37,740 bases of DNA from Alphaproteobacteria bacterium (GTDB taxonomy: Bacteria > Pseudomonadota > Alphaproteobacteria > Rs-D84): contig SUUQ01000002.1 in NCBI GenBank assembly GCA_015062445.1, positions 87,051-124,790 on the forward strand, read 5' to 3'. How positions within the stretch are numbered: the stretch's first letter is position 1; the number at the start of each line of letters is the position of its first letter. Under the pieces are notes generated by a model. The model saw only the letters and a list, made by a program, of their open reading frames with translations. It did not search any database and was not told where the DNA came from. The position numbers were made by a program, and so were the translations under genes. This document shows, in pieces, positions 1-37,740 of the stretch.

Positions 1-465
1 CACAGAATTCAACGTGCGTTGAATCACGGAAATAATTTCTGCATCATAATTTGTTGTCAGGGAATTTACCCCCATTATATCCATATCCATCTGGTAGAAT
101 TCACGATATCTGCCACGTTGTGCACGTTCACCACGATACCGCTTGGAAAATTGACTGGCACGGAACGGGAATGTCAAATCATTCAGATGACCTGCAACAT
201 AACGCGACAGACCAACGGTCCCATCATATCGCAGCCCCATTTTTGTATCACCTTTTTGAAACAGAAACATTTGCGTTTCAATTTCATCCCAGTTATCTTT
301 ATCAGTCAACACCTCGGCCCGTTCGATTGCAGGCAAATCCAGCTGATTAAATCCAGACGTTTTCAACACGTCCAACATACGTGCCGCACAAAAATCAAAG
401 CATCTCTGTTGCGCCGGCAACAGTTCTATAAAACCTGACAACGGTTTTGTTGGTTTAAGATCCAT
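1..465 (-). CDS. hisS: Histidyl-tRNA synthetase, N-terminal part (runs off left edge)
   Basis: The reverse strand reads open from an ATG at 465 to base 1 (155 codons), so only the N-terminal third is present. HisS charges tRNA-His with histidine in the cytosol. The protein begins MDLKPTKPLSGFIELLPAQQ. It carries the class II synthetase motif 2, with RYRGERAQRGRYREFYQMD near residues 108-126, matching the HisS-specific R-x-E-RPQ-GRYREF signature; motif 1 residues (LDLPAIERAEVL) precede it. The start is supported by AGGAT just upstream (ATAGGATAAAAAAATG). Two good minus-strand promoters lie in the 354-bp gap upstream. Since motif 2 is canonical, HisS is far likelier than the HisZ paralogue, though the missing C-terminal anticodon-binding domain would settle it. 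Confidence 0.9.
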   Translation of the reverse strand, partial: MDLKPTKPLSGFIELLPAQQRCFDFCAARMLDVLKTSGFNQLDLPAIERAEVLTDKDNWDEIETQMFLFQKGDTKMGLRYDGTVGLSRYVAGHLNDLTFPFRASQFSKRYRGERAQRGRYREFYQMDMDIMGVNSLTTNYDAEIISVIQRTLNSV

Positions 466-520
466 TTTTTTATCCTATTGTTTTTATATGTAAAACTTGT
501 GGCATCAAATTCCAATGCCT

Positions 521-549
521 ATTATATCACAGAAAAATTTGTATGCTAA
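521..549 (-). promoter_or_regulatory. Predicted proximal promoter of hisS
   Basis: On the minus strand a perfect TATAAT (521-526) lies 17 bp from TTAGCA (544-549, 4 of 6 consensus). The predicted start is about 50 nt upstream of hisS. A short GGCAT/ATGCC inverted repeat (501-519) would fall in the 5' leader. This is a sequence match only. Confidence 0.5.
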
Positions 550-614
550 TATTCGCCCGCCTGGGCATGATGAAAAACAACGAAAATAAAGTTTTTATTT
601 AACATTTCATTACT

Positions 615-642
615 ATTATAGAACATCTAGAAAAAATTTCAA
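615..642 (-). promoter_or_regulatory. Predicted distal promoter of hisS
   Basis: The minus strand has TTGAAA (637-642), a 16-bp spacer and a perfect TATAAT (615-620), the best sigma-70-like match in this gap. It points at hisS and would give a leader of about 140 nt. The rest of the gap (643-819) holds no gene or convincing structure that I can see; the only open frame there (693-962, plus strand) is antisense to the protease gene. Confidence 0.55.
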
Positions 643-819
643 GTACATTCAGACAAAACAGGTGGGGCACATAAAACAAACCAAACACACAAATGACGAA
701 AGAAAAGAAGTTCTTACTTTTAACATCTGTGGCGGCTGATTATTTTGTGCCCCGTATTTTTACACACCTGTATAATATCCGAAACATCAAACAAATACAA
801 CAGGCACCTTTTCCCATGG

Positions 820-1518
820 TTAAAAATATCGATGCAACTGCCCCCCATGCTGGGTCAGCCATCGTTTTGCACGTTCCACACCTGGCCCATACAGTTCCCG
901 CACAGTTGCCCAAAAATCTGGTGAATGATCCATATGTTTTTTATGTGCCAATTCATGCATAACAACATACCGCATAACATCCAGCGGCGCAAACGCCAAC
1001 CGCCACGAAAAAGACATTGTTCCACTGGTCGAACAACTGCCCCATCGGGACACAGTATCACGAATTGCAATTTTTTTTGGCCAAAACTCACAGGGTGCCA
1101 TCCGCACCATTTCTTTCAGCACATTCAGAAATTCTTTTTTTATCACATCACGCACACGACTTTCAAACATGCGCAAATCGCCACCAACAACCAGCACACC
1201 ACCATCATCACTAAGTTTATTTGCACGCAGACTTTCATCGTGTCGCAAACGCACATGCCGCCCCAGATATTCAATTTCATCACCTGGCCGCAGAGTATTT
1301 TTTTCTGGACACCGTGCAAAGACACACTCGACCCATTTCTGTTTTGATACCAAAAATTTTATTGCCACACTTTCCGACACCAGCCACGGTTTTGATATCT
1401 GAATTTCTCGCTTTGGTCGCATCTTTGGTCGCAATGTGATATTCCGCATTCCCCGTCGTGTCGTAATCACAACTGGAATTTCTGTGCCATCTGACAAAGT
1501 AAAAATATAATCTGCCAT
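820..1518 (-). CDS. YgjP/DUF45-family zinc metallopeptidase-like protein
   Basis: A 232-residue protein with the SprT-like/DUF45 zinc motif HELAHKKHMDHSPDFW at about 188-203: the two HExxH histidines (188 and 192), the catalytic Glu, and a third ligand His near 198 in the H-S-x-x-F-W context. A WGSCSTSG stretch around 159-166 is also typical of the YgjP family, whose usual length is about 230. Family members are soluble and mostly uncharacterised; proteolytic function is inferred from the motif. Its ATG directly follows the TAA of the transketolase gene with no spacing and no clear Shine-Dalgarno, so it is probably translated by coupling from the same mRNA. Confidence 0.85.
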   Translation of the reverse strand: MADYIFTLSDGTEIPVVITTRRGMRNITLRPKMRPKREIQISKPWLVSESVAIKFLVSKQKWVECVFARCPEKNTLRPGDEIEYLGRHVRLRHDESLRANKLSDDGGVLVVGGDLRMFESRVRDVIKKEFLNVLKEMVRMAPCEFWPKKIAIRDTVSRWGSCSTSGTMSFSWRLAFAPLDVMRYVVMHELAHKKHMDHSPDFWATVRELYGPGVERAKRWLTQHGGQLHRYF

Positions 1519-3300
1519 TTATTTCATTTTGCGTTTAATTTCATCTGCGATTACATCAACATCGAACCCCAGTTCAGAATACACATCTGTTCCCGGCCCC
1601 GACATTCCAAATCTATCAATTCCGACAACCGCATCTGCAAACTCAAACCACGGGGCAGCAGCAGCAGCTTCAACTGCAATAACACGACCTCGCAGTATTT
1701 TATTTTTATACTCTAAATCTTGCCGTCTAAAATCAGATACAGACACCACAGACACCACCTGAACCGCATCCCCCAGTTTTTTCGCAACATCGACCGCCAG
1801 TGGCACTTCGCTGCCAGTGGCCAAAATTGTTGCCCGCACATTTTTTGCCTGTCCTGGTCGTATAACATATGCCCCACGGTCCAGTTCTGCCCCCAACGGG
1901 GTATCGATTAATTTAATTTTTTGCCGTGTCAGAACAATACATGTTGGTGTATTTTTTTCCGTCAATGCCCGCCGCCACGCATACGCAACTTCAACTGCAT
2001 TACATGGTCTGAACACATTCATATTCGGAATCAGACGCAATGCTGGCAACTGTTCGATTGGCTGATGTGTTGGCCCATCTTCGCCCACAGCAACACTGTC
2101 ATGCGTCAGAACATAAACCACCGGCAACCCTGCCAACGCAGACAGCCGCATTGCCGGCCGCATATAATCACTGAACACCAGGAACGTTGACCCATACACA
2201 CGCAAACCAGACACCGCCAACCCATTCATAATTGCCGCCATTGCCGCTTCACGCACACCATAATTAACATAATTCCCTGAAAAATCATCGGCCACAATCT
2301 CGCACGAAGACGCAACCCGTGCATTCGTACTGCCCCCCAGGTCTGCACTGCCCCCGATAATTTTCTCACCTGCCGCCAGCAACCCATCAATATACATCCC
2401 CGACAACTCACGCGTTGAAATCCACTGTCCCACCGCCGGCAACACAACATTTGGCAAATTATGTTCATCTTCTACGTGCACCATCGCCAGTTGTTCCATT
2501 GCGACATTTCGCCATAAATCTTGACCAACGACCGAAATATTTTTCTGCACCAGCTGCATCATTTCTTTATCGGACAATGCAAAGCCGTGTGCCTTGTGCG
2601 ATCCTGCCAAACTAGAATCATATCCAATTTGTGTTTTGCACTGAATAAACACAGGCACATCCGATTTTTGCGCATTTTCGATTACACGATTTATGCGTGC
2701 CACATCATTACCCGGCACAGACAACACCCGCCACCCTGCAGCTGCCATACGTGCCGGCACATCAACATCTGTCTGTGCAACACCATCAATACTGACCCCA
2801 TTATCATCCCACAACAGTATCAGATTATTTAACCCCAGCCGCCCCGCCAGTGCGATTGATTCTTGTGCGACACCTTCCATCAAATCGCCATCCGAACACA
2901 GACAATACACATGCGAATCGGTTTTATTTATTTTCTCGGCCAGTGCCATACCAACAGCATTACCGACCCCCTGCCCCAGCGGTCCTGTTGTTGCATCTAC
3001 CCCCGGCATACCATACTCAGGATGCCCGGCCGGCCCACCAATTTTACGAAATTCATTTATATCGCCGATATTATACCCACACAATCGCAACACAGAATAC
3101 AACAGCGCACTGCCATGTCCGGCGGACATAACAAATCTGTCCCGTCCACGACGAACGTAATTCGCATACAGCACGGTAACAACATCTGCCGCCCCCAGCA
3201 CAATACCAACATGTCCGCTGCCAGCCATACGCACAGCATGAATTGCCCATGCCCGTACAGTCCGGGCCATTTCTTTTAAATCTTTGGAATTATACATCAT
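1519..3300 (-). CDS. tkt: Transketolase
   Basis: Transketolase moves two-carbon units between ketose and aldose phosphates in the non-oxidative pentose phosphate pathway, using thiamine diphosphate (ThDP). The 593-residue protein has GSGHVG (His about 30), AGHGSALLYS (His about 62), GPLGQG (106-111) and the ThDP-binding SDGDLMEGV (about 136-144) followed by NGVSIDG. In the pyrimidine domain it has YGVREAAMAAI with the catalytic Glu, and HDSVAVGEDGPTHQPIEQ. It is about 70 residues shorter than E. coli TktA but keeps all three domains, so it looks intact and compact. The start at 3300 (or the ATG at 3297) sits 7 nt after a perfect TATAAT with no Shine-Dalgarno, so the mRNA may be leaderless. 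It heads an operon with the YgjP-like gene. Confidence 0.93.
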   Translation of the reverse strand: MMYNSKDLKEMARTVRAWAIHAVRMAGSGHVGIVLGAADVVTVLYANYVRRGRDRFVMSAGHGSALLYSVLRLCGYNIGDINEFRKIGGPAGHPEYGMPGVDATTGPLGQGVGNAVGMALAEKINKTDSHVYCLCSDGDLMEGVAQESIALAGRLGLNNLILLWDDNGVSIDGVAQTDVDVPARMAAAGWRVLSVPGNDVARINRVIENAQKSDVPVFIQCKTQIGYDSSLAGSHKAHGFALSDKEMMQLVQKNISVVGQDLWRNVAMEQLAMVHVEDEHNLPNVVLPAVGQWISTRELSGMYIDGLLAAGEKIIGGSADLGGSTNARVASSCEIVADDFSGNYVNYGVREAAMAAIMNGLAVSGLRVYGSTFLVFSDYMRPAMRLSALAGLPVVYVLTHDSVAVGEDGPTHQPIEQLPALRLIPNMNVFRPCNAVEVAYAWRRALTEKNTPTCIVLTRQKIKLIDTPLGAELDRGAYVIRPGQAKNVRATILATGSEVPLAVDVAKKLGDAVQVVSVVSVSDFRRQDLEYKNKILRGRVIAVEAAAAAPWFEFADAVVGIDRFGMSGPGTDVYSELGFDVDVIADEIKRKMK

Positions 3301-3313
3301 GTGTGATATTATA
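3284..3313. promoter_or_regulatory. Overlapping divergent promoters for tkt (-) and rnhA (+)
   Basis: Only 36 bp separate the two start codons. On the minus strand, TATAAT (3308-3313) ends 7 nt before the tkt ATG, which predicts a leaderless transcript; its -35 is poor. On the plus strand, TTGGAA (3284-3289), 17 bp and TATTAT (3307-3312) point at rnhA, which keeps a normal AGAGGA site (3323-3328). Both -10 hexamers use the same bases. Confidence 0.55.
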
Positions 3314-3336
3314 TCATAAAAAAGAGGATATATAAA

Positions 3337-3777
3337 ATGTTAAAAATATGGACAGACGGATCATGTCTGGGCAATCCTGGACCGGGCGGCTGGGGATTTG
3401 TTGCGACCGATGGGAAAAACACCGCCGAACGCAGCGGCGGCGAAGACAACACAACCAACAACCGCATGGAATTAATGGCGGTGATACGTGCATTAACTGC
3501 GGCCCGCCGCCACAGCGAAATAGAAATTCACACCGACAGCCAGTATGTAAAAAACGGAATGCAGTCCTGGTTAAAGAACTGGAAGAAAAATAATTGGCGC
3601 ACCGCCGACAAAAAACCGGTCAAGAACCAAGACCTGTGGCAACAATTGGACGAAATTGCTTCGACCAAGCAGTTACATTGGGTCTGGGTACGTGGTCACA
3701 ATGGCGACGAGATGAACGAACGTGTTGACGAATTGGCCCGCACCGCCGCCGAAAGATTCAAGTTCACCCCCGCATAA
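3337..3777 (+). CDS. rnhA: Ribonuclease HI
   Basis: RNase HI cleaves the RNA strand of RNA-DNA hybrids (R-loops, primers). The 146-residue length is typical of the bacterial enzyme. All catalytic residues are visible: Asp7 in WTDGSCLGNPGPGGWG, Glu45 in NNRMELMAV, Asp67 in IHTDSQYVKNG, His121 in VRGHNGD and Asp131 in ERVDELAR. The basic helix (WLKNWKKNNWRTADKKPVKN) used for hybrid binding is also present. The ATG has an AGAGGA site 8-9 nt upstream. It converges on the DGR reverse transcriptase 48 bp downstream. DGR RTs lack an RNase H domain, so the neighbourhood is suggestive, but this gene looks like an ordinary housekeeping copy. Confidence 0.96.
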   Translation: MLKIWTDGSCLGNPGPGGWGFVATDGKNTAERSGGEDNTTNNRMELMAVIRALTAARRHSEIEIHTDSQYVKNGMQSWLKNWKKNNWRTADKKPVKNQDLWQQLDEIASTKQLHWVWVRGHNGDEMNERVDELARTAAERFKFTPA

Positions 3778-3825
3778 CCCAGCCCCACAATTCCACACTT
3801 AAACACTCTTGCCTGCCAGCAAATT

Positions 3826-4872
3826 TTAACACAGTGGCACCACCCCCCGTCCCCCACAGAATGCGAATTTTGGGTTCAGATTAACACTTATCAAAAATCC
3901 CCACTGATCCATCACCCATTTGCGAAAATTGAAACTGCACGCCCATTTCAGCCACCCTGCGGCGGCGGCGATTTGACTGCATGCCCGGTGCGAATGGTCG
4001 TTATATTTCCAAATATTGCCCAGTCTTTGTTTAATTCTGTACTTTCCCCGTTTTCTCATCAGTATAAATTTTGGAAAGTGCCTGTATCCAATAAAATTGA
4101 CCCCATACGATACCGGGGCCACATTACATTTTGAAAACACCAAATCCAGGTTTTCTTGCACAAAATTCTCCAGTTGTTTTGCCAAGACATGCAATTGTTT
4201 TTTATCATTTCCGAACAGACAGAAATCATCGCAATACCTGATATAGTCCCGCCATCTCAGTCGATATTTCACGAACGCATCCAGTTCATTCAGATACACA
4301 TTCCCCAGCCATTGACTGGTTAAATTTCCGATTGGCAGATTTATTCCATTTCCACCTGACCGGACGATATTTTCCATCAAGCATATGATACGATTATCAT
4401 TAATTTTTCGTTTAATAATTTTCATCATAATATCATGATTAATACTGGGAAAGAATTTTCTGATATCACACTGCAGCACATACTTATTTCTTCGTATAAA
4501 GTGCATTACTCTTCTTGACCCTGCGTGCAGCCCCCGCCCTGGGATACATGCATAAGAATCCCGAATAAACATTTTATGCCAAATTGGCCCCAGCACATTT
4601 ATCAAGGCATGTTGCACGACATGGTCAGGATACAGTGGCAGCATATAAATCTGTCTTTCTTTTGGTTCGAATATTGTAAAGACAACATATTTTGACGTAC
4701 GAAAATTTCCATTTATCAAATCCTGCTGTAATTTCTGCAACAATTCTGTTTTATTTGCCAAGAACTGTTGCACCATTGCCTTGGACTTTTTACTTTTGAC
4801 TGCTTTTTTTGCGGCCAGTTCTAAATTTTCCATAGAAATAAATTTATCCCACAGATTTTTATACGTTTTCAC
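3826..4872 (-). CDS. Diversity-generating retroelement (DGR) reverse transcriptase
   Basis: A 348-residue reverse transcriptase of the DGR clade. It opens with the clade's MENLELAAKKA block (14-24). It then has IPGRGLHAGSRR (110-121), the RT3 catalytic Asp in LQCDIRKFFPSINHD (about 133-147), IGNLTSQ (181-187, the DGR hallmark replacing the QGxxxSP of group II introns and retrons), RYCDDFCLFG (YxDD, 212-221) and NFIGYRHFP. No maturase or RNase H domain is visible. DGR RTs copy the TR RNA with adenine-specific errors and deliver the cDNA to the VR. The adjacent TR/VR pair with 17 of 17 changes at adenines confirms the assignment. The start is a GTG with AAAGGAATAAGTC upstream. A stem-loop element (4908-4984) lies between it and the accessory gene. 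Confidence 0.95.
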   Translation of the reverse strand: MKTYKNLWDKFISMENLELAAKKAVKSKKSKAMVQQFLANKTELLQKLQQDLINGNFRTSKYVVFTIFEPKERQIYMLPLYPDHVVQHALINVLGPIWHKMFIRDSYACIPGRGLHAGSRRVMHFIRRNKYVLQCDIRKFFPSINHDIMMKIIKRKINDNRIICLMENIVRSGGNGINLPIGNLTSQWLGNVYLNELDAFVKYRLRWRDYIRYCDDFCLFGNDKKQLHVLAKQLENFVQENLDLVFSKCNVAPVSYGVNFIGYRHFPKFILMRKRGKYRIKQRLGNIWKYNDHSHRACSQIAAAAGWLKWACSFNFRKWVMDQWGFLISVNLNPKFAFCGGRGVVPLC

Positions 4873-4907
4873 GACTTATTCCTTTGGTTGCGGTATTTTT
4901 TTTTACA

Positions 4908-4984
4908 ATTAACTGGATTGCCACGCGTACTGCAACACTGAAAAGTGGGAAATGCATTACACCACACGTGGCAGTTCAGTTAAT
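4908..4984. repeat. 77-bp long-stem hairpin element, copy A
   Basis: Two 18-nt arms (4908-4925 and 4967-4984) are inverted repeats matching at 16 of 18 positions; the two mismatches are G-T wobbles when read on the plus strand. The centre contains AAAGTGGGAAAT. A second element with the same outer stem (AACTGG..TGCCACG / CGTGGCA..CAGTT) and the same 12-nt centre is at 23349-23418. It sits between the DGR accessory gene and the RT gene. Confidence 0.7.
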
Positions 4985-4998
4985 CTATGACATACGGA

Positions 4999-5325
4999 TT
5001 ATGAAAAAGAATAATACTTATCGATTCTGACGACTGTTCCTTTGAACGGTATATTTTCCCGTGCGGCCTGTATTTGGTCGCTCAGGACAGAACTGCCTGT
5101 AAATGCGACAAAGACATCATCATCCATTACAAATTGTATTTGCAGACAATCTGTACCTTCTTTACGTTTTGACTTGGTTATTCTGAAATCTGTGACAACG
5201 ATTTCCCGGTTCAGGATTTCATCCAATCGTTTTTTCTTGCCAGGCATTGGCAGTTTATCTTTGGCAAAGTTTGCGAATTTATCGCATTGGCTGACATTTA
5301 TTGCTTTGATTTCATCCAGTGTCAT
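4999..5325 (-). CDS. Small DGR-cassette protein, possible nucleic-acid-binding accessory (not Avd)
   Basis: A 108-residue protein starting MTLDEIKAINVSQCDKFANF, with AAGGAT six nt upstream of the ATG; an in-frame TTG 57 nt upstream lacks such a site. The N-terminal half is basic (KDKLPMPGKKKRLDEIL). The C-terminal half alternates hydrophobic strands: REIVVTDFRITKSKRKEG, CLQIQFVMDDDVFVAFTG, and a late IPFKGTVVRIDKYYSFS. This resembles small OB-fold or ssDNA-binding-type phage proteins, but I cannot name a family. It does not look like the helical-bundle Avd of classical DGRs. Its position between the TR and the RT, on the same strand, suggests it helps reverse transcription or template handling. 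That role is inferred from location only. Confidence 0.7.
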   Translation of the reverse strand: MTLDEIKAINVSQCDKFANFAKDKLPMPGKKKRLDEILNREIVVTDFRITKSKRKEGTDCLQIQFVMDDDVFVAFTGSSVLSDQIQAARENIPFKGTVVRIDKYYSFS

Positions 5326-5522
5326 ACTTTTATCCTTGTATTTTTTGTTTACATTCAATCGGATATCCCGGACGTTCACCAAGATTCATGATTACATCAT
5401 CACGTTTCCTGATTACTAGCCCAGATATCCCCTGCGCTTTGTTTTCGACTTTTGCATGCATATTCTTCGCACACTCAGTCAGGCCGTACCATCCCGCCTT
5501 TGATAAAGAAGGCCTAATAAAA

Positions 5523-5561
5523 CAGATATTTTTTATATCTGAAAAGTGCCATACGCACTTT
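5523..5561 (-). ncRNA. Two hairpins in the TR-RT spacer (putative 3' part of the DGR template RNA)
   Basis: Reading minus-ward from the TR, a 7-bp hairpin (AAAGTGC, GTATG loop, GCACTTT, about 5544-5562) is followed by CAGATAT-AAAAA-ATATCTG (5523-5541) and then TTTTATT. In the Bordetella phage DGR the spacer downstream of TR is structured and needed for cDNA priming. These hairpins occupy the equivalent place, but the AT-rich one could also be a weak terminator. The remainder of 5326-5616 has no supported gene. Confidence 0.45.
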
Positions 5562-5616
5562 GTCCCGCAGGTTGGCGAAACTTGTTCCTTTTCACACCAA
5601 GTACCCTTCCCAAGGA

Positions 5617-5764
5617 GCCCGCAGCCGCAAACACGGACGCCCGAAACCGGCGACCATTGTCATTGTCGTTGTGGACGTTGTTGCCACAGTTGTTCGCGCA
5701 ATTAGACGCACAATTGGACGCATTCCCGTTGTCGTTGTTGAACACCCACGGGGACGCGGCAATA
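5617..5764 (-). repeat. DGR template repeat (TR)
   Basis: 148 bp that align without gaps to VR1 (5976-6123, offset 359). On the coding (minus) strand the TR is packed with AAC/AAT codons: read in the VR frame, its core spells N-rich segments such as FNNDNGNASNCASNCANNC. All 17 differences from VR1 fall on TR adenines (8 A to T, 5 A to G, 4 A to C), and no other base differs. AAY codons are the known DGR design that allows many amino acids without stops. The frame is open (5533-5808) only because the TR mirrors a coding VR; it is not called as a gene. The common 3' part (about 5617-5655) contains no change and would include the homing initiation region. Confidence 0.95.
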
Positions 5765-5800
5765 AGAACCACGACACCACTGCTTACGACGATACAGCCC

Positions 5801-5861
5801 ATTCCCATTTTTACGTGGGAATCTGCCTGTGATTTATTCTGTATTGTTATAAATCATTATA
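5801..5861 (-). promoter_or_regulatory. Candidate promoter and hairpin upstream of the TR
   Basis: On the minus strand, GATTATAATG gives a perfect TATAAT at 5856-5861, but no good -35 is seen. A 7-bp hairpin (ATTCCCA/TGGGAAT, 5801-5822) lies between it and the TR. It could start a separate template RNA; co-transcription with the target gene is equally possible. Confidence 0.3.
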
Positions 5862-5881
5862 ATCTCCATTTGTTGTTTCCA

Positions 5882-5905
5882 TTGGGGGCGGGGCGCCGCC
5901 CCCAA
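5882..5905. other. GC-rich hairpin between VR1 and TR
   Basis: TTGGGGGCG and CGCCCCCAA form a 9-bp stem with a 6-nt loop. It is strikingly GC-rich in an AT-rich context. No T-run follows on either strand, so it is not a standard terminator. Confidence 0.6.
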
Positions 5906-5917
5906 ATCCCCCACCCT

Positions 5918-5966
5918 GATTTCCGGCCCATGTGGTTATATCCACATGGGCAATTCCGATTTCCGG
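5918..5966. promoter_or_regulatory. Putative DGR target-recognition hairpin/cruciform downstream of VR1
   Basis: CCCATGTGG (5927-5935) and CCACATGGG (5942-5950) form a perfect 9-bp inverted repeat with a 6-nt loop, 26 bp downstream of the 3' end of VR1 in the coding sense. It is flanked by a 9-bp direct repeat GATTTCCGG (5918-5926 and 5958-5966). Classical DGRs carry a hairpin or cruciform just after VR that promotes target recognition, and this one is in the expected place. The TR has no such hairpin at the corresponding position. Confidence 0.7.
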
Positions 5967-5969
5967 TTA

Positions 5970-6719
5970 TCAATCGCCCGCAGCCGCAAACACGGACGCC
6001 CGAAACCGGCGACCATCGACATAGTCGGAGTGGACGAGGTTGCCACAGTAGCTCGCGCAATCAGACGCACAATAGGACGCATACCCGCGGTCGTAGCGGA
6101 ACACCCACGGGGACGCGGCAATATTGGGTTCTGTCATCTTACAATAACAATATTGTCCCCCCGCCGTGGCATTTTCAATCGCAGATTGGTCAGTCGCAAT
6201 CAAACCGGAATTCCACCCATATGCCGTATTTTCCGGCATTACCGTTGTACATTTTGATACGCCATTAACAATCCCGTATGGAAACACCGCATGCCACGTG
6301 CCAGATGCACCACTTACATACGTATAAGTGGTACCACCAACCCCCAGATTCGCCGCCAAATCCGCAGGCGTTGCAATCACCCCAGATGGGTCAGATAGAT
6401 AGTGGGGCTGAATAACAACGTCAGATGTAAAACTGTATGTAAATGATGATGTGGTATACGCATATTCAACACCATCGATGTACACTGACCAACCACTGAT
6501 TCTATACCCCGTGGGCGGTGTACAGGCCGATGTTAATGCCGCAGGGGTAAATGACGTGTTATAATTCGCAACTCCATCCGCCGGCAATGTACCGCTTTCT
6601 GTACCCGCACCGCACGAATACACAACATTATATGTCGTTTTGACACATGTTTCCGCATTTGCCATGCCAATAATAGACACAACCGCAATGCACAGTGTCG
6701 TTATTTTTATCCCTTTCAT
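5970..6719 (-). CDS. Secreted DGR target protein with C-terminal variable region (VR1)
   Basis: A 249-residue protein with a clear signal peptide (MKGIKITTLCIAVVSIIGMANA, cleavage before ETC). One Cys-containing InlB-B/Listeria-Bacteroides-like repeat follows (about 27-108: NVVYSCGAGTESG to VIQPHYL), then a middle domain, a GGQYCYCKMTEPN motif, and a C-terminal VR from about residue 199 to near the end. VR residues are Tyr/Ser/Asp-rich at the positions where the TR has Asn. Conserved framing is AASPWV at the start and RRFRASVFAAAG at the end. The protein is presumably surface-exposed or secreted, with VR as a variable binding face. A Shine-Dalgarno AAGGAAG precedes the ATG. It lies 40 bp after the repeat-protein gene and is probably co-transcribed. 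A paralogue is at 22548-23300. The ligand is unknown. Confidence 0.9.
   Translation of the reverse strand: MKGIKITTLCIAVVSIIGMANAETCVKTTYNVVYSCGAGTESGTLPADGVANYNTSFTPAALTSACTPPTGYRISGWSVYIDGVEYAYTTSSFTYSFTSDVVIQPHYLSDPSGVIATPADLAANLGVGGTTYTYVSGASGTWHAVFPYGIVNGVSKCTTVMPENTAYGWNSGLIATDQSAIENATAGGQYCYCKMTEPNIAASPWVFRYDRGYASYCASDCASYCGNLVHSDYVDGRRFRASVFAAAGD
5976..6123 (-). repeat. DGR variable repeat VR1
   Basis: The 148-bp counterpart of the TR, covering the last ~49 codons of the target gene. It differs from the TR at 17 sites, each an adenine in the TR sense strand; both flanks match the TR exactly to the boundaries. This directional, base-specific pattern shows past mutagenic retrohoming. 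Confidence 0.95.
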
Positions 6720-6759
6720 CTTTGCTTCCTTTCTTTCATGTTTTCTTGTTTATGTGTTC

Positions 6760-8628
6760 CTATTCCCACTGGGCAACCAGGCGTATATTCCCAGGTTCCG
6801 TCCATGTATATGTGCCACCAGATGCAACCGTGATGCCCGTGTCATTGCCAAATGCATCTGTGATTTTATACCCAACAAACGTTGTACCCGCCGCCGCTGT
6901 GCACACCGTGGTGGACGGGGTAATGGTGCCACCAAACGTGGCATTAATATAACTGCTGACTGTGGTGCCATTATCACAAATATATGCACCGCCGTATACG
7001 TTTGCCGTCCATTGCGCAACCATCGTTTTATCCGTAGTGTACGTATAACTGTACGAACCACCTTTGCTGATACTGGTTGAATCTATCTTCCATCCGCTGA
7101 AATAATACCCAGGTTTATAACAGGTACCCGCACGATATGGGCCGCTGTAATACATTTTATACCCTACGGCATGCGATTCGGGCGGTGTGCCGGTCGCACC
7201 ATCACCACACGAATATGACAGTGTGTACTGGGCGGGCGGTTCGGGCGATGTCTGCCGGCCATCGTCTGACCATATTGCACGCAGCCGAACATTCGTGCCC
7301 CATGCCCATGTGGTCGATGAACCGGGGGTCAACGTTTGTCCCGTTTCATTACCATACATATCCAACACCTGATACCCTTGCAATGTTTGACCATATGGAT
7401 TAACGCATGACAAACTGGATGACGACTTGGGGGTAAAATTCGAATTATATGTACCGGTGGCATAGTCCGAACTGACGTACGTACTGTCCGAACAATAATT
7501 GCATAAATATGGTGCACCGTATGCGTTTGCACTCCATTGGGCCACCATCGTCTTATCGGTGGTGTATGTATAACTGTACGAACCGCCTTTGCTGATACTG
7601 GTTGAATCTATCTTCCATCCGCTGAAATAATACCCAGGTTTATAACAGGTACCCGCACGATATGGGCCTGTATAGTACAACTTATACCGAACAGTATGCG
7701 ATTCGGGTGGTGTGCCGGTCGCACCATCACCACACGAATATGACAATGTGTACTGGGCGGGCGGTTCGGGCGATGTCTGCCGGCCATCGTCTGACCATAT
7801 TGCACGCAGCCGAACATTCCCCGGCCATGCCCATTTGGTTGATTTGCCCGGGGCTAATTGTTCCCCCGTGTCATCGCCAAACATATCGGAAACAACATAA
7901 TATTCCAATGTCTGACCATATGGATTAACGCATGACAAACTGGATGTCGCCTTGGGGGTAAAATTCGAATTATATGTACCGGTGGCATAGTCCGAACTGA
8001 CGTACGTACTGTCCGAACAATAATTGCATAAATACGCACCACCGTATGCATTTGCCGTCCATGTCGCAACCATCGTTTTATCCGATGTGTACGTATAACT
8101 GTATGCCGTACCGGTGGTCAATGATGTCGAATCAATTTTCCATCCGCCAAATGTATACCCTGGATTTATACAACCCGCCGCACCATCAGGGCGACTGAAC
8201 AATTCCCCCCACCCTATTTCACGCGATTCGGGCGGTGTGCCGGTCGCACCATCACCACAACTGTACGACAATGTGTATGTCGTGGGACACAGTTGCCCCG
8301 AATTCGAATTTGCATGGTATATTGCATCATTATAACTGACATTCAATGTGCCATCTGATTGGCCACTTATCAAATCTGCATAACAAACTGTGTCGCCGTT
8401 TTTAATGTGAATGGCTGGAAATGTTCCCTGGGTCGCAAACAGGTCAAATCGATATCCGTTGGATGTATGTAAACCGGTCACGCCACCGCCGCACAGTTCC
8501 ATACATTCACCGTTGGCATTGCGAACCAAATTCGCCGCCGGCCCCAAATATGCCGTGGTACCATCTGGACATGCCGCATGCACAGACATCGGAACCAAAA
8601 TAAATAACAACAAAAATTTATGACTCAT
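6760..8628 (-). CDS. Secreted Cys-rich Listeria-Bacteroides (InlB-B-like) repeat protein, copy 1
   Basis: 622 residues from the ATG at 8628, chosen over a TTG at 8643 because it begins the signal peptide MSHKFLLLFILVPMSVHA and has GGGGGA upstream. The N-terminal domain (CPDGTTAYLGP to NSNSGQLCPTT) is nearly identical to the 25251 paralogue. Then come about six 70-90-residue repeats of the form YTLSYSCGDGATGTPPES, GYYFSGWKIDSTS, DKTMVAQW, alternating with Cys repeats (YLCNYCSDSTYV to VRLRAIW). At DNA level the long unit recurs with a 525-bp period (for example 7225 and 7750). No anchor or transmembrane segment is visible, so it is likely secreted or held by partners. It precedes the DGR target in the same unit. 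The ligand or adhesive function is unknown; InlB-B repeats occur in many surface proteins. Confidence 0.85.
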   Translation of the reverse strand: MSHKFLLLFILVPMSVHAACPDGTTAYLGPAANLVRNANGECMELCGGGVTGLHTSNGYRFDLFATQGTFPAIHIKNGDTVCYADLISGQSDGTLNVSYNDAIYHANSNSGQLCPTTYTLSYSCGDGATGTPPESREIGWGELFSRPDGAAGCINPGYTFGGWKIDSTSLTTGTAYSYTYTSDKTMVATWTANAYGGAYLCNYCSDSTYVSSDYATGTYNSNFTPKATSSLSCVNPYGQTLEYYVVSDMFGDDTGEQLAPGKSTKWAWPGNVRLRAIWSDDGRQTSPEPPAQYTLSYSCGDGATGTPPESHTVRYKLYYTGPYRAGTCYKPGYYFSGWKIDSTSISKGGSYSYTYTTDKTMVAQWSANAYGAPYLCNYCSDSTYVSSDYATGTYNSNFTPKSSSSLSCVNPYGQTLQGYQVLDMYGNETGQTLTPGSSTTWAWGTNVRLRAIWSDDGRQTSPEPPAQYTLSYSCGDGATGTPPESHAVGYKMYYSGPYRAGTCYKPGYYFSGWKIDSTSISKGGSYSYTYTTDKTMVAQWTANVYGGAYICDNGTTVSSYINATFGGTITPSTTVCTAAAGTTFVGYKITDAFGNDTGITVASGGTYTWTEPGNIRLVAQWE

Positions 8629-8644
8629 TCCACATTCCCCCAAT

Positions 8645-8736
8645 CAAAAAACCGCCCACATTCAGACGGTCAGGAGGTTGGAAACAATCCGATGAATTGT
8701 GCCGCTTATTCAATATATTCGCAAGCCCTCCTGACC
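8645..8736 (-). promoter_or_regulatory. Structured leader with terminator-like hairpin before the repeat-protein gene, copy 1
   Basis: In the minus-strand RNA, GGTCAGGAGG (8727-8736) pairs with CCTCCTGACC (8668-8677), enclosing about 49 nt with short internal stems. The 3' strand overlaps by 3 nt the start of a terminator-like hairpin (ACCGTC...GGGCGGT, 8651-8670) followed by TTTTTT, which ends about 17 nt before the start codon. The geometry fits a mutually exclusive attenuator. A second leader with the same architecture but different sequence precedes the paralogue. Confidence 0.55.
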
Positions 8737-8876
8737 ACAATCAGCCAGGAGTTTTCTTGTCGTCTGGTCAACTATCAAATACAAAAACGCACCAAACGGC
8801 GCGTCCATATTTTCTTTCCCAGACGCATCGGCACGGGTTTCCACACCCCATCAGCAGAACACCTGCTGACACAACG

Positions 8877-8905
8877 ATTATACAATATATTTATTTTTAT
8901 TCCAA
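8877..8905 (-). promoter_or_regulatory. Predicted promoter of the repeat-protein/DGR-target unit
   Basis: TTGGAA (8900-8905), 17 bp, TATAAT (8877-8882) on the minus strand. The transcript would have a leader of about 240 nt before 8628. The stretch 8737-8870 of that leader holds no gene I can support. Confidence 0.55.
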
Positions 8906-8906
8906 G

Positions 8907-8930
8907 CAAAAAAATCCCCCCAACGGGGGC
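8907..8930 (-). terminator. Intrinsic terminator after rlmE
   Basis: On the minus strand GCCCCC-GTT-GGGGG is followed by GATTTTTTT, about 44 bp after the rlmE stop. It closes the uvrA-to-rlmE operon and abuts the -35 of the next promoter. Confidence 0.85.
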
Positions 8931-8973
8931 AAAAACACGGTACCGGAACGGTCAAATCACCCGCAGATATTTC

Positions 8974-9633
8974 TTATCCACGAAATCCCATTGCAACGAT
9001 AAACATTTCCACACTGTCTTTGCGTGATGACGGCGGTTTTATATGATGAACCGCATCAAATTTTTCTTTGATTTGCTTTAACAAATCTTGGGTTGTCCCC
9101 CCTGTAAAAGATTTACATACAAATGTGCCCCCCGGCTTTAACGCACGCAGTGCAAAATCAAACGCATACTCCAACAGAACCATTTGTCGAATATGATCTG
9201 TTTTTTTATGCCCCACTGTATTTGGTGCCATATCAGACACAATCACATCTGCGCTGCCTGCCCCGACAGAATCTGGTTCCATCCCCAGTTTATCTTCCAA
9301 CCACCGCAACGCATCATCAGACGTAAAATCCCCCTGATAAGTTTCCACCCCAACAATTGGTGAAATTTCCAACAAATCCATTGCAAATATTTTCGACTTT
9401 GGGTACGTACGTGCGATATACTGCGACCACGACCCCGGTGCCGCCCCCAGGTCAACCACCACCTGGCCATCACGCAGGAACCGAAACCGCTCGTTCATTT
9501 CAATCAGTTTATATGCCGCCCGTGCCCGATACCCATCCTTGTGCGCCCGTGCGACATATGGATCTGCCGCCTGACGTTGCAACCATGCGACCGAAGACTT
9601 TTTCCCTGCAATTTTCTTGTTGGTTATTTTCAT
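8974..9633 (-). CDS. rlmE: 23S rRNA (uridine-2'-O)-methyltransferase RlmE/FtsJ
   Basis: RlmE methylates the ribose of U2552 in the 23S rRNA A-loop using SAM, a late step in 50S assembly. The 219-residue protein has the typical N-terminal RAHKDGYRARAAYKLIEMNE (catalytic Lys in AAYKL). The SAM-binding VVDLGAAPGSWSQ follows, then SDMAPNTVGHKKTDH (catalytic Asp), FVCKSFTGG (catalytic Lys) and SRKDSVEMFIVAMGF (catalytic Glu), completing the K-D-K-E tetrad. Length matches the family (about 209). It starts 4 nt after the stop of the 85-residue gene and is the last gene of the uvrA-led operon. Confidence 0.95.
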   Translation of the reverse strand: MKITNKKIAGKKSSVAWLQRQAADPYVARAHKDGYRARAAYKLIEMNERFRFLRDGQVVVDLGAAPGSWSQYIARTYPKSKIFAMDLLEISPIVGVETYQGDFTSDDALRWLEDKLGMEPDSVGAGSADVIVSDMAPNTVGHKKTDHIRQMVLLEYAFDFALRALKPGGTFVCKSFTGGTTQDLLKQIKEKFDAVHHIKPPSSRKDSVEMFIVAMGFRG

Positions 9634-9637
9634 TTTA

Positions 9638-9895
9638 TTATTTTGACCGAACTTGTCTGCGTTTCATCGACTTGATATATTCTGCACGCATTTTTTCTGC
9701 GGCATCCTTTGGCCCATTATACAGCGAGTATAAATTTGTCTGATTATTCCCAAAATACAGTTCACGTCTGCCATGATGGGCGTATTGCACAACCACTTTG
9801 TACCCTGTGATTGCACCGACATTATTCTTAACCGGCAGCACATCAGAAACACTGCTGATTGACCAATCTAAAATCTTATTCCATTTAATATTCAT
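9638..9895 (-). CDS. Small uncharacterised protein, paralogue of its upstream neighbour
   Basis: An 85-residue protein I do not recognise. It shares a core with the preceding gene (GYKVVVQYAHHGRRELYFGNN here, GYEVQIDYKYHKPRRVFFMHD there), followed by an alpha-helical basic tail (AAEKMRAEYIKSMKRRQ). The start ATG overlaps the upstream TGA (ATGA, 9892-9895). No signal peptide. The shared strand pattern suggests a small beta-rich domain; the basic tail and the SRP/rRNA-modification neighbours might point to RNA contact, but that is speculation. Confidence 0.7.
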   Translation of the reverse strand: MNIKWNKILDWSISSVSDVLPVKNNVGAITGYKVVVQYAHHGRRELYFGNNQTNLYSLYNGPKDAAEKMRAEYIKSMKRRQVRSK

Positions 9896-10170
9896 CTTTG
9901 TTTTTCCTGTATTTTCTTGTTCATCTGCTCATAAAACCTGGTTGCATTTTTCAGTGCTTTTTCCCGACTAACCAGACACATTTTTTCTTCATCATGCATA
10001 AAGAACACTCTACGTGGCTTATGATATTTATAATCTATCTGCACTTCGTACCCCAACAATACTCTGCCCTTGTCAAAATAGCTTTGATAAACCTCGACAG
10101 GTTTGGATACAGCCACAGGTGTCCAATTGAACCAAGTATTTATTTTAATCAAATAATCTTTGACGTTCAT
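9892..10170 (-). CDS. Small uncharacterised protein, tandem paralogue
   Basis: 92 residues from the ATG at 10170 (MNVKDYLIKINTWFNWTPVA), one nt after the stop of the SRP M-domain gene; upstream in-frame starts would run into that gene. The core GYEVQIDYKYHKPRRVFFM aligns with the next gene, and the C-terminus is a charged helix (REKALKNATRFYEQMNKKIQ). I know no family. It forms a translationally coupled pair with 9638-9895, which points to tandem duplication. Confidence 0.7.
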   Translation of the reverse strand: MNVKDYLIKINTWFNWTPVAVSKPVEVYQSYFDKGRVLLGYEVQIDYKYHKPRRVFFMHDEEKMCLVSREKALKNATRFYEQMNKKIQEKQR

Positions 10171-10171
10171 T

Positions 10172-10696
10172 TTACACCCCTGCTGGCTTTGGGCCTGGCT
10201 GTTGCTGCATTTTTGCCATAACGGCCTCCATCCCACCCATACGTTGAATCATCGCCATTTGTTGTTTCATTTTTGTATATTGTTTAATCATATGTTCAAC
10301 ATCACGCACGGTACAGCCCGCAGTTTCTGCGATACGTGCTTTGGCATTGGCGAAAATTTTTTCTGGCTCGGCCCGTTCAGACGCAGTCATCGCCTCCAGA
10401 ATTTTAATTTGTGCATCGACACTGCCATCTTTAATTTTTTCCTTCATCGCTGCGACAGCGCCGCTCATTCCCGGCACCATTTTTAATAATCCGCTAAAAT
10501 TGCTCATTTTTTTTATTTGCTTCAGCTGTGCCAGCATATCGTTCATATCAAACTGACCAGACATCATCCGCTGGGCAGTTTCTTTCATACCGCTGGGCAT
10601 TTTATCCATTCCCAAATCTTTTTCTGCCGCTTTGACATCTGCTTCACTAAAATTATTTTCTATTTTTTTATCTTTCTTTTTTCCAAAACCAAACAT
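10172..10696 (-). CDS. Stand-alone SRP54/Ffh M-domain-like protein
   Basis: 174 residues, Met-rich. It aligns with the M (methionine-rich) domain of Ffh but has no NG GTPase domain: there is no G-x-x-x-x-GK-T motif, and the protein begins MFGFGKKKDKK. Recognisable parts are FDMNDMLAQLKQIKKMSNFSG (about 50-70, Ffh linker/M start), LLKMVPGMSG, MTASERAEPEKIFANAKARIAE, and CTVRDVEHMIKQYTKMKQQM. In Ffh this helix-turn-helix (RRIAxGSG.xVQEVNxLLKQF) binds 4.5S RNA; here the Ser-Gly-Ser-type turn is changed to AETAGC. The M domain binds SRP RNA and signal peptides. AAGGAG precedes the ATG, 2 nt after uvrA. A duplicated M domain beside a full Ffh elsewhere, or a split SRP54, are both possible. Confidence 0.8.
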   Translation of the reverse strand: MFGFGKKKDKKIENNFSEADVKAAEKDLGMDKMPSGMKETAQRMMSGQFDMNDMLAQLKQIKKMSNFSGLLKMVPGMSGAVAAMKEKIKDGSVDAQIKILEAMTASERAEPEKIFANAKARIAETAGCTVRDVEHMIKQYTKMKQQMAMIQRMGGMEAVMAKMQQQPGPKPAGV

Positions 10697-10698
10697 AA

Positions 10699-13569
10699 CT
10701 ACTCCTTTTTCTTTTTTATTTTAGTTTCTTTTCCTGAATTGTCCAGGTACTTTTGCAAATATTTACCTGTTTTTGATTCAGGTATCTGAACGATTTGTTC
10801 TGGTGTACCGACTGCAACAACCTGTCCACCACCTGCCCCGCCATTTGGCCCCAAATCGATAATCCAGTCTGCAGTTTTAATCACTTCCAGATTGTGTTCG
10901 ATAACGATAACCGTATTTCCCTGTTCAACCAGTTCATGCAACACAGACAGCAGCATTTTTATATCTTCGAAATGCAGTCCTGTGGTTGGCTCGTCCAGAA
11001 TATAAATCGTCTGGCCCGTACTGCGTGCAGCCAATTCCTTGGACAATTTTATACGTTGCGCTTCACCCCCAGACAGATCCAGCGAACTTTGCCCCAGTTT
11101 GATATAGTCCAACCCAACCCGCTTTAACAACTCCAGTTTTCGGGCAATTTTTGGTACATTAACAAAGAAACGATACGCTTCTTCAACCGTCATATTTAAC
11201 ACATCTGCAATCGATTTGCCTTTGTATTTAACCGCCAGTGTTTCTTCATTATATCTGGCCCCATGACAACAATCACATTCCACATAAACATCGGCCAAGA
11301 AATTCATCTCTATCTTTATTTGCCCATCCCCCTGACATGCTTCACATCGCCCACCTTTGACATTAAACGAAAATCTTCCTGGTCCATACCCACGTGTTTT
11401 TGCCTCGGGCAGTGCCGCAAAGAAATCACGAATATCACCAAACACACCTGTATATGTGGCTGGATTACTGCGTGGGCTGCGTCCAATTGGCGATTGATCA
11501 ATATCAACAACCTTGTCTACATTTTCCATTCCCTGGATAATATCATGCGCCCCTGTTTCCATTTTTGAATTATACAGCGACCTCATTAATGCTGGATACA
11601 ACGTATCCAACAGCAACGTTGACTTTCCCGAACCTGAAACCCCGGTCAGTGCAATAAATTTGCCCAATGGGAATTCTACATCAACATTTTTCAGGTTGTT
11701 TTCACGTGCCCCTGAAACGACAATCGACTTTCCATTACCATCACGACGTCTTTGTGGCACAGGAATTTTTCTGACACCTGCCAGGTATTGTCCTGTAATT
11801 GAATCTTTGTTTTTTATAACCTGTGCAGGTGTTCCCGCAGCAATAACCCTGCCCCCATTTATACCTGCGCCACGACCAATATCAACCAGATAGTCCGCCA
11901 CCCGCATCGCATCTTCATCATGTTCGACAACGATAACCGTATTATCCTTATCTCGCAGCATTTTCAATGTTTCCAGCAATTTATCATTATCGCTTTGATG
12001 CAATCCAATTGACGGTTCGTCCAACACATACAACACACCTGACAAGCCACTGCCAATTTGGGATGCCAATCGAATACGTTGTGCTTCGCCCCCGGACAAT
12101 GTTCCCGCCATACGTGACAAGGTCAAGTACCCCAACCCCACATTTTGCAAGAAATACAATCTGTCTGTAATTTCTCGCAAGACAATTTTTGCAATGTCGT
12201 TTTCCTTTTGCGTCAGCTGATTTGGCAAATCCCGGAACCATTCCAGCGATTCGTCCACAGACATATCACACACATCCATAATATCTGCACCATTTATTCT
12301 GACACACAACGCATGCAGATTTAATCGTTTACCGTGACATATTGGACATGGTTTTTCGGATTGATATTTTGCCAGTTCTGTTCGCATTGCTTCGGATTCA
12401 GATTCTCGCCATCTGCGTTCAATATTTGGGATAACCCCTTCATATGGTTTTTCATATACGAATCCGTTCCAGTTAATTTTAATTGGCTCATTACCGCTGC
12501 CATACAGAACCAAATCTTTTTGTTCCTGGGTCAGTGTATGCCACGGTTTTGCCAATGGAATCTTAAATTTTTTATGCAGCGCATCTAACAGATGTTCAAA
12601 TTGACTCAGCATTCCCCCTCGTGACCACGGTGCAATTGCACCAGCCAATATTGACTTAGACGGATCTGGCACCACCAAATCTGGCGACATATTTAACTGT
12701 ACCCCCAAACCATCACAGTTCTGACATGCCCCCATAGGCGCATTAAACGAAAACAACCTTGGCTCAATTTTTGGCACAGTAAATCCACTGACCGGGCACG
12801 CATAACTTTGCGAATACAGTGTATCTTCGTTTGTATCCAACCGCCGCACCAGCACCGAGCCCTTGACCAATCGCAACGATGCCTCGAACGAAGAATACAA
12901 TCTGGAACGAAACTCTTCATCATCAGAGTTTGCCACCGGCATTTGCAATCTGTCGATAACAACAAAGATATTATGTTTTTTATTTTTGTCCAAACCACGC
13001 ACCGCAGACAAATCAACGATTTCACCATCAATAATCGCCCGTTGATACCCCTGCTTTATCAAGAATGCCAATTCTTTGCGATATTCACCTTTTCTTTCCC
13101 GCACCAATGGGGCCAAAATAAATATTTTTGTACCCGCAGGAATTTTCATTGTCCAATCGACCATTTCTGCAATGGTTTGTGATTTAATTGGCCGCCCTGT
13201 AACCGGCGAATGTGGCACACCAATTCTGGCCCACAGCAATCGCAGATAATCATAAATTTCTGTCACAGTCCCCACTGTTGAACGTGGATTTTTGGATGTT
13301 GTTTTTTGTTCTATTGAAATTGCAGGCGCCAACCCTTCGATATAGTCAACATCTGGTTTTTTCTGCATATCCAAGAACTGTCGTGCATAACTGGACAACG
13401 ATTCGACATACCTGCGTTGTCCTTCGGCATAAATTGTATTAAATGCCAACGAAGACTTGCCAGACCCGGAAACACCGGTAAAGACCACCAATTTATTCTT
13501 TGGTATGTCCAGGTCAATATTTTTAAGATTATTTTCACGTGCCCCGCGAATTTTTATCATTCCAGTCAT
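10699..13569 (-). CDS. uvrA: Excinuclease ABC subunit A
   Basis: UvrA recognises helix-distorting damage and loads UvrB in nucleotide excision repair. It is full length at 956 residues. The first ATPase has [20 protein letters not shown] (34-53), and the second [18 protein letters not shown]. Both signature motifs ([28 protein letters not shown]) and Walker B segments ([23 protein letters not shown]) are intact. Zinc-finger Cys pairs are visible ([28 protein letters not shown] with CDCCHGARY). The ATG lies 7 nt after TATTAT with no Shine-Dalgarno, suggesting a leaderless message. It heads an operon with the M-domain protein, two small proteins and rlmE. Confidence 0.97.
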
Positions 13570-13576
13570 AGTATGA

Positions 13577-13606
13577 ATAATATAACAAAAATAATGTAAA
13601 ATTCAA
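13577..13606 (-). promoter_or_regulatory. Predicted leaderless promoter of uvrA
   Basis: TTGAAT (13601-13606), 18 bp, TATTAT (13577-13582) on the minus strand. The -10 ends exactly 7 nt before the uvrA ATG, so transcription should begin at or next to the A of ATG. Confidence 0.55.
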
Positions 13607-13611
13607 TATAT

Positions 13612-13643
13612 GGGGCGAAAAATCCTTTTCGCCCCATTTTTTT
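13612..13643. terminator. Strong hairpin between rodZ-like gene and uvrA
   Basis: GGGGCGAAAA (13612-13621) and TTTTCGCCCC (13626-13635) form a perfect 10-bp stem with a 4-nt loop. The T-run (13637-13643) lies on the plus-strand side; on the minus strand the hairpin is followed by ATATATTG. It probably ends the rodZ-like transcript or blocks antisense reading, but the U-tract is on the unexpected side. Confidence 0.5.
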
Positions 13644-14526
13644 ATTTTTCAGTCTTGCTTGGCAATAATTTTTCAGGCACTAAATCCACACCTGATTTTT
13701 TTGTATACGCATCACCAATCTGCGGCACCAACTGTTTATTAACCCAGATATCGATACCACCAGCATTTCCGAACGTCGCCTTGTATTTTCCTTTGACTGG
13801 CACATAGTACACATCACCCGGCATCAGCACACGACTTAATTCTGTACGACCACGTGCATCCTTAATTTCAACCCAGGTACCCGCTTCGCCAGTCTTTTGA
13901 TTGGCCTGCAATATAATCTGCGCAGTTGCACGATTATTTATTCCGAAACGTTCACGCACGGCCTGTTTATACTCAGGTTCATTTGACACCTGTTCAACAA
14001 CTGTTTCAACATTGACTTCCTGCATTGGTTCTGTGGCATCATCCGTTTTGGTCAACATCACAATCCCAAACACAACGATTGCAATTGCCACGAATGCCCC
14101 CAGGAACCAAATCCAGTTCTGATAAACGAACTGATAAATTTTACTAAACGTTACTTTTGCCCAACTTTCTTCCTTGATACTGGGCATTGCACACGCACTG
14201 ACATCTTCATCATCCACTGACTTTGCACAGTTTGCATCGACCCCCATTTCTTGTTTAATTTTTTCAACAATTTCATCTGGATTCAACCCCAATTCCATTG
14301 CATAGTTGCGTGCAAACCCCAAAATATAAACCATTTCCGGGATTACTTTATAGTTACCATTTTCCAATGCCTCTAAAAACTCTTCACGAATACATAATTG
14401 CTTTGCAATTGTTGATATTTCACGTTTTCTGCGTCCTGTGGTACGTGCGTTACGCAACATATCACCCGCTGTTAAGTTTACAGGCACCTGTTCGATTTCT
14501 TGTACATTTTCTACAACATCAGTCAT
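13642..14526 (-). CDS. rodZ: RodZ-like protein: helix-turn-helix, one TM segment, DUF4115-type C-terminus
   Basis: A 294-residue bitopic membrane protein. The N-terminal helix-turn-helix of the HTH_25 type (about 20-92) runs LTAGDMLRNARTT, ISTIAKQLCIREEFLEALEN, and YILGFARNYAMELGLNPDEI. A single transmembrane segment follows (about 138-158, WIWFLGAFVAIAIVVFGIVML). The periplasmic part ends in a beta-rich domain with the DUF4115 pattern (WVEIKDARGRTELSRVLMPGD, YKATFGNAGGIDIWVN). RodZ links MreB to the cell-wall elongasome and sets rod shape. Start: AGGGGA about 10 nt before the ATG. It lies 42 bp after dusB on the same strand and may be co-transcribed. Confidence 0.85.
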   Translation of the reverse strand: MTDVVENVQEIEQVPVNLTAGDMLRNARTTGRRKREISTIAKQLCIREEFLEALENGNYKVIPEMVYILGFARNYAMELGLNPDEIVEKIKQEMGVDANCAKSVDDEDVSACAMPSIKEESWAKVTFSKIYQFVYQNWIWFLGAFVAIAIVVFGIVMLTKTDDATEPMQEVNVETVVEQVSNEPEYKQAVRERFGINNRATAQIILQANQKTGEAGTWVEIKDARGRTELSRVLMPGDVYYVPVKGKYKATFGNAGGIDIWVNKQLVPQIGDAYTKKSGVDLVPEKLLPSKTEK

Positions 14527-14568
14527 GCTTTACAATCCCCTATACTAGGTTTATTATCTAAATTCGCC

Positions 14569-15480
14569 CTAAATGATACCCCAAAAATCCCGAATTGCAA
14601 CCTTTAGATTGCACGCATCGTCTATTCCGTTTACTTTTATGCGGAATTCAGACGAATTTGGCATCCCCGCACTGTACCATGCAGCATGTTTTCTGAACAT
14701 TGGCACTGCGGCTTGCTGGCCATAGTATTCAATTGCATACTCCAGATGTTCCAAGACGATTTGCCCGATGTTTTTTGGTTTTTCTGCCCCCATAATTTCT
14801 GCCAGCACCCACGGTTTCCCCAGGATTCCACGCCCAATCATCACCCCCGCATACCCCAGCTTTTCCATCTGTACCAGGTCAGATTCTGTACGAATATCAC
14901 CATTTGCGATAACTGGTATTGACATACTATGCACATCTGGATGCAGGGCATTTCCCAAATACAATTGTGCCCGTGTTCGCCCATGCAGTGTGGCAAATTT
15001 CACCCCACAGTCTGCTGCAATTCTAATCAAATCGTTCCAATCCTGGTGCGCATCATCCCACCCCAGTCGTGTTTTTATCGACACAGGAATTTGAACGGCC
15101 TGGACGACTGCATGCATAATCTTTTCTGCCAGCACATGATCCCGCATCAGATATGCACCTGCCCCGGCACGTTGTGCCACCTTTGGCACAGGACATCCCA
15201 TATTAATATCAATCCACTTTGCCCCTGCATCTTGCAGGATACATGCGGCCTGGGCCATCAGACGAACATCTGCGCCAAAAATTTGTGCCCCCACATTACC
15301 TTCGTCCGCATAGTTATCAAAATTTCGTTTACAGTTTTTATGCGCCCCGACCAAGGAATGACACGAAATCATTTCCGTCACCAGTGGCACATTTGGTGAA
15401 AACCTCCTGATAACACGACGAAACGGCCGATCAGTAATTCCCGCCAACGGCGCAGCAAAAATTTGATTATCACTAAACAT
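14569..15480 (-). CDS. dusB: tRNA-dihydrouridine synthase (DusB type)
   Basis: An FMN-dependent enzyme that reduces specific uridines of tRNA to dihydrouridine. From the ATG at 15480 (MFSDNQIFAAPLAGITDRPF) it is 303 residues. It has the TIM-barrel family signatures APLAGITDRPFR, NMGCPVPKVAQRAGAGAYLM (family Cys plus conserved GAG), IKTRLGWDD, ATLHGRTRAQLY (His for uracil/FMN) and PVIANGDIRT with GVMIGRGILGKPW. The in-frame start at 15516 would lie inside the divergent gene, so 15480 is preferred. A CATTAT -10 ends 7 nt before that ATG with TTGATT 17 bp further, so the mRNA is probably leaderless. In many bacteria dusB precedes fis or ntr genes; here it precedes rodZ. Confidence 0.92.
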   Translation of the reverse strand: MFSDNQIFAAPLAGITDRPFRRVIRRFSPNVPLVTEMISCHSLVGAHKNCKRNFDNYADEGNVGAQIFGADVRLMAQAACILQDAGAKWIDINMGCPVPKVAQRAGAGAYLMRDHVLAEKIMHAVVQAVQIPVSIKTRLGWDDAHQDWNDLIRIAADCGVKFATLHGRTRAQLYLGNALHPDVHSMSIPVIANGDIRTESDLVQMEKLGYAGVMIGRGILGKPWVLAEIMGAEKPKNIGQIVLEHLEYAIEYYGQQAAVPMFRKHAAWYSAGMPNSSEFRIKVNGIDDACNLKVAIRDFWGII

Positions 15481-15516
15481 TTGTGATATAATGGCACCTA
15501 TGAAGACAAAAATCAA
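15463..15516. promoter_or_regulatory. Back-to-back leaderless promoters of dusB (-) and ftsB-like gene (+)
   Basis: The start codons are 19 bp apart. Plus strand: TTGATT (15463-15468), 18 bp, TATAAT (15487-15492), 7 nt, ATG (15500). Minus strand: TTGATT (15511-15516), 17 bp, CATTAT (15488-15493), 7 nt, ATG (15480). The -10 hexamers overlap almost completely and each -35 lies inside the opposite coding sequence. Confidence 0.6.
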
Positions 15517-15826
15517 AAAATTATTTCAATTTATTGGTCGTGCCTGGTCTGGTGGCGGCTATGGCAAACTGGGGGTTATATTAACACTGTTTGCATGTTT
15601 TACATTTACCGGTTTATTCTGGGGCGATGTCAGCATCCAGCGATTCGGCATGGACATATTGGAATTACACAATGTCCAGTCACAGTTAACAACGGAACAA
15701 GAAACATTAAACGAACTGAACCGCCACATTAAATTATTACAAAACGGCAGTCCTGATTATATCGAAGAACTGGGGTTAAAATACCTGAACATTGGCACCC
15801 CAGACACCAAGATATTAAAGATTTAA
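15500..15826 (+). CDS. ftsB: FtsB/DivIC-like septum formation initiator
   Basis: A 108-residue single-pass membrane protein: a short basic cytoplasmic tail (MKTKIKKLFQF), a TM segment at about 24-43 (LGVILTLFACFTFTGLFWGD), then a coiled coil (LELHNVQSQLTTEQETLNEL, then NRHIKLLQNGS) and the conserved end PDYIEELGLKYLNIGTPD. FtsB joins FtsL and FtsQ in the divisome and helps activate septal wall synthesis. The order TM, coiled coil, then a (D/E)xxEExAR-like segment is typical; sequence conservation in this family is low, so the symbol rests on architecture. The ATG at 15500 is preferred over 15491, which lies inside the -10. Confidence 0.8.
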   Translation: MKTKIKKLFQFIGRAWSGGGYGKLGVILTLFACFTFTGLFWGDVSIQRFGMDILELHNVQSQLTTEQETLNELNRHIKLLQNGSPDYIEELGLKYLNIGTPDTKILKI

Positions 15827-15849
15827 TCCCGCCAATTGCGGGATTTTTA
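15825..15849 (+). terminator. Intrinsic terminator after ftsB-like gene
   Basis: AATCCCGC (15825-15832), loop CAATT, GCGGGATT (15838-15845), then TTTT. It overlaps the stop codon region and faces the tspO stop (15852) on the other strand, so it may serve both convergent genes. Confidence 0.8.
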
Positions 15850-15851
15850 TT

Positions 15852-16328
15852 TTAATTCAGCATTAAAATCGTTGCATTTAAATAGAACGCAAACACCAGC
15901 CACGCAATATACGGCCACACCAGATAAGAAGCCGCCCGGCTGATTGGTTTGAAAACGATTGCCATCCATATTGAGACTGCGATTAATGCCACCAGACACA
16001 GCAAAGCACCGCCAACGAACTGCAAACCAAAGAACAAATAACTCCACAACGCATTCAGCCCCATTTGTGCTGCGAACATTACATAGGCAGTTGTTTTATT
16101 TTGTCGTGTTTTTGTATTATTCATAATAATGAACAGTGCGATACCCAACAATGTATAAAGGATAATCCACGCAACAGTAAACACCCACCCATTTGGTGTC
16201 AGATTTGATTGAATCAACCCGTTATACCACTCATTTGCCCCTGGCGACATTGGCGAAAAGAAACCACCAATAATACCTGGGATAAACGAAATAACTAATG
16301 CCAAAATAAAAGTCCAAAATTTTTTCAT
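15852..16328 (-). CDS. tspO: TspO/MBR family (tryptophan-rich sensory) membrane protein
   Basis: 158 residues from the ATG at 16328, which has a good AAAGGAGAG site; the earlier in-frame start at 16358 has none. Five transmembrane helices are visible, with the family motifs WYNGLIQSNLTPNGWVFTVAW, ILYTLLGIALFI, MGLNALWSYLFFGLQ and SRAASYLVWPYIAWLVFAFYLNA. TspO proteins bind porphyrins and cholesterol-like ligands and have been linked to tetrapyrrole handling and stress; the exact role here is unknown. Monocistronic, convergent with the ftsB-like gene. Confidence 0.92.
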   Translation of the reverse strand: MKKFWTFILALVISFIPGIIGGFFSPMSPGANEWYNGLIQSNLTPNGWVFTVAWIILYTLLGIALFIIMNNTKTRQNKTTAYVMFAAQMGLNALWSYLFFGLQFVGGALLCLVALIAVSIWMAIVFKPISRAASYLVWPYIAWLVFAFYLNATILMLN

Positions 16329-16395
16329 TTTTCTCTCCTTTGATATTGAGTATATCATTCAGTATCCATTAAATACACAGGAACTATTACCCATG

Positions 16396-16418
16396 AAAAA
16401 ACCGCCCATTCGGACGGT
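16396..16418 (-). terminator. Intrinsic terminator of tRNA-Arg
   Basis: On the minus strand ACCGTC-CGAAT-GGGCGGT followed by TTTTTT, 8 nt after the tRNA 3' CCA. The same hairpin type is reused before the copy 1 repeat-protein gene (8645-8670). Confidence 0.85.
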
Positions 16419-16426
16419 TAAATTCT

Positions 16427-16503
16427 TGGCACGCCCTGCAGGATTCGAACCTGCGACCTGCAGATTAGAAATCTGATGCTCTATCCAGCTGAGCTAAGGG
16501 CGC
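16427..16503 (-). tRNA. tRNA-Arg (anticodon TCT)
   Basis: A 77-nt cloverleaf on the minus strand. The acceptor GCGCCCT pairs with AGGGCGT (a terminal G-U), the D-arm is AGCTCAGCTGGATAGAGC, and the anticodon stem CAGAT/ATCTG carries loop TTTCTAA (anticodon TCT, reading AGA). The T-arm is GCAGGTTCGAATCCTGC and the CCA is encoded. A promoter TTGATA-16 bp-TAAAAT (16516-16543) lies just upstream and an intrinsic terminator downstream. Confidence 0.96.
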
Positions 16504-16515
16504 ACAACGCAACCT

Positions 16516-16543
16516 ATTTTATACTAAAAATAAAAAATATCAA
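16516..16543 (-). promoter_or_regulatory. Predicted promoter of tRNA-Arg
   Basis: TTGATA (16538-16543), 16 bp, TAAAAT (16516-16521), each 5 of 6 consensus, about 12 nt before the mature tRNA 5' end. Confidence 0.6.
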
Positions 16544-16584
16544 GCCCGAACCATAAAAAAACACCATGCACACACTTTGCTACC

Positions 16585-17850
16585 TTAGTTCAACCCCAGG
16601 TTTTCTGGGGTCAGTTTCCCCATTGCAGCCAGCACCGCAAAATATGCAGATATTCGTGCGTGCTTTGCCCGTGTATGTGCCACCTGGGAATTCAACAATT
16701 CTTGTTCCGCATTCAGCACATCCAGCACCGTCCGCCGCCCCTGCATTTGTTCATCACGAATCCCATCCAGTGCCATTTTATTTGCATCTACACTGGCCCG
16801 TGTTGCATTTATTGCCGTTTCCTGGGCAACATAGATATTCCATGCAGATCTCAGATTTTCAACAATTCCACGACGTGCCGTTAAAATCTGTTCTTGGACA
16901 GATGCGACATTTGCACGCACTTTATCCGCATTCGCCATGGCATTTCCTTTGTCAAACAGCGGCACCCGCAGATACACCCCAACCCGACTGTCAGTTATAT
17001 CATCAACAAACGGCACATTATCCAATCGCTGTACAGTCCCCCGAATATCAACCGATGGCAGCATTGTCTGGTATGCAATTTTTATATTTTGTTTTACAGC
17101 CGCCTCTTGTTCCGCCAGCGCAACCAACACAGGGTGCTGTGCCAGTGCCAATTCCTGGGCATCAAATACAGATTCCGGGAACATCCCATCTGTCTTATTT
17201 GTGTCGATATCAACATACATCCACCTGTCATCACCGCTGATATTTTTCACAGATTCTTTGGCATTATCGTATTGTGCGCTGGCATCACTGACCTGATAGC
17301 GCGCCATTTCCAGTCTTGCTGATGCCTGGGCAACATCTGTTTTGGTCATACGTCCAACATCCTGACCATCCTTTACAAACTGATAGTATTCCGCCAACAC
17401 CCGTTCATTGTTCTGATTCAGTTTTAACACTGCATCTGCGTTCAGCACATTAATATATGCATTTATCGCATCCAAAAAAACTTCTTGTTGTGTTGCATAC
17501 ATATTCGCCTGCTGTGCAGCCAACAATCCTTGTGCGGCTTTGATTTTTGCAAACATTGCCCCTCCCTGGAAAACATTTTGCTGCACCTCCAGACCATATT
17601 GCATTGGCACATACTCAAATGACCTGTCTGCAAGTTCTGTTTTTGCCACCCCAACATTACCAGACAACCCCAAATACGGTTTCAGCACGGTTTTTGCCAC
17701 ATCGACTTCGGCCATTGCTGCTGCAACATCAGCCCTTTTTTGCCCCAGAACAGGATTATTATTATACACACTGGCCAAAACAGAATACACATCTGCATGC
17801 GCCATCCCAATACAGCACAAAGAAAAAAATATTGCACACAACGTCTTCAT
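16585..17850 (-). CDS. tolC: TolC-family outer-membrane efflux protein
   Basis: 421 residues from the ATG at 17850, giving the signal peptide MKTLCAIFFSLCCIGMAHA; the longer frame upstream overlaps the permease gene. Two OEP repeats rich in long helices are visible: VYSVLASVYNNNPVLGQKRA to AEYYQFVKDGQDVGRMTKTD, and ELALAQHPVLVALAEQEA to RRTVLDVLNAEQELLNSQVA. TDVAQASARLEMARY and VLDVLNAEQELLNSQ are typical TolC features. It would form the trimeric outer-membrane channel for the ABC exporter encoded just upstream (25-bp gap). Having a dedicated TolC as the last gene of a Ybh-type operon supports a complete envelope-spanning pump. Confidence 0.92.
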   Translation of the reverse strand: MKTLCAIFFSLCCIGMAHADVYSVLASVYNNNPVLGQKRADVAAAMAEVDVAKTVLKPYLGLSGNVGVAKTELADRSFEYVPMQYGLEVQQNVFQGGAMFAKIKAAQGLLAAQQANMYATQQEVFLDAINAYINVLNADAVLKLNQNNERVLAEYYQFVKDGQDVGRMTKTDVAQASARLEMARYQVSDASAQYDNAKESVKNISGDDRWMYVDIDTNKTDGMFPESVFDAQELALAQHPVLVALAEQEAAVKQNIKIAYQTMLPSVDIRGTVQRLDNVPFVDDITDSRVGVYLRVPLFDKGNAMANADKVRANVASVQEQILTARRGIVENLRSAWNIYVAQETAINATRASVDANKMALDGIRDEQMQGRRTVLDVLNAEQELLNSQVAHTRAKHARISAYFAVLAAMGKLTPENLGLN

Positions 17851-17875
17851 GTTCTCTGCCCCCCCATTGTATTTA

Positions 17876-18976
17876 TTATCGCAGTGTTGTCTTAAACCGA
17901 TGCAGTGCCCAAATCCATATTGCAACCCCTGATGCCATCATTGCCGCTGCATGTCGCCAGAAATACATCCAGTCCGGCCCCTTTAACATAATACTTCGAA
18001 CCAAATATGCATAGTGACTTAATGGATTTATATAACTTATCCAGCGCAAAACAACAGGCATATTTTCCGTTGACACAATTGCCCCAGACAACATCAGCGA
18101 TAAAAATGCCACTATAATCAGTCCCAACATTGCCTGCTGCTGTGTGTGCGTATACGTAGCCAACCACACCCCAACACCACATGCCGGCACACAAAACACC
18201 AAAAAAGCCAACAAGAACATAAACCAAGAGCCCGCAAACGGCACATGAAACACAATCATCCCAACAATAACGATTAACAGCATAACCAAAAACGCCACCG
18301 CCACATATGGCACGACCTTGCCCAGAATAATATCATACTTTGAAATAGGTGCCGCAATCAGGTTCTCCATTGTTCCTGTTTCTTTTTCTTTGGCAATTGA
18401 TACCGCAATCAAAATCAACAATGCTAAAAACACCAGTATTGCCACCATTGACGGCACCATAAAGAACTTTGTATCCAATTGTGGGTTAAACAAGATTCGC
18501 ACATTCATATCAATCGGTGTTCCTAATTCTGTCCCTGTGGCATCTACGATTGTTTTTGTAATTATGCCACGCAGGTATGCCTCTATACTGTGTGCCTTCA
18601 AAATATTCATTGAATCAATCAGTATTTGTATTTCTGCATTTCCCTGTGCGACATCATGCGTAAATCCACCATCTGGTGCAATTATTGCTACATCTGCCAT
18701 ACCACCTTGCACCGCTGCCACAGGGTCGATTTTATCTGCATTAACTGGAATAAACAGCCCTGTTCCGATGGCATGATTGTATATTTGATTCATCATCACA
18801 TCATTTGGCCTTGCGTCCATAATAATTTTCAAATTATCCGCCTGGAACGTTATCGCCCCGGCCAAGACCACCATCTGCACCACAGGCATAATCAGTATTG
18901 CCATCATCAGAATCGGATCACGCAGCAATGCGATAATTTCCTTTTTGAAAAATCCACCCAGTACTTTGATATTCAT
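17876..18976 (-). CDS. ABC-2 type exporter permease (YbhR-like)
   Basis: 366 residues from the ATG at 18976, overlapping the previous stop by ATGA (18973-18976). Architecture of the ABC2_membrane_3 family: a TM helix near the N-terminus (ILMMAILIMPVVQMVVLAGAI), a large periplasmic domain, and five TM helices in the C-terminal half. Signature segments are FNPQLDTKFFMVPSMVAILV, AKEKETGTMENLIAAPISKY and SGAIVSTENMPVVLRWISYI with NPLSHY. It should pair with the preceding permease and the two ATPases. Related E. coli YbhR and YhhJ export drugs; the substrate here cannot be read from sequence. Confidence 0.9.
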   Translation of the reverse strand: MNIKVLGGFFKKEIIALLRDPILMMAILIMPVVQMVVLAGAITFQADNLKIIMDARPNDVMMNQIYNHAIGTGLFIPVNADKIDPVAAVQGGMADVAIIAPDGGFTHDVAQGNAEIQILIDSMNILKAHSIEAYLRGIITKTIVDATGTELGTPIDMNVRILFNPQLDTKFFMVPSMVAILVFLALLILIAVSIAKEKETGTMENLIAAPISKYDIILGKVVPYVAVAFLVMLLIVIVGMIVFHVPFAGSWFMFLLAFLVFCVPACGVGVWLATYTHTQQQAMLGLIIVAFLSLMLSGAIVSTENMPVVLRWISYINPLSHYAYLVRSIMLKGPDWMYFWRHAAAMMASGVAIWIWALHRFKTTLR

Positions 18977-20097
18977 TCCAAAGACCTCTTGAATTTTGCC
19001 ACACAAATAATCAGTATTATTAATGCCTGCAGCCCTAAAATTGCATACAACCACCATATATCTGCAAACAAACTGCCCTTTAAGAATTGATCCCGGGTGA
19101 TATCCATATAGAACCGTGCTGGAAACATTGCGGATACAATTCTGTAACCACGTGTCATATATTCAATTGGAAAAACAAATCCAGACAAAATTACCGTTGG
19201 CAGCAATCCAACAATTGCCGCATATTGAATTGCCACTTCTTGCTTTTTTGTTGACACGGAAATAAACAACCCAATTGCCAGGTATGCCAATATAAACAGC
19301 CATGTCCCGAACACCAATTGCCAATAACTGCCAACAAATGGCACCCCAAACACAAACCGTGCAATTGCGAACACCAACACAAACCCAACAAAACTAATAA
19401 TTGCATACGGCACCACCTTGCCCAAGATAATATCCAGTCGTGTTGCCGGTGTTGACAGCAGCATCTCCATCGATCCCCGTTCCCATTCACGACAAATCGT
19501 CAATGTTGTCAGCATAATTGCCACCAGCGCAATTATCACAGCTGCCAATCCCGGTACTGCAAACCACCTTGAATTCAGTTCTGGATTAAACATATATCGA
19601 ATTTTATATCGCAACACACCAGCATTATGATTTATGGGCACATCTTGAATTTTATAATATGAATTTATATTAATTGTATTCAGATAATTTGACACCGCCG
19701 ACATTGTTGAACTTTCCGTTCCATCAACCAGCACCTGAACACTTCCTGCATTATTCCCCAGCATATCTTTTTCGAATCCCCCCGGCACAGCCAGTCCAAC
19801 CCGGGCCCGCCCTGCAACAATTTCATCAAACAATTTATCAGGATTATCGATTTGATATGGTTGGAAATAGTTTGAACTGGCAAACGTTTCGACCAGTTTT
19901 CTTGATGCCATTGTTTTATCATTATCGACAAATGCCATATCAATTGATTTAATATTAAACTCTATCGAACTGCCCAGTATTAATACAATCAGCAACGGCA
20001 ACAATAATGCCATCATCAGCGTAAATGGATCACGCCAAATATGCTTAAATTCTTTAAACAAAATCGCCTTGGTTCTGTCCCAAGAAAATATTTTCAT
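18973..20097 (-). CDS. ABC-2 type exporter permease (YbhS-like)
   Basis: 374 residues from the ATG at 20097 (MKIFSWDRTKAILFKEFKHI), which overlaps the ATPase stop by ATGA; the longer open frame intrudes into that gene. It has the N-terminal cytoplasmic amphipathic segment and TM1 (TLMMALLLPLLIVLILGSSI), a periplasmic domain (DNDKTMASRKLVETFASSNY, VQVLVDGTESSTMS), and a C-terminal TM block with REWERGSMEMLLSTPATRLD and LSGFVFPIEYMTRGYRIVSA. It is most like YbhS. Heterodimeric pairing with the downstream permease is inferred from gene order. Confidence 0.9.
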   Translation of the reverse strand: MKIFSWDRTKAILFKEFKHIWRDPFTLMMALLLPLLIVLILGSSIEFNIKSIDMAFVDNDKTMASRKLVETFASSNYFQPYQIDNPDKLFDEIVAGRARVGLAVPGGFEKDMLGNNAGSVQVLVDGTESSTMSAVSNYLNTININSYYKIQDVPINHNAGVLRYKIRYMFNPELNSRWFAVPGLAAVIIALVAIMLTTLTICREWERGSMEMLLSTPATRLDIILGKVVPYAIISFVGFVLVFAIARFVFGVPFVGSYWQLVFGTWLFILAYLAIGLFISVSTKKQEVAIQYAAIVGLLPTVILSGFVFPIEYMTRGYRIVSAMFPARFYMDITRDQFLKGSLFADIWWLYAILGLQALIILIICVAKFKRSLE

Positions 20098-21005
20098 CTG
20101 TTTTTTCCTTCGACCAGTCTGATAAACACATCTTCCAGCGACGGTGGAATTTGCTGAATTTCCCAATCGCGCTTTAATTTTCTCAGCCACGATGCCACGT
20201 CGACCCCATCTTTGAACTTCACATGGAACCTGGCCCCATACGGCTGCCACAAATCGATTACATCTGGTGTTGGTCGCATTGGTTTATCCTTTTTTGGTTT
20301 GACACTGAACAGTGTATTACCAAATGTTTTTTGTTTTAATTCATCTGGACTGGCGATTGCGATAATTTCTCCTGCACGCATCAGTGCAATTTGTTCACAG
20401 TTTTCTGCTTCATCCATATAGTGCGTTGTAACAAACACTGTCATTCCTTCGTTTGCCAGTTCACGAATTAATTTCCAGAATCTAAATCTGGCATGCGGTG
20501 CAACACCTGCGGTTGGTTCATCCAAGAACACGATCTTTGGTTGATGCAGCAATGCGACACACAGTGCGATTTGTTGTTTAATTCCTCCTGGGATATTTTT
20601 CACCACCACCCGAATATCACCGTCAAACCCAACAAATTCCAACAGCTGTTTTCGCCGTTCCAAATACAATTTGTTATCCATTTGGTGCAATGCCGCCGCA
20701 AAGTCAAAATTTTCTTTGACAGACAAATCGTTATACAGTGTGAATTTCTGGGACATATATCCGACTTTTTCTTTGATTTTGTTTTCATTTCCTGGGGTAA
20801 ACGATATGCCATCAATTATCACCCGACCACTGGTTGCCGGCAGCAATCCACACAGCACCCGTATTGTTGTTGTCTTACCCGCCCCATTTGCACCCAAGAA
20901 TCCAAATATCTGCCCTGGTGCCACTGCAAACGACACGTTTTTCACCGCCCAGAAATCACCGAATTTCACCGACATATTTTTAACATCGACAATTTTATCA
21001 ATCAT
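20094..21005 (-). CDS. ABC exporter ATPase, equivalent to the C-terminal half of YbhF
   Basis: A 303-residue cytosolic nucleotide-binding protein. It has Walker A GANGAGKTTTIR (about 38-49), Q-loop YMSQKFTLYNDLSVKEN, Walker B IVFLDEPTAG and an intact H-loop (TTHYMDEAENC). The signature is degenerate (IPGGIKQQ instead of LSGGxxQ), and the D-loop reads AGVAP rather than AGVDP. E. coli YbhF is a single fused tandem ATPase whose second half also has an unorthodox signature, so this gene corresponds to that half. The C-terminal 80 residues form an extra domain. ATGA overlap with the permease gene and with the previous ATPase implies tight coupling. Confidence 0.9.
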   Translation of the reverse strand: MIDKIVDVKNMSVKFGDFWAVKNVSFAVAPGQIFGFLGANGAGKTTTIRVLCGLLPATSGRVIIDGISFTPGNENKIKEKVGYMSQKFTLYNDLSVKENFDFAAALHQMDNKLYLERRKQLLEFVGFDGDIRVVVKNIPGGIKQQIALCVALLHQPKIVFLDEPTAGVAPHARFRFWKLIRELANEGMTVFVTTHYMDEAENCEQIALMRAGEIIAIASPDELKQKTFGNTLFSVKPKKDKPMRPTPDVIDLWQPYGARFHVKFKDGVDVASWLRKLKRDWEIQQIPPSLEDVFIRLVEGKNR

Positions 21006-21733
21006 TTGCGTTTTTCCCTGCGTTTCAAGAACAGTTCATCAAAACTATTACTGTTATATTTTTTCAGCAACAAATCTGGTTCACCTGCTGCAAACACTCG
21101 TCCATTTTCCATCAATGCGACTGAATTACACCTTTCTGCTTCGTCCATATATGCAGTTGAAATCAGAACCAATATTCCGTTATTTTTCGCATTATCCAAC
21201 AGTCCCCAGAATTCTCGTCTGCTGATTGGGTCAACACCATTTGTTGGTTCATCCAGCATCATAATTCGTGGCGACCGCAACAAAGCGCAAATCAGCCCCA
21301 ATTTTTTATACATCCCACCCGACAATTTTCCTGCAGGTCTGTCCAAGAAAGTTTCCAATCGTGCCAAATGCACCAATTCGTCTTTTTTATATTGAAAATC
21401 TGCATCATTTATACCATACAGTTTTCTAAAGAAATCCAGATGTTCTTCCACCGACAAGTCTGCATATAAACTGTGACTTTGCGGCATGTATGCAATCTGT
21501 TCTTGGATTTTATCAAAATATATTTTTCGTCCATTTTCACGATATTGCACAGTTCCAGAATTTGCCCGCATTAAATCCATCATAATCCGAAACAGTGTTG
21601 TTTTTCCCGCCCCCGCAGGCCCAATAATTCCATACAGTTTTCCACTGGCAAATCGCATCGACACGTTATCCAGTGCGACAACATCTTTAAACTGTTTAAA
21701 AACTTTATCTACCCAGATTTCAATTTCATTCAT
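21002..21733 (-). CDS. ABC exporter ATPase, equivalent to the N-terminal half of YbhF
   Basis: 243 residues with Walker A GPAGAGKTTLFR, Q-loop YMPQSHSLYADLSVEEHLDF, a canonical signature KLSGGMYKKLGL, Walker B IMMLDEPTNGVDPISRREFW and C-terminal STAYMDEAERC. The H-loop histidine is replaced (STAYM), as in the N-terminal half of YbhF. Combined with the degenerate signature of the next ATPase, the two would form one good and one weakened ATP site. The gene starts inside the last 8 nt of the membrane-fusion gene. Confidence 0.9.
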   Translation of the reverse strand: MNEIEIWVDKVFKQFKDVVALDNVSMRFASGKLYGIIGPAGAGKTTLFRIMMDLMRANSGTVQYRENGRKIYFDKIQEQIAYMPQSHSLYADLSVEEHLDFFRKLYGINDADFQYKKDELVHLARLETFLDRPAGKLSGGMYKKLGLICALLRSPRIMMLDEPTNGVDPISRREFWGLLDNAKNNGILVLISTAYMDEAERCNSVALMENGRVFAAGEPDLLLKKYNSNSFDELFLKRREKRK

Positions 21734-22478
21734 TTTGCAACAACGTACTTTCTATTGTCATACCGGACTTCAGTATTAATTGTGGATTATCAAATTGTAC
21801 CTTGACCCCATAAACCAGTCTGGTCCGTTCATCCCGTGTCTGAACATTTTTTGGGGTAAATTCTGGTTTTTCATTTATTTTGATAATACGACCTGGAAAT
21901 TCTGCATTATTTGCCTCGGGCAAGATACCAACCACACGTTGTCCCACCGCCAATTTATACAGCACATCATACGGCACATAGAAATATGCCCAAATATCAT
22001 ATGGATTTGCAACCGACATCAACAGTGTACCTGGTGCGACCACCTCGCCAACTTCACGAAATTTTGTAACGACCATTCCATCGATTGGGCTTTTAACCAA
22101 ACACCAATTCAACCGCAGATCATTATCCTGTTTTGCACGTATTATTTTATCGTATTCCATCTCAGACGCATGTCCACGTTCCTGCAGTTGTTTAATACGA
22201 TTAAATTCATTATCGATTTGTCGTGCATTAATTTTATACACATCGCACGTCAGTTGCACCAACGGCTGCCCATTTGCGACCACATCACCTTCTTCGACCA
22301 GCACATCTGCCACATCTGATGCAACCCGTGCCGCCACCATAACATTTGTTGTTTCCAATGTTCCTGCATAATAGAACGGTCTTTTTGCAATCAGCAATTC
22401 GGCCGCCACATATCCACACACACAGGCGACCACAAACAAAAATCCCCACAAAATGAATTTTTTACGTTTTTGAATCAT
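21726..22478 (-). CDS. HlyD-family membrane fusion protein (YbhG-like)
   Basis: A 250-residue periplasmic adaptor. The N-terminal membrane anchor is FILWGFLFVVACVCGYVAAE (8-27). The first half of the lipoyl domain is AARVASDVADVLVEEGDVVANGQPLVQL, followed by a short helical hairpin (INARQIDNEFNRIKQLQERG), then the second lipoyl half (LVKSPIDGMVVTKFREVGEV) and a beta-barrel. It would bridge the permease/ATPase complex to TolC. The hairpin is short for the family, which argues for a funnel-like tip meeting TolC. The start lacks a Shine-Dalgarno; CATAAT (22485-22490) ends 6 nt before the ATG. First gene of the six-gene operon. Confidence 0.9.
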   Translation of the reverse strand: MIQKRKKFILWGFLFVVACVCGYVAAELLIAKRPFYYAGTLETTNVMVAARVASDVADVLVEEGDVVANGQPLVQLTCDVYKINARQIDNEFNRIKQLQERGHASEMEYDKIIRAKQDNDLRLNWCLVKSPIDGMVVTKFREVGEVVAPGTLLMSVANPYDIWAYFYVPYDVLYKLAVGQRVVGILPEANNAEFPGRIIKINEKPEFTPKNVQTRDERTRLVYGVKVQFDNPQLILKSGMTIESTLLQNE

Positions 22479-22490
22479 AAGTTAATTATG
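22476..22490 (-). promoter_or_regulatory. Candidate leaderless -10 and palindrome at the efflux operon start
   Basis: CATAA-GTTAA-TTATG (22476-22490) is palindromic at its ends and covers the ATG. On the minus strand it supplies CATAAT 6 nt before the ATG. It contains AGTTAA, the half-site repeated in the MarR operator at 25973-26001. No convincing -35. Confidence 0.35.
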
Positions 22491-22547
22491 TCAAAAACAC
22501 ACAGAAAATTCGCCTGGTATGAATTCTTAATTCTACAAAATCAACCG

Positions 22548-23300
22548 CTATAATGCCCCGGCAAACACGGACGCCCGAAACAAGCGACCAGCGTCACTGT
22601 CGTGGCGGACGTTGCCGGCACAGTAGTACGCGCAACCAGTCTCACAAATGGACGCATCATCCCTGGTGGCGCCGTAGACCACCCACGGGGACGCGGCAAG
22701 ATTGGGTTCTGTCATCTTGCAATAACAATAGTAACCACCCGCCGTGGCATTTTCAATCGCAGATTGGTCAGTCGCAATCAAACCCGTAGTACCTCCACCC
22801 GAAGTATTTGCTGGCTTAACCGTTGTGCATTTTGATACGCCAGATACCGCACCATACCAAAAATGAACCGTCCAGGTGCCAGACGCAGCATTGGTGTATG
22901 CACCTATGCTACGAGCACCATCATACAAATTCGCAATCATGGTCGCAGGTTCCGCAATCGGTACCCAATGCGGACCAATTTCAATATCTGTTGTATAATA
23001 ATAGGTAAACGAACCGCCACTGGTACTGCTGTAATATGCAACCGTTTCATCATCAACAATTATCGCCTGGCCGCCATAGACATAGCCAGATGGGGCCGTA
23101 CACATGCTTTCTTTAATTGCCGTGGGTTTGAAACTGGTGCCGTATGTCGCAGTGGTGGACGATGGCAATGTGCCGGACAACGTCCCACCATTACACGTGT
23201 ACGTCACATTAAATACTGTTTTTATGCATGTTTCTGCGTTCGCCACACCAAAAACGGATGCAATCGCAATGCACAATGTTGTTCTTTTTATTCCATTCAT
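22548..23300 (-). CDS. Secreted DGR-type target protein, second copy (VR2)
   Basis: A 250-residue paralogue of the 5970-6719 target. The signal peptide is MNGIKRTTLCIAIASVFGVANA, followed by a Cys InlB-B-like repeat (about 27-112), a middle region, YYCYCKMTEPN, and a C-terminal variable region ending RLFRASVFAGAL. The start has AGGAACAGGAA directly upstream. It follows the second repeat-protein gene exactly as the first pair is arranged. There is no TR or RT next to it. The VR resembles the local TR but carries an inserted codon and at least seven substitutions at non-adenine positions, so it was probably written from a different template or has not been rewritten for a long time. Confidence 0.88.
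   Translation of the reverse strand: MNGIKRTTLCIAIASVFGVANAETCIKTVFNVTYTCNGGTLSGTLPSSTTATYGTSFKPTAIKESMCTAPSGYVYGGQAIIVDDETVAYYSSTSGGSFTYYYTTDIEIGPHWVPIAEPATMIANLYDGARSIGAYTNAASGTWTVHFWYGAVSGVSKCTTVKPANTSGGGTTGLIATDQSAIENATAGGYYCYCKMTEPNLAASPWVVYGATRDDASICETGCAYYCAGNVRHDSDAGRLFRASVFAGAL
22561..22699 (-). repeat. Second variable repeat (VR2), diverged from local TR
   Basis: It aligns to TR 5628-5761 with one 3-nt insertion. By my codon-by-codon reading, about 18 changes sit on TR adenines and about 7 do not (for example TTC to GTC, GCG to GAG, CGG to TTG). Flanks are conserved: GCAAACACGGACGCCCGAAA on the plus strand at one end and CCACCCACGGGGACGCGGCA at the other. Adenine enrichment still marks it as a DGR VR. 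No strong hairpin follows; only a 5-bp AT-rich one (GAATT-CTT-AATTC, about 22521-22533). Confidence 0.75.
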
Positions 23301-23348
23301 TTCCTGTTCCTTTTTGTTCTGTTTTTTTTATTATTTGAACCATCTCTT

Positions 23349-23418
23349 ATCAACTGGGGTGCCACGCCGGGGCAATGAAAGTGGGAAATATGCCCCACAA
23401 CGTGGCACCCCAGTTGAT
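23349..23418. repeat. 70-bp long-stem hairpin element, copy B
   Basis: The 18-nt arms (23349-23366 and 23401-23418) are perfect inverted repeats, with an inner GGGGCA/TGCCCC stem and a centre GAAAGTGGGAAAT shared with copy A (4908-4984). It lies between the repeat-protein stop and the VR2 target gene. No T-run follows the stem. Confidence 0.75.
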
Positions 23419-23427
23419 TCCCCCCCC

Positions 23428-25251
23428 TTATTCCCACAGGGCAACCAAACGTATGTTCCCAGGTACCGTCCATGTCCATGATGCCCCCGGCGAAATAACA
23501 ATACCCGTGTCATTACCCAATGCATCCAACACGCGATACCCCGCAAATGTCGCACCATCCGCCGCGGTGCATACCGTGCCGCTGGGGCTGATACTGTTGC
23601 CAAAGGTGGCATTAACATAACTGCTGTTTGTTGCACCGTTATTACATAAATACGCACCACCATATGCGTTTGCCGTCCATTGTGCAACCATCGTTTTATC
23701 GGTGGTGTAATTATATGTGTAATACACACCCTTAGATAACGATGTTGAATCTATCTTCCAGCCACTAACGGAATAGCCCGGCTTACGACATGTACCAACA
23801 TCGTATGGTGGTGTGTACATTTCACCATTGGCAATCTGTTTTGATTCCGGTGCTATGCCAGTCGCACCATCACCACAACTGTACGACAATGTGTATTTTG
23901 TACTGACCTCTGGTTCTGACCACATCGCACGCAACTGAATATTCCCCGGCCACGACCATGTGGTTGATTGCCCCGGGGTTAACTGAACACCTGCTTCATC
24001 ACCATATACATCCAACACCTGGTATCCTAACAATGTCTGATTAAACGGATTTTCACACGATAAACTGGATTTTGACGTAAAACTGCCACCATAATTTGCA
24101 GTTACATAATCTGAATTTGTAAATGGACTGCCTGGACAATAATTACACAAATACGGTGCACCGTATGCGTTTGCCGTCCATTGTGCAACCATCGTTTTAT
24201 CGGTGGTATAATTATATGAATAATATTGCCCCTTGGTTAATGATGCGGAATCTATCTTCCACCCACTGATGGAATACCCCGGCTTACGGCACGTTCCTGC
24301 ATTATGGGGTGGCGTATATGTTTCACCATTGGCAATCTGTTTTGATTCTGGTGGTGTGCCGGTCGCACCATCGCCACAACTGTATGACAATGTGTATTTT
24401 GTCACAGTACTGACCCCTGGTTCTGACCACATCGCACGCAACTGAACATTCCCCGGCCACGACCATGTGGTTGTTTGTCCTGGGGTTAACTGAACACCTG
24501 TTTCATCACCATATACATCCAACACCTGGTATCCTAACAATGTCTGATTAAACGGATTTTCACACGATAAACTGGATTTTGACGTAAAACTGCCACCATA
24601 ATTTACATTTACATAATCTGAATTTGTAAATGGACTGCCTGGACAATAATTACATAAATACGGTGCACCGTATGCGTTTGCACGCCATTGGGCCACCATC
24701 GTTTTATCGGTGGTATAATTATATGAATAATATTGTCCTTTGGTTAATGACGTGGAATCTATCTTCCACCCACTGATGGAATACCCCGGCTTACGGCATG
24801 TACCAACATCGTATGGTGGGGTGTACATATCCCCCCACCCCATTTCATGCGATTCTGGCGGTGTGCCGGTCGCACCATCGCCACAACTGTATGACAATGT
24901 GTATGTCGTGGGACACAGTTGCCCCGAATTCGAATTTGCATGGTATATTGCATCATTATAACTGACATTCAATGTGCCGTCTGATTGACCACTTATCAAA
25001 TCTGCATAGCAAACTGTGTCGCCGTTTTTAATGTGAATGGCTGGAAATGTTCCCTGGGTCGCAAACAGGTCAAATCGATATCCGTTGGATGTATGTAAAC
25101 CGGTCACGCCACCGCCGCACAACTCAACACAGTCGCCATTCGCATTGCGATAACGGGTTGATTCCGGCCCCAAATATGCCGTGGTACCATCTGGGCATAC
25201 CGCGTGTACAGACATCGGTATAATACACAATAATAAAAATTTACATTTCAT
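23428..25251 (-). CDS. Secreted Cys-rich Listeria-Bacteroides (InlB-B-like) repeat protein, copy 2
   Basis: 607 residues from the ATG at 25251 (MKCKFLLLCIIPMSVHA signal peptide), which has GGGGG about 9 nt upstream, matching copy 1; longer in-frame starts at 25269 and 25257 are less well placed. The N-terminal domain is almost identical to copy 1, even at DNA level (about 24900-25120 versus 8280-8500). Repeats alternate YTLSYSCGDGATG, GYSISGWKIDS, YNYTTDKTMVAQW with YLCNYCPGSPFTNSDYV, LGYQVLDVYGDE, LRAMW. The long unit has a 507-bp period (24202 and 24709). Probably secreted or surface-bound; no anchor is seen. First gene of a unit with the VR2 target. Confidence 0.85.
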   Translation of the reverse strand: MKCKFLLLCIIPMSVHAVCPDGTTAYLGPESTRYRNANGDCVELCGGGVTGLHTSNGYRFDLFATQGTFPAIHIKNGDTVCYADLISGQSDGTLNVSYNDAIYHANSNSGQLCPTTYTLSYSCGDGATGTPPESHEMGWGDMYTPPYDVGTCRKPGYSISGWKIDSTSLTKGQYYSYNYTTDKTMVAQWRANAYGAPYLCNYCPGSPFTNSDYVNVNYGGSFTSKSSLSCENPFNQTLLGYQVLDVYGDETGVQLTPGQTTTWSWPGNVQLRAMWSEPGVSTVTKYTLSYSCGDGATGTPPESKQIANGETYTPPHNAGTCRKPGYSISGWKIDSASLTKGQYYSYNYTTDKTMVAQWTANAYGAPYLCNYCPGSPFTNSDYVTANYGGSFTSKSSLSCENPFNQTLLGYQVLDVYGDEAGVQLTPGQSTTWSWPGNIQLRAMWSEPEVSTKYTLSYSCGDGATGIAPESKQIANGEMYTPPYDVGTCRKPGYSVSGWKIDSTSLSKGVYYTYNYTTDKTMVAQWTANAYGGAYLCNNGATNSSYVNATFGNSISPSGTVCTAADGATFAGYRVLDALGNDTGIVISPGASWTWTVPGNIRLVALWE

Positions 25252-25267
25252 CCCCATACCCCCAATC

Positions 25268-25380
25268 AAAAAACCGCCCGTTTTTAACGGCGGTCGGGGA
25301 ATTCAAAAATCATAAAAAGCAATGACCCTGTTGGTCTTTCACATTTAATGCGTATTATATACACCAACAGTCCCCCGACC
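25268..25380 (-). promoter_or_regulatory. Structured leader with terminator-like hairpin, copy 2
   Basis: In the minus-strand RNA, GGTCGGGG (25373-25380) pairs with CCCCGACC (25292-25299). Directly inside, CTGTTGGT (25363-25370) pairs with ACCAACAG (25328-25335). The outer 3' strand overlaps by 3 nt a terminator-like hairpin (25273-25294) followed by TTTTTT, just before GATTGGGGG and the start codon. The architecture matches 8645-8736 although the sequences differ. Confidence 0.55.
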
Positions 25381-25493
25381 ATACTGTCAGGGTTACAAAA
25401 CAGTGCAGCCGACACCGCATTTTCTATTTAACGATGCATAACTGCACCGGCTTTTTATGGGTTTTTGAAGACCCGAACCGAAGTTCACTCATA

Positions 25494-25522
25494 ATTCTAC
25501 ACAATATCTAATAAAAAAACAA
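25494..25522 (-). promoter_or_regulatory. Predicted promoter of the second repeat-protein unit
   Basis: TTGTTT (25517-25522), 17 bp, TAGAAT (25494-25499) on the minus strand. The leader would be about 235 nt. It includes further possible stems (GTGCAG/CTGCAC around 25405-25455) and holds no supported gene. Confidence 0.4.
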
Positions 25523-25549
25523 CATTAAAAAATATACATAATGACATAT

Positions 25550-25954
25550 TTACGCCAATACACCATTGGCCTGGACAATCAGTTTAATTAAATCATCTAC
25601 TTTTTTCTGTCCCATTTTTTGCCCCAGTTTATCCTGCACCCCCTGAATATTTTTATTAATTTGCTGAAATGTTTTCATTCCCAACTTGGTCGGCATTAAA
25701 ACAACACTGCGTCCATCATCAGGGGACGGCACACGCAAAATCATCCCTGCCTTCACCAACGATGTTAAATTTGCACTTATCATTGCCCTGGATACGTTCA
25801 GTTGCATTGCCAACTGTGCGGGTGTATGCACACCTGGCACCATACACATTTGTGCCAGCACCCGCACATCACTGAAACGAATCGCCAGATTATCCAGCGC
25901 ATTCATATACGCACGACAAAATTGTAAAATTGCAAAATGATTCATATTCGACAT
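25550..25954 (-). CDS. MarR-family transcriptional regulator
   Basis: A 134-residue winged helix-turn-helix protein of MarR size. The recognition helix region is TPAQLAMQLNVSRAMISANL (about 56-75), followed by TSLVKAGMILRVPSPDDGRS and VVLMPTKLGMK, the characteristic wing (D-D-G-R-S then L-T-x-x-G). The flanking helices would form the dimer interface. GGAT precedes the ATG. The upstream palindromes (25973-26001) overlap its own -10, so it is probably autorepressed. The nearest plausible regulon is the surface-protein unit or the efflux operon downstream on the same strand; MarR proteins often control efflux. Confidence 0.88.
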   Translation of the reverse strand: MSNMNHFAILQFCRAYMNALDNLAIRFSDVRVLAQMCMVPGVHTPAQLAMQLNVSRAMISANLTSLVKAGMILRVPSPDDGRSVVLMPTKLGMKTFQQINKNIQGVQDKLGQKMGQKKVDDLIKLIVQANGVLA

Positions 25955-25972
25955 AACAAATCCAATATTTTT

Positions 25973-26001
25973 AGTTAACCAGTATTAACTATAATAGTTA
26001 A
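25973..26001 (-). promoter_or_regulatory. Palindromic operator overlapping the marR promoter
   Basis: TTAACTA-TAA-TAGTTAA (25985-26001) is a perfect 7-bp-arm palindrome and contains the -10 (TATTAT on the minus strand, 25991-25996). AGTTAA-CCAGTA-TTAACT (25973-25990) shares one half-site, giving three half-sites in tandem. The size and position suit a MarR dimer operator. Confidence 0.65.
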
Positions 26002-26038
26002 CACAACTTAATCAAATCAACAAAAAAATACCACCCCA

Positions 26039-26656
26039 TTATACTTCAAAGAAATCAAAGTTCAAACGTTGCCCCTGCTTACGATTCCCATAATCAATTT
26101 CTTGATAGTGTTCTTTTGCATAGGTTCCATACATAAACTGCTCTACCCTTGTACCATTTCTATCAAAGCAGCCCTGCTTGTAATACAGTTCCATAAAGTA
26201 GTTCTCATAGTAGTCCTCAGTATCCCGTTCCAATTTCGCCAAACCAAACTCTTCTCTTACCATCTTTTTGAAACAAAATTCACACAACGGCATTTGCACC
26301 ATTTGCCCCCCACTCAATGGAAAAAATCCAGTATCAGTTGCGTTCACAACACCAACATAGTCCGCCGCCTCTCCTGCTTTGGCTTTTTTTGTCAACGCAT
26401 TACATCGATACACATGTACTTTGTATCGTTCTGAAAAATCCCTTGTGGCATTATCCACTTTGTCAATATAGACATACATGACATGTCCCTGGGCATCGGT
26501 AAACATCGCATCCCCGGACAGCATCCGTTTCTTATGGTCTTCCGATACCCCCGCCAACAATTTTGGCAAACTTTTTGCCCTGACAACCCCCGGCTGTATT
26601 CCCATTTTCTTGGCAATTTTTTTCAATTCAATAACCAGTCCACTTAATCCACTCAT
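26039..26656 (-). CDS. Unknown Cys-containing protein, last gene of the Zorya-like operon
   Basis: 205 residues from the ATG at 26656, four nt after the zorB stop; a TTG 33 nt upstream would overlap zorB. I do not recognise a family. The N-terminus is a basic helix (SGLVIELKKIAKKMG), the middle is beta-rich (GHVMYVYIDKVDN, YKVHVYRC), then MPLCEFCFKKM (Cys125 and Cys128) with Cys85 and Cys163 as possible further zinc ligands. The C-terminus is aromatic and acidic (EDYYENYFMELYYKQGCFD). There is no HNH or EH-signature motif that I can see, so it does not match known ZorC or ZorE. Its position suggests an effector or nucleic-acid-binding component. Confidence 0.75.
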   Translation of the reverse strand: MSGLSGLVIELKKIAKKMGIQPGVVRAKSLPKLLAGVSEDHKKRMLSGDAMFTDAQGHVMYVYIDKVDNATRDFSERYKVHVYRCNALTKKAKAGEAADYVGVVNATDTGFFPLSGGQMVQMPLCEFCFKKMVREEFGLAKLERDTEDYYENYFMELYYKQGCFDRNGTRVEQFMYGTYAKEHYQEIDYGNRKQGQRLNFDFFEV

Positions 26657-26660
26657 CTTT

Positions 26661-27404
26661 CTACTTCTTGTTTTTACCAATTTCTTCAATATTTGTTTTC
26701 AACAGCACACGAAACTCTACCCGGCGTGATGCGGCCTTATTCTCGCGTCCATTTTTATCGGTTATCAGTTTTGAATAACTTAATCCATTTGCGGTGATAT
26801 TTTGTTTCATATATTCAAAATCATCCACCTGGGTCAGACAGTATGCCAACACACTTTTTGCACGTGCCTGGGACAATGCCATATTATACAGATAATTTTT
26901 TTCAGAATTGGTAAAATCCCCTTCGATACTGTACGGTCCATCTCGCATGACACAGCCATATTCCTGACGCACATCACACGGTCCGGACGTATCGGTATGT
27001 CCTTCGATTCGAATTTCCTGAACATTATTTTCAAACTTTTTCACCTGTTTCAAAAAACGTGGAAAAAATTCTGCCAATTTTTCCTTGAATTCATCCTGCA
27101 GAATTGCCTGGTCTGATTCAAACTGTACAGCATCATCATGAAATCGCATAACCAGATCGGGGGTTATTTCTGCATTCCATTCTTTCAAATCATTGCGAAA
27201 TTCCCTTTTCAGATTGCCATACAACTGTTCTTTTTTATCATGATATTCTGCGGTCATTTTCTGACACTGATCATCTATTTTATGCCTGTTTGTAATATCA
27301 ATCATAAACGACACTGCAATGAACAAGAACACCAACATCAATGCCGTCATAATATCGGACAGCGATATATAGTGCGAATTATCATCCCGCCTTCCTTGCG
27401 CCAT
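26661..27404 (-). CDS. zorB: ZorB-like OmpA/MotB protein
   Basis: 247 residues. The short N-terminal tail leads into a TM helix with a buried acidic residue (SLSDIMTALMLVFLFIAVSF, Asp17), equivalent to the proton-path Asp of MotB. A helical linker follows (about 40-120), then an OmpA/MotB peptidoglycan-binding domain with IRIEGHTDTSG (about 131-141), LSQARAKSVLAYC and ENKAASRRVEFRVL. In Zorya systems ZorA and ZorB form a proton-driven motor-like complex that senses phage invasion. It starts 2 nt after zorA. The combination with a MotA-like protein and an SNF2 helicase, rather than flagellar genes, supports ZorB. Confidence 0.85.
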   Translation of the reverse strand: MAQGRRDDNSHYISLSDIMTALMLVFLFIAVSFMIDITNRHKIDDQCQKMTAEYHDKKEQLYGNLKREFRNDLKEWNAEITPDLVMRFHDDAVQFESDQAILQDEFKEKLAEFFPRFLKQVKKFENNVQEIRIEGHTDTSGPCDVRQEYGCVMRDGPYSIEGDFTNSEKNYLYNMALSQARAKSVLAYCLTQVDDFEYMKQNITANGLSYSKLITDKNGRENKAASRRVEFRVLLKTNIEEIGKNKK

Positions 27405-27406
27405 AA

Positions 27407-28621
27407 TTATTTACCTTTTTTCTTGTCAATAGATTCATCAACATACTTTTTAATTGCTGGTGCAATTGTCTTAACCTCGGCTGCCGTTGCTTTCATGCCA
27501 GATGCAGTATCCTTCATACTGGTCGCAACATTTTTCATCTCTTCAGATGCAGATTCAAAGTTTTCATGCAACGCATTCACAATCCCCACCATCAGGTTAC
27601 CCGCTTCTTGTAGTTTTTCATTTGATGTCTTCACAACTTCATTAAATGCTGTTTTCACATCTGTCCCCACTGATTTCAGCCCATCTACTGCTGTCTTGGC
27701 AGAATTCAATGCATCAACCGTCACCTGTGATTGTTCTGACAATGTCGCCAAACTTTCCAACGGCTTTTTCAGTTTATCAACCGCCGTTTCAACATCCGTC
27801 AACAATCCCGACAACTTATCCGAAACATCCGACAATTTTTTTATTTTTTCATCATACCCTGCCTGCACCGTTGACAATTCCGTCACCTGGGTTGTCAAGT
27901 TGTTTACCGCCGTGGTAAAATTATCAATACTTTCTGTAAACGCATTGGTTATATTGTCGTTCAACGTCCCCAATGCTGTTGCCAAACCTTCTTGTAATTT
28001 CGCCGAAAATCCACTGGCGAATACTTTCTCCATATTTTGAAAGAACACATCAAACTTACTGTTCATTGTTTCCAAATAATCAACTTCGGACTTTTCTTCG
28101 ATGCGCCCCCATGGCCAACGTGCCACAAACGCACGAATCCCCGACAGCCCCACCCCGACAATACTGGTAAGAAATGCGGTTGTCAATCCACCCAGCAATG
28201 TTGGCAAACTCTCACCCGGATTTTTAACATTAAAATCCAACAACCCCAGCAAAATTCCTACAAACGTCCCCAGCATCCCCAGTGTTGGATACCATGCCTT
28301 GCTGTATGTATGTTTTTTCAGATCCCACCCCAGCAACCCCAGCATTCCACCAATGAACACAACATTTGTCCACCCCGTCAATCCCCACGAACAGAACCAC
28401 TGCCCCAGCCCCACAAATGCCGAACCAATATCACCCCAAAAATAATACACTGCAAAACAAAGGCCAATTACACCCCACATCAGCAATGACACCCACACAG
28501 GTGTTTCCTGTGCTTCTGTCGTTTCTTGTACACCTTCTTCGACTTTTGGTTTTACCGTCCGTGTTCTTTTGCGTACAACAGTCGCATCTTTTTTTGCTGT
28601 TTTTACTGTTCTTGGTGCCAT
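27407..28621 (-). CDS. zorA: ZorA-like MotA/TolQ/ExbB protein with long coiled-coil tail
   Basis: 404 residues. A Lys/Arg/Glu-rich cytoplasmic N-terminus is followed by TM helices at about 42-64, 84-98, 108-130 and 140-165. The MotA/ExbB-type block reads TLGMLGTFVGILLGLLDF and LGGLTTAFLTSIVGVGLSGI. A long amphipathic tail (about 185-404) rich in Thr/Val/Lys heptads follows (NNLTTQVTELSTVQAGYDEK, SATLSEQSQ-type segments). ZorA has this plan: a MotA-like pore and a long cytoplasmic tail that carries the signal. This tail is shorter than in the best-studied ZorA. An AAAGGAAACAG site lies before the ATG. Confidence 0.85.
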   Translation of the reverse strand: MAPRTVKTAKKDATVVRKRTRTVKPKVEEGVQETTEAQETPVWVSLLMWGVIGLCFAVYYFWGDIGSAFVGLGQWFCSWGLTGWTNVVFIGGMLGLLGWDLKKHTYSKAWYPTLGMLGTFVGILLGLLDFNVKNPGESLPTLLGGLTTAFLTSIVGVGLSGIRAFVARWPWGRIEEKSEVDYLETMNSKFDVFFQNMEKVFASGFSAKLQEGLATALGTLNDNITNAFTESIDNFTTAVNNLTTQVTELSTVQAGYDEKIKKLSDVSDKLSGLLTDVETAVDKLKKPLESLATLSEQSQVTVDALNSAKTAVDGLKSVGTDVKTAFNEVVKTSNEKLQEAGNLMVGIVNALHENFESASEEMKNVATSMKDTASGMKATAAEVKTIAPAIKKYVDESIDKKKGK

Positions 28622-28668
28622 TTCTGTTTCCTTTATGTTTTTCTATGAATTCTATCACATTGTTTTAA

Positions 28669-29241
28669 CTAAGACAAGTTTGTCGCCATCATTTTTTTCC
28701 CAATATCTGTTTGTGCCACATCAGGATAAAAGCTCAGCAGTTTCAGCACATCTTCATTTATCCGTGCCCCATATTCAATCAACAATTCAATCACATCTGC
28801 ACGTCCTTTACCTATTGCCACCTTTATTGCGTTTGCCCCTGGCGCATCTGTTGCATTAACCATTGCCCACGCATCCAGCAACGCACGAACAATTTCAATA
28901 TCAATATTCTGCATATCACATGCGATAATCAGCGGCATTTGCCCTTCATATAATGCCCGTGCATTAACATTTGCCCCATTTTTTATCAGGCATCGAACAT
29001 TATCCACCCGATTTCCAATAATTGCCGTCATCAGCGCCGTACGTCCAATATCATCACGTGCATTAACATTTGCCCCATTATCAATCAGCATCTGCAAAAC
29101 ATCCACATCATCACAGACATTGGCCGCCAACATCAGTGGTGTCACTCCTTTTTCATTTGGCTGATTTACATCGGCCACATTACGCACCTCGGCCAATGTC
29201 AATGTTCTATTATTTCGCAACAAATCAATCAAATTCGTCAT
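28669..29241 (-). CDS. Ankyrin-repeat protein within the Zorya-like operon
   Basis: 190 residues made almost entirely of about five ankyrin repeats: EKGVTPLMLAANVCDDVDVL with QMLIDNGANVNA, DDIGRTALMTAIIGNRVDNV with RCLIKNGANVNA, GQMPLIIACDMQNIDIEIVR, PGANAIKVAIGKGRADVIEL and a capping segment. Ankyrin repeats bind proteins. The ATG abuts the TAA of the helicase gene with no gap, and zorA follows after 47 nt, so it is an integral member of the operon. It could be an inhibitor, adaptor or phage-protein sensor; none of these can be told from sequence. Ankyrin genes are not among the classical zorABCD/ABE components. Confidence 0.9.
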   Translation of the reverse strand: MTNLIDLLRNNRTLTLAEVRNVADVNQPNEKGVTPLMLAANVCDDVDVLQMLIDNGANVNARDDIGRTALMTAIIGNRVDNVRCLIKNGANVNARALYEGQMPLIIACDMQNIDIEIVRALLDAWAMVNATDAPGANAIKVAIGKGRADVIELLIEYGARINEDVLKLLSFYPDVAQTDIGKKMMATNLS

Positions 29242-32013
29242 TTATACCAACTCCCACTGAAATGTAAACAAATCCTGAACAGTTTCATTTGTTTGCAAAC
29301 TTGCACTTAATCCATTTATTATATCTCCACGATGCTTTTCCAATTCTTCCTGCAAATTCCAATATGCCTGACGCAGAGTTTTTTTATCCGCCTGGCACTT
29401 ATCCAGTTCGCCACGCATCAGTTGCATCCGCTTGACATCTGTTTCTGTGACCATATCACGTGTCAATCGTTCGATTGCAGAATCATTATCCTTGATTTGT
29501 CGTTCCAGCGGAATTAATTTATCTGTTGTATATCGACTAATTTTATCCATCTCTTCATTAAAGAACACCTTATTTTTTGCCCTGACCCCCAGCAAAAAAC
29601 GTTGAACATTCTGCTTGACCTGATCATCCATAACAGTCTGTTTTGCCATATCCATATTTGCACAGTATGTCTCGGAAACTGTTTGCAGGCGGAACAATTT
29701 TTTCAACACTTCTGCATCTATTGGCTGTCCATTATCATCCACCCCAGACAAGACCAAATGTTCTTCTTTTGTTAATGAATTCAGTGTCAATAGTTTACAG
29801 TTACACCATCCCGACACACCATTTTTCCGCATTTGTTCTAATTGTATTTCCCTGGTATGATTTCCTGTCACATCCAGCACCAACCGCACAGGCATACTGA
29901 TATGTTGTTTTGCACGGTTAATCACAGTCTGACTGATATCATGGCTCAGTCGCAACACCTGGTCGTTTGGGACATCACCCCGTTTATCATCCATTGTCAT
30001 AAAGTAATATTTTTGACACCGCCCCAACTCTGGATTTGTCAGCACAAAGGAAAATTCATTATCATCAAATACACCATCACCATCTAAAACAAACTTGCAC
30101 AATTGCCAAAACATTTTTTGATGCATTGACAACTGTTGTTTTGTTTTATCCAGATTAATTCGCATTTTATTAATCACATCTGTATCCAGCAAATCCAAAA
30201 CTTTCAATTTGGTTTCATGCATACGTTTTTCAATTGATTGTTCCATTTCACGTTGCAGTTCATCGAATGCCCGCTCAATATCTGCTGCAGTGCGACACGT
30301 CTTGCAGATTTGCAAGATTTTACGTTCGATATCAACCCCATCTTCAATTGCCCCCAGCACTTCATCAGACGCACCAAAGACCCCCTGGAACAACTTAAAT
30401 TTTTCATTCAGTAATTCAAATATACGCTGGTCTGCACGGTTTGCCATATTTACAAAATTTATAACCACAACATCATGCAGTTGCCCATATCGGTGACAGC
30501 GTCCAATTCTTTGTTCCACCCGCTGCGGATTCCACGGCAAGTCATAGTTCACCACCAACGAACAAAACTGCATATTCAACCCTTCTGCACCTGCCTCGGT
30601 TGCAATCATAATTTCTGCATCATCCTTGAATTGTTGCAACAATTCTGCCCGATTATCTTTATTTCCACCATGGAACAGAACGATTTTTCCTTTATATCCA
30701 TTCTCTGCCAGCACCTGGAACAAATAATCCTGTGTTCTGCGACTTTCTGTAAATATCAGTGCTTTTTTCTGTGGCGGATTATTATCACCAGAATTCTGCA
30801 TTTGGGTAAACGTGACATTTAATGCCTGCAACAAAGTGTTTGTTTTTTCATCTCTGGTAATATTTTTGCACATATCCACCAGTTCTTTTACCTGACAGAT
30901 TTCTTTATCCAGCTGCACCAAGTCCACATAATCTGAATCAGATTCTTCATTCTCTTCATCGTCATCCTTGATTAAATCCGCTTCGTCCAACAAATCCCCC
31001 AGTTTTTTATCCTGCACAACCGTTTCTTTACCATTTCTTTTATTTTCCAGTCGTTCCAGTATTGTTTCAAATGTCCCCTGAATTGCTGCGGTTGAAGATG
31101 CCAGTAATTTATACAAAACTAATTCAATCAAATGCCTTTGCTGTACTGGTAACGCATAAATACTATCACTTTGCAAGAAATCTTGCACCCGCTGATGCAA
31201 TTGAACTTCCTGCTGCGACGGCATAAATTGAAATGTTGATGATTGACGTTGTGTATATCGAATATATTCCAACACATCTTTTCGCAATGTTCGTTTACAA
31301 AACATCGCCAATCGTTCTGCCAGATCACTTTCATCTGACCTGCCAGCACTGCTGTACTGCACACCGAATGATTTTCTATCACCAAAAATTCCATCATCTA
31401 TGAATTGACTTAATCCGAACAATTCCAACAGCGAATTTTGCAACGGGGTTGCCGTCAACAGCAATTTTTTACGTCCATTTAATGCGGTTTTCAGCAGATT
31501 TCCAATAACATTATTATTCTTATACACATTTCTCAGCTTATGGGCTTCATCCATAACCACCAAATCCCATGCCACAGTCTGCAAATCCGACTCTTTATTT
31601 GCTGCAAAATTATATGACATAATTGTAATTTTATCAGTCAAATTCAGCATTCCCTTGATATAATTTTTTCCAGAAACGACAACATTGGGTAATGCAAACT
31701 TTTCTTCCAATTCCTTGGACCACTGCACGCACAGCGATGCCGGACAAACAATTAACAACCTGCGTTTACCTTCTGCCCAAAATTGCGACAGCACAATCCC
31801 GGCCTCGATTGTTTTTCCCAGTCCTACCTCATCGGCCAGCAGCACCCCCTTGGACAAAGGTGATCGCAGTGCAAATGCCGCCGCATCCACCTGATGCGGT
31901 TGTAAGTCCACCTGGGAATTCATCAATGCCTGTGACAATCCCCCTAAAACATCATCTCTGTTACATCTGGTCAGTTCATATGCAAAAAATTTTGCCTGCG
32001 GCCACGAAATCAT
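29242..32013 (-). CDS. zorD: SNF2-family helicase (ZorD-like)
   Basis: 923 residues. Helicase motifs are LADEVGLGKTIEAG (Walker A, about 59-72), VVMDEAHKLRN (DEAH, 153-163) and LLLTATPLQN (185-193). The C-terminal lobe has ALIFTESRRTQDYLF, IATEAGAEGLNMQ and YDLPWNPQRVEQRIGRCHRY. The last 220 residues are helical or coiled-coil (LIPLERQIKDNDSAIERLTR) with no nuclease motif I can identify. SNF2 ATPases translocate on double-stranded DNA; in Zorya type I, ZorD is the DNA-targeting enzyme. Here it is the first gene of the operon, before ank-zorA-zorB, rather than last. AAGGAC precedes the ATG. DrmD of DISARM is a related helicase, but no other DISARM gene is present. Confidence 0.85.
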   Translation of the reverse strand: MISWPQAKFFAYELTRCNRDDVLGGLSQALMNSQVDLQPHQVDAAAFALRSPLSKGVLLADEVGLGKTIEAGIVLSQFWAEGKRRLLIVCPASLCVQWSKELEEKFALPNVVVSGKNYIKGMLNLTDKITIMSYNFAANKESDLQTVAWDLVVMDEAHKLRNVYKNNNVIGNLLKTALNGRKKLLLTATPLQNSLLELFGLSQFIDDGIFGDRKSFGVQYSSAGRSDESDLAERLAMFCKRTLRKDVLEYIRYTQRQSSTFQFMPSQQEVQLHQRVQDFLQSDSIYALPVQQRHLIELVLYKLLASSTAAIQGTFETILERLENKRNGKETVVQDKKLGDLLDEADLIKDDDEENEESDSDYVDLVQLDKEICQVKELVDMCKNITRDEKTNTLLQALNVTFTQMQNSGDNNPPQKKALIFTESRRTQDYLFQVLAENGYKGKIVLFHGGNKDNRAELLQQFKDDAEIMIATEAGAEGLNMQFCSLVVNYDLPWNPQRVEQRIGRCHRYGQLHDVVVINFVNMANRADQRIFELLNEKFKLFQGVFGASDEVLGAIEDGVDIERKILQICKTCRTAADIERAFDELQREMEQSIEKRMHETKLKVLDLLDTDVINKMRINLDKTKQQLSMHQKMFWQLCKFVLDGDGVFDDNEFSFVLTNPELGRCQKYYFMTMDDKRGDVPNDQVLRLSHDISQTVINRAKQHISMPVRLVLDVTGNHTREIQLEQMRKNGVSGWCNCKLLTLNSLTKEEHLVLSGVDDNGQPIDAEVLKKLFRLQTVSETYCANMDMAKQTVMDDQVKQNVQRFLLGVRAKNKVFFNEEMDKISRYTTDKLIPLERQIKDNDSAIERLTRDMVTETDVKRMQLMRGELDKCQADKKTLRQAYWNLQEELEKHRGDIINGLSASLQTNETVQDLFTFQWELV

Positions 32014-32040
32014 TTTATGTCCTTTCTGTTTTTGCTATGC

Positions 32041-32058
32041 ATTATACCACACATGTGG
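32041..32058 (-). promoter_or_regulatory. Predicted promoter -10 and adjacent palindrome of the Zorya-like operon
   Basis: On the minus strand TATAAT (32041-32046) lies 27 nt before the helicase ATG. CCACA-CA-TGTGG (32047-32058) abuts it upstream, inside the spacer. The -35 is weak, so a regulator may act at the palindrome. Confidence 0.45.
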
Positions 32059-32161
32059 AACAAATACCTAAAATACAGCACCACACAAAACATATAGACC
32101 AAAACACACTTTTGTCAATACAACACGTAAAAAAATTTCTCCTGTCGCTCCTCAACTAAAC

Positions 32162-32199
32162 CCGCCAAACAGGCGGTTTTAAATTTCTGGTCGGGGCGA
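32162..32199. repeat. 38-bp direct repeat, copy 1 (att-like duplicate of the tRNA-Pro 3' end and terminator)
   Basis: Identical over 38 bp to 32439-32476. It contains the last 12 nt of tRNA-Pro including CCA, the 3' flank and the CCGCC-TGTTT-GGCGG stem. Here the T-run after the stem has decayed (GGGTTTAG). This is the classic pattern of a tRNA 3'-end attachment site duplication. Confidence 0.75.
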
Positions 32200-32253
32200 C
32201 AATGAGTAAATTTGCCAAGTACCAAACGCAGGCAAATTGTCACGAATGCCCCG
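32188..32253 (-). ncRNA. tRNA-like acceptor-end structure (66 nt, encoded CCA)
   Basis: On the minus strand CGGGGC (32248-32253) pairs with GCCCCG, followed by A and CCA, exactly as in the tRNA-Pro acceptor end. In between, AATTTGCC and GGCAAATT form an 8-bp stem with a 14-nt loop. There is no T-arm or anticodon arm, so it is not a functional tRNA. It may be a decayed tRNA copy or a tRNA mimic created at the att duplicate. Confidence 0.45.
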
Positions 32254-32255
32254 CA

Positions 32256-32406
32256 GGTTTGGCGCATTTTGCACCAAACCGAGGGAATCCGAGTATATAA
32301 GAACAAGCATTGCGCAGTTCGCATAAATACGAGGATACACGCAGATTTATCACTTTTCAGTGATAAATCGAGTGAAACGTTCGAACCCGACAAAAGGATT
32401 TTGTCG
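32256..32406. other. Cluster of three hairpins between the tRNA-Pro direct repeats
   Basis: GGTTTGGCGCA/TGCACCAAACC (32256-32280, one mismatch, 3-nt loop), GATTTATCACT/AGTGATAAATC (32344-32369, perfect 11 bp, loop TTTC) and CGACAAAA/TTTTGTCG (32388-32406, perfect 8 bp, loop GGA). No open frame here looks real. Confidence 0.6.
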
Positions 32407-32431
32407 TTTGAATCCGCACGTCCCAGACAGA

Positions 32432-32456
32432 GAAAAAACCGCCAAACAGGCGGTTT
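32432..32456 (-). terminator. Intrinsic terminator of tRNA-Pro
   Basis: On the minus strand ACCGCC-TGTTT-GGCGGT followed by TTTTTT, about 11 nt after the encoded CCA. Confidence 0.85.
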
Positions 32457-32476
32457 TAAATTTCTGGTCGGGGCGA
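32439..32476. repeat. 38-bp direct repeat, copy 2 (at the intact tRNA-Pro)
   Basis: Same 38 bp as 32162-32199, here forming the true 3' end of tRNA-Pro and its terminator stem. Confidence 0.75.
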
Positions 32477-32541
32477 AAGGATTCGAACCTTCGACATCTT
32501 GGTCCCAAACCAAGCACTCTACCAGACTGAGCTACACCCCG
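32465..32541 (-). tRNA. tRNA-Pro (anticodon TGG)
   Basis: 77 nt on the minus strand. The acceptor CGGGGTG pairs with CGCCCCG (one T-C mismatch region at its base), the D-arm is AGCTCAGTCTGGTAGAG, and the anticodon stem CTTGG/CCAAG carries loop TTTGGGA (anticodon TGG). The T-arm is AAGGTTCGAATCCTT and CCA is encoded. Promoter TTGCAA-16 bp-TATAAT (32553-32580) lies upstream; a terminator follows. Confidence 0.96.
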
Positions 32542-32552
32542 AAACGAAACCC

Positions 32553-32580
32553 ATTATAACATGCTTTTTTCAGATTGCAA
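32553..32580 (-). promoter_or_regulatory. Predicted promoter of tRNA-Pro
   Basis: TTGCAA (32575-32580), 16 bp, perfect TATAAT (32553-32558), 11 nt before the mature 5' end. Confidence 0.6.
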
Positions 32581-32601
32581 ATTTTTATTTTAATTTTCTG
32601 C

Positions 32602-32630
32602 TTGTCTGAATACACGAACTTTTTTATTAT
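32602..32630 (+). promoter_or_regulatory. Predicted leaderless promoter of the secreted Cys protein
   Basis: TTGTCT (32602-32607), 17 bp, TATTAT (32625-32630), then 7 nt to the ATG at 32638. The only purine run before the ATG (AGG) is 2 nt away, too close for a normal ribosome site. Confidence 0.5.
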
Positions 32631-32637
32631 ATAGGTA

Positions 32638-33630
32638 ATGAGAAAAAGAATTCTATTTTTTGCCATATTTGCATCTTTGACTTTCCCGACATTGGCGGCG
32701 ACACGTGATGCCCGGCTAACTAACACAACCGGATACAATTATAACTATATGTATCCATACATGAACAATTCCATGCGTACTAATTTGAACCCCGGGGTCA
32801 GCACAAATCAATCATCTAACCTGATTGACACCGTGGTCAAGACAACACAATTACCCGCAACAACGCAACGTCGTGTTGTTGCCCGTCCGAATTCTGCCCG
32901 TACGGTTTCTCGTTCTGGGACACAGTATGCCGCCACTGCCCCCCAACGTCGTGTTGTCGCCCGTCCAAATTCTGGTCGTGCCGCCACCACTGGCGCAGCC
33001 ATGGTTCGCCGTGGCAATAACGATCGTGGATACAACATACCAACAATTATTGAAAATTCATCCGATGCACGCAGCAAACCAACATATTCCGCCCGTTCTA
33101 GTGATCCAACAAACTTAATCAGCACCCAAACCGCCCAGCACATATCATCTGTTCGCTGCTTAGCAGATTACACAGAATGCATGGATAAATATTGTGTGCG
33201 TGAAAATACCAAGTACAATCGTTGCTATTGCAGTTCAAAATTATCCCAAATTGATTCCATGTACCAGCCCGCCATAGAACGTCTGATAACGCAAATATTA
33301 ACAATGAAATCTGCAAATCAGTGGTCTGATTCTGAAATGAACGAATACTGGATGTCAACAATTGGCAAATACACCGGGGACAATTCATGGGAAAACCTAG
33401 ATTCTGCATTGGACATTGACTGGGCATCGATGGACAGTCGTGTTCGTGGACAGAATGCATTCAACACCGCTCACGAGTATTGTTCCCAGCATTTACGTGG
33501 CTGTTTCTACATGGCATCGAACATGCGTGATGCCTATAAATCTGAAATTGCACGTGATTGCAGTGCATACGAACAATCCTTGCTGCGTCTGCAAACTGCA
33601 GCCGAGAGTATAATAGAGGCAAACAAATGA
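32638..33630 (+). CDS. Uncharacterised secreted Cys-containing protein
   Basis: 330 residues with a signal peptide (MRKRILFFAIFASLTFPTLA). A low-complexity Asn/Tyr/Arg/Ser-rich region (21-165) follows, with a duplicated RRVVARPNSARTVSRSG / RRVVARPNSGRAATTG motif. A folded C-terminal domain carries CLADYTECMDKYCVRENTKY and RCYCSSKL, with a later HEYCSQHLRGCFYMASN. The six Cys in the first cluster suggest disulfides in the periplasm or outside. I know no family. Its stop overlaps the arginase-family start (ATGA, 33627-33630), so the two are co-translated although one is exported and the other cytosolic. Confidence 0.8.
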   Translation: MRKRILFFAIFASLTFPTLAATRDARLTNTTGYNYNYMYPYMNNSMRTNLNPGVSTNQSSNLIDTVVKTTQLPATTQRRVVARPNSARTVSRSGTQYAATAPQRRVVARPNSGRAATTGAAMVRRGNNDRGYNIPTIIENSSDARSKPTYSARSSDPTNLISTQTAQHISSVRCLADYTECMDKYCVRENTKYNRCYCSSKLSQIDSMYQPAIERLITQILTMKSANQWSDSEMNEYWMSTIGKYTGDNSWENLDSALDIDWASMDSRVRGQNAFNTAHEYCSQHLRGCFYMASNMRDAYKSEIARDCSAYEQSLLRLQTAAESIIEANK

Positions 33631-34463
33631 TAAAATTTCTTGGTATTGAATACGGCCGTGGCTGTCTGCGCACGGCGATTAATGGCGGCCCTGCATTGGC
33701 GCCACGTGCCGTTCAAAACATGTTTCCAGATGCCGACTGGACATTTATCACCGCCCGTCCATTTGATGCAGCGGCCTGTGCATCTGATCGATTTGGCGAA
33801 AACTTTCAGATTCAGCAACAGATTTATTTCAACACACCATCCGAACGTCATATTATGATTGGTGGCGACCACTCGGTAAATTATGGTCATTTCATTGCCC
33901 TGCACGACAAAAAGCATGATTCGGATTTATGTTTAATATACATTGATGCGCACCTGGACATACACACCCCTGAAACCGCAGTTTCCCAGGCATCTGGTGC
34001 CCCACACGGCACAAATGTACGTGCCCTGTTGGGCGATGGTGACATGCGCTGGCTGGGTCTGCAAAAGCATCACCCTGCATTAAAACCTGAAAATGTATTT
34101 TATTTGGGAACACGTTCGTACGAGCCGGCCGAAATTGAATTTGCCCAATCCCACAATATATTTATTCGCCATGCAGACCAACTAAAATCAGAATCCGATT
34201 GGATTGCCGCTGCCGCTGAAATTCGCAATCGCATTGGCAATCGTCCATTTGTAGTATCATTAGACTTTGACGCAATCGACCCCACCATGTTTCATGATGT
34301 ATTGGTACCTGCGCCGAATGGCCTGACACCAGAGGCAGTAAAATATTTTATTTCTGAATTTCGCGATGCATACAGTTTTGAATTTGTCGAATATGCCCCC
34401 ACTGGGGATATCGCCAGTCAGAAAATCGTTCACGACATAATTGAACTGGTCACCAGAAACTAG
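33627..34463 (+). CDS. Arginase/agmatinase-family ureohydrolase
   Basis: 278 residues from the ATG at 33627; the longer frame from 33558 lies wholly inside the previous gene. Binuclear manganese motifs are complete: GGDHS (79-83), DAHLDIHTPE (107-116), a GAPHGTN loop like the substrate-gating S-x-x-HG of the family, and SLDFDAIDP (211-219). Members hydrolyse guanidino groups (arginine, agmatine, formiminoglutamate or related) to release urea or formamide. The residues that separate these substrates cannot be decided by eye. Translationally coupled to the secreted Cys protein. Its TAG shares the palindrome CTAG (34460-34463) with the stop of the convergent gene. Confidence 0.88.
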   Translation: MIKFLGIEYGRGCLRTAINGGPALAPRAVQNMFPDADWTFITARPFDAAACASDRFGENFQIQQQIYFNTPSERHIMIGGDHSVNYGHFIALHDKKHDSDLCLIYIDAHLDIHTPETAVSQASGAPHGTNVRALLGDGDMRWLGLQKHHPALKPENVFYLGTRSYEPAEIEFAQSHNIFIRHADQLKSESDWIAAAAEIRNRIGNRPFVVSLDFDAIDPTMFHDVLVPAPNGLTPEAVKYFISEFRDAYSFEFVEYAPTGDIASQKIVHDIIELVTRN

Positions 34464-35401
34464 TGCTGATTCAAATTATTAATAAAGTACACAACCTTGC
34501 CATCTAGATGCGCCCACGCAACCTGCTTTGCGTACTTAATTGCCGCCTGCATTTCTTTTTGCGCCAGGGAATTTTTTGCCTGTTCCAGTGATTTTTGAAC
34601 TGCAAATTTATCCATATTCATAATCTGCCGCACCAATTTACGTGCTGGATACGACAATTTTCCATACGATGTCCGGCTGGTTTCGCCCCAGTCAATTCTG
34701 CGTCCACCTCGTCTGTTTCTGGATTCATCTTCTGCATCACGTGCGGCAAAGATTGTGTATTGATTTTTTCGTTGACTAACACCATCATCTTTATCCCCTG
34801 CCCACTTTGACAGCATATACGGTTCATATTTCAGTGATGCCATATACATTGGAACATTATCTTTTGGTTCTGCCTGATTTGCAGCCAGCGCAGTTGCCGC
34901 CTCGAACCATGGGCCATGTGCATAGTCCGCCCGCACATAAATATTGTCATAGTACAATTTCAATGCATAGTGTGCATTTATTTCTGGAAACGACAGCTTG
35001 CACACAAACCCGCACAGTCCCGACCACGGATTAACACCATAAACATTAACCCCGCGTGCCATCAGTATGCACTTGGTTCCGAACAGTTTTTCAATCTGAT
35101 CCATTTGATAAATCTTATCACGGTCTAATTCCCGCAGTTCATAGATATTTTTGATAACAAAATCTTCGATTATTTCACGAAATTGCACTGTCACACCCGG
35201 GATATCGCCCCCTGGTGCGATTGCCCGCAGTTCTGGCGGCAACTGCCCCAAATACGGCGACACATCACAGTTATAAACAATTCGTTTCAACTCGTTTGGA
35301 TTTCGCCGCCAATTACGTTTCAAATATCCCGTCAGCCCCACATGCCGCACACGTGGAGCATTCAGATTTTTTTCGTCCAAGATTACACCATCTTTCACCA
35401 T
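34460..35401 (-). CDS. Uncharacterised protein with a consensus leaderless promoter
   Basis: 313 residues from the ATG at 35401 (MVKDGVILDEKNLNAPRVRH). An ATG 18 nt upstream falls in the -10 region and would precede the transcript start, so 35401 is chosen. I do not recognise a family. Features: a basic N-terminus (YLKRNWRRNPNELKR), a middle with YGVNPWSGLCGFVCKLSF and NAHYALKLYYDN (faintly kinase-fold-like, but no catalytic loop is seen), an Arg-rich loop (ESRNRRGGRRIDWGE), and a C-terminal helix (VQKSLEQAKNSLAQKEMQAA). No signal peptide or TM segment, so probably cytosolic. Confidence 0.75.
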   Translation of the reverse strand: MVKDGVILDEKNLNAPRVRHVGLTGYLKRNWRRNPNELKRIVYNCDVSPYLGQLPPELRAIAPGGDIPGVTVQFREIIEDFVIKNIYELRELDRDKIYQMDQIEKLFGTKCILMARGVNVYGVNPWSGLCGFVCKLSFPEINAHYALKLYYDNIYVRADYAHGPWFEAATALAANQAEPKDNVPMYMASLKYEPYMLSKWAGDKDDGVSQRKNQYTIFAARDAEDESRNRRGGRRIDWGETSRTSYGKLSYPARKLVRQIMNMDKFAVQKSLEQAKNSLAQKEMQAAIKYAKQVAWAHLDGKVVYFINNLNQH

Positions 35402-35407
35402 ACTATA

Positions 35408-35435
35408 AATATAGTACAAATATATTTCCTGTCAA
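35408..35435 (-). promoter_or_regulatory. Near-consensus leaderless promoter
   Basis: A perfect TTGACA (35430-35435), 16 bp, TATATT (35408-35413), then 6 nt to the ATG at 35401 on the minus strand. It is the strongest -35 match seen in the window and overlaps the stop codon of the lipoprotein gene. Confidence 0.7.
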
Positions 35436-35635
35436 GAACCGGCATTAATTTCCTCGCACATTTTATTATGTTTATAAATATTTCTGGCCAAATCATCACT
35501 GATAACATCCCAATCACTTGCCCGCCCCAGGATTGGGACGCACACGACTGGTGCGCACACATTAATCTGCGATTGTGTATTTCTGGCGCAGGACACGGCG
35601 AATATCATCACTGGGATGATGTGCAACATTTTCAT
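35432..35635 (-). CDS. Small lipoprotein, possible phage outer-membrane spanin (Rz1-like)
   Basis: 67 residues: MKMLHIIPVMIFAVSC gives a signal sequence with a lipobox-like AVSC, leaving a mature protein of about 52 residues. It has a short Pro/Cys segment (NVCAPVVCVPI) and ends SDWDVISDDLARNIYKHNKM with a CEEI tail. A D-x-x-S-x-x-x-A-x-x-I-x-x-HN-x-x-x-x-C pattern is common in small phage lysis-region proteins, as I remember them. The start lies 74 nt inside the upstream membrane-protein gene in another frame, the overlapping Rz/Rz1 arrangement. No lysozyme, holin or tail genes accompany it, so it would be a prophage remnant or a domesticated pair. Confidence 0.55.
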   Translation of the reverse strand: MKMLHIIPVMIFAVSCARNTQSQINVCAPVVCVPILGRASDWDVISDDLARNIYKHNKMCEEINAGS

Positions 35636-35789
35636 TTACTTTCTCCTGAATTTTAATAAATTTCGCATAGTTATTTGACCCAAGTGCTGCAATTTTTGTA
35701 TTACATTGTTCACCTGCGATTTGTTTTCCCATGAACCATGCTGCTACGATTGCCCCTATAAACAGTGCGATAAAATACAGTTTATTCAT
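35562..35789 (-). CDS. Small single-pass membrane protein, possible inner-membrane spanin (Rz-like)
   Basis: 75 residues from the ATG at 35789 (AAGGATTTAACAATG gives a ribosome site). The frame extends upstream to 36047, but that part would overlap the divergent Cys-rich gene and lacks a ribosome site. N-terminal TM helix (LYFIALFIGAIVAAWFMG, 4-21), then a short helical periplasmic part with QEKVNENVAHHPSDDIRRVL and RQKY at the end. It is short for an i-spanin. The assignment rests on the TM-in, overlapping-lipoprotein layout. Confidence 0.55.
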   Translation of the reverse strand: MNKLYFIALFIGAIVAAWFMGKQIAGEQCNTKIAALGSNNYAKFIKIQEKVNENVAHHPSDDIRRVLRQKYTIAD

Positions 35790-35961
35790 TGTTAAATCCT
35801 TATTAAATCCTTGAAAATTTTCATTTGCTAAAATTAACTTTTTTTCATATAATCTGTACGACACAGACAAAAAACGACTGCCGAATTTTAACGGTGGTTT
35901 TTTTTCGGCATGTTTTGAATTGAATTTTTCCCACTTTTCCGCAACATTTTGTCTCTCCATT

Positions 35962-37740
35962 ATGTTGTTTTTTAACCACGGGTTAAAATCGGCAGTGCGG
36001 GCGATTTTTGTTGCGATTTTGGTTGCAAACCCATTTGTGCCCGCCATGGCTGAATGGGTAGACTATCCGTTTGTCGATTGCTACTCCCATTGCAGTTGGG
36101 ATGGTGAAATTTCAGTCGATGGTGTCACATTACCATTGTACAGAGACTGTTGCTGTTCCGGCAGCTATCGTGGTTTACGTTGCTATGACGGTGGTTTAAT
36201 AAGCTGTTGGAGAGACAGTGATTGTCAGGGATATGACACAATATCAAGTACTGCGGGGGCATGCATATCCAAATATGACCTAGATACATCCGAAGACTTA
36301 TGTGGATTGGATCACAATATGGCTGTATTGTACTTTGAATCATGTGACGAAGGCGAATATCTGTCCGAGGTTTCGGGGTCGTGCAAAGAATGCCCACGTG
36401 GACATTGGTGCAGTGGCAGTGCAATAACCCCATGTCCGGTTGATACGTATAATGAAGAGTATGGTTCATCCAGCCCAAGTGCATGTATTGCCGCCGAACC
36501 CGGTTCCACATATGATTGTAATGATTATGATGCAGGATGCAGTTATGGCACCCCCGCCAGCAGTTCCGGTGGTAATTTGGTAACTGGCTGCAGTTCTGGC
36601 ACATATTATAATAATGGCAATTGCGTCACATGCCCCGCGGGTTATTATTGCCCGGGCAGCAGCGCCAACTATGCGGCCGTTGCATGCCCGGCGGGTACGT
36701 ATAATAGATACACAGGGGAAAGTAGCAGTTTGGATTGTAGAAGCATTTCAAGCGGCTATTATGGTACGGGGTGTGCGGCGGATGGTACCGCGTGTACGGC
36801 TTATGAATCATGTCCCGTGGGTTATTATTGTCCAAACGGCATAAAAACCGCATGCCCGGCGGGTACGTATAATGAGTTCACAGGGCAAAGTAGCAGTTCG
36901 AGATGTAAAAACATTTCAAGTGGTTATTATGGTGCGGGGTGTGCGGCGGATGGTACCGCGTGTACGGTTGTTAAAACATGTCCCAATGGATATTACTGCA
37001 CAGGCGGGATAAAATATGCTTGTCCATCGGGATATGGTTCGTCTGCGGCAGGTTCGTCTGCGGCCAGTCATTGTTATACAGTGTGCGACAAGCCATGTAC
37101 GCAAAGCGGGTGCCGATATGGATACAGTTGCACATATAATTCATCATCTACATCTGGATATCAAAATTATGGCGGGTCGTGCGATGCCGCCGCCAGTACA
37201 TGTTCAATCGCATCACAAACATGTAATACCCCGTGTACATCTGTCGCAAATCGCGAAACACGCAGCGTGTCAGAATCGTGTACCCGTTCGTGCGGCATTT
37301 CAAATGGTACATGTTCATACAGCGGTTCAACCCGTATAAATACCGATACATGTGACGGCAATTATACCAGTGGTGGTTGTAAATCGGCGGGTGAGTCATG
37401 TTCGGGATGTAATGTATGGATACGCACGTCAACCGGCACATGTTCGGGCGGAACAATCAGCATCACATGCAATGCGGGTTATTATTTGTTAAATGGCACA
37501 TGCGTTCAGTGCGAATCCGGATTCTATTGCACTGGTAATAATACTCGTACATCATGCCCCAGCGGCTATGGTTCATCTGCGGCAGGTTCGGACGCAGCCA
37601 GCGATTGTTATACGTCATGTACAAAAGCATGTACACAGCAGTCATGTCCATCAAATGCGACCTGTACACATGGTTCTACTTCAACAACCGGTACCCAGTA
37701 CTATGGTGGTTCGTGTAGTGCATCCGCATCGACATGTTCA
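35962..37740 (+). CDS. Cys-rich secreted repeat protein (GCC2/GCC3, ephrin-receptor-like), runs off right edge
   Basis: Open from the ATG at 35962 to the window end (593 codons, no stop). Signal peptide: basic start, then AIFVAILVANPFVPAMA. The rest is extremely Cys-rich. Repeats have the form CPAGYYCPGSSAN, CPAGTYNRYTGESSSLDC, ISSGYYGTGCAADGTACTAY, CPSGYGSSAAGSSAASHCYT, typical of GCC2/GCC3-type surface repeats. Longer units recur (KPCTQSGC to YNSSSTSGYQNYGGSCDA and KACTQQSCPSN to GTQYYGGSCSASAS). Probably a large exported surface or adhesin-like protein with many disulfides. No ribosome site is obvious at the ATG; GTG at 35995 is an alternative. The minus-strand frames over it are shadows. 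Confidence 0.85.
   Translation, partial: MLFFNHGLKSAVRAIFVAILVANPFVPAMAEWVDYPFVDCYSHCSWDGEISVDGVTLPLYRDCCCSGSYRGLRCYDGGLISCWRDSDCQGYDTISSTAGACISKYDLDTSEDLCGLDHNMAVLYFESCDEGEYLSEVSGSCKECPRGHWCSGSAITPCPVDTYNEEYGSSSPSACIAAEPGSTYDCNDYDAGCSYGTPASSSGGNLVTGCSSGTYYNNGNCVTCPAGYYCPGSSANYAAVACPAGTYNRYTGESSSLDCRSISSGYYGTGCAADGTACTAYESCPVGYYCPNGIKTACPAGTYNEFTGQSSSSRCKNISSGYYGAGCAADGTACTVVKTCPNGYYCTGGIKYACPSGYGSSAAGSSAASHCYTVCDKPCTQSGCRYGYSCTYNSSSTSGYQNYGGSCDAAASTCSIASQTCNTPCTSVANRETRSVSESCTRSCGISNGTCSYSGSTRINTDTCDGNYTSGGCKSAGESCSGCNVWIRTSTGTCSGGTISITCNAGYYLLNGTCVQCESGFYCTGNNTRTSCPSGYGSSAAGSDAASDCYTSCTKACTQQSCPSNATCTHGSTSTTGTQYYGGSCSASASTCS

Follow-up and report, generated by a model that had tools for sequence, protein, structure and literature searches.

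A chromosomal diversity-generating retroelement with a predicted OB-fold protein in the usual place of Avd

Introduction

The window analysed here, a stretch of 37,740 nucleotides from a small-genome, gut-type alphaproteobacterium, holds a reverse transcriptase (RT) gene beside two related repeats and a gene for a secreted protein. This arrangement raises two questions: whether the locus is a diversity-generating retroelement (DGR) that has been rewriting the secreted protein, and which protein stands where Avd would be expected. Avd is a helical-bundle family which, to our knowledge, the only DGR studied in depth cannot do without.

Results

The TR (5617-5764) and VR1 (5976-6123), both 148 nt on the minus strand and spaced by 359, align without gaps. 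All 17 differences lie at adenines of the TR on the coding (minus) strand, replaced in VR1 by T (8), G (5) or C (4), a pattern with a hypergeometric probability of 3e-14 given 31 adenines among the 148 TR nucleotides. The same count and split had been reported in a preliminary description of the locus, which also derived the altered VR residues from Asn codons of the TR; this holds overall, except that the Val in the VR stems from Asp (GAC). Its coordinates for TR and VR1 stand as well; VR2, the accessory gene by name, the spacer RNA and the cruciform had been omitted. The third codon position holds none of the 31 adenines, which all sit at the first or second, and none of the 18 TR codons able to vary can reach a stop.

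VR1 forms the 3' end of target gene 1 (5970..6719, minus strand, 249 aa), ending 6 nt from the end of the ORF. The encoded protein begins with a signal-peptide-like segment and continues through an InlB-like repeat to a Cys-rich C-terminal VR domain, in line with the earlier view of a secreted target that ends with the VR. Directly upstream lies a gene for a secreted InlB-like-repeat partner (6760..8643, minus strand), and this pairing is seen again at each target locus. The VR domain may have the C-type lectin (CLec) fold of DGR targets; its predicted model is of low quality (pLDDT 57), and a fold search with it gave no useful match. The target protein presumably has a binding function. Around the element stand rnhA, transketolase, FtsJ, uvrA and dus, and no phage genes were recognised there, consistent with the proposed cellular, not obviously phage, setting. 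DGRs on cellular chromosomes are a known kind.

The RT (3826..4872, minus strand, 348 aa from a GTG start, PF00078) carries the IGNLTSQ motif and a YCDD active site, and matches phrog_1423 with an E-value of 9e-106. Its best PDB chain is 8ub7, the bRT of BPP-1 (E 1.5e-53, 185 bits, against 77 bits for the next chain), whereas RVT_1, group II and defence RT models match more weakly. Motif, phrog_1423 and 8ub7 together place the enzyme in the DGR group, as had been claimed; the bit-score comparison stands in for the profile check first proposed, and the tree that was drawn included no non-DGR outgroup.

Two further features adjoin the repeats. VR1 includes an IMH-like 3' end, GCGGCTGCGGGC, with a putative IMH boundary, and 24 nt after VR1 lies an inverted repeat, GCCCATGTGG-N6-CCACATGGGC (5926..5951, unstranded), a putative target-site hairpin or cruciform that relatives carry at the same position with compensating stem changes. 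Adjoining the TR, the spacer towards the accessory gene has a structured core (5413..5580, minus strand; CM R1, 145.5 bits) with covarying helices: 91.8% of cells are paired, covariation exceeds that in all 500 shuffles, and the CM recovers the spacer RNAs of held-out relatives. An Rfam search returned no family for it, and the presumed TR-spacer transcript has putative limits. A string shared with the BPP-1 spacer, AAAGGCGGGGC, is taken as chance, because viral spacers of the same type are not enriched for it over shuffles and R1 does not match the BPP-1 spacer even unfiltered. Of 58 viral spacers, 19 contain a 3' motif, AAAAYACANAACGGAGG...AGTA (0.13 expected); it serves as a lead only, since the pattern was written post hoc and, in its exact form as a regex, does not match the window. 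It resembles the bacterial AATACANAACGCAGG...GGGCTAGTA.

Between TR and RT lies a gene, here called acc (4999..5325, minus strand), encoding 108 aa from an ATG. If translation began at a TTG at 5382 instead, the protein would have 127 aa; relatives begin at the same Met as the shorter form. Family searches with acc found no match; neither did PF22296 / NF033474, the Avd models, which recognise BPP-1 Avd in the same libraries. PF22296 also has no match in this genome and none above cut-off in 59 genomes. The preliminary description had called the DGR complete, which is borne out for RT, TR, VR and target; no recognisable Avd, however, is present, and a different small protein stands in its place. 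The AF2 model of acc (pLDDT 94) is an OB fold, a barrel of five strands in which a helix separates strand 3 from strand 4, and aligns over residues 35-108 (VIA-align) with SSB (Z 6.3), PriB (5.6) and the OB domain of RuvBL2 (7.2), alike in predicted fold and without sequence similarity. Its conserved motifs FTGSxVL, PF and KxYY are family-specific. The fold suggests that acc may bind nucleic acid, worded with caution because OB folds occur widely and Z-scores of about 6-7 are not high; its biochemical role is likewise putative.

Of 119 relatives gathered by acc's own sequence, 114 lie at loci adjoining a DGR-type RT and 94 at loci with an adenine-biased TR/VR pair. By genome, acc and RT occur together in 12, one without the other in 2 and 2, and neither in 43 (Fisher 7e-9). 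The linkage spans Alphaproteobacteria, archaeal viruses and many viral contigs, in both gene orders and with a median gap of 41 bp; the plasmids searched held no acc homologue. The best BFVD matches of acc are RT-containing viral proteins, and in crAss-phage RTs a C-terminal extension aligns to acc in register. The profile-profile score of this extension is weak (20.1, where 100 column shuffles reached no more than 14.9). Run as an HMM against the extensions, the acc profile gave no significant match, and the LMMB extension, used as query in a scan for homologues, retrieved none. Predicted structures and this weak score hint at a possible RT-acc fusion in these phages.

A sister MAG (L057) records how the element has behaved. 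Its TR is identical and its TR, spacer, acc and RT are 98-100% identical to those of the window, and the two VRs differ at 20 sites, 19 of which are TR adenines; this comparison of two related genomes replaces the strain- or read-level check originally suggested, and agrees with its expectation. At non-adenine VR sites 1 of 117 positions differs, compared with 69 of 599 in the rest of the target (P 5e-5). Since the VR adenine sites diverge while the other VR sites are nearly frozen and the target body diverges, the comparison indicates that mutagenic retrohoming probably occurred after the two lineages split. Among congeners carrying the element, most show the A-only TR/VR pattern again.

Two more VRs resemble the TR. 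Paralogous target 2 (22548..23300, minus strand) carries VR2 (about 22561-22699) and has its own InlB-like-repeat partner gene (23428..25269, minus strand). In VR2, 18 of 27 substitutions fall at TR adenines (P 1e-8), 9 fall elsewhere and 3 nt are inserted; in VR3, on another contig, 15 of 24 do so (P 1e-6), with 9 at non-A sites. Both are nearly perfectly identical to the TR at both ends. VR2 has an altered 3' IMH-like end, and no inverted repeat follows either VR2 or VR3. No other TR from relatives fits VR2 or VR3 better than the window's own.

Discussion

Based on these observations, we propose, at a probability of roughly 85%, that the locus is a chromosomal DGR that diversifies VR1 of a secreted protein, with the OB-fold protein acc in Avd's usual place. 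An RNA spanning the TR and the folded spacer would be reverse-transcribed by the DGR RT, which would misincorporate opposite TR adenines. The mutated cDNA would then overwrite VR1 at the 3' end of the target gene, the shared 3' end (IMH) and the cruciform 24 nt downstream directing it to this site. The 108-aa acc, not homologous to Avd, would most likely bind the spacer RNA, the nascent single-stranded cDNA or both within the RT complex, and may either do Avd's job of RT recruiting and positioning or shield the cDNA for homing.

The weaker matches to RVT_1, group II and defence models might point away from a DGR, to an RT of a different class (group II intron or defence, for instance) or to repeats duplicated by chance and then substituted with a bias. 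This reading is refuted in practice and has next to no probability: bRT is the best match by more than 100 bits, the changes are confined to adenines at P 3e-14, and adenine-only pairs recur in relatives. An element now inactive, with changes in VR1 that date from long ago, would fit the broken copies in several relatives (L043/G023 have a split RT, and L041/G027 have acc but no RT), and the variation was compared between genomes rather than reads, so that it reflects past homing, not a present rate. Nevertheless, the intact ORFs and a cassette conserved in L057, around VRs with different adenine changes and non-A sites kept identical to the TR, make such decay improbable, and judged from sequence the element appears to be in working order.

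The tie of acc to homing comes from linkage, fold and sequence rather than experiment, and in one genome (G010), which carries a different DGR RT, neither acc nor Avd was found, as might be expected if acc were a passenger hitchhiking with the RT of an ordinary DGR. The breadth of the linkage, its tight spacing in both gene orders and the fusion-like RT extensions speak against this, and we regard it as doubtful. Somewhat less remote, though still unlikely, is that the same TR still diversifies VR2 and VR3 in trans as live remote targets, which their adenine enrichment and TR-like ends would suit and which has been reported in another DGR-rich genome (PMC10907252). The 9 non-A changes in each, the inserted nucleotides in VR2, the altered IMH-like end and the missing inverted repeats instead make both genes look like former targets, relics without homing signals that would no longer receive cDNA.

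The BPP-1 DGR (brt, avd, TR, mtd VR) shares with this element the RT family, adenine-specific TR-to-VR transfer, an IMH-like 3' end, an inverted repeat after the VR and a structured spacer adjoining the TR, although homology between the spacer RNAs is not detectable. BPP-1 has Avd, whereas the window's element lies on a cellular chromosome with the OB-fold acc instead; its inverted repeat stands 24 nt after the VR with a 6-nt loop, that of BPP-1 close behind the VR with a GRNA tetraloop. The BPP-1 system has been rebuilt in laboratory E. coli (PMC12875486). Avd (PF22296 / NF033474) and acc are both small DGR-cassette proteins, but the model of acc is a beta-barrel OB fold. The DGRs of the archaeal virus ANMV-1 (KP703175) and Methanosarcinales virus vir525 have a related RT directly followed by an acc homologue (37-38% identity) annotated only as 'hypothetical protein'; these are viral, and their target is a tail-fibre-like protein. 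A figure legend of the 2015 ANMV-1 paper labels an ORF of that cassette Avd. Other DGR-linked alternatives, the HRDC and MSL accessory genes, match PF00570 and PF01624 (PMC10053308), while acc matches no Pfam domain. The acc family may already stand as a hypothetical among published accessory genes. Wu et al. 2018 reportedly describe a conserved hypothetical DGR accessory gene, and Carrasco-Villanueva 2024 is likewise said to treat DGR accessory genes.

With slightly better than even confidence, we suggest that a large DGR branch, found on gut alphaproteobacterial chromosomes, in archaeal viruses and in many viruses known only uncultivated, dispenses with Avd and relies on an undescribed OB-fold RT partner, fused onto the RT C-terminus in some crAss-like phages. 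If true, a DGR branch of its own whose RT partner is structurally unrelated to Avd would reveal the step that the accessory serves, be it the recruiting of RNA or the priming or protection of cDNA. Such a partner may also offer a compact alternative tool for targeted mutagenesis in vivo in laboratory strains, and acc itself an annotation marker for DGRs that current libraries leave unnamed.

Results

All features of the diversity-generating retroelement (DGR) lie on the minus strand. The template repeat (TR, 5617-5764) and the variable repeat VR1 (5976-6123), at the 3' end of target 1 (5970-6719), are ungapped partners of 148 nt each, with identity stopping abruptly at either end of the pair. 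The preliminary description had placed 17 of 17 differences at TR adenines (8 to T, 5 to G, 4 to C), and this count is reproduced, with a hypergeometric P of 3e-14 given 31 adenines in 148 TR sites. TR adenines occupy codon positions 1 and 2 only, yielding 18 variable codons; varying them could encode about 2e18 proteins, and a stop codon is impossible.

The REVERSE TRANSCRIPTASE product (RT, 3826-4872) comprises 348 aa, matches RVT_1 and phrog_1423 (E 9e-106), and contains the previously noted IGNLTSQ motif as well as YCDD. The best solved-structure match (E 1.5e-53, 185 bits; next chain 77 bits) is 8ub7_A 'Reverse transcriptase', from the DGR RT complex of the Bordetella phage BPP-1. Aligned directly with BPP-1 brt, the RT is 34% identical over 325 aa. 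The 1.05-Mb genome has a single RT of this type and a single TR. An RNase H gene (3337-3777), probably housekeeping rnhA, adjoins the RT gene in convergent orientation.

The same locus is present in a contig of MAG RGIG6210 (sheep rectum), with an identical TR and DNA identities of 99.3% for the TR-acc spacer, 98.1% for the accessory gene acc and 99.4% for the RT. Between these genomes, the expected confinement of VR variation to TR adenines was borne out at 19 of 20 differences (P 6e-15). Outside the VR, 69 of 599 sites of the target gene differ, as compared to 1 of 117 non-adenine VR sites (P 5e-5), a combination of frozen and variable sites that overwriting from a constant TR would explain and ordinary divergence would not. 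Relatives also have adenine-only TR/VR pairs, e.g. 16/16, 15/15, 14/14 and 13/13. At the sequence level, the anatomy of the element is established, and these comparisons demonstrate adenine specificity and template-driven homogenisation between genomes.

An inverted repeat (5926-5951) starts 24 nt after VR1. In several relatives it recurs at 24-25 nt with stems that differ yet pair, e.g. GCCATACGCC/GGCGTATGGC and GCCTATGC/GCATAGGC; in the remaining relatives a strict search found none, or just one farther off. The BPP-1 inverted repeat is needed for efficient homing, its structure rather than its stem sequence being important (PMC3240598). Two paralogues carry further VR copies, target 2 (22548-23300, VR2) and a gene on contig C1 (VR3), in which 18 of 27 and 15 of 24 substitutions relative to the TR fall at adenines, leaving 9 non-adenine changes each. 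VR2 has 3 inserted nt, both copies have altered 3' ends, no inverted repeat follows either, and their sister-genome counterparts are diverged as well, with indels. They are best read as former targets that have lost their homing signals.

To judge from the signal peptide only, the target protein would be exposed and may bind variable ligands; modelling of the VR domain gave no useful fold match. Each VR target is preceded by a gene for a secreted protein with InlB-like repeats (6760-8643, 23428-25269 and, on C1, L002:2366-3247), a two-gene cassette with 3 copies in the genome. On contig C2, two more secreted proteins (L208:2637-3071 and 3013-3816) share the Cys-rich VR-type C-terminal domain and have little TR identity; the family of this domain therefore extends beyond the targets of the DGR itself. 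Target 2 directly adjoins a gene set (16585-22478; HlyD-like protein, ABC proteins, outer membrane efflux protein) that is possibly its exporter.

Between TR and RT, in the place usually held by Avd, lies acc (minus strand, ATG at 5325, a start shared by relatives), encoding 108 aa with a pI of 8.6. It has no convincing match in Pfam, PHROGs, PADLOC, NCBIfam or PDB sequences. BPP-1 Avd is picked up by PF22296 and NF033474; PF22296 found no Avd in the window's genome, and none above cut-off across 59 genomes. Of these 59, 12 have both acc and RT, 2 have acc only, 2 have RT only and 43 have neither (Fisher 7e-9); in G017, one of the two with RT only, the locus is at a contig end. Scans using acc profiles, not RT, as query retrieved at least 135 viral contigs and 27 genome contigs; by title, nearly all of the latter are Alphaproteobacteria, proteobacterium or Rickettsiales MAGs, and several come from ruminant gut. 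A DGR-type RT stands beside acc in 114 of 119 loci checked, at a median gap of 41 bp for the second batch, and an adenine-biased TR/VR pair is present in 94; the 119 are loci, some near-duplicates, rather than independent events. In ANMV-1 virus and Methanosarcinales virus vir525, the RT is immediately followed by an acc homologue. Linkage of acc to the RT is established by gene neighbourhood, and absence of Avd by family search.

In the RT tree, the window RT clusters with acc-bearing alphaproteobacterial and viral RTs with strong support, and BPP-1 falls outside this group on a long branch. As about 4 changes are required to place the acc label, acc is clustered on the tree, yet not restricted to one clade among the RTs sampled. 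A congener (L054) has a different DGR, with an RT (7257-8333) of 33% identity, paired repeats (6918-7030/8584-8696) that differ at 14 sites, 13 of them A, and neither acc nor Avd found. Broken DGRs occur in other congeners: an RT split between two frames (L043), acc without RT (L041) and an RT fragment (L052).

The AlphaFold2 model of acc (44 sequences, pLDDT 94) comprises strands 41-51, 59-67 and 70-76, helix 79-87, and strands 94-101 and 104-107, and the predicted structure is an OB fold. Over residues 35-108, VIA-align matches the model to, among others, the OB domain of RuvBL2 (Z 7.2), bacterial SSB (6.3) and PriB (5.6); Foldseek on PDB gave nothing significant. The top BFVD hits (E 1e-6) are viral proteins that contain an RT. 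C-terminal extensions of about 90-110 aa occur in three RTs of crAss-like phages (cr7_1, cr55_1 and LMMB), which make up one clade within the acc-bearing part of the RT tree, and the alignment of these extensions matches the acc profile nearly end-to-end (score 20.1; 100 column shuffles reached no more than 14.9). This is suggestive, but not proof, of acc fused to the RT.

The TR-acc spacer (200-290 nt) is strongly conserved and folds into a closing stem and several hairpins. Across 21 sequences, pairing holds in 91.8% of cells (56% or less when slid), and 26 two-sided changes, with a score beating 500 of 500 shuffles, demonstrate covariation in the aligned spacers. An extra hairpin keeps its position with wholly different sequence in most relatives. 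A covariance model, R1, scores 68-141 bits on held-out relatives, is limited among relatives to genomes with acc, and weakly matches another genus just upstream of acc (L050, 26.5 bits); no Rfam entry was found. Viral spacers (e.g. L129, L136, L140) have a recurring AAAAYACANAACGGAGG...AGTA, similar to the bacterial spacer RNA at its 3' end, in 19 of 58 unique viral spacers, by a pattern defined post hoc.

Discussion

DGRs as such are a known kind, with >30,000 described (PMC8144416). A review names Avd, HRDC and MSL as known accessories and also lists a protein, taken from an earlier study, that has no Pfam or CDD attribution (PMC10053308). The latter could be acc. Its source is probably Wu 2018. 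Apparently new are the assignment of acc to the OB fold, a linkage that is both tight and very broad, a possible fusion to the RT, and covariation in the spacer RNA.

The folded spacer of BPP-1 brings in RT-Avd and supplies the priming adenine (PMC12875486), and by analogy we infer the same role for the spacer described here. In such a mechanism, acc would join the RT complex, binding the spacer RNA or the cDNA.

Follow-up and report, generated by a model that had tools for sequence, protein, structure and literature searches.

Attenuator-like leader RNAs before surface-protein genes of gut Alphaproteobacteria, a probable switch class related to sRNA-Xcc1

Two leaders in the window, the whole 37,740-nucleotide stretch of alphaproteobacterial DNA that was analysed, are probably cis-acting transcription-attenuation switches of a single structured RNA class. 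The structure of the leaders, their alternative pairings, the overlap with a terminator and the position before genes all emerge from sequence comparison. The leaders belong to a large, previously unannotated RNA group found before surface-protein genes in gut Alphaproteobacteria, with up to about 20 copies per genome, that is related to the Rfam family RF02221 (sRNA-Xcc1).

Organisation of the two window leaders

Both leaders are on the minus strand, each before one of two paralogous secreted-protein genes. Their features, with the basis for each call in brackets where one applies, are as follows.

Upstream leader and gene
8877..8905, minus strand: promoter-like site, TTGGAA-17-TATAAT (consensus scan)
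8851..8869, minus strand: 5' hairpin H1, UCAGCAG/CUGCUGA (sequence; family covariation)
8835..8849, minus strand: 5' hairpin H2, GGG...CCC (sequence; family alignment)
8744..8751, minus strand: strand A, CUCCUGGC, pairing with 8735-8728 (sequence; family A:B pairing test)
8668..8736, minus strand: core RNA element, short and divergent, with strand B at 8736-8727 and strand C at 8677-8668 (model R1, fold)
8736-8727 / 8677-8668, minus strand: P1 stem of 10 bp, GGUCAGGAGG / CCUCCUGACC (sequence)
8646..8671, minus strand: terminator GACCGUCU...GGGCGGUU, stem about 8671-8650, T6 at 8651-8646 (sequence)
8645-8637, minus strand: GATTGGGGG (sequence)
6760..8628, minus strand: gene for a 622-aa secreted repeat protein (signal peptide recognised by eye)

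Downstream leader and gene
25459..25486, minus strand: 5' hairpins H1, GAAC-UUCG-GUUC (25486-25475), and H2, GGGUCUUCAAAAACCC (25474-25459) (sequence; family alignment)
25386..25392, minus strand: strand A, CCCUGAC, pairing with 25379-25373 (sequence, family A:B test, minimum-energy fold)
25292..25380, minus strand: core RNA element with P1-P4, strand B at 25380-25371 and strand C at 25301-25292 (model R1, RF02221, fold)
25380-25371 / 25301-25292, minus strand: P1 stem of 10 bp including one G-U pair, GGUCGGGGGA / UUCCCCGACC
25268..25295, minus strand: terminator, stem about 25295-25272, T6 at 25273-25268 (sequence, fold)
25267-25259, minus strand: GATTGGGGG (sequence)
23428..25251, minus strand: gene for a 607-aa secreted repeat protein, paralogue of 6760-8628

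An earlier, sequence-only reading of this DNA had described a long-range stem of 8–10 bp whose 3' strand runs by 3 nt into a terminator hairpin with a T6 run. In both leaders this stem is the 10-bp P1, and the last nucleotides of its 3' strand, strand C, are common to P1 and the terminator (ACC, or GACC if a G-U pair is counted). The T-run had been placed 15–20 nt before the start codon and a shared motif after it; the measured distances are 17 nt in the upstream leader (ATG at 8628) and 16 nt in the downstream leader (ATG at 25251), with GATTGGGGG following the T-run in each. The 20-mer GGCGGTTTTTTGATTGGGGG has two occurrences against 0.01 expected. Folded alone, the P1 domains have z-scores of -3.8 (upstream) and -4.0 (downstream), with none of 200 shuffles as good.

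Absent from that description was a third strand, A, which lies directly 5' of P1 in both leaders. Strand A pairs with strand B, the 5' strand of P1, and A:B and P1 are therefore mutually exclusive. Strands A, B and C of the upstream leader (CUCCUGGC, GGUCAGGAGG and CCUCCUGACC) all depart jointly from the consensus. The promoter-like site of this leader has 10 of 12 consensus matches, where 0.8 such sites are expected by chance in the region; TATAAT-like boxes recur at the corresponding place in many family members.

The two proteins share 70% identity, and a third paralogue with the same leader is present on another contig of the same genome. The window paralogues are 88% identical over their first 330 coding nucleotides, against 53% over the leader elements, as if the leader had been exchanged or were fast-evolving. 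A Pfam search of both proteins returned a sub-threshold GATA match on the second only, which was judged to be spurious. The genome is about 1.05 Mb, and the named genomes closest to it are alphaproteobacterial assemblies from the hindgut of sheep and roe deer.

Three further features were noted. At 8637-8620 of the window, an ATG in a different frame (AUG UGG AAU GAG UCA UAA) opens a possible five-codon upstream ORF that overlaps the start of the upstream gene. A GC-rich inverted repeat at 25815-25868, 5' of the downstream unit, scores 15.5 bits (E 0.3) with the core model and is probably a chance match. On another contig of the window's own genome, a short palindromic unit, CCTGGGTCCCGTGGNCNAGCCACGGGATGACA, is repeated in intergenic sequence near a GIY-YIG nuclease-like ORF; the unit is also seen at one other locus examined.

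A structured RNA family with many copies per genome

Blastn with the whole leader of the downstream gene hits 99 of 156 genomes of the genus, in many cases at several places. A direct search with the terminator pattern is defeated by divergence within the family and matches the window's own genome alone; the relatives' copies were reached by blastn with the leader, followed by a covariance model. The aligned leaders have one common fold, in which P1 (GUCGGGGRG / YYCCCCGAC) surrounds P2/P3 and P4. P2 has an internal loop, UAUANAANA / AAAG, with P3 as its cap, and P4 is followed by a UUUUGAAC-like joint. In the core, 94.4% of the cells are paired, against 84.8% in shuffles, and the covariation score is 0.359, against 0.172 when shuffled (0/500), collapsing when the structure is slid by one column. 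When pairs are ranked by APC-corrected mutual information over 104 copies, each of the top 13 belongs to the predicted structure, in an alignment that was fitted to the model and so leans the result towards it; no pair outside the structure, such as a pseudoknot would give, is among these 13.

The covariance model R1 was built from the core, with the downstream window element among its building sequences. A search for further copies had been suggested from the window alone; with R1, every one of the 15 genomes of the genus that were searched in depth yields 2–20 copies of the core, the window's own genome 14. Across the order, 173 of 201 genomes have at least one copy, as do 17 of 23 genera, with at most 22 candidates per genome scored. 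Copies within the window's own genome are diverged, at a median identity of 0.64. R1 scores 92.4 bits on 25292-25380, a sequence used in building it, and 21.7 bits (E 0.014, filters off) on 8668-8736, in which the inner domain is shortened. The window pair thus consists of one strong and one weak family member. The earlier view that the leaders share architecture and not sequence holds for the pair itself, given the 53% identity of their elements, but not beyond it, as the downstream leader is a clear member of the RNA family by sequence. At the Rfam gathering score, only tRNAs are found in the window.

Three competing strands and a terminator

Complementarity of strand A to B, directly 5' of P1, is general in the family, with 93% of leaders scoring at least 15 compared to 28% with shuffled upstream sequence. 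When strands are swapped between leaders, the A:B score falls from 18.56 to 17.60 (sd 0.16) and that of B:C from 25.1 to 22.3 (sd 0.16), the true values being beyond all swaps in both cases. Each pairing is therefore matched inside its own leader. The terminator stem begins in the last nucleotides of P1/strand C in 105 of 108 leaders, and its tail has at least four T in 104 of 108. The selection for an attenuation switch that had been proposed from the two leaders is well supported by this comparison, through a structure conserved over about 100 leaders, matched A:B and B:C pairings, and the sharing of bases between terminator and P1.

The predicted energies of the two states, A:B plus terminator versus P1, differ on average by -0.8 kcal/mol (sd 4.9). 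With A included, the minimum-energy fold of the downstream leader is A:B plus the terminator, and its core alone folds as P1-P4; the upstream leader is predicted to favour P1 even with A included. Pairing of strand C with the ribosome-binding site was also considered. It is weak, at 12.24 versus 11.96 when swapped (sd 0.13, largest swapped value 12.31), and is not claimed.

The 5' hairpins

Near the predicted transcript start are two adjacent hairpins, H1 (GAAUCCAAAGGGAUUUGGGUUC-like, often retaining an apical GGGA) and H2 (GGGGCUGUCGAAAGCCC-like), which have covariation of their own (0.489 versus 0.224). A third hairpin, recognised by eye, is usually present between these and strand A. In layout, H1 and H2 are like the put RNAs of phage HK022, a cis-acting hairpin pair that likewise lies close to the start of the transcript and before a terminator, and that works on RNA polymerase. 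H1-H2, perhaps with the core, could act in the same manner as a processive antitermination or stabilising leader, with polymerase passing the terminator constitutively or under control and the A, B and C strands only tuning folding. The covariation of H1 and H2, their position, and the terminator that follows in nearly all copies fit this explanation. Antitermination alone would leave the rest of the leader unexplained, including the within-leader matching of A:B and B:C and the bases shared by P1 and the terminator, and in the RF02221 relatives the core occurs where polymerase has no terminator to pass. One NusG-domain match was found in each of eight genomes searched for a second, specialised NusG. 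There is thus no RfaH/LoaP-like partner in the genomes tested, which argues against antitermination of the RfaH/LoaP-dependent type. Antitermination is the best of the alternatives to the attenuation switch, yet an unlikely one.

Genes preceded by the leaders

Each of the 108 distinct copies is followed by an ORF on its own strand, which starts at a median of 47 nt past P1. The predicted products are mostly secreted proteins or lipoproteins. Among those ORFs of at least 120 aa, 78 of 95 have a hydrophobic signal-like N-terminal segment, compared with 51 of 102 other ORFs of the same stretches (p 1.6e-6), as judged by a crude and permissive heuristic. As read off the sequences, the products look like secreted Cys-rich proteins, autotransporter-like proteins, lipoproteins, and glycosyltransferase-like and restriction-modification-like proteins. 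In other alphaproteobacterial families the same A-B-C-terminator layout is found before genes resembling autotransporter, outer-membrane, pseudopilin and glycan genes. A further subtype, with the loop GUAUGUCCAG and without a clear terminator, is present at five loci in larger alphaproteobacterial genomes, before other kinds of genes that include those for DprA-like and HTH-looking proteins.

Relationship to RF02221 (sRNA-Xcc1)

At permissive thresholds, the RF02221 model scores at best 48.3 bits on the leaders, under its gathering cut-off of 53, and 36.5 bits on the downstream leader of the window. By score the leaders are therefore outside this family, but they match positions 1-87 of its model end to end and so have the same structure. 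In the reverse search, R1 matches 16 of 29 RF02221 loci at the identical place, 15 of the 29 with E <0.01 (best E 2.9e-9), and 5 of 6 phage loci. In both groups P1 surrounds P2, which has an internal loop of the UAUACAA type, as well as P3 and P4; a UUUYURA joint leads into the P1 3' strand, and a same-strand ORF follows closely. RF02221 is present in 58 of 398 genomes sampled from the phylum, with most of the copies inspected located 30–55 nt before such an ORF. The Pfam domains of these ORFs are Bro-N, P22 antirepressor N-domain (P22_AR_N), KilA-N and Rha. In phage records (Escherichia, Pasteurella, Mannheimia, Acinetobacter, Vibrio and Moraxella) a gene starts close 3' of the element in 6 of 6, annotated as antirepressor or KilA-N in 4 of 6.

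The leaders described here differ in having strand A, an intrinsic terminator and the 5' hairpins, and in preceding surface and accessory genes rather than phage antirepressors. When the RF02221 loci were checked, strand A was not found beyond chance and almost no intrinsic terminators were present. The two groups thus have a common core and different expression platforms, and the core has some function besides the gating of the terminator seen here. RF02221 is filed in Rfam as an sRNA gene, while its place before antirepressor-type genes suggests a cis leader.

The sRNA designation raises the question of whether the leaders instead release a stable RNA through termination at the T-run, which would act elsewhere in trans while read-through keeps the gene expressed at a low, constant rate. 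RF02221 was cloned from Xanthomonas as an 88-nt RNA with both ends mapped (PMC2996969), it is termed trans-acting in the title of Chen 2011 as cited in PMC12444791, and all seven homologues in Xylella were detected as transcripts (PMC12189769). Against this, 108 of 108 copies are closely followed, at a near-constant distance, by a same-strand ORF, and RF02221 copies also precede one, which a free RNA would not require; conservation is in the structure and switch strands, not in a long exposed seed. A trans-acting role for the leaders is accordingly improbable.

RF02221 is reported 5' of symE in Xanthomonas integron cassettes (PMC12444791), and it is also carried by plasmids and phages. Together with the many copies per small genome, and the window genes that are alike at their start behind dissimilar leaders, this could indicate a dispersed mobile or recombination element, such as a repeat or attC-like site, that happens to carry the fold and the terminator. 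The copies are, however, old and diverged, each closely precedes an ORF on that ORF's strand, and compensatory changes are present throughout, making this very improbable.

A model for the attenuation switch

From these comparisons we infer the co-transcriptional order of events, which state is ON, the binding of a signal, and termination itself. Transcription would start at a promoter about 240 nt 5' of the gene, and the two 5' hairpins would be made first. Strands A and then B would emerge, at which point an A:B hairpin can form. Once the core (P2, P3, P4 and strand C) has emerged, C could displace A to form P1 (B:C). P1 would then take the ACC at the base of the terminator, weakening it, so that polymerase reads into the gene. 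If A:B persists, C would be left free, the full terminator could form, and transcription would stop before the start codon. Folding energies, from which the order and the ON state were derived, vary by leader, with P1 favoured in the upstream one and A:B in the downstream one. Against the switch, P1 and the terminator overlap by only 3–4 nt, and the terminator might therefore form beside a P1 that is partly open.

A ligand or RNA-binding protein would probably tip the balance at the internal loop UAUANAANA facing AAAG, together with P4 and the UUUGAAC joint. Two states of similar energy would also suit an RNA thermometer, in which P1 or A:B melts with temperature and gates the terminator or ribosome site without a ligand. 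The unpaired bases conserved in the P2/P3 loop and in the joint before the P1 3' strand, some of which RF02221 also has in distant bacteria, suggest instead that a ligand or protein is recognised, and a thermometer is highly unlikely.

The attenuation switch proposed here resembles a terminator-type riboswitch, in that the 5' leader has a conserved structured domain and, on comparative grounds, pairings that exclude each other are coupled to an intrinsic terminator immediately 5' of the start codon. It differs in that the competing strand A is 5' of the domain, not between domain and terminator, and that up to about 20 copies precede unlike genes in a 1 Mb genome; the ligand is putative.

Significance

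No Rfam family is over its cut-off at these leaders, and a literature search in which subscription journals were thinly covered returned no description of an antirepressor leader or surface-gene leader of this kind. A broader interpretation, offered tentatively, is that the leaders are a widespread, undescribed cis-regulatory RNA class, possibly a riboswitch or protein-sensing leader. Its three-strand A/B/C switch may gate surface-protein, glycan and restriction genes in gut Alphaproteobacteria, and sRNA-Xcc1 may be a stripped-down form that controls phage antirepressors, with one fold and a shared signal serving bacterial and phage accessory genes. If so, small-genome gut Alphaproteobacteria would run an envelope regulon through one RNA switch with up to about 20 copies per genome, an unusual scale for a structured leader. 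The sRNA-Xcc1, in the literature a virulence-linked trans-acting sRNA, would instead be a leader that precedes phage antirepressor genes and integron genes, giving a concrete handle on their induction.

Follow-up and report, generated by a model that had tools for sequence, protein, structure and literature searches.

In Bordetella phage BPP-1, efficient homing requires a GC-rich hairpin of 7-10 bp that begins 4-34 bp beyond the VR (PMC3240598). In Treponema denticola, one RT and one TR serve seven dispersed targets, both local and remote; 38 of the 56 variable VR columns fall at TR adenines, one target was reported to have 'excessive mutations', and a remote target in T. denticola SP32 was interpreted as a relic of a different type of DGR (PMC4891356). 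Trans writing was inferred from the matches at non-adenine positions in Thiohalocapsa PB-PSB1, where unmatched VRs were put down to past or cis activity (PMC10907252). For the remote variable proteins of cyanobacteria, dispersed targets were assigned to a distant TR, and cruciforms and homing sites were proposed to activate remote targets (PMC7517822).

The window analysed here, a stretch of 37,740 nucleotides, is part of contig C4 in the genome (G000; 1.05 Mb, 15 contigs, 98% complete) of an uncultured gut alphaproteobacterium of the Enterousia group. Its named relatives, which include Candidatus Enterousia scatequi (G097), are alphaproteobacterial MAGs obtained from the gut of sheep and roe deer. 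The comparison set comprised 156 small genomes of the genus, G000 and 155 congeners, with one genome per species; G110 is the sister species and G114 a third species. VR2_0 and VR3_0 denote sequences from G000, and VR1_110, VR2_110 and VR3_110 those from G110. In G000, we found a single RT, a single TR and three close targets, T1 next to the RT, T2 at a distance of 16 kb and T3 on another contig (Table 1).

The G000 DGR joins a known kind, in which one RT and one TR are accompanied by several dispersed targets and the remote VRs carry non-adenine changes. T. denticola has the same combination of a single RT and TR with local and remote targets, the remote VRs also having non-adenine changes, but it belongs to another phylum, its accessory gene is of the HRDC type rather than ORF x, and the text neither uses the word hairpin nor compares hairpins with freshness (PMC4891356). 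Thiohalocapsa PB-PSB1 differs in that its 8-Mb genome has nine loci, which fall into four classes, and in that population data exist for it (PMC10907252). The cyanobacterial set accepted remote VRs down to 50% identity and, in the passages on this point, offered the hairpin idea as a proposal (PMC7517822). BPP-1 shares the RT, the adenine-specific copying from TR to VR and the GC-rich hairpin after the VR, but has one cis target, a 4-nt GRNA loop instead of the 6 nt at T1, and Avd in place of ORF x (PMC3240598). What is new is in the detail: the scale in a genus of approximately 1-Mb genomes, ORF x, the RNA stretch after the TR and the hairpin association.

Table 1. Features of the DGR, its targets and related loci. 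Positions without a prefix refer to the window.
Feature	Location	Strand	Remarks
DGR reverse transcriptase	3826..4872	-	348 aa; Pfam RVT_1 3.4e-12; sole RT found in genome
Accessory ORF x	4999..5382	-	127 aa; adjoins RT in nearly every genus cassette
Conserved structured stretch just 3' of TR	5459..5628	-	AAAGTTTYGCYAACCTGYGGGACAAAGTG..CACTTTTCAGAT..ATCTG..; after ~30 genus TRs
TR (template repeat)	5617..5764	-	only TR found in genome
Second hairpin downstream of T1	5882..5905	-	10 bp, GC-rich
Hairpin downstream of T1	5926..5951	-	10 bp, gcccatgtgg-ATATAA-ccacatgggc; 24 nt after end of VR1 homology; same stem in G110 and G077
Local target T1	5970..6719	-	249 aa
VR1	5976-6123
Large surface-like repeat protein directly upstream of T1	6760..8643	-	relatives beside T2 and T3
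Remote target T2	22548..23300	-	intact 250-codon ORF
VR2 core	22563-22691	-
Repeat protein upstream of T2	23428..25269	-	paralogue of protein beside T1
Third target T3	G000:C1:30737-31480		outside window, other contig; 79% identical to T2
Further weak target-like hit	G000:C2:12885-13055
T3 locus of G110	L084:3752-4549
VR3-locus remnant of G114	L085:9504-9705
Second TR of G097	L178:10351-10464 (G097:C17)		~220 bases from contig end, beside target-like ORF

The RT is of the DGR type, with the motifs IGNLTSQ and YCDD, and its best solved relative was 8ub7 (E 1.5e-53 over residues 2-326, nearly the whole protein), which we take to be the RT of the BPP-1 DGR. An in-frame TGA in the RT of G077 results only in a shorter C-terminus. 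ORF x occupies the accessory position and is conserved, with 55-98% identity in most of the other genus RT loci tested by tblastn. When it was checked as an accessory protein of the Avd or HRDC type, it matched no Pfam, NCBIfam or PADLOC family, and its predicted-structure model was poor; the fold search was disregarded because the model was of low confidence. ORF x may represent a novel type of accessory protein for DGRs. The TR is non-coding and close to the RT, and VR1 and VR2 extend to the final codons of T1 and T2, respectively. The conserved stretch that follows the TR has two hairpins, and an alignment of 14 such stretches had 24 pairs, four of them with compensatory changes. It is probably part of the TR RNA; an Rfam search for it returned nothing above threshold and no family.

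A matching RT was present in 44 of the 156 genomes, usually with one TR, and the genomes had up to approximately 24 target-like hits each, which ranged from fresh to stale. Three genomes, G001, G036 and G079, had 24, 21 and 12 target-like hits, respectively, with the RT unlisted in the first two and present only as a fragment in the third (one contig); these hits are possible leftovers of lost DGRs. Viral contigs contained no relative of the VR-region profile (A1) or of ORF x, and relatives of the RT only at about 50% identity or less, so that a phage home for the targets was rejected.

Residues 25-114 of T2 resemble an InlB B-repeat. When the protein was checked for a C-type lectin fold, the match covered this N-terminal InlB-like part only and the VR domain was unmatched. 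Upstream of each target is a large repeat protein, and these proteins belong to a single paralogous family, the one next to T3 being found in the loci designated L010 and L084, as if the target and its repeat-protein partner moved or acted together. All three targets are present in G110 in the same neighbourhoods as in G000. The bodies of T1 and T2 have diverged by 13% of bases between the two species and that of T3 by 36%, and paralogue exchange is visible here, the T3 body being T2-like in G000 and T1-like in G110. The T3 locus of G110 has this T1-like body together with VR3_110 between perfectly conserved flanks.

In the local VR1, all differences from the TR are at adenines, 17 in total. 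In VR2, 18 of the 30 adenines and seven of the 96 other sites were changed and one 3-nt insertion was present, exactly the approximate counts given in the initial annotation of the window, which had argued that a single copy of the present TR could not account for them. That argument holds, since a copy altered at adenines only cannot yield the seven non-adenine changes and the insertion. VR2 does not have the identity to the TR at all non-adenine sites that would mark a recently written trans target. The adenine bias of VR2 was nevertheless pronounced (Fisher p = 7e-9), as was that of VR3, which has 15 adenine and seven non-adenine changes relative to the TR (p = 1e-6). Several templates, or one evolving template, had been suggested to account for the mismatch; in G000, this was not borne out, the genome having one TR with a core that is identical in the sister species (126/126).

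A second TR was sought in G000 by BLAST with the TR and VR2, by a TR profile and by a strict template pattern in which every base equals the VR2 base or A, with three mismatches allowed, and none was found. The strict pattern, to which every template of VR2 has to conform, matched only VR2 itself in G000 and nothing in the 155 congeners. Among the genus TRs compared, the G000 TR had by far the best fit to VR2 (score 83.5 versus 33.3 for the next), and other genus TRs were rejected as the source of VR2, VR3, VR2_110 or VR3_110, as none fitted them better than their own TR. For most of the non-adenine sites at which VR2 departs from the TR, the other copies agree with the TR. In G114, the body of T3 and its partner are deleted and the 3' part of the VR is left; this remnant differs from the G000 TR at 12 of 23 adenines and at one of 76 other sites. 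The non-adenine changes therefore lie on the VR side, given that G110 has the same TR core and that the other copies mostly retain the TR state.

Several observations bear on writing in trans. In four congeners, G043, G067, G094 and G121, the mismatches between remote VRs and the single TR amount to 0-2% of non-adenine sites, although the bodies of these targets have diverged from the local target by 29-62%, and the possibility that such fresh VRs belong to recent gene duplicates was rejected for these four genomes on account of that divergence. The comparison of sequences thus indicates that a single TR writes remote genes in this genus. Stale copies are found in the same genomes, the changed non-adenine sites numbering 13 of 82 in an example from G094 and reaching 28 of 90 in G121, and genomes with many targets have a gradient from fresh to stale VR copies. 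In G000, the bodies of T1 and T2 differ at 38% of nucleotides and VR2 differs from the TR at only 7% of non-adenine sites, which argues that this TR wrote VR2 in trans, and did so long after the genes had duplicated. A comparison of VR2_0 with VR2_110 showed 12 adenine sites that were mutated in both, four of them to the same base, as expected for independent writes; at least one of the two VR2s would therefore have been rewritten since the species diverged. A frozen VR2, one of the options offered initially, comes closest to these observations, but not in the literal sense, as VR2 appears to be rarely rewritten rather than dead.

The extra changes were pooled from VR2_0, VR3_0 and VR2_110, giving 20 non-adenine changes. 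Replacements made up 18 of these 20, the corresponding figure for the bodies of the targets being 204 of 332 (p = 0.006). Changes to A accounted for 12 of the 20 (p = 0.013), whereas the proportion in the stale VRs of congeners was 22%. Three of the changed sites (28, 106 and 107) are common to VR2 and VR3. The 3-nt insertion in VR2 and a 9-nt gap in VR2_110 are not normal products of a DGR. VR3_110 has 26 non-adenine changes and is 12 nt shorter than the TR, and none of the TRs found in the genus explains it. Conversion is a further source of changes, given that the target genes exchange segments, as in the T3 bodies of G000 and G110.

The interpretation that we favour, with a probability of approximately 0.62, is that T2 is a trans target of a DGR with one TR and is rarely rewritten, that its non-adenine changes came from mutation, selection and exchange between paralogues, and that the missing hairpin is a likely cause of the rare rewriting. 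A single RT, accessory gene and template would act on a small dispersed family of targets in which T2 would be a genuine trans target, its VR2 having been written from the ancestor of the present TR, which has stayed unchanged. T2, like T3, would be rewritten only rarely, and after the last full write VR2 would have gathered substitutions favoured for the amino-acid change, one codon insertion and, probably, segments exchanged with paralogues. A likely cause in cis would be that, unlike T1, T2 and T3 have no downstream hairpin and a match to the TR that stops about 12 nt earlier on the 3' side. The sequences themselves show the anatomy, the adenine bias, the single TR of the assembly, the stability of the TR and, in congeners, trans writing by single TRs, while the sequence of events, the role of the hairpin and the action of selection are inferred.

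The main rival, which we regard as unlikely, is that the last write of VR2 and VR3 came from a second template, now lost from the genome, that had extra adenines at the changed sites. The excess of changes to A is the best evidence for such a template, and this excess and the sites common to VR2 and VR3 are not predicted by drift but would be by a lost template with more A. Other members of the genus also have more than one template. G077 has two RTs and two TRs, and in Ca. E. scatequi the first TR fits the local VR while a second TR fits about ten dispersed VRs, with 4-16 non-adenine changes, far better than the first does. No second RT was found in this MAG. The second TR lies at a contig edge of an assembly that is 79% complete, and the description of it as an orphan was therefore dropped. 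The suggestion that another TR had written VR2 thus has a parallel in a congener where a second TR fits remote targets, but no such TR was found in G000 and no template capable of yielding VR2 in any of the 155 congeners. Moreover, most of the changed sites hold the TR state in other VRs, one lost template could not give both VR2 and VR3 because they differ by one codon, and the implied adenines would lie in codons of the kind AAG, GAA and TAT, whereas 716 of the 850 adenines in genus TRs are in AAC or AAT. The same arguments apply to the idea that the unassembled 2% of G000 contains a second TR, possibly accompanied by a separate RT. The assembly is a MAG of 15 contigs and the second TR of Ca. 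E. scatequi is itself close to a contig end, but no such TR was found in G110 either, and we consider this explanation quite improbable.

It is similarly improbable, if slightly less so, that gene conversion with other targets, rather than drift, was the main process by which VR2 was brought in or reshaped. The target bodies are mosaic between the sister species, the heavily altered VR3_110 lies between two intact flanks and the change T13>G is common to VR2_0 and VR1_110; however, no donor with the private changes of VR2 was found in the 156 genomes. Drift of the TR after VR2 was written, also raised in the initial annotation, has nothing in its favour beyond the mismatch itself and is contradicted by the identity of the TR core in G110 and by the TR state kept in VR1 of both species (except for one site in VR1_110), in the G114 remnant (except for one site) and in most other VRs, so that we give it hardly any credence. 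We think it just as implausible that VR2 belongs to an ordinary diverged paralogue that was never written by the DGR. The non-adenine changes and the insertion would be accommodated, but not the adenine bias, nor the fact that the T2 body has diverged from the T1 body far more than VR2 has from the TR.

The part assigned to the hairpin in the rare rewriting of T2 was examined across the genus by a rule that required a stem of at least 7 bp within 100 nt after the VR, for which the shuffle background was approximately 1%. A downstream hairpin, as described for DGRs, was found at T1 in both G000 and G110, and none was found downstream of T2 or T3 in either sister species. Genus-wide, a hairpin followed seven of eight fresh remote VRs and 10 of 30 stale ones (p = 0.009), the paralogues not being independent; when Ca. 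E. scatequi was left out, the figures were seven of eight and two of 18 (p = 0.0004). A hairpin was lacking after 13 of 35 fresh VRs, and the VR3 remnant of G114 has none, yet fits the TR. Some of the hairpins in the genus may be terminators. As the link between hairpin and freshness was found after the fact and the copies within a genome are related, it is a lead and not proof. An orientation effect has been reported in E. coli (PMC12875486), but T1 and T2 are on the same strand and have the same sign of GC skew, so that this effect does not separate them and the direction of replication was rejected as the difference between them.

These results call for caution, in that non-adenine mismatches between a remote VR and the sole TR of a genome do not alone imply a hidden second template. 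A tentative proposal is that, in this genus, the downstream hairpin licenses which of the dispersed genes the DGR keeps rewriting, that the losers become fixed receptors under selection and exchange, and that some species keep a second template for the remote family. For the question of what turns a remote gene into a target of a DGR, the genus is a natural experiment, in which freshness tracks the downstream hairpin.
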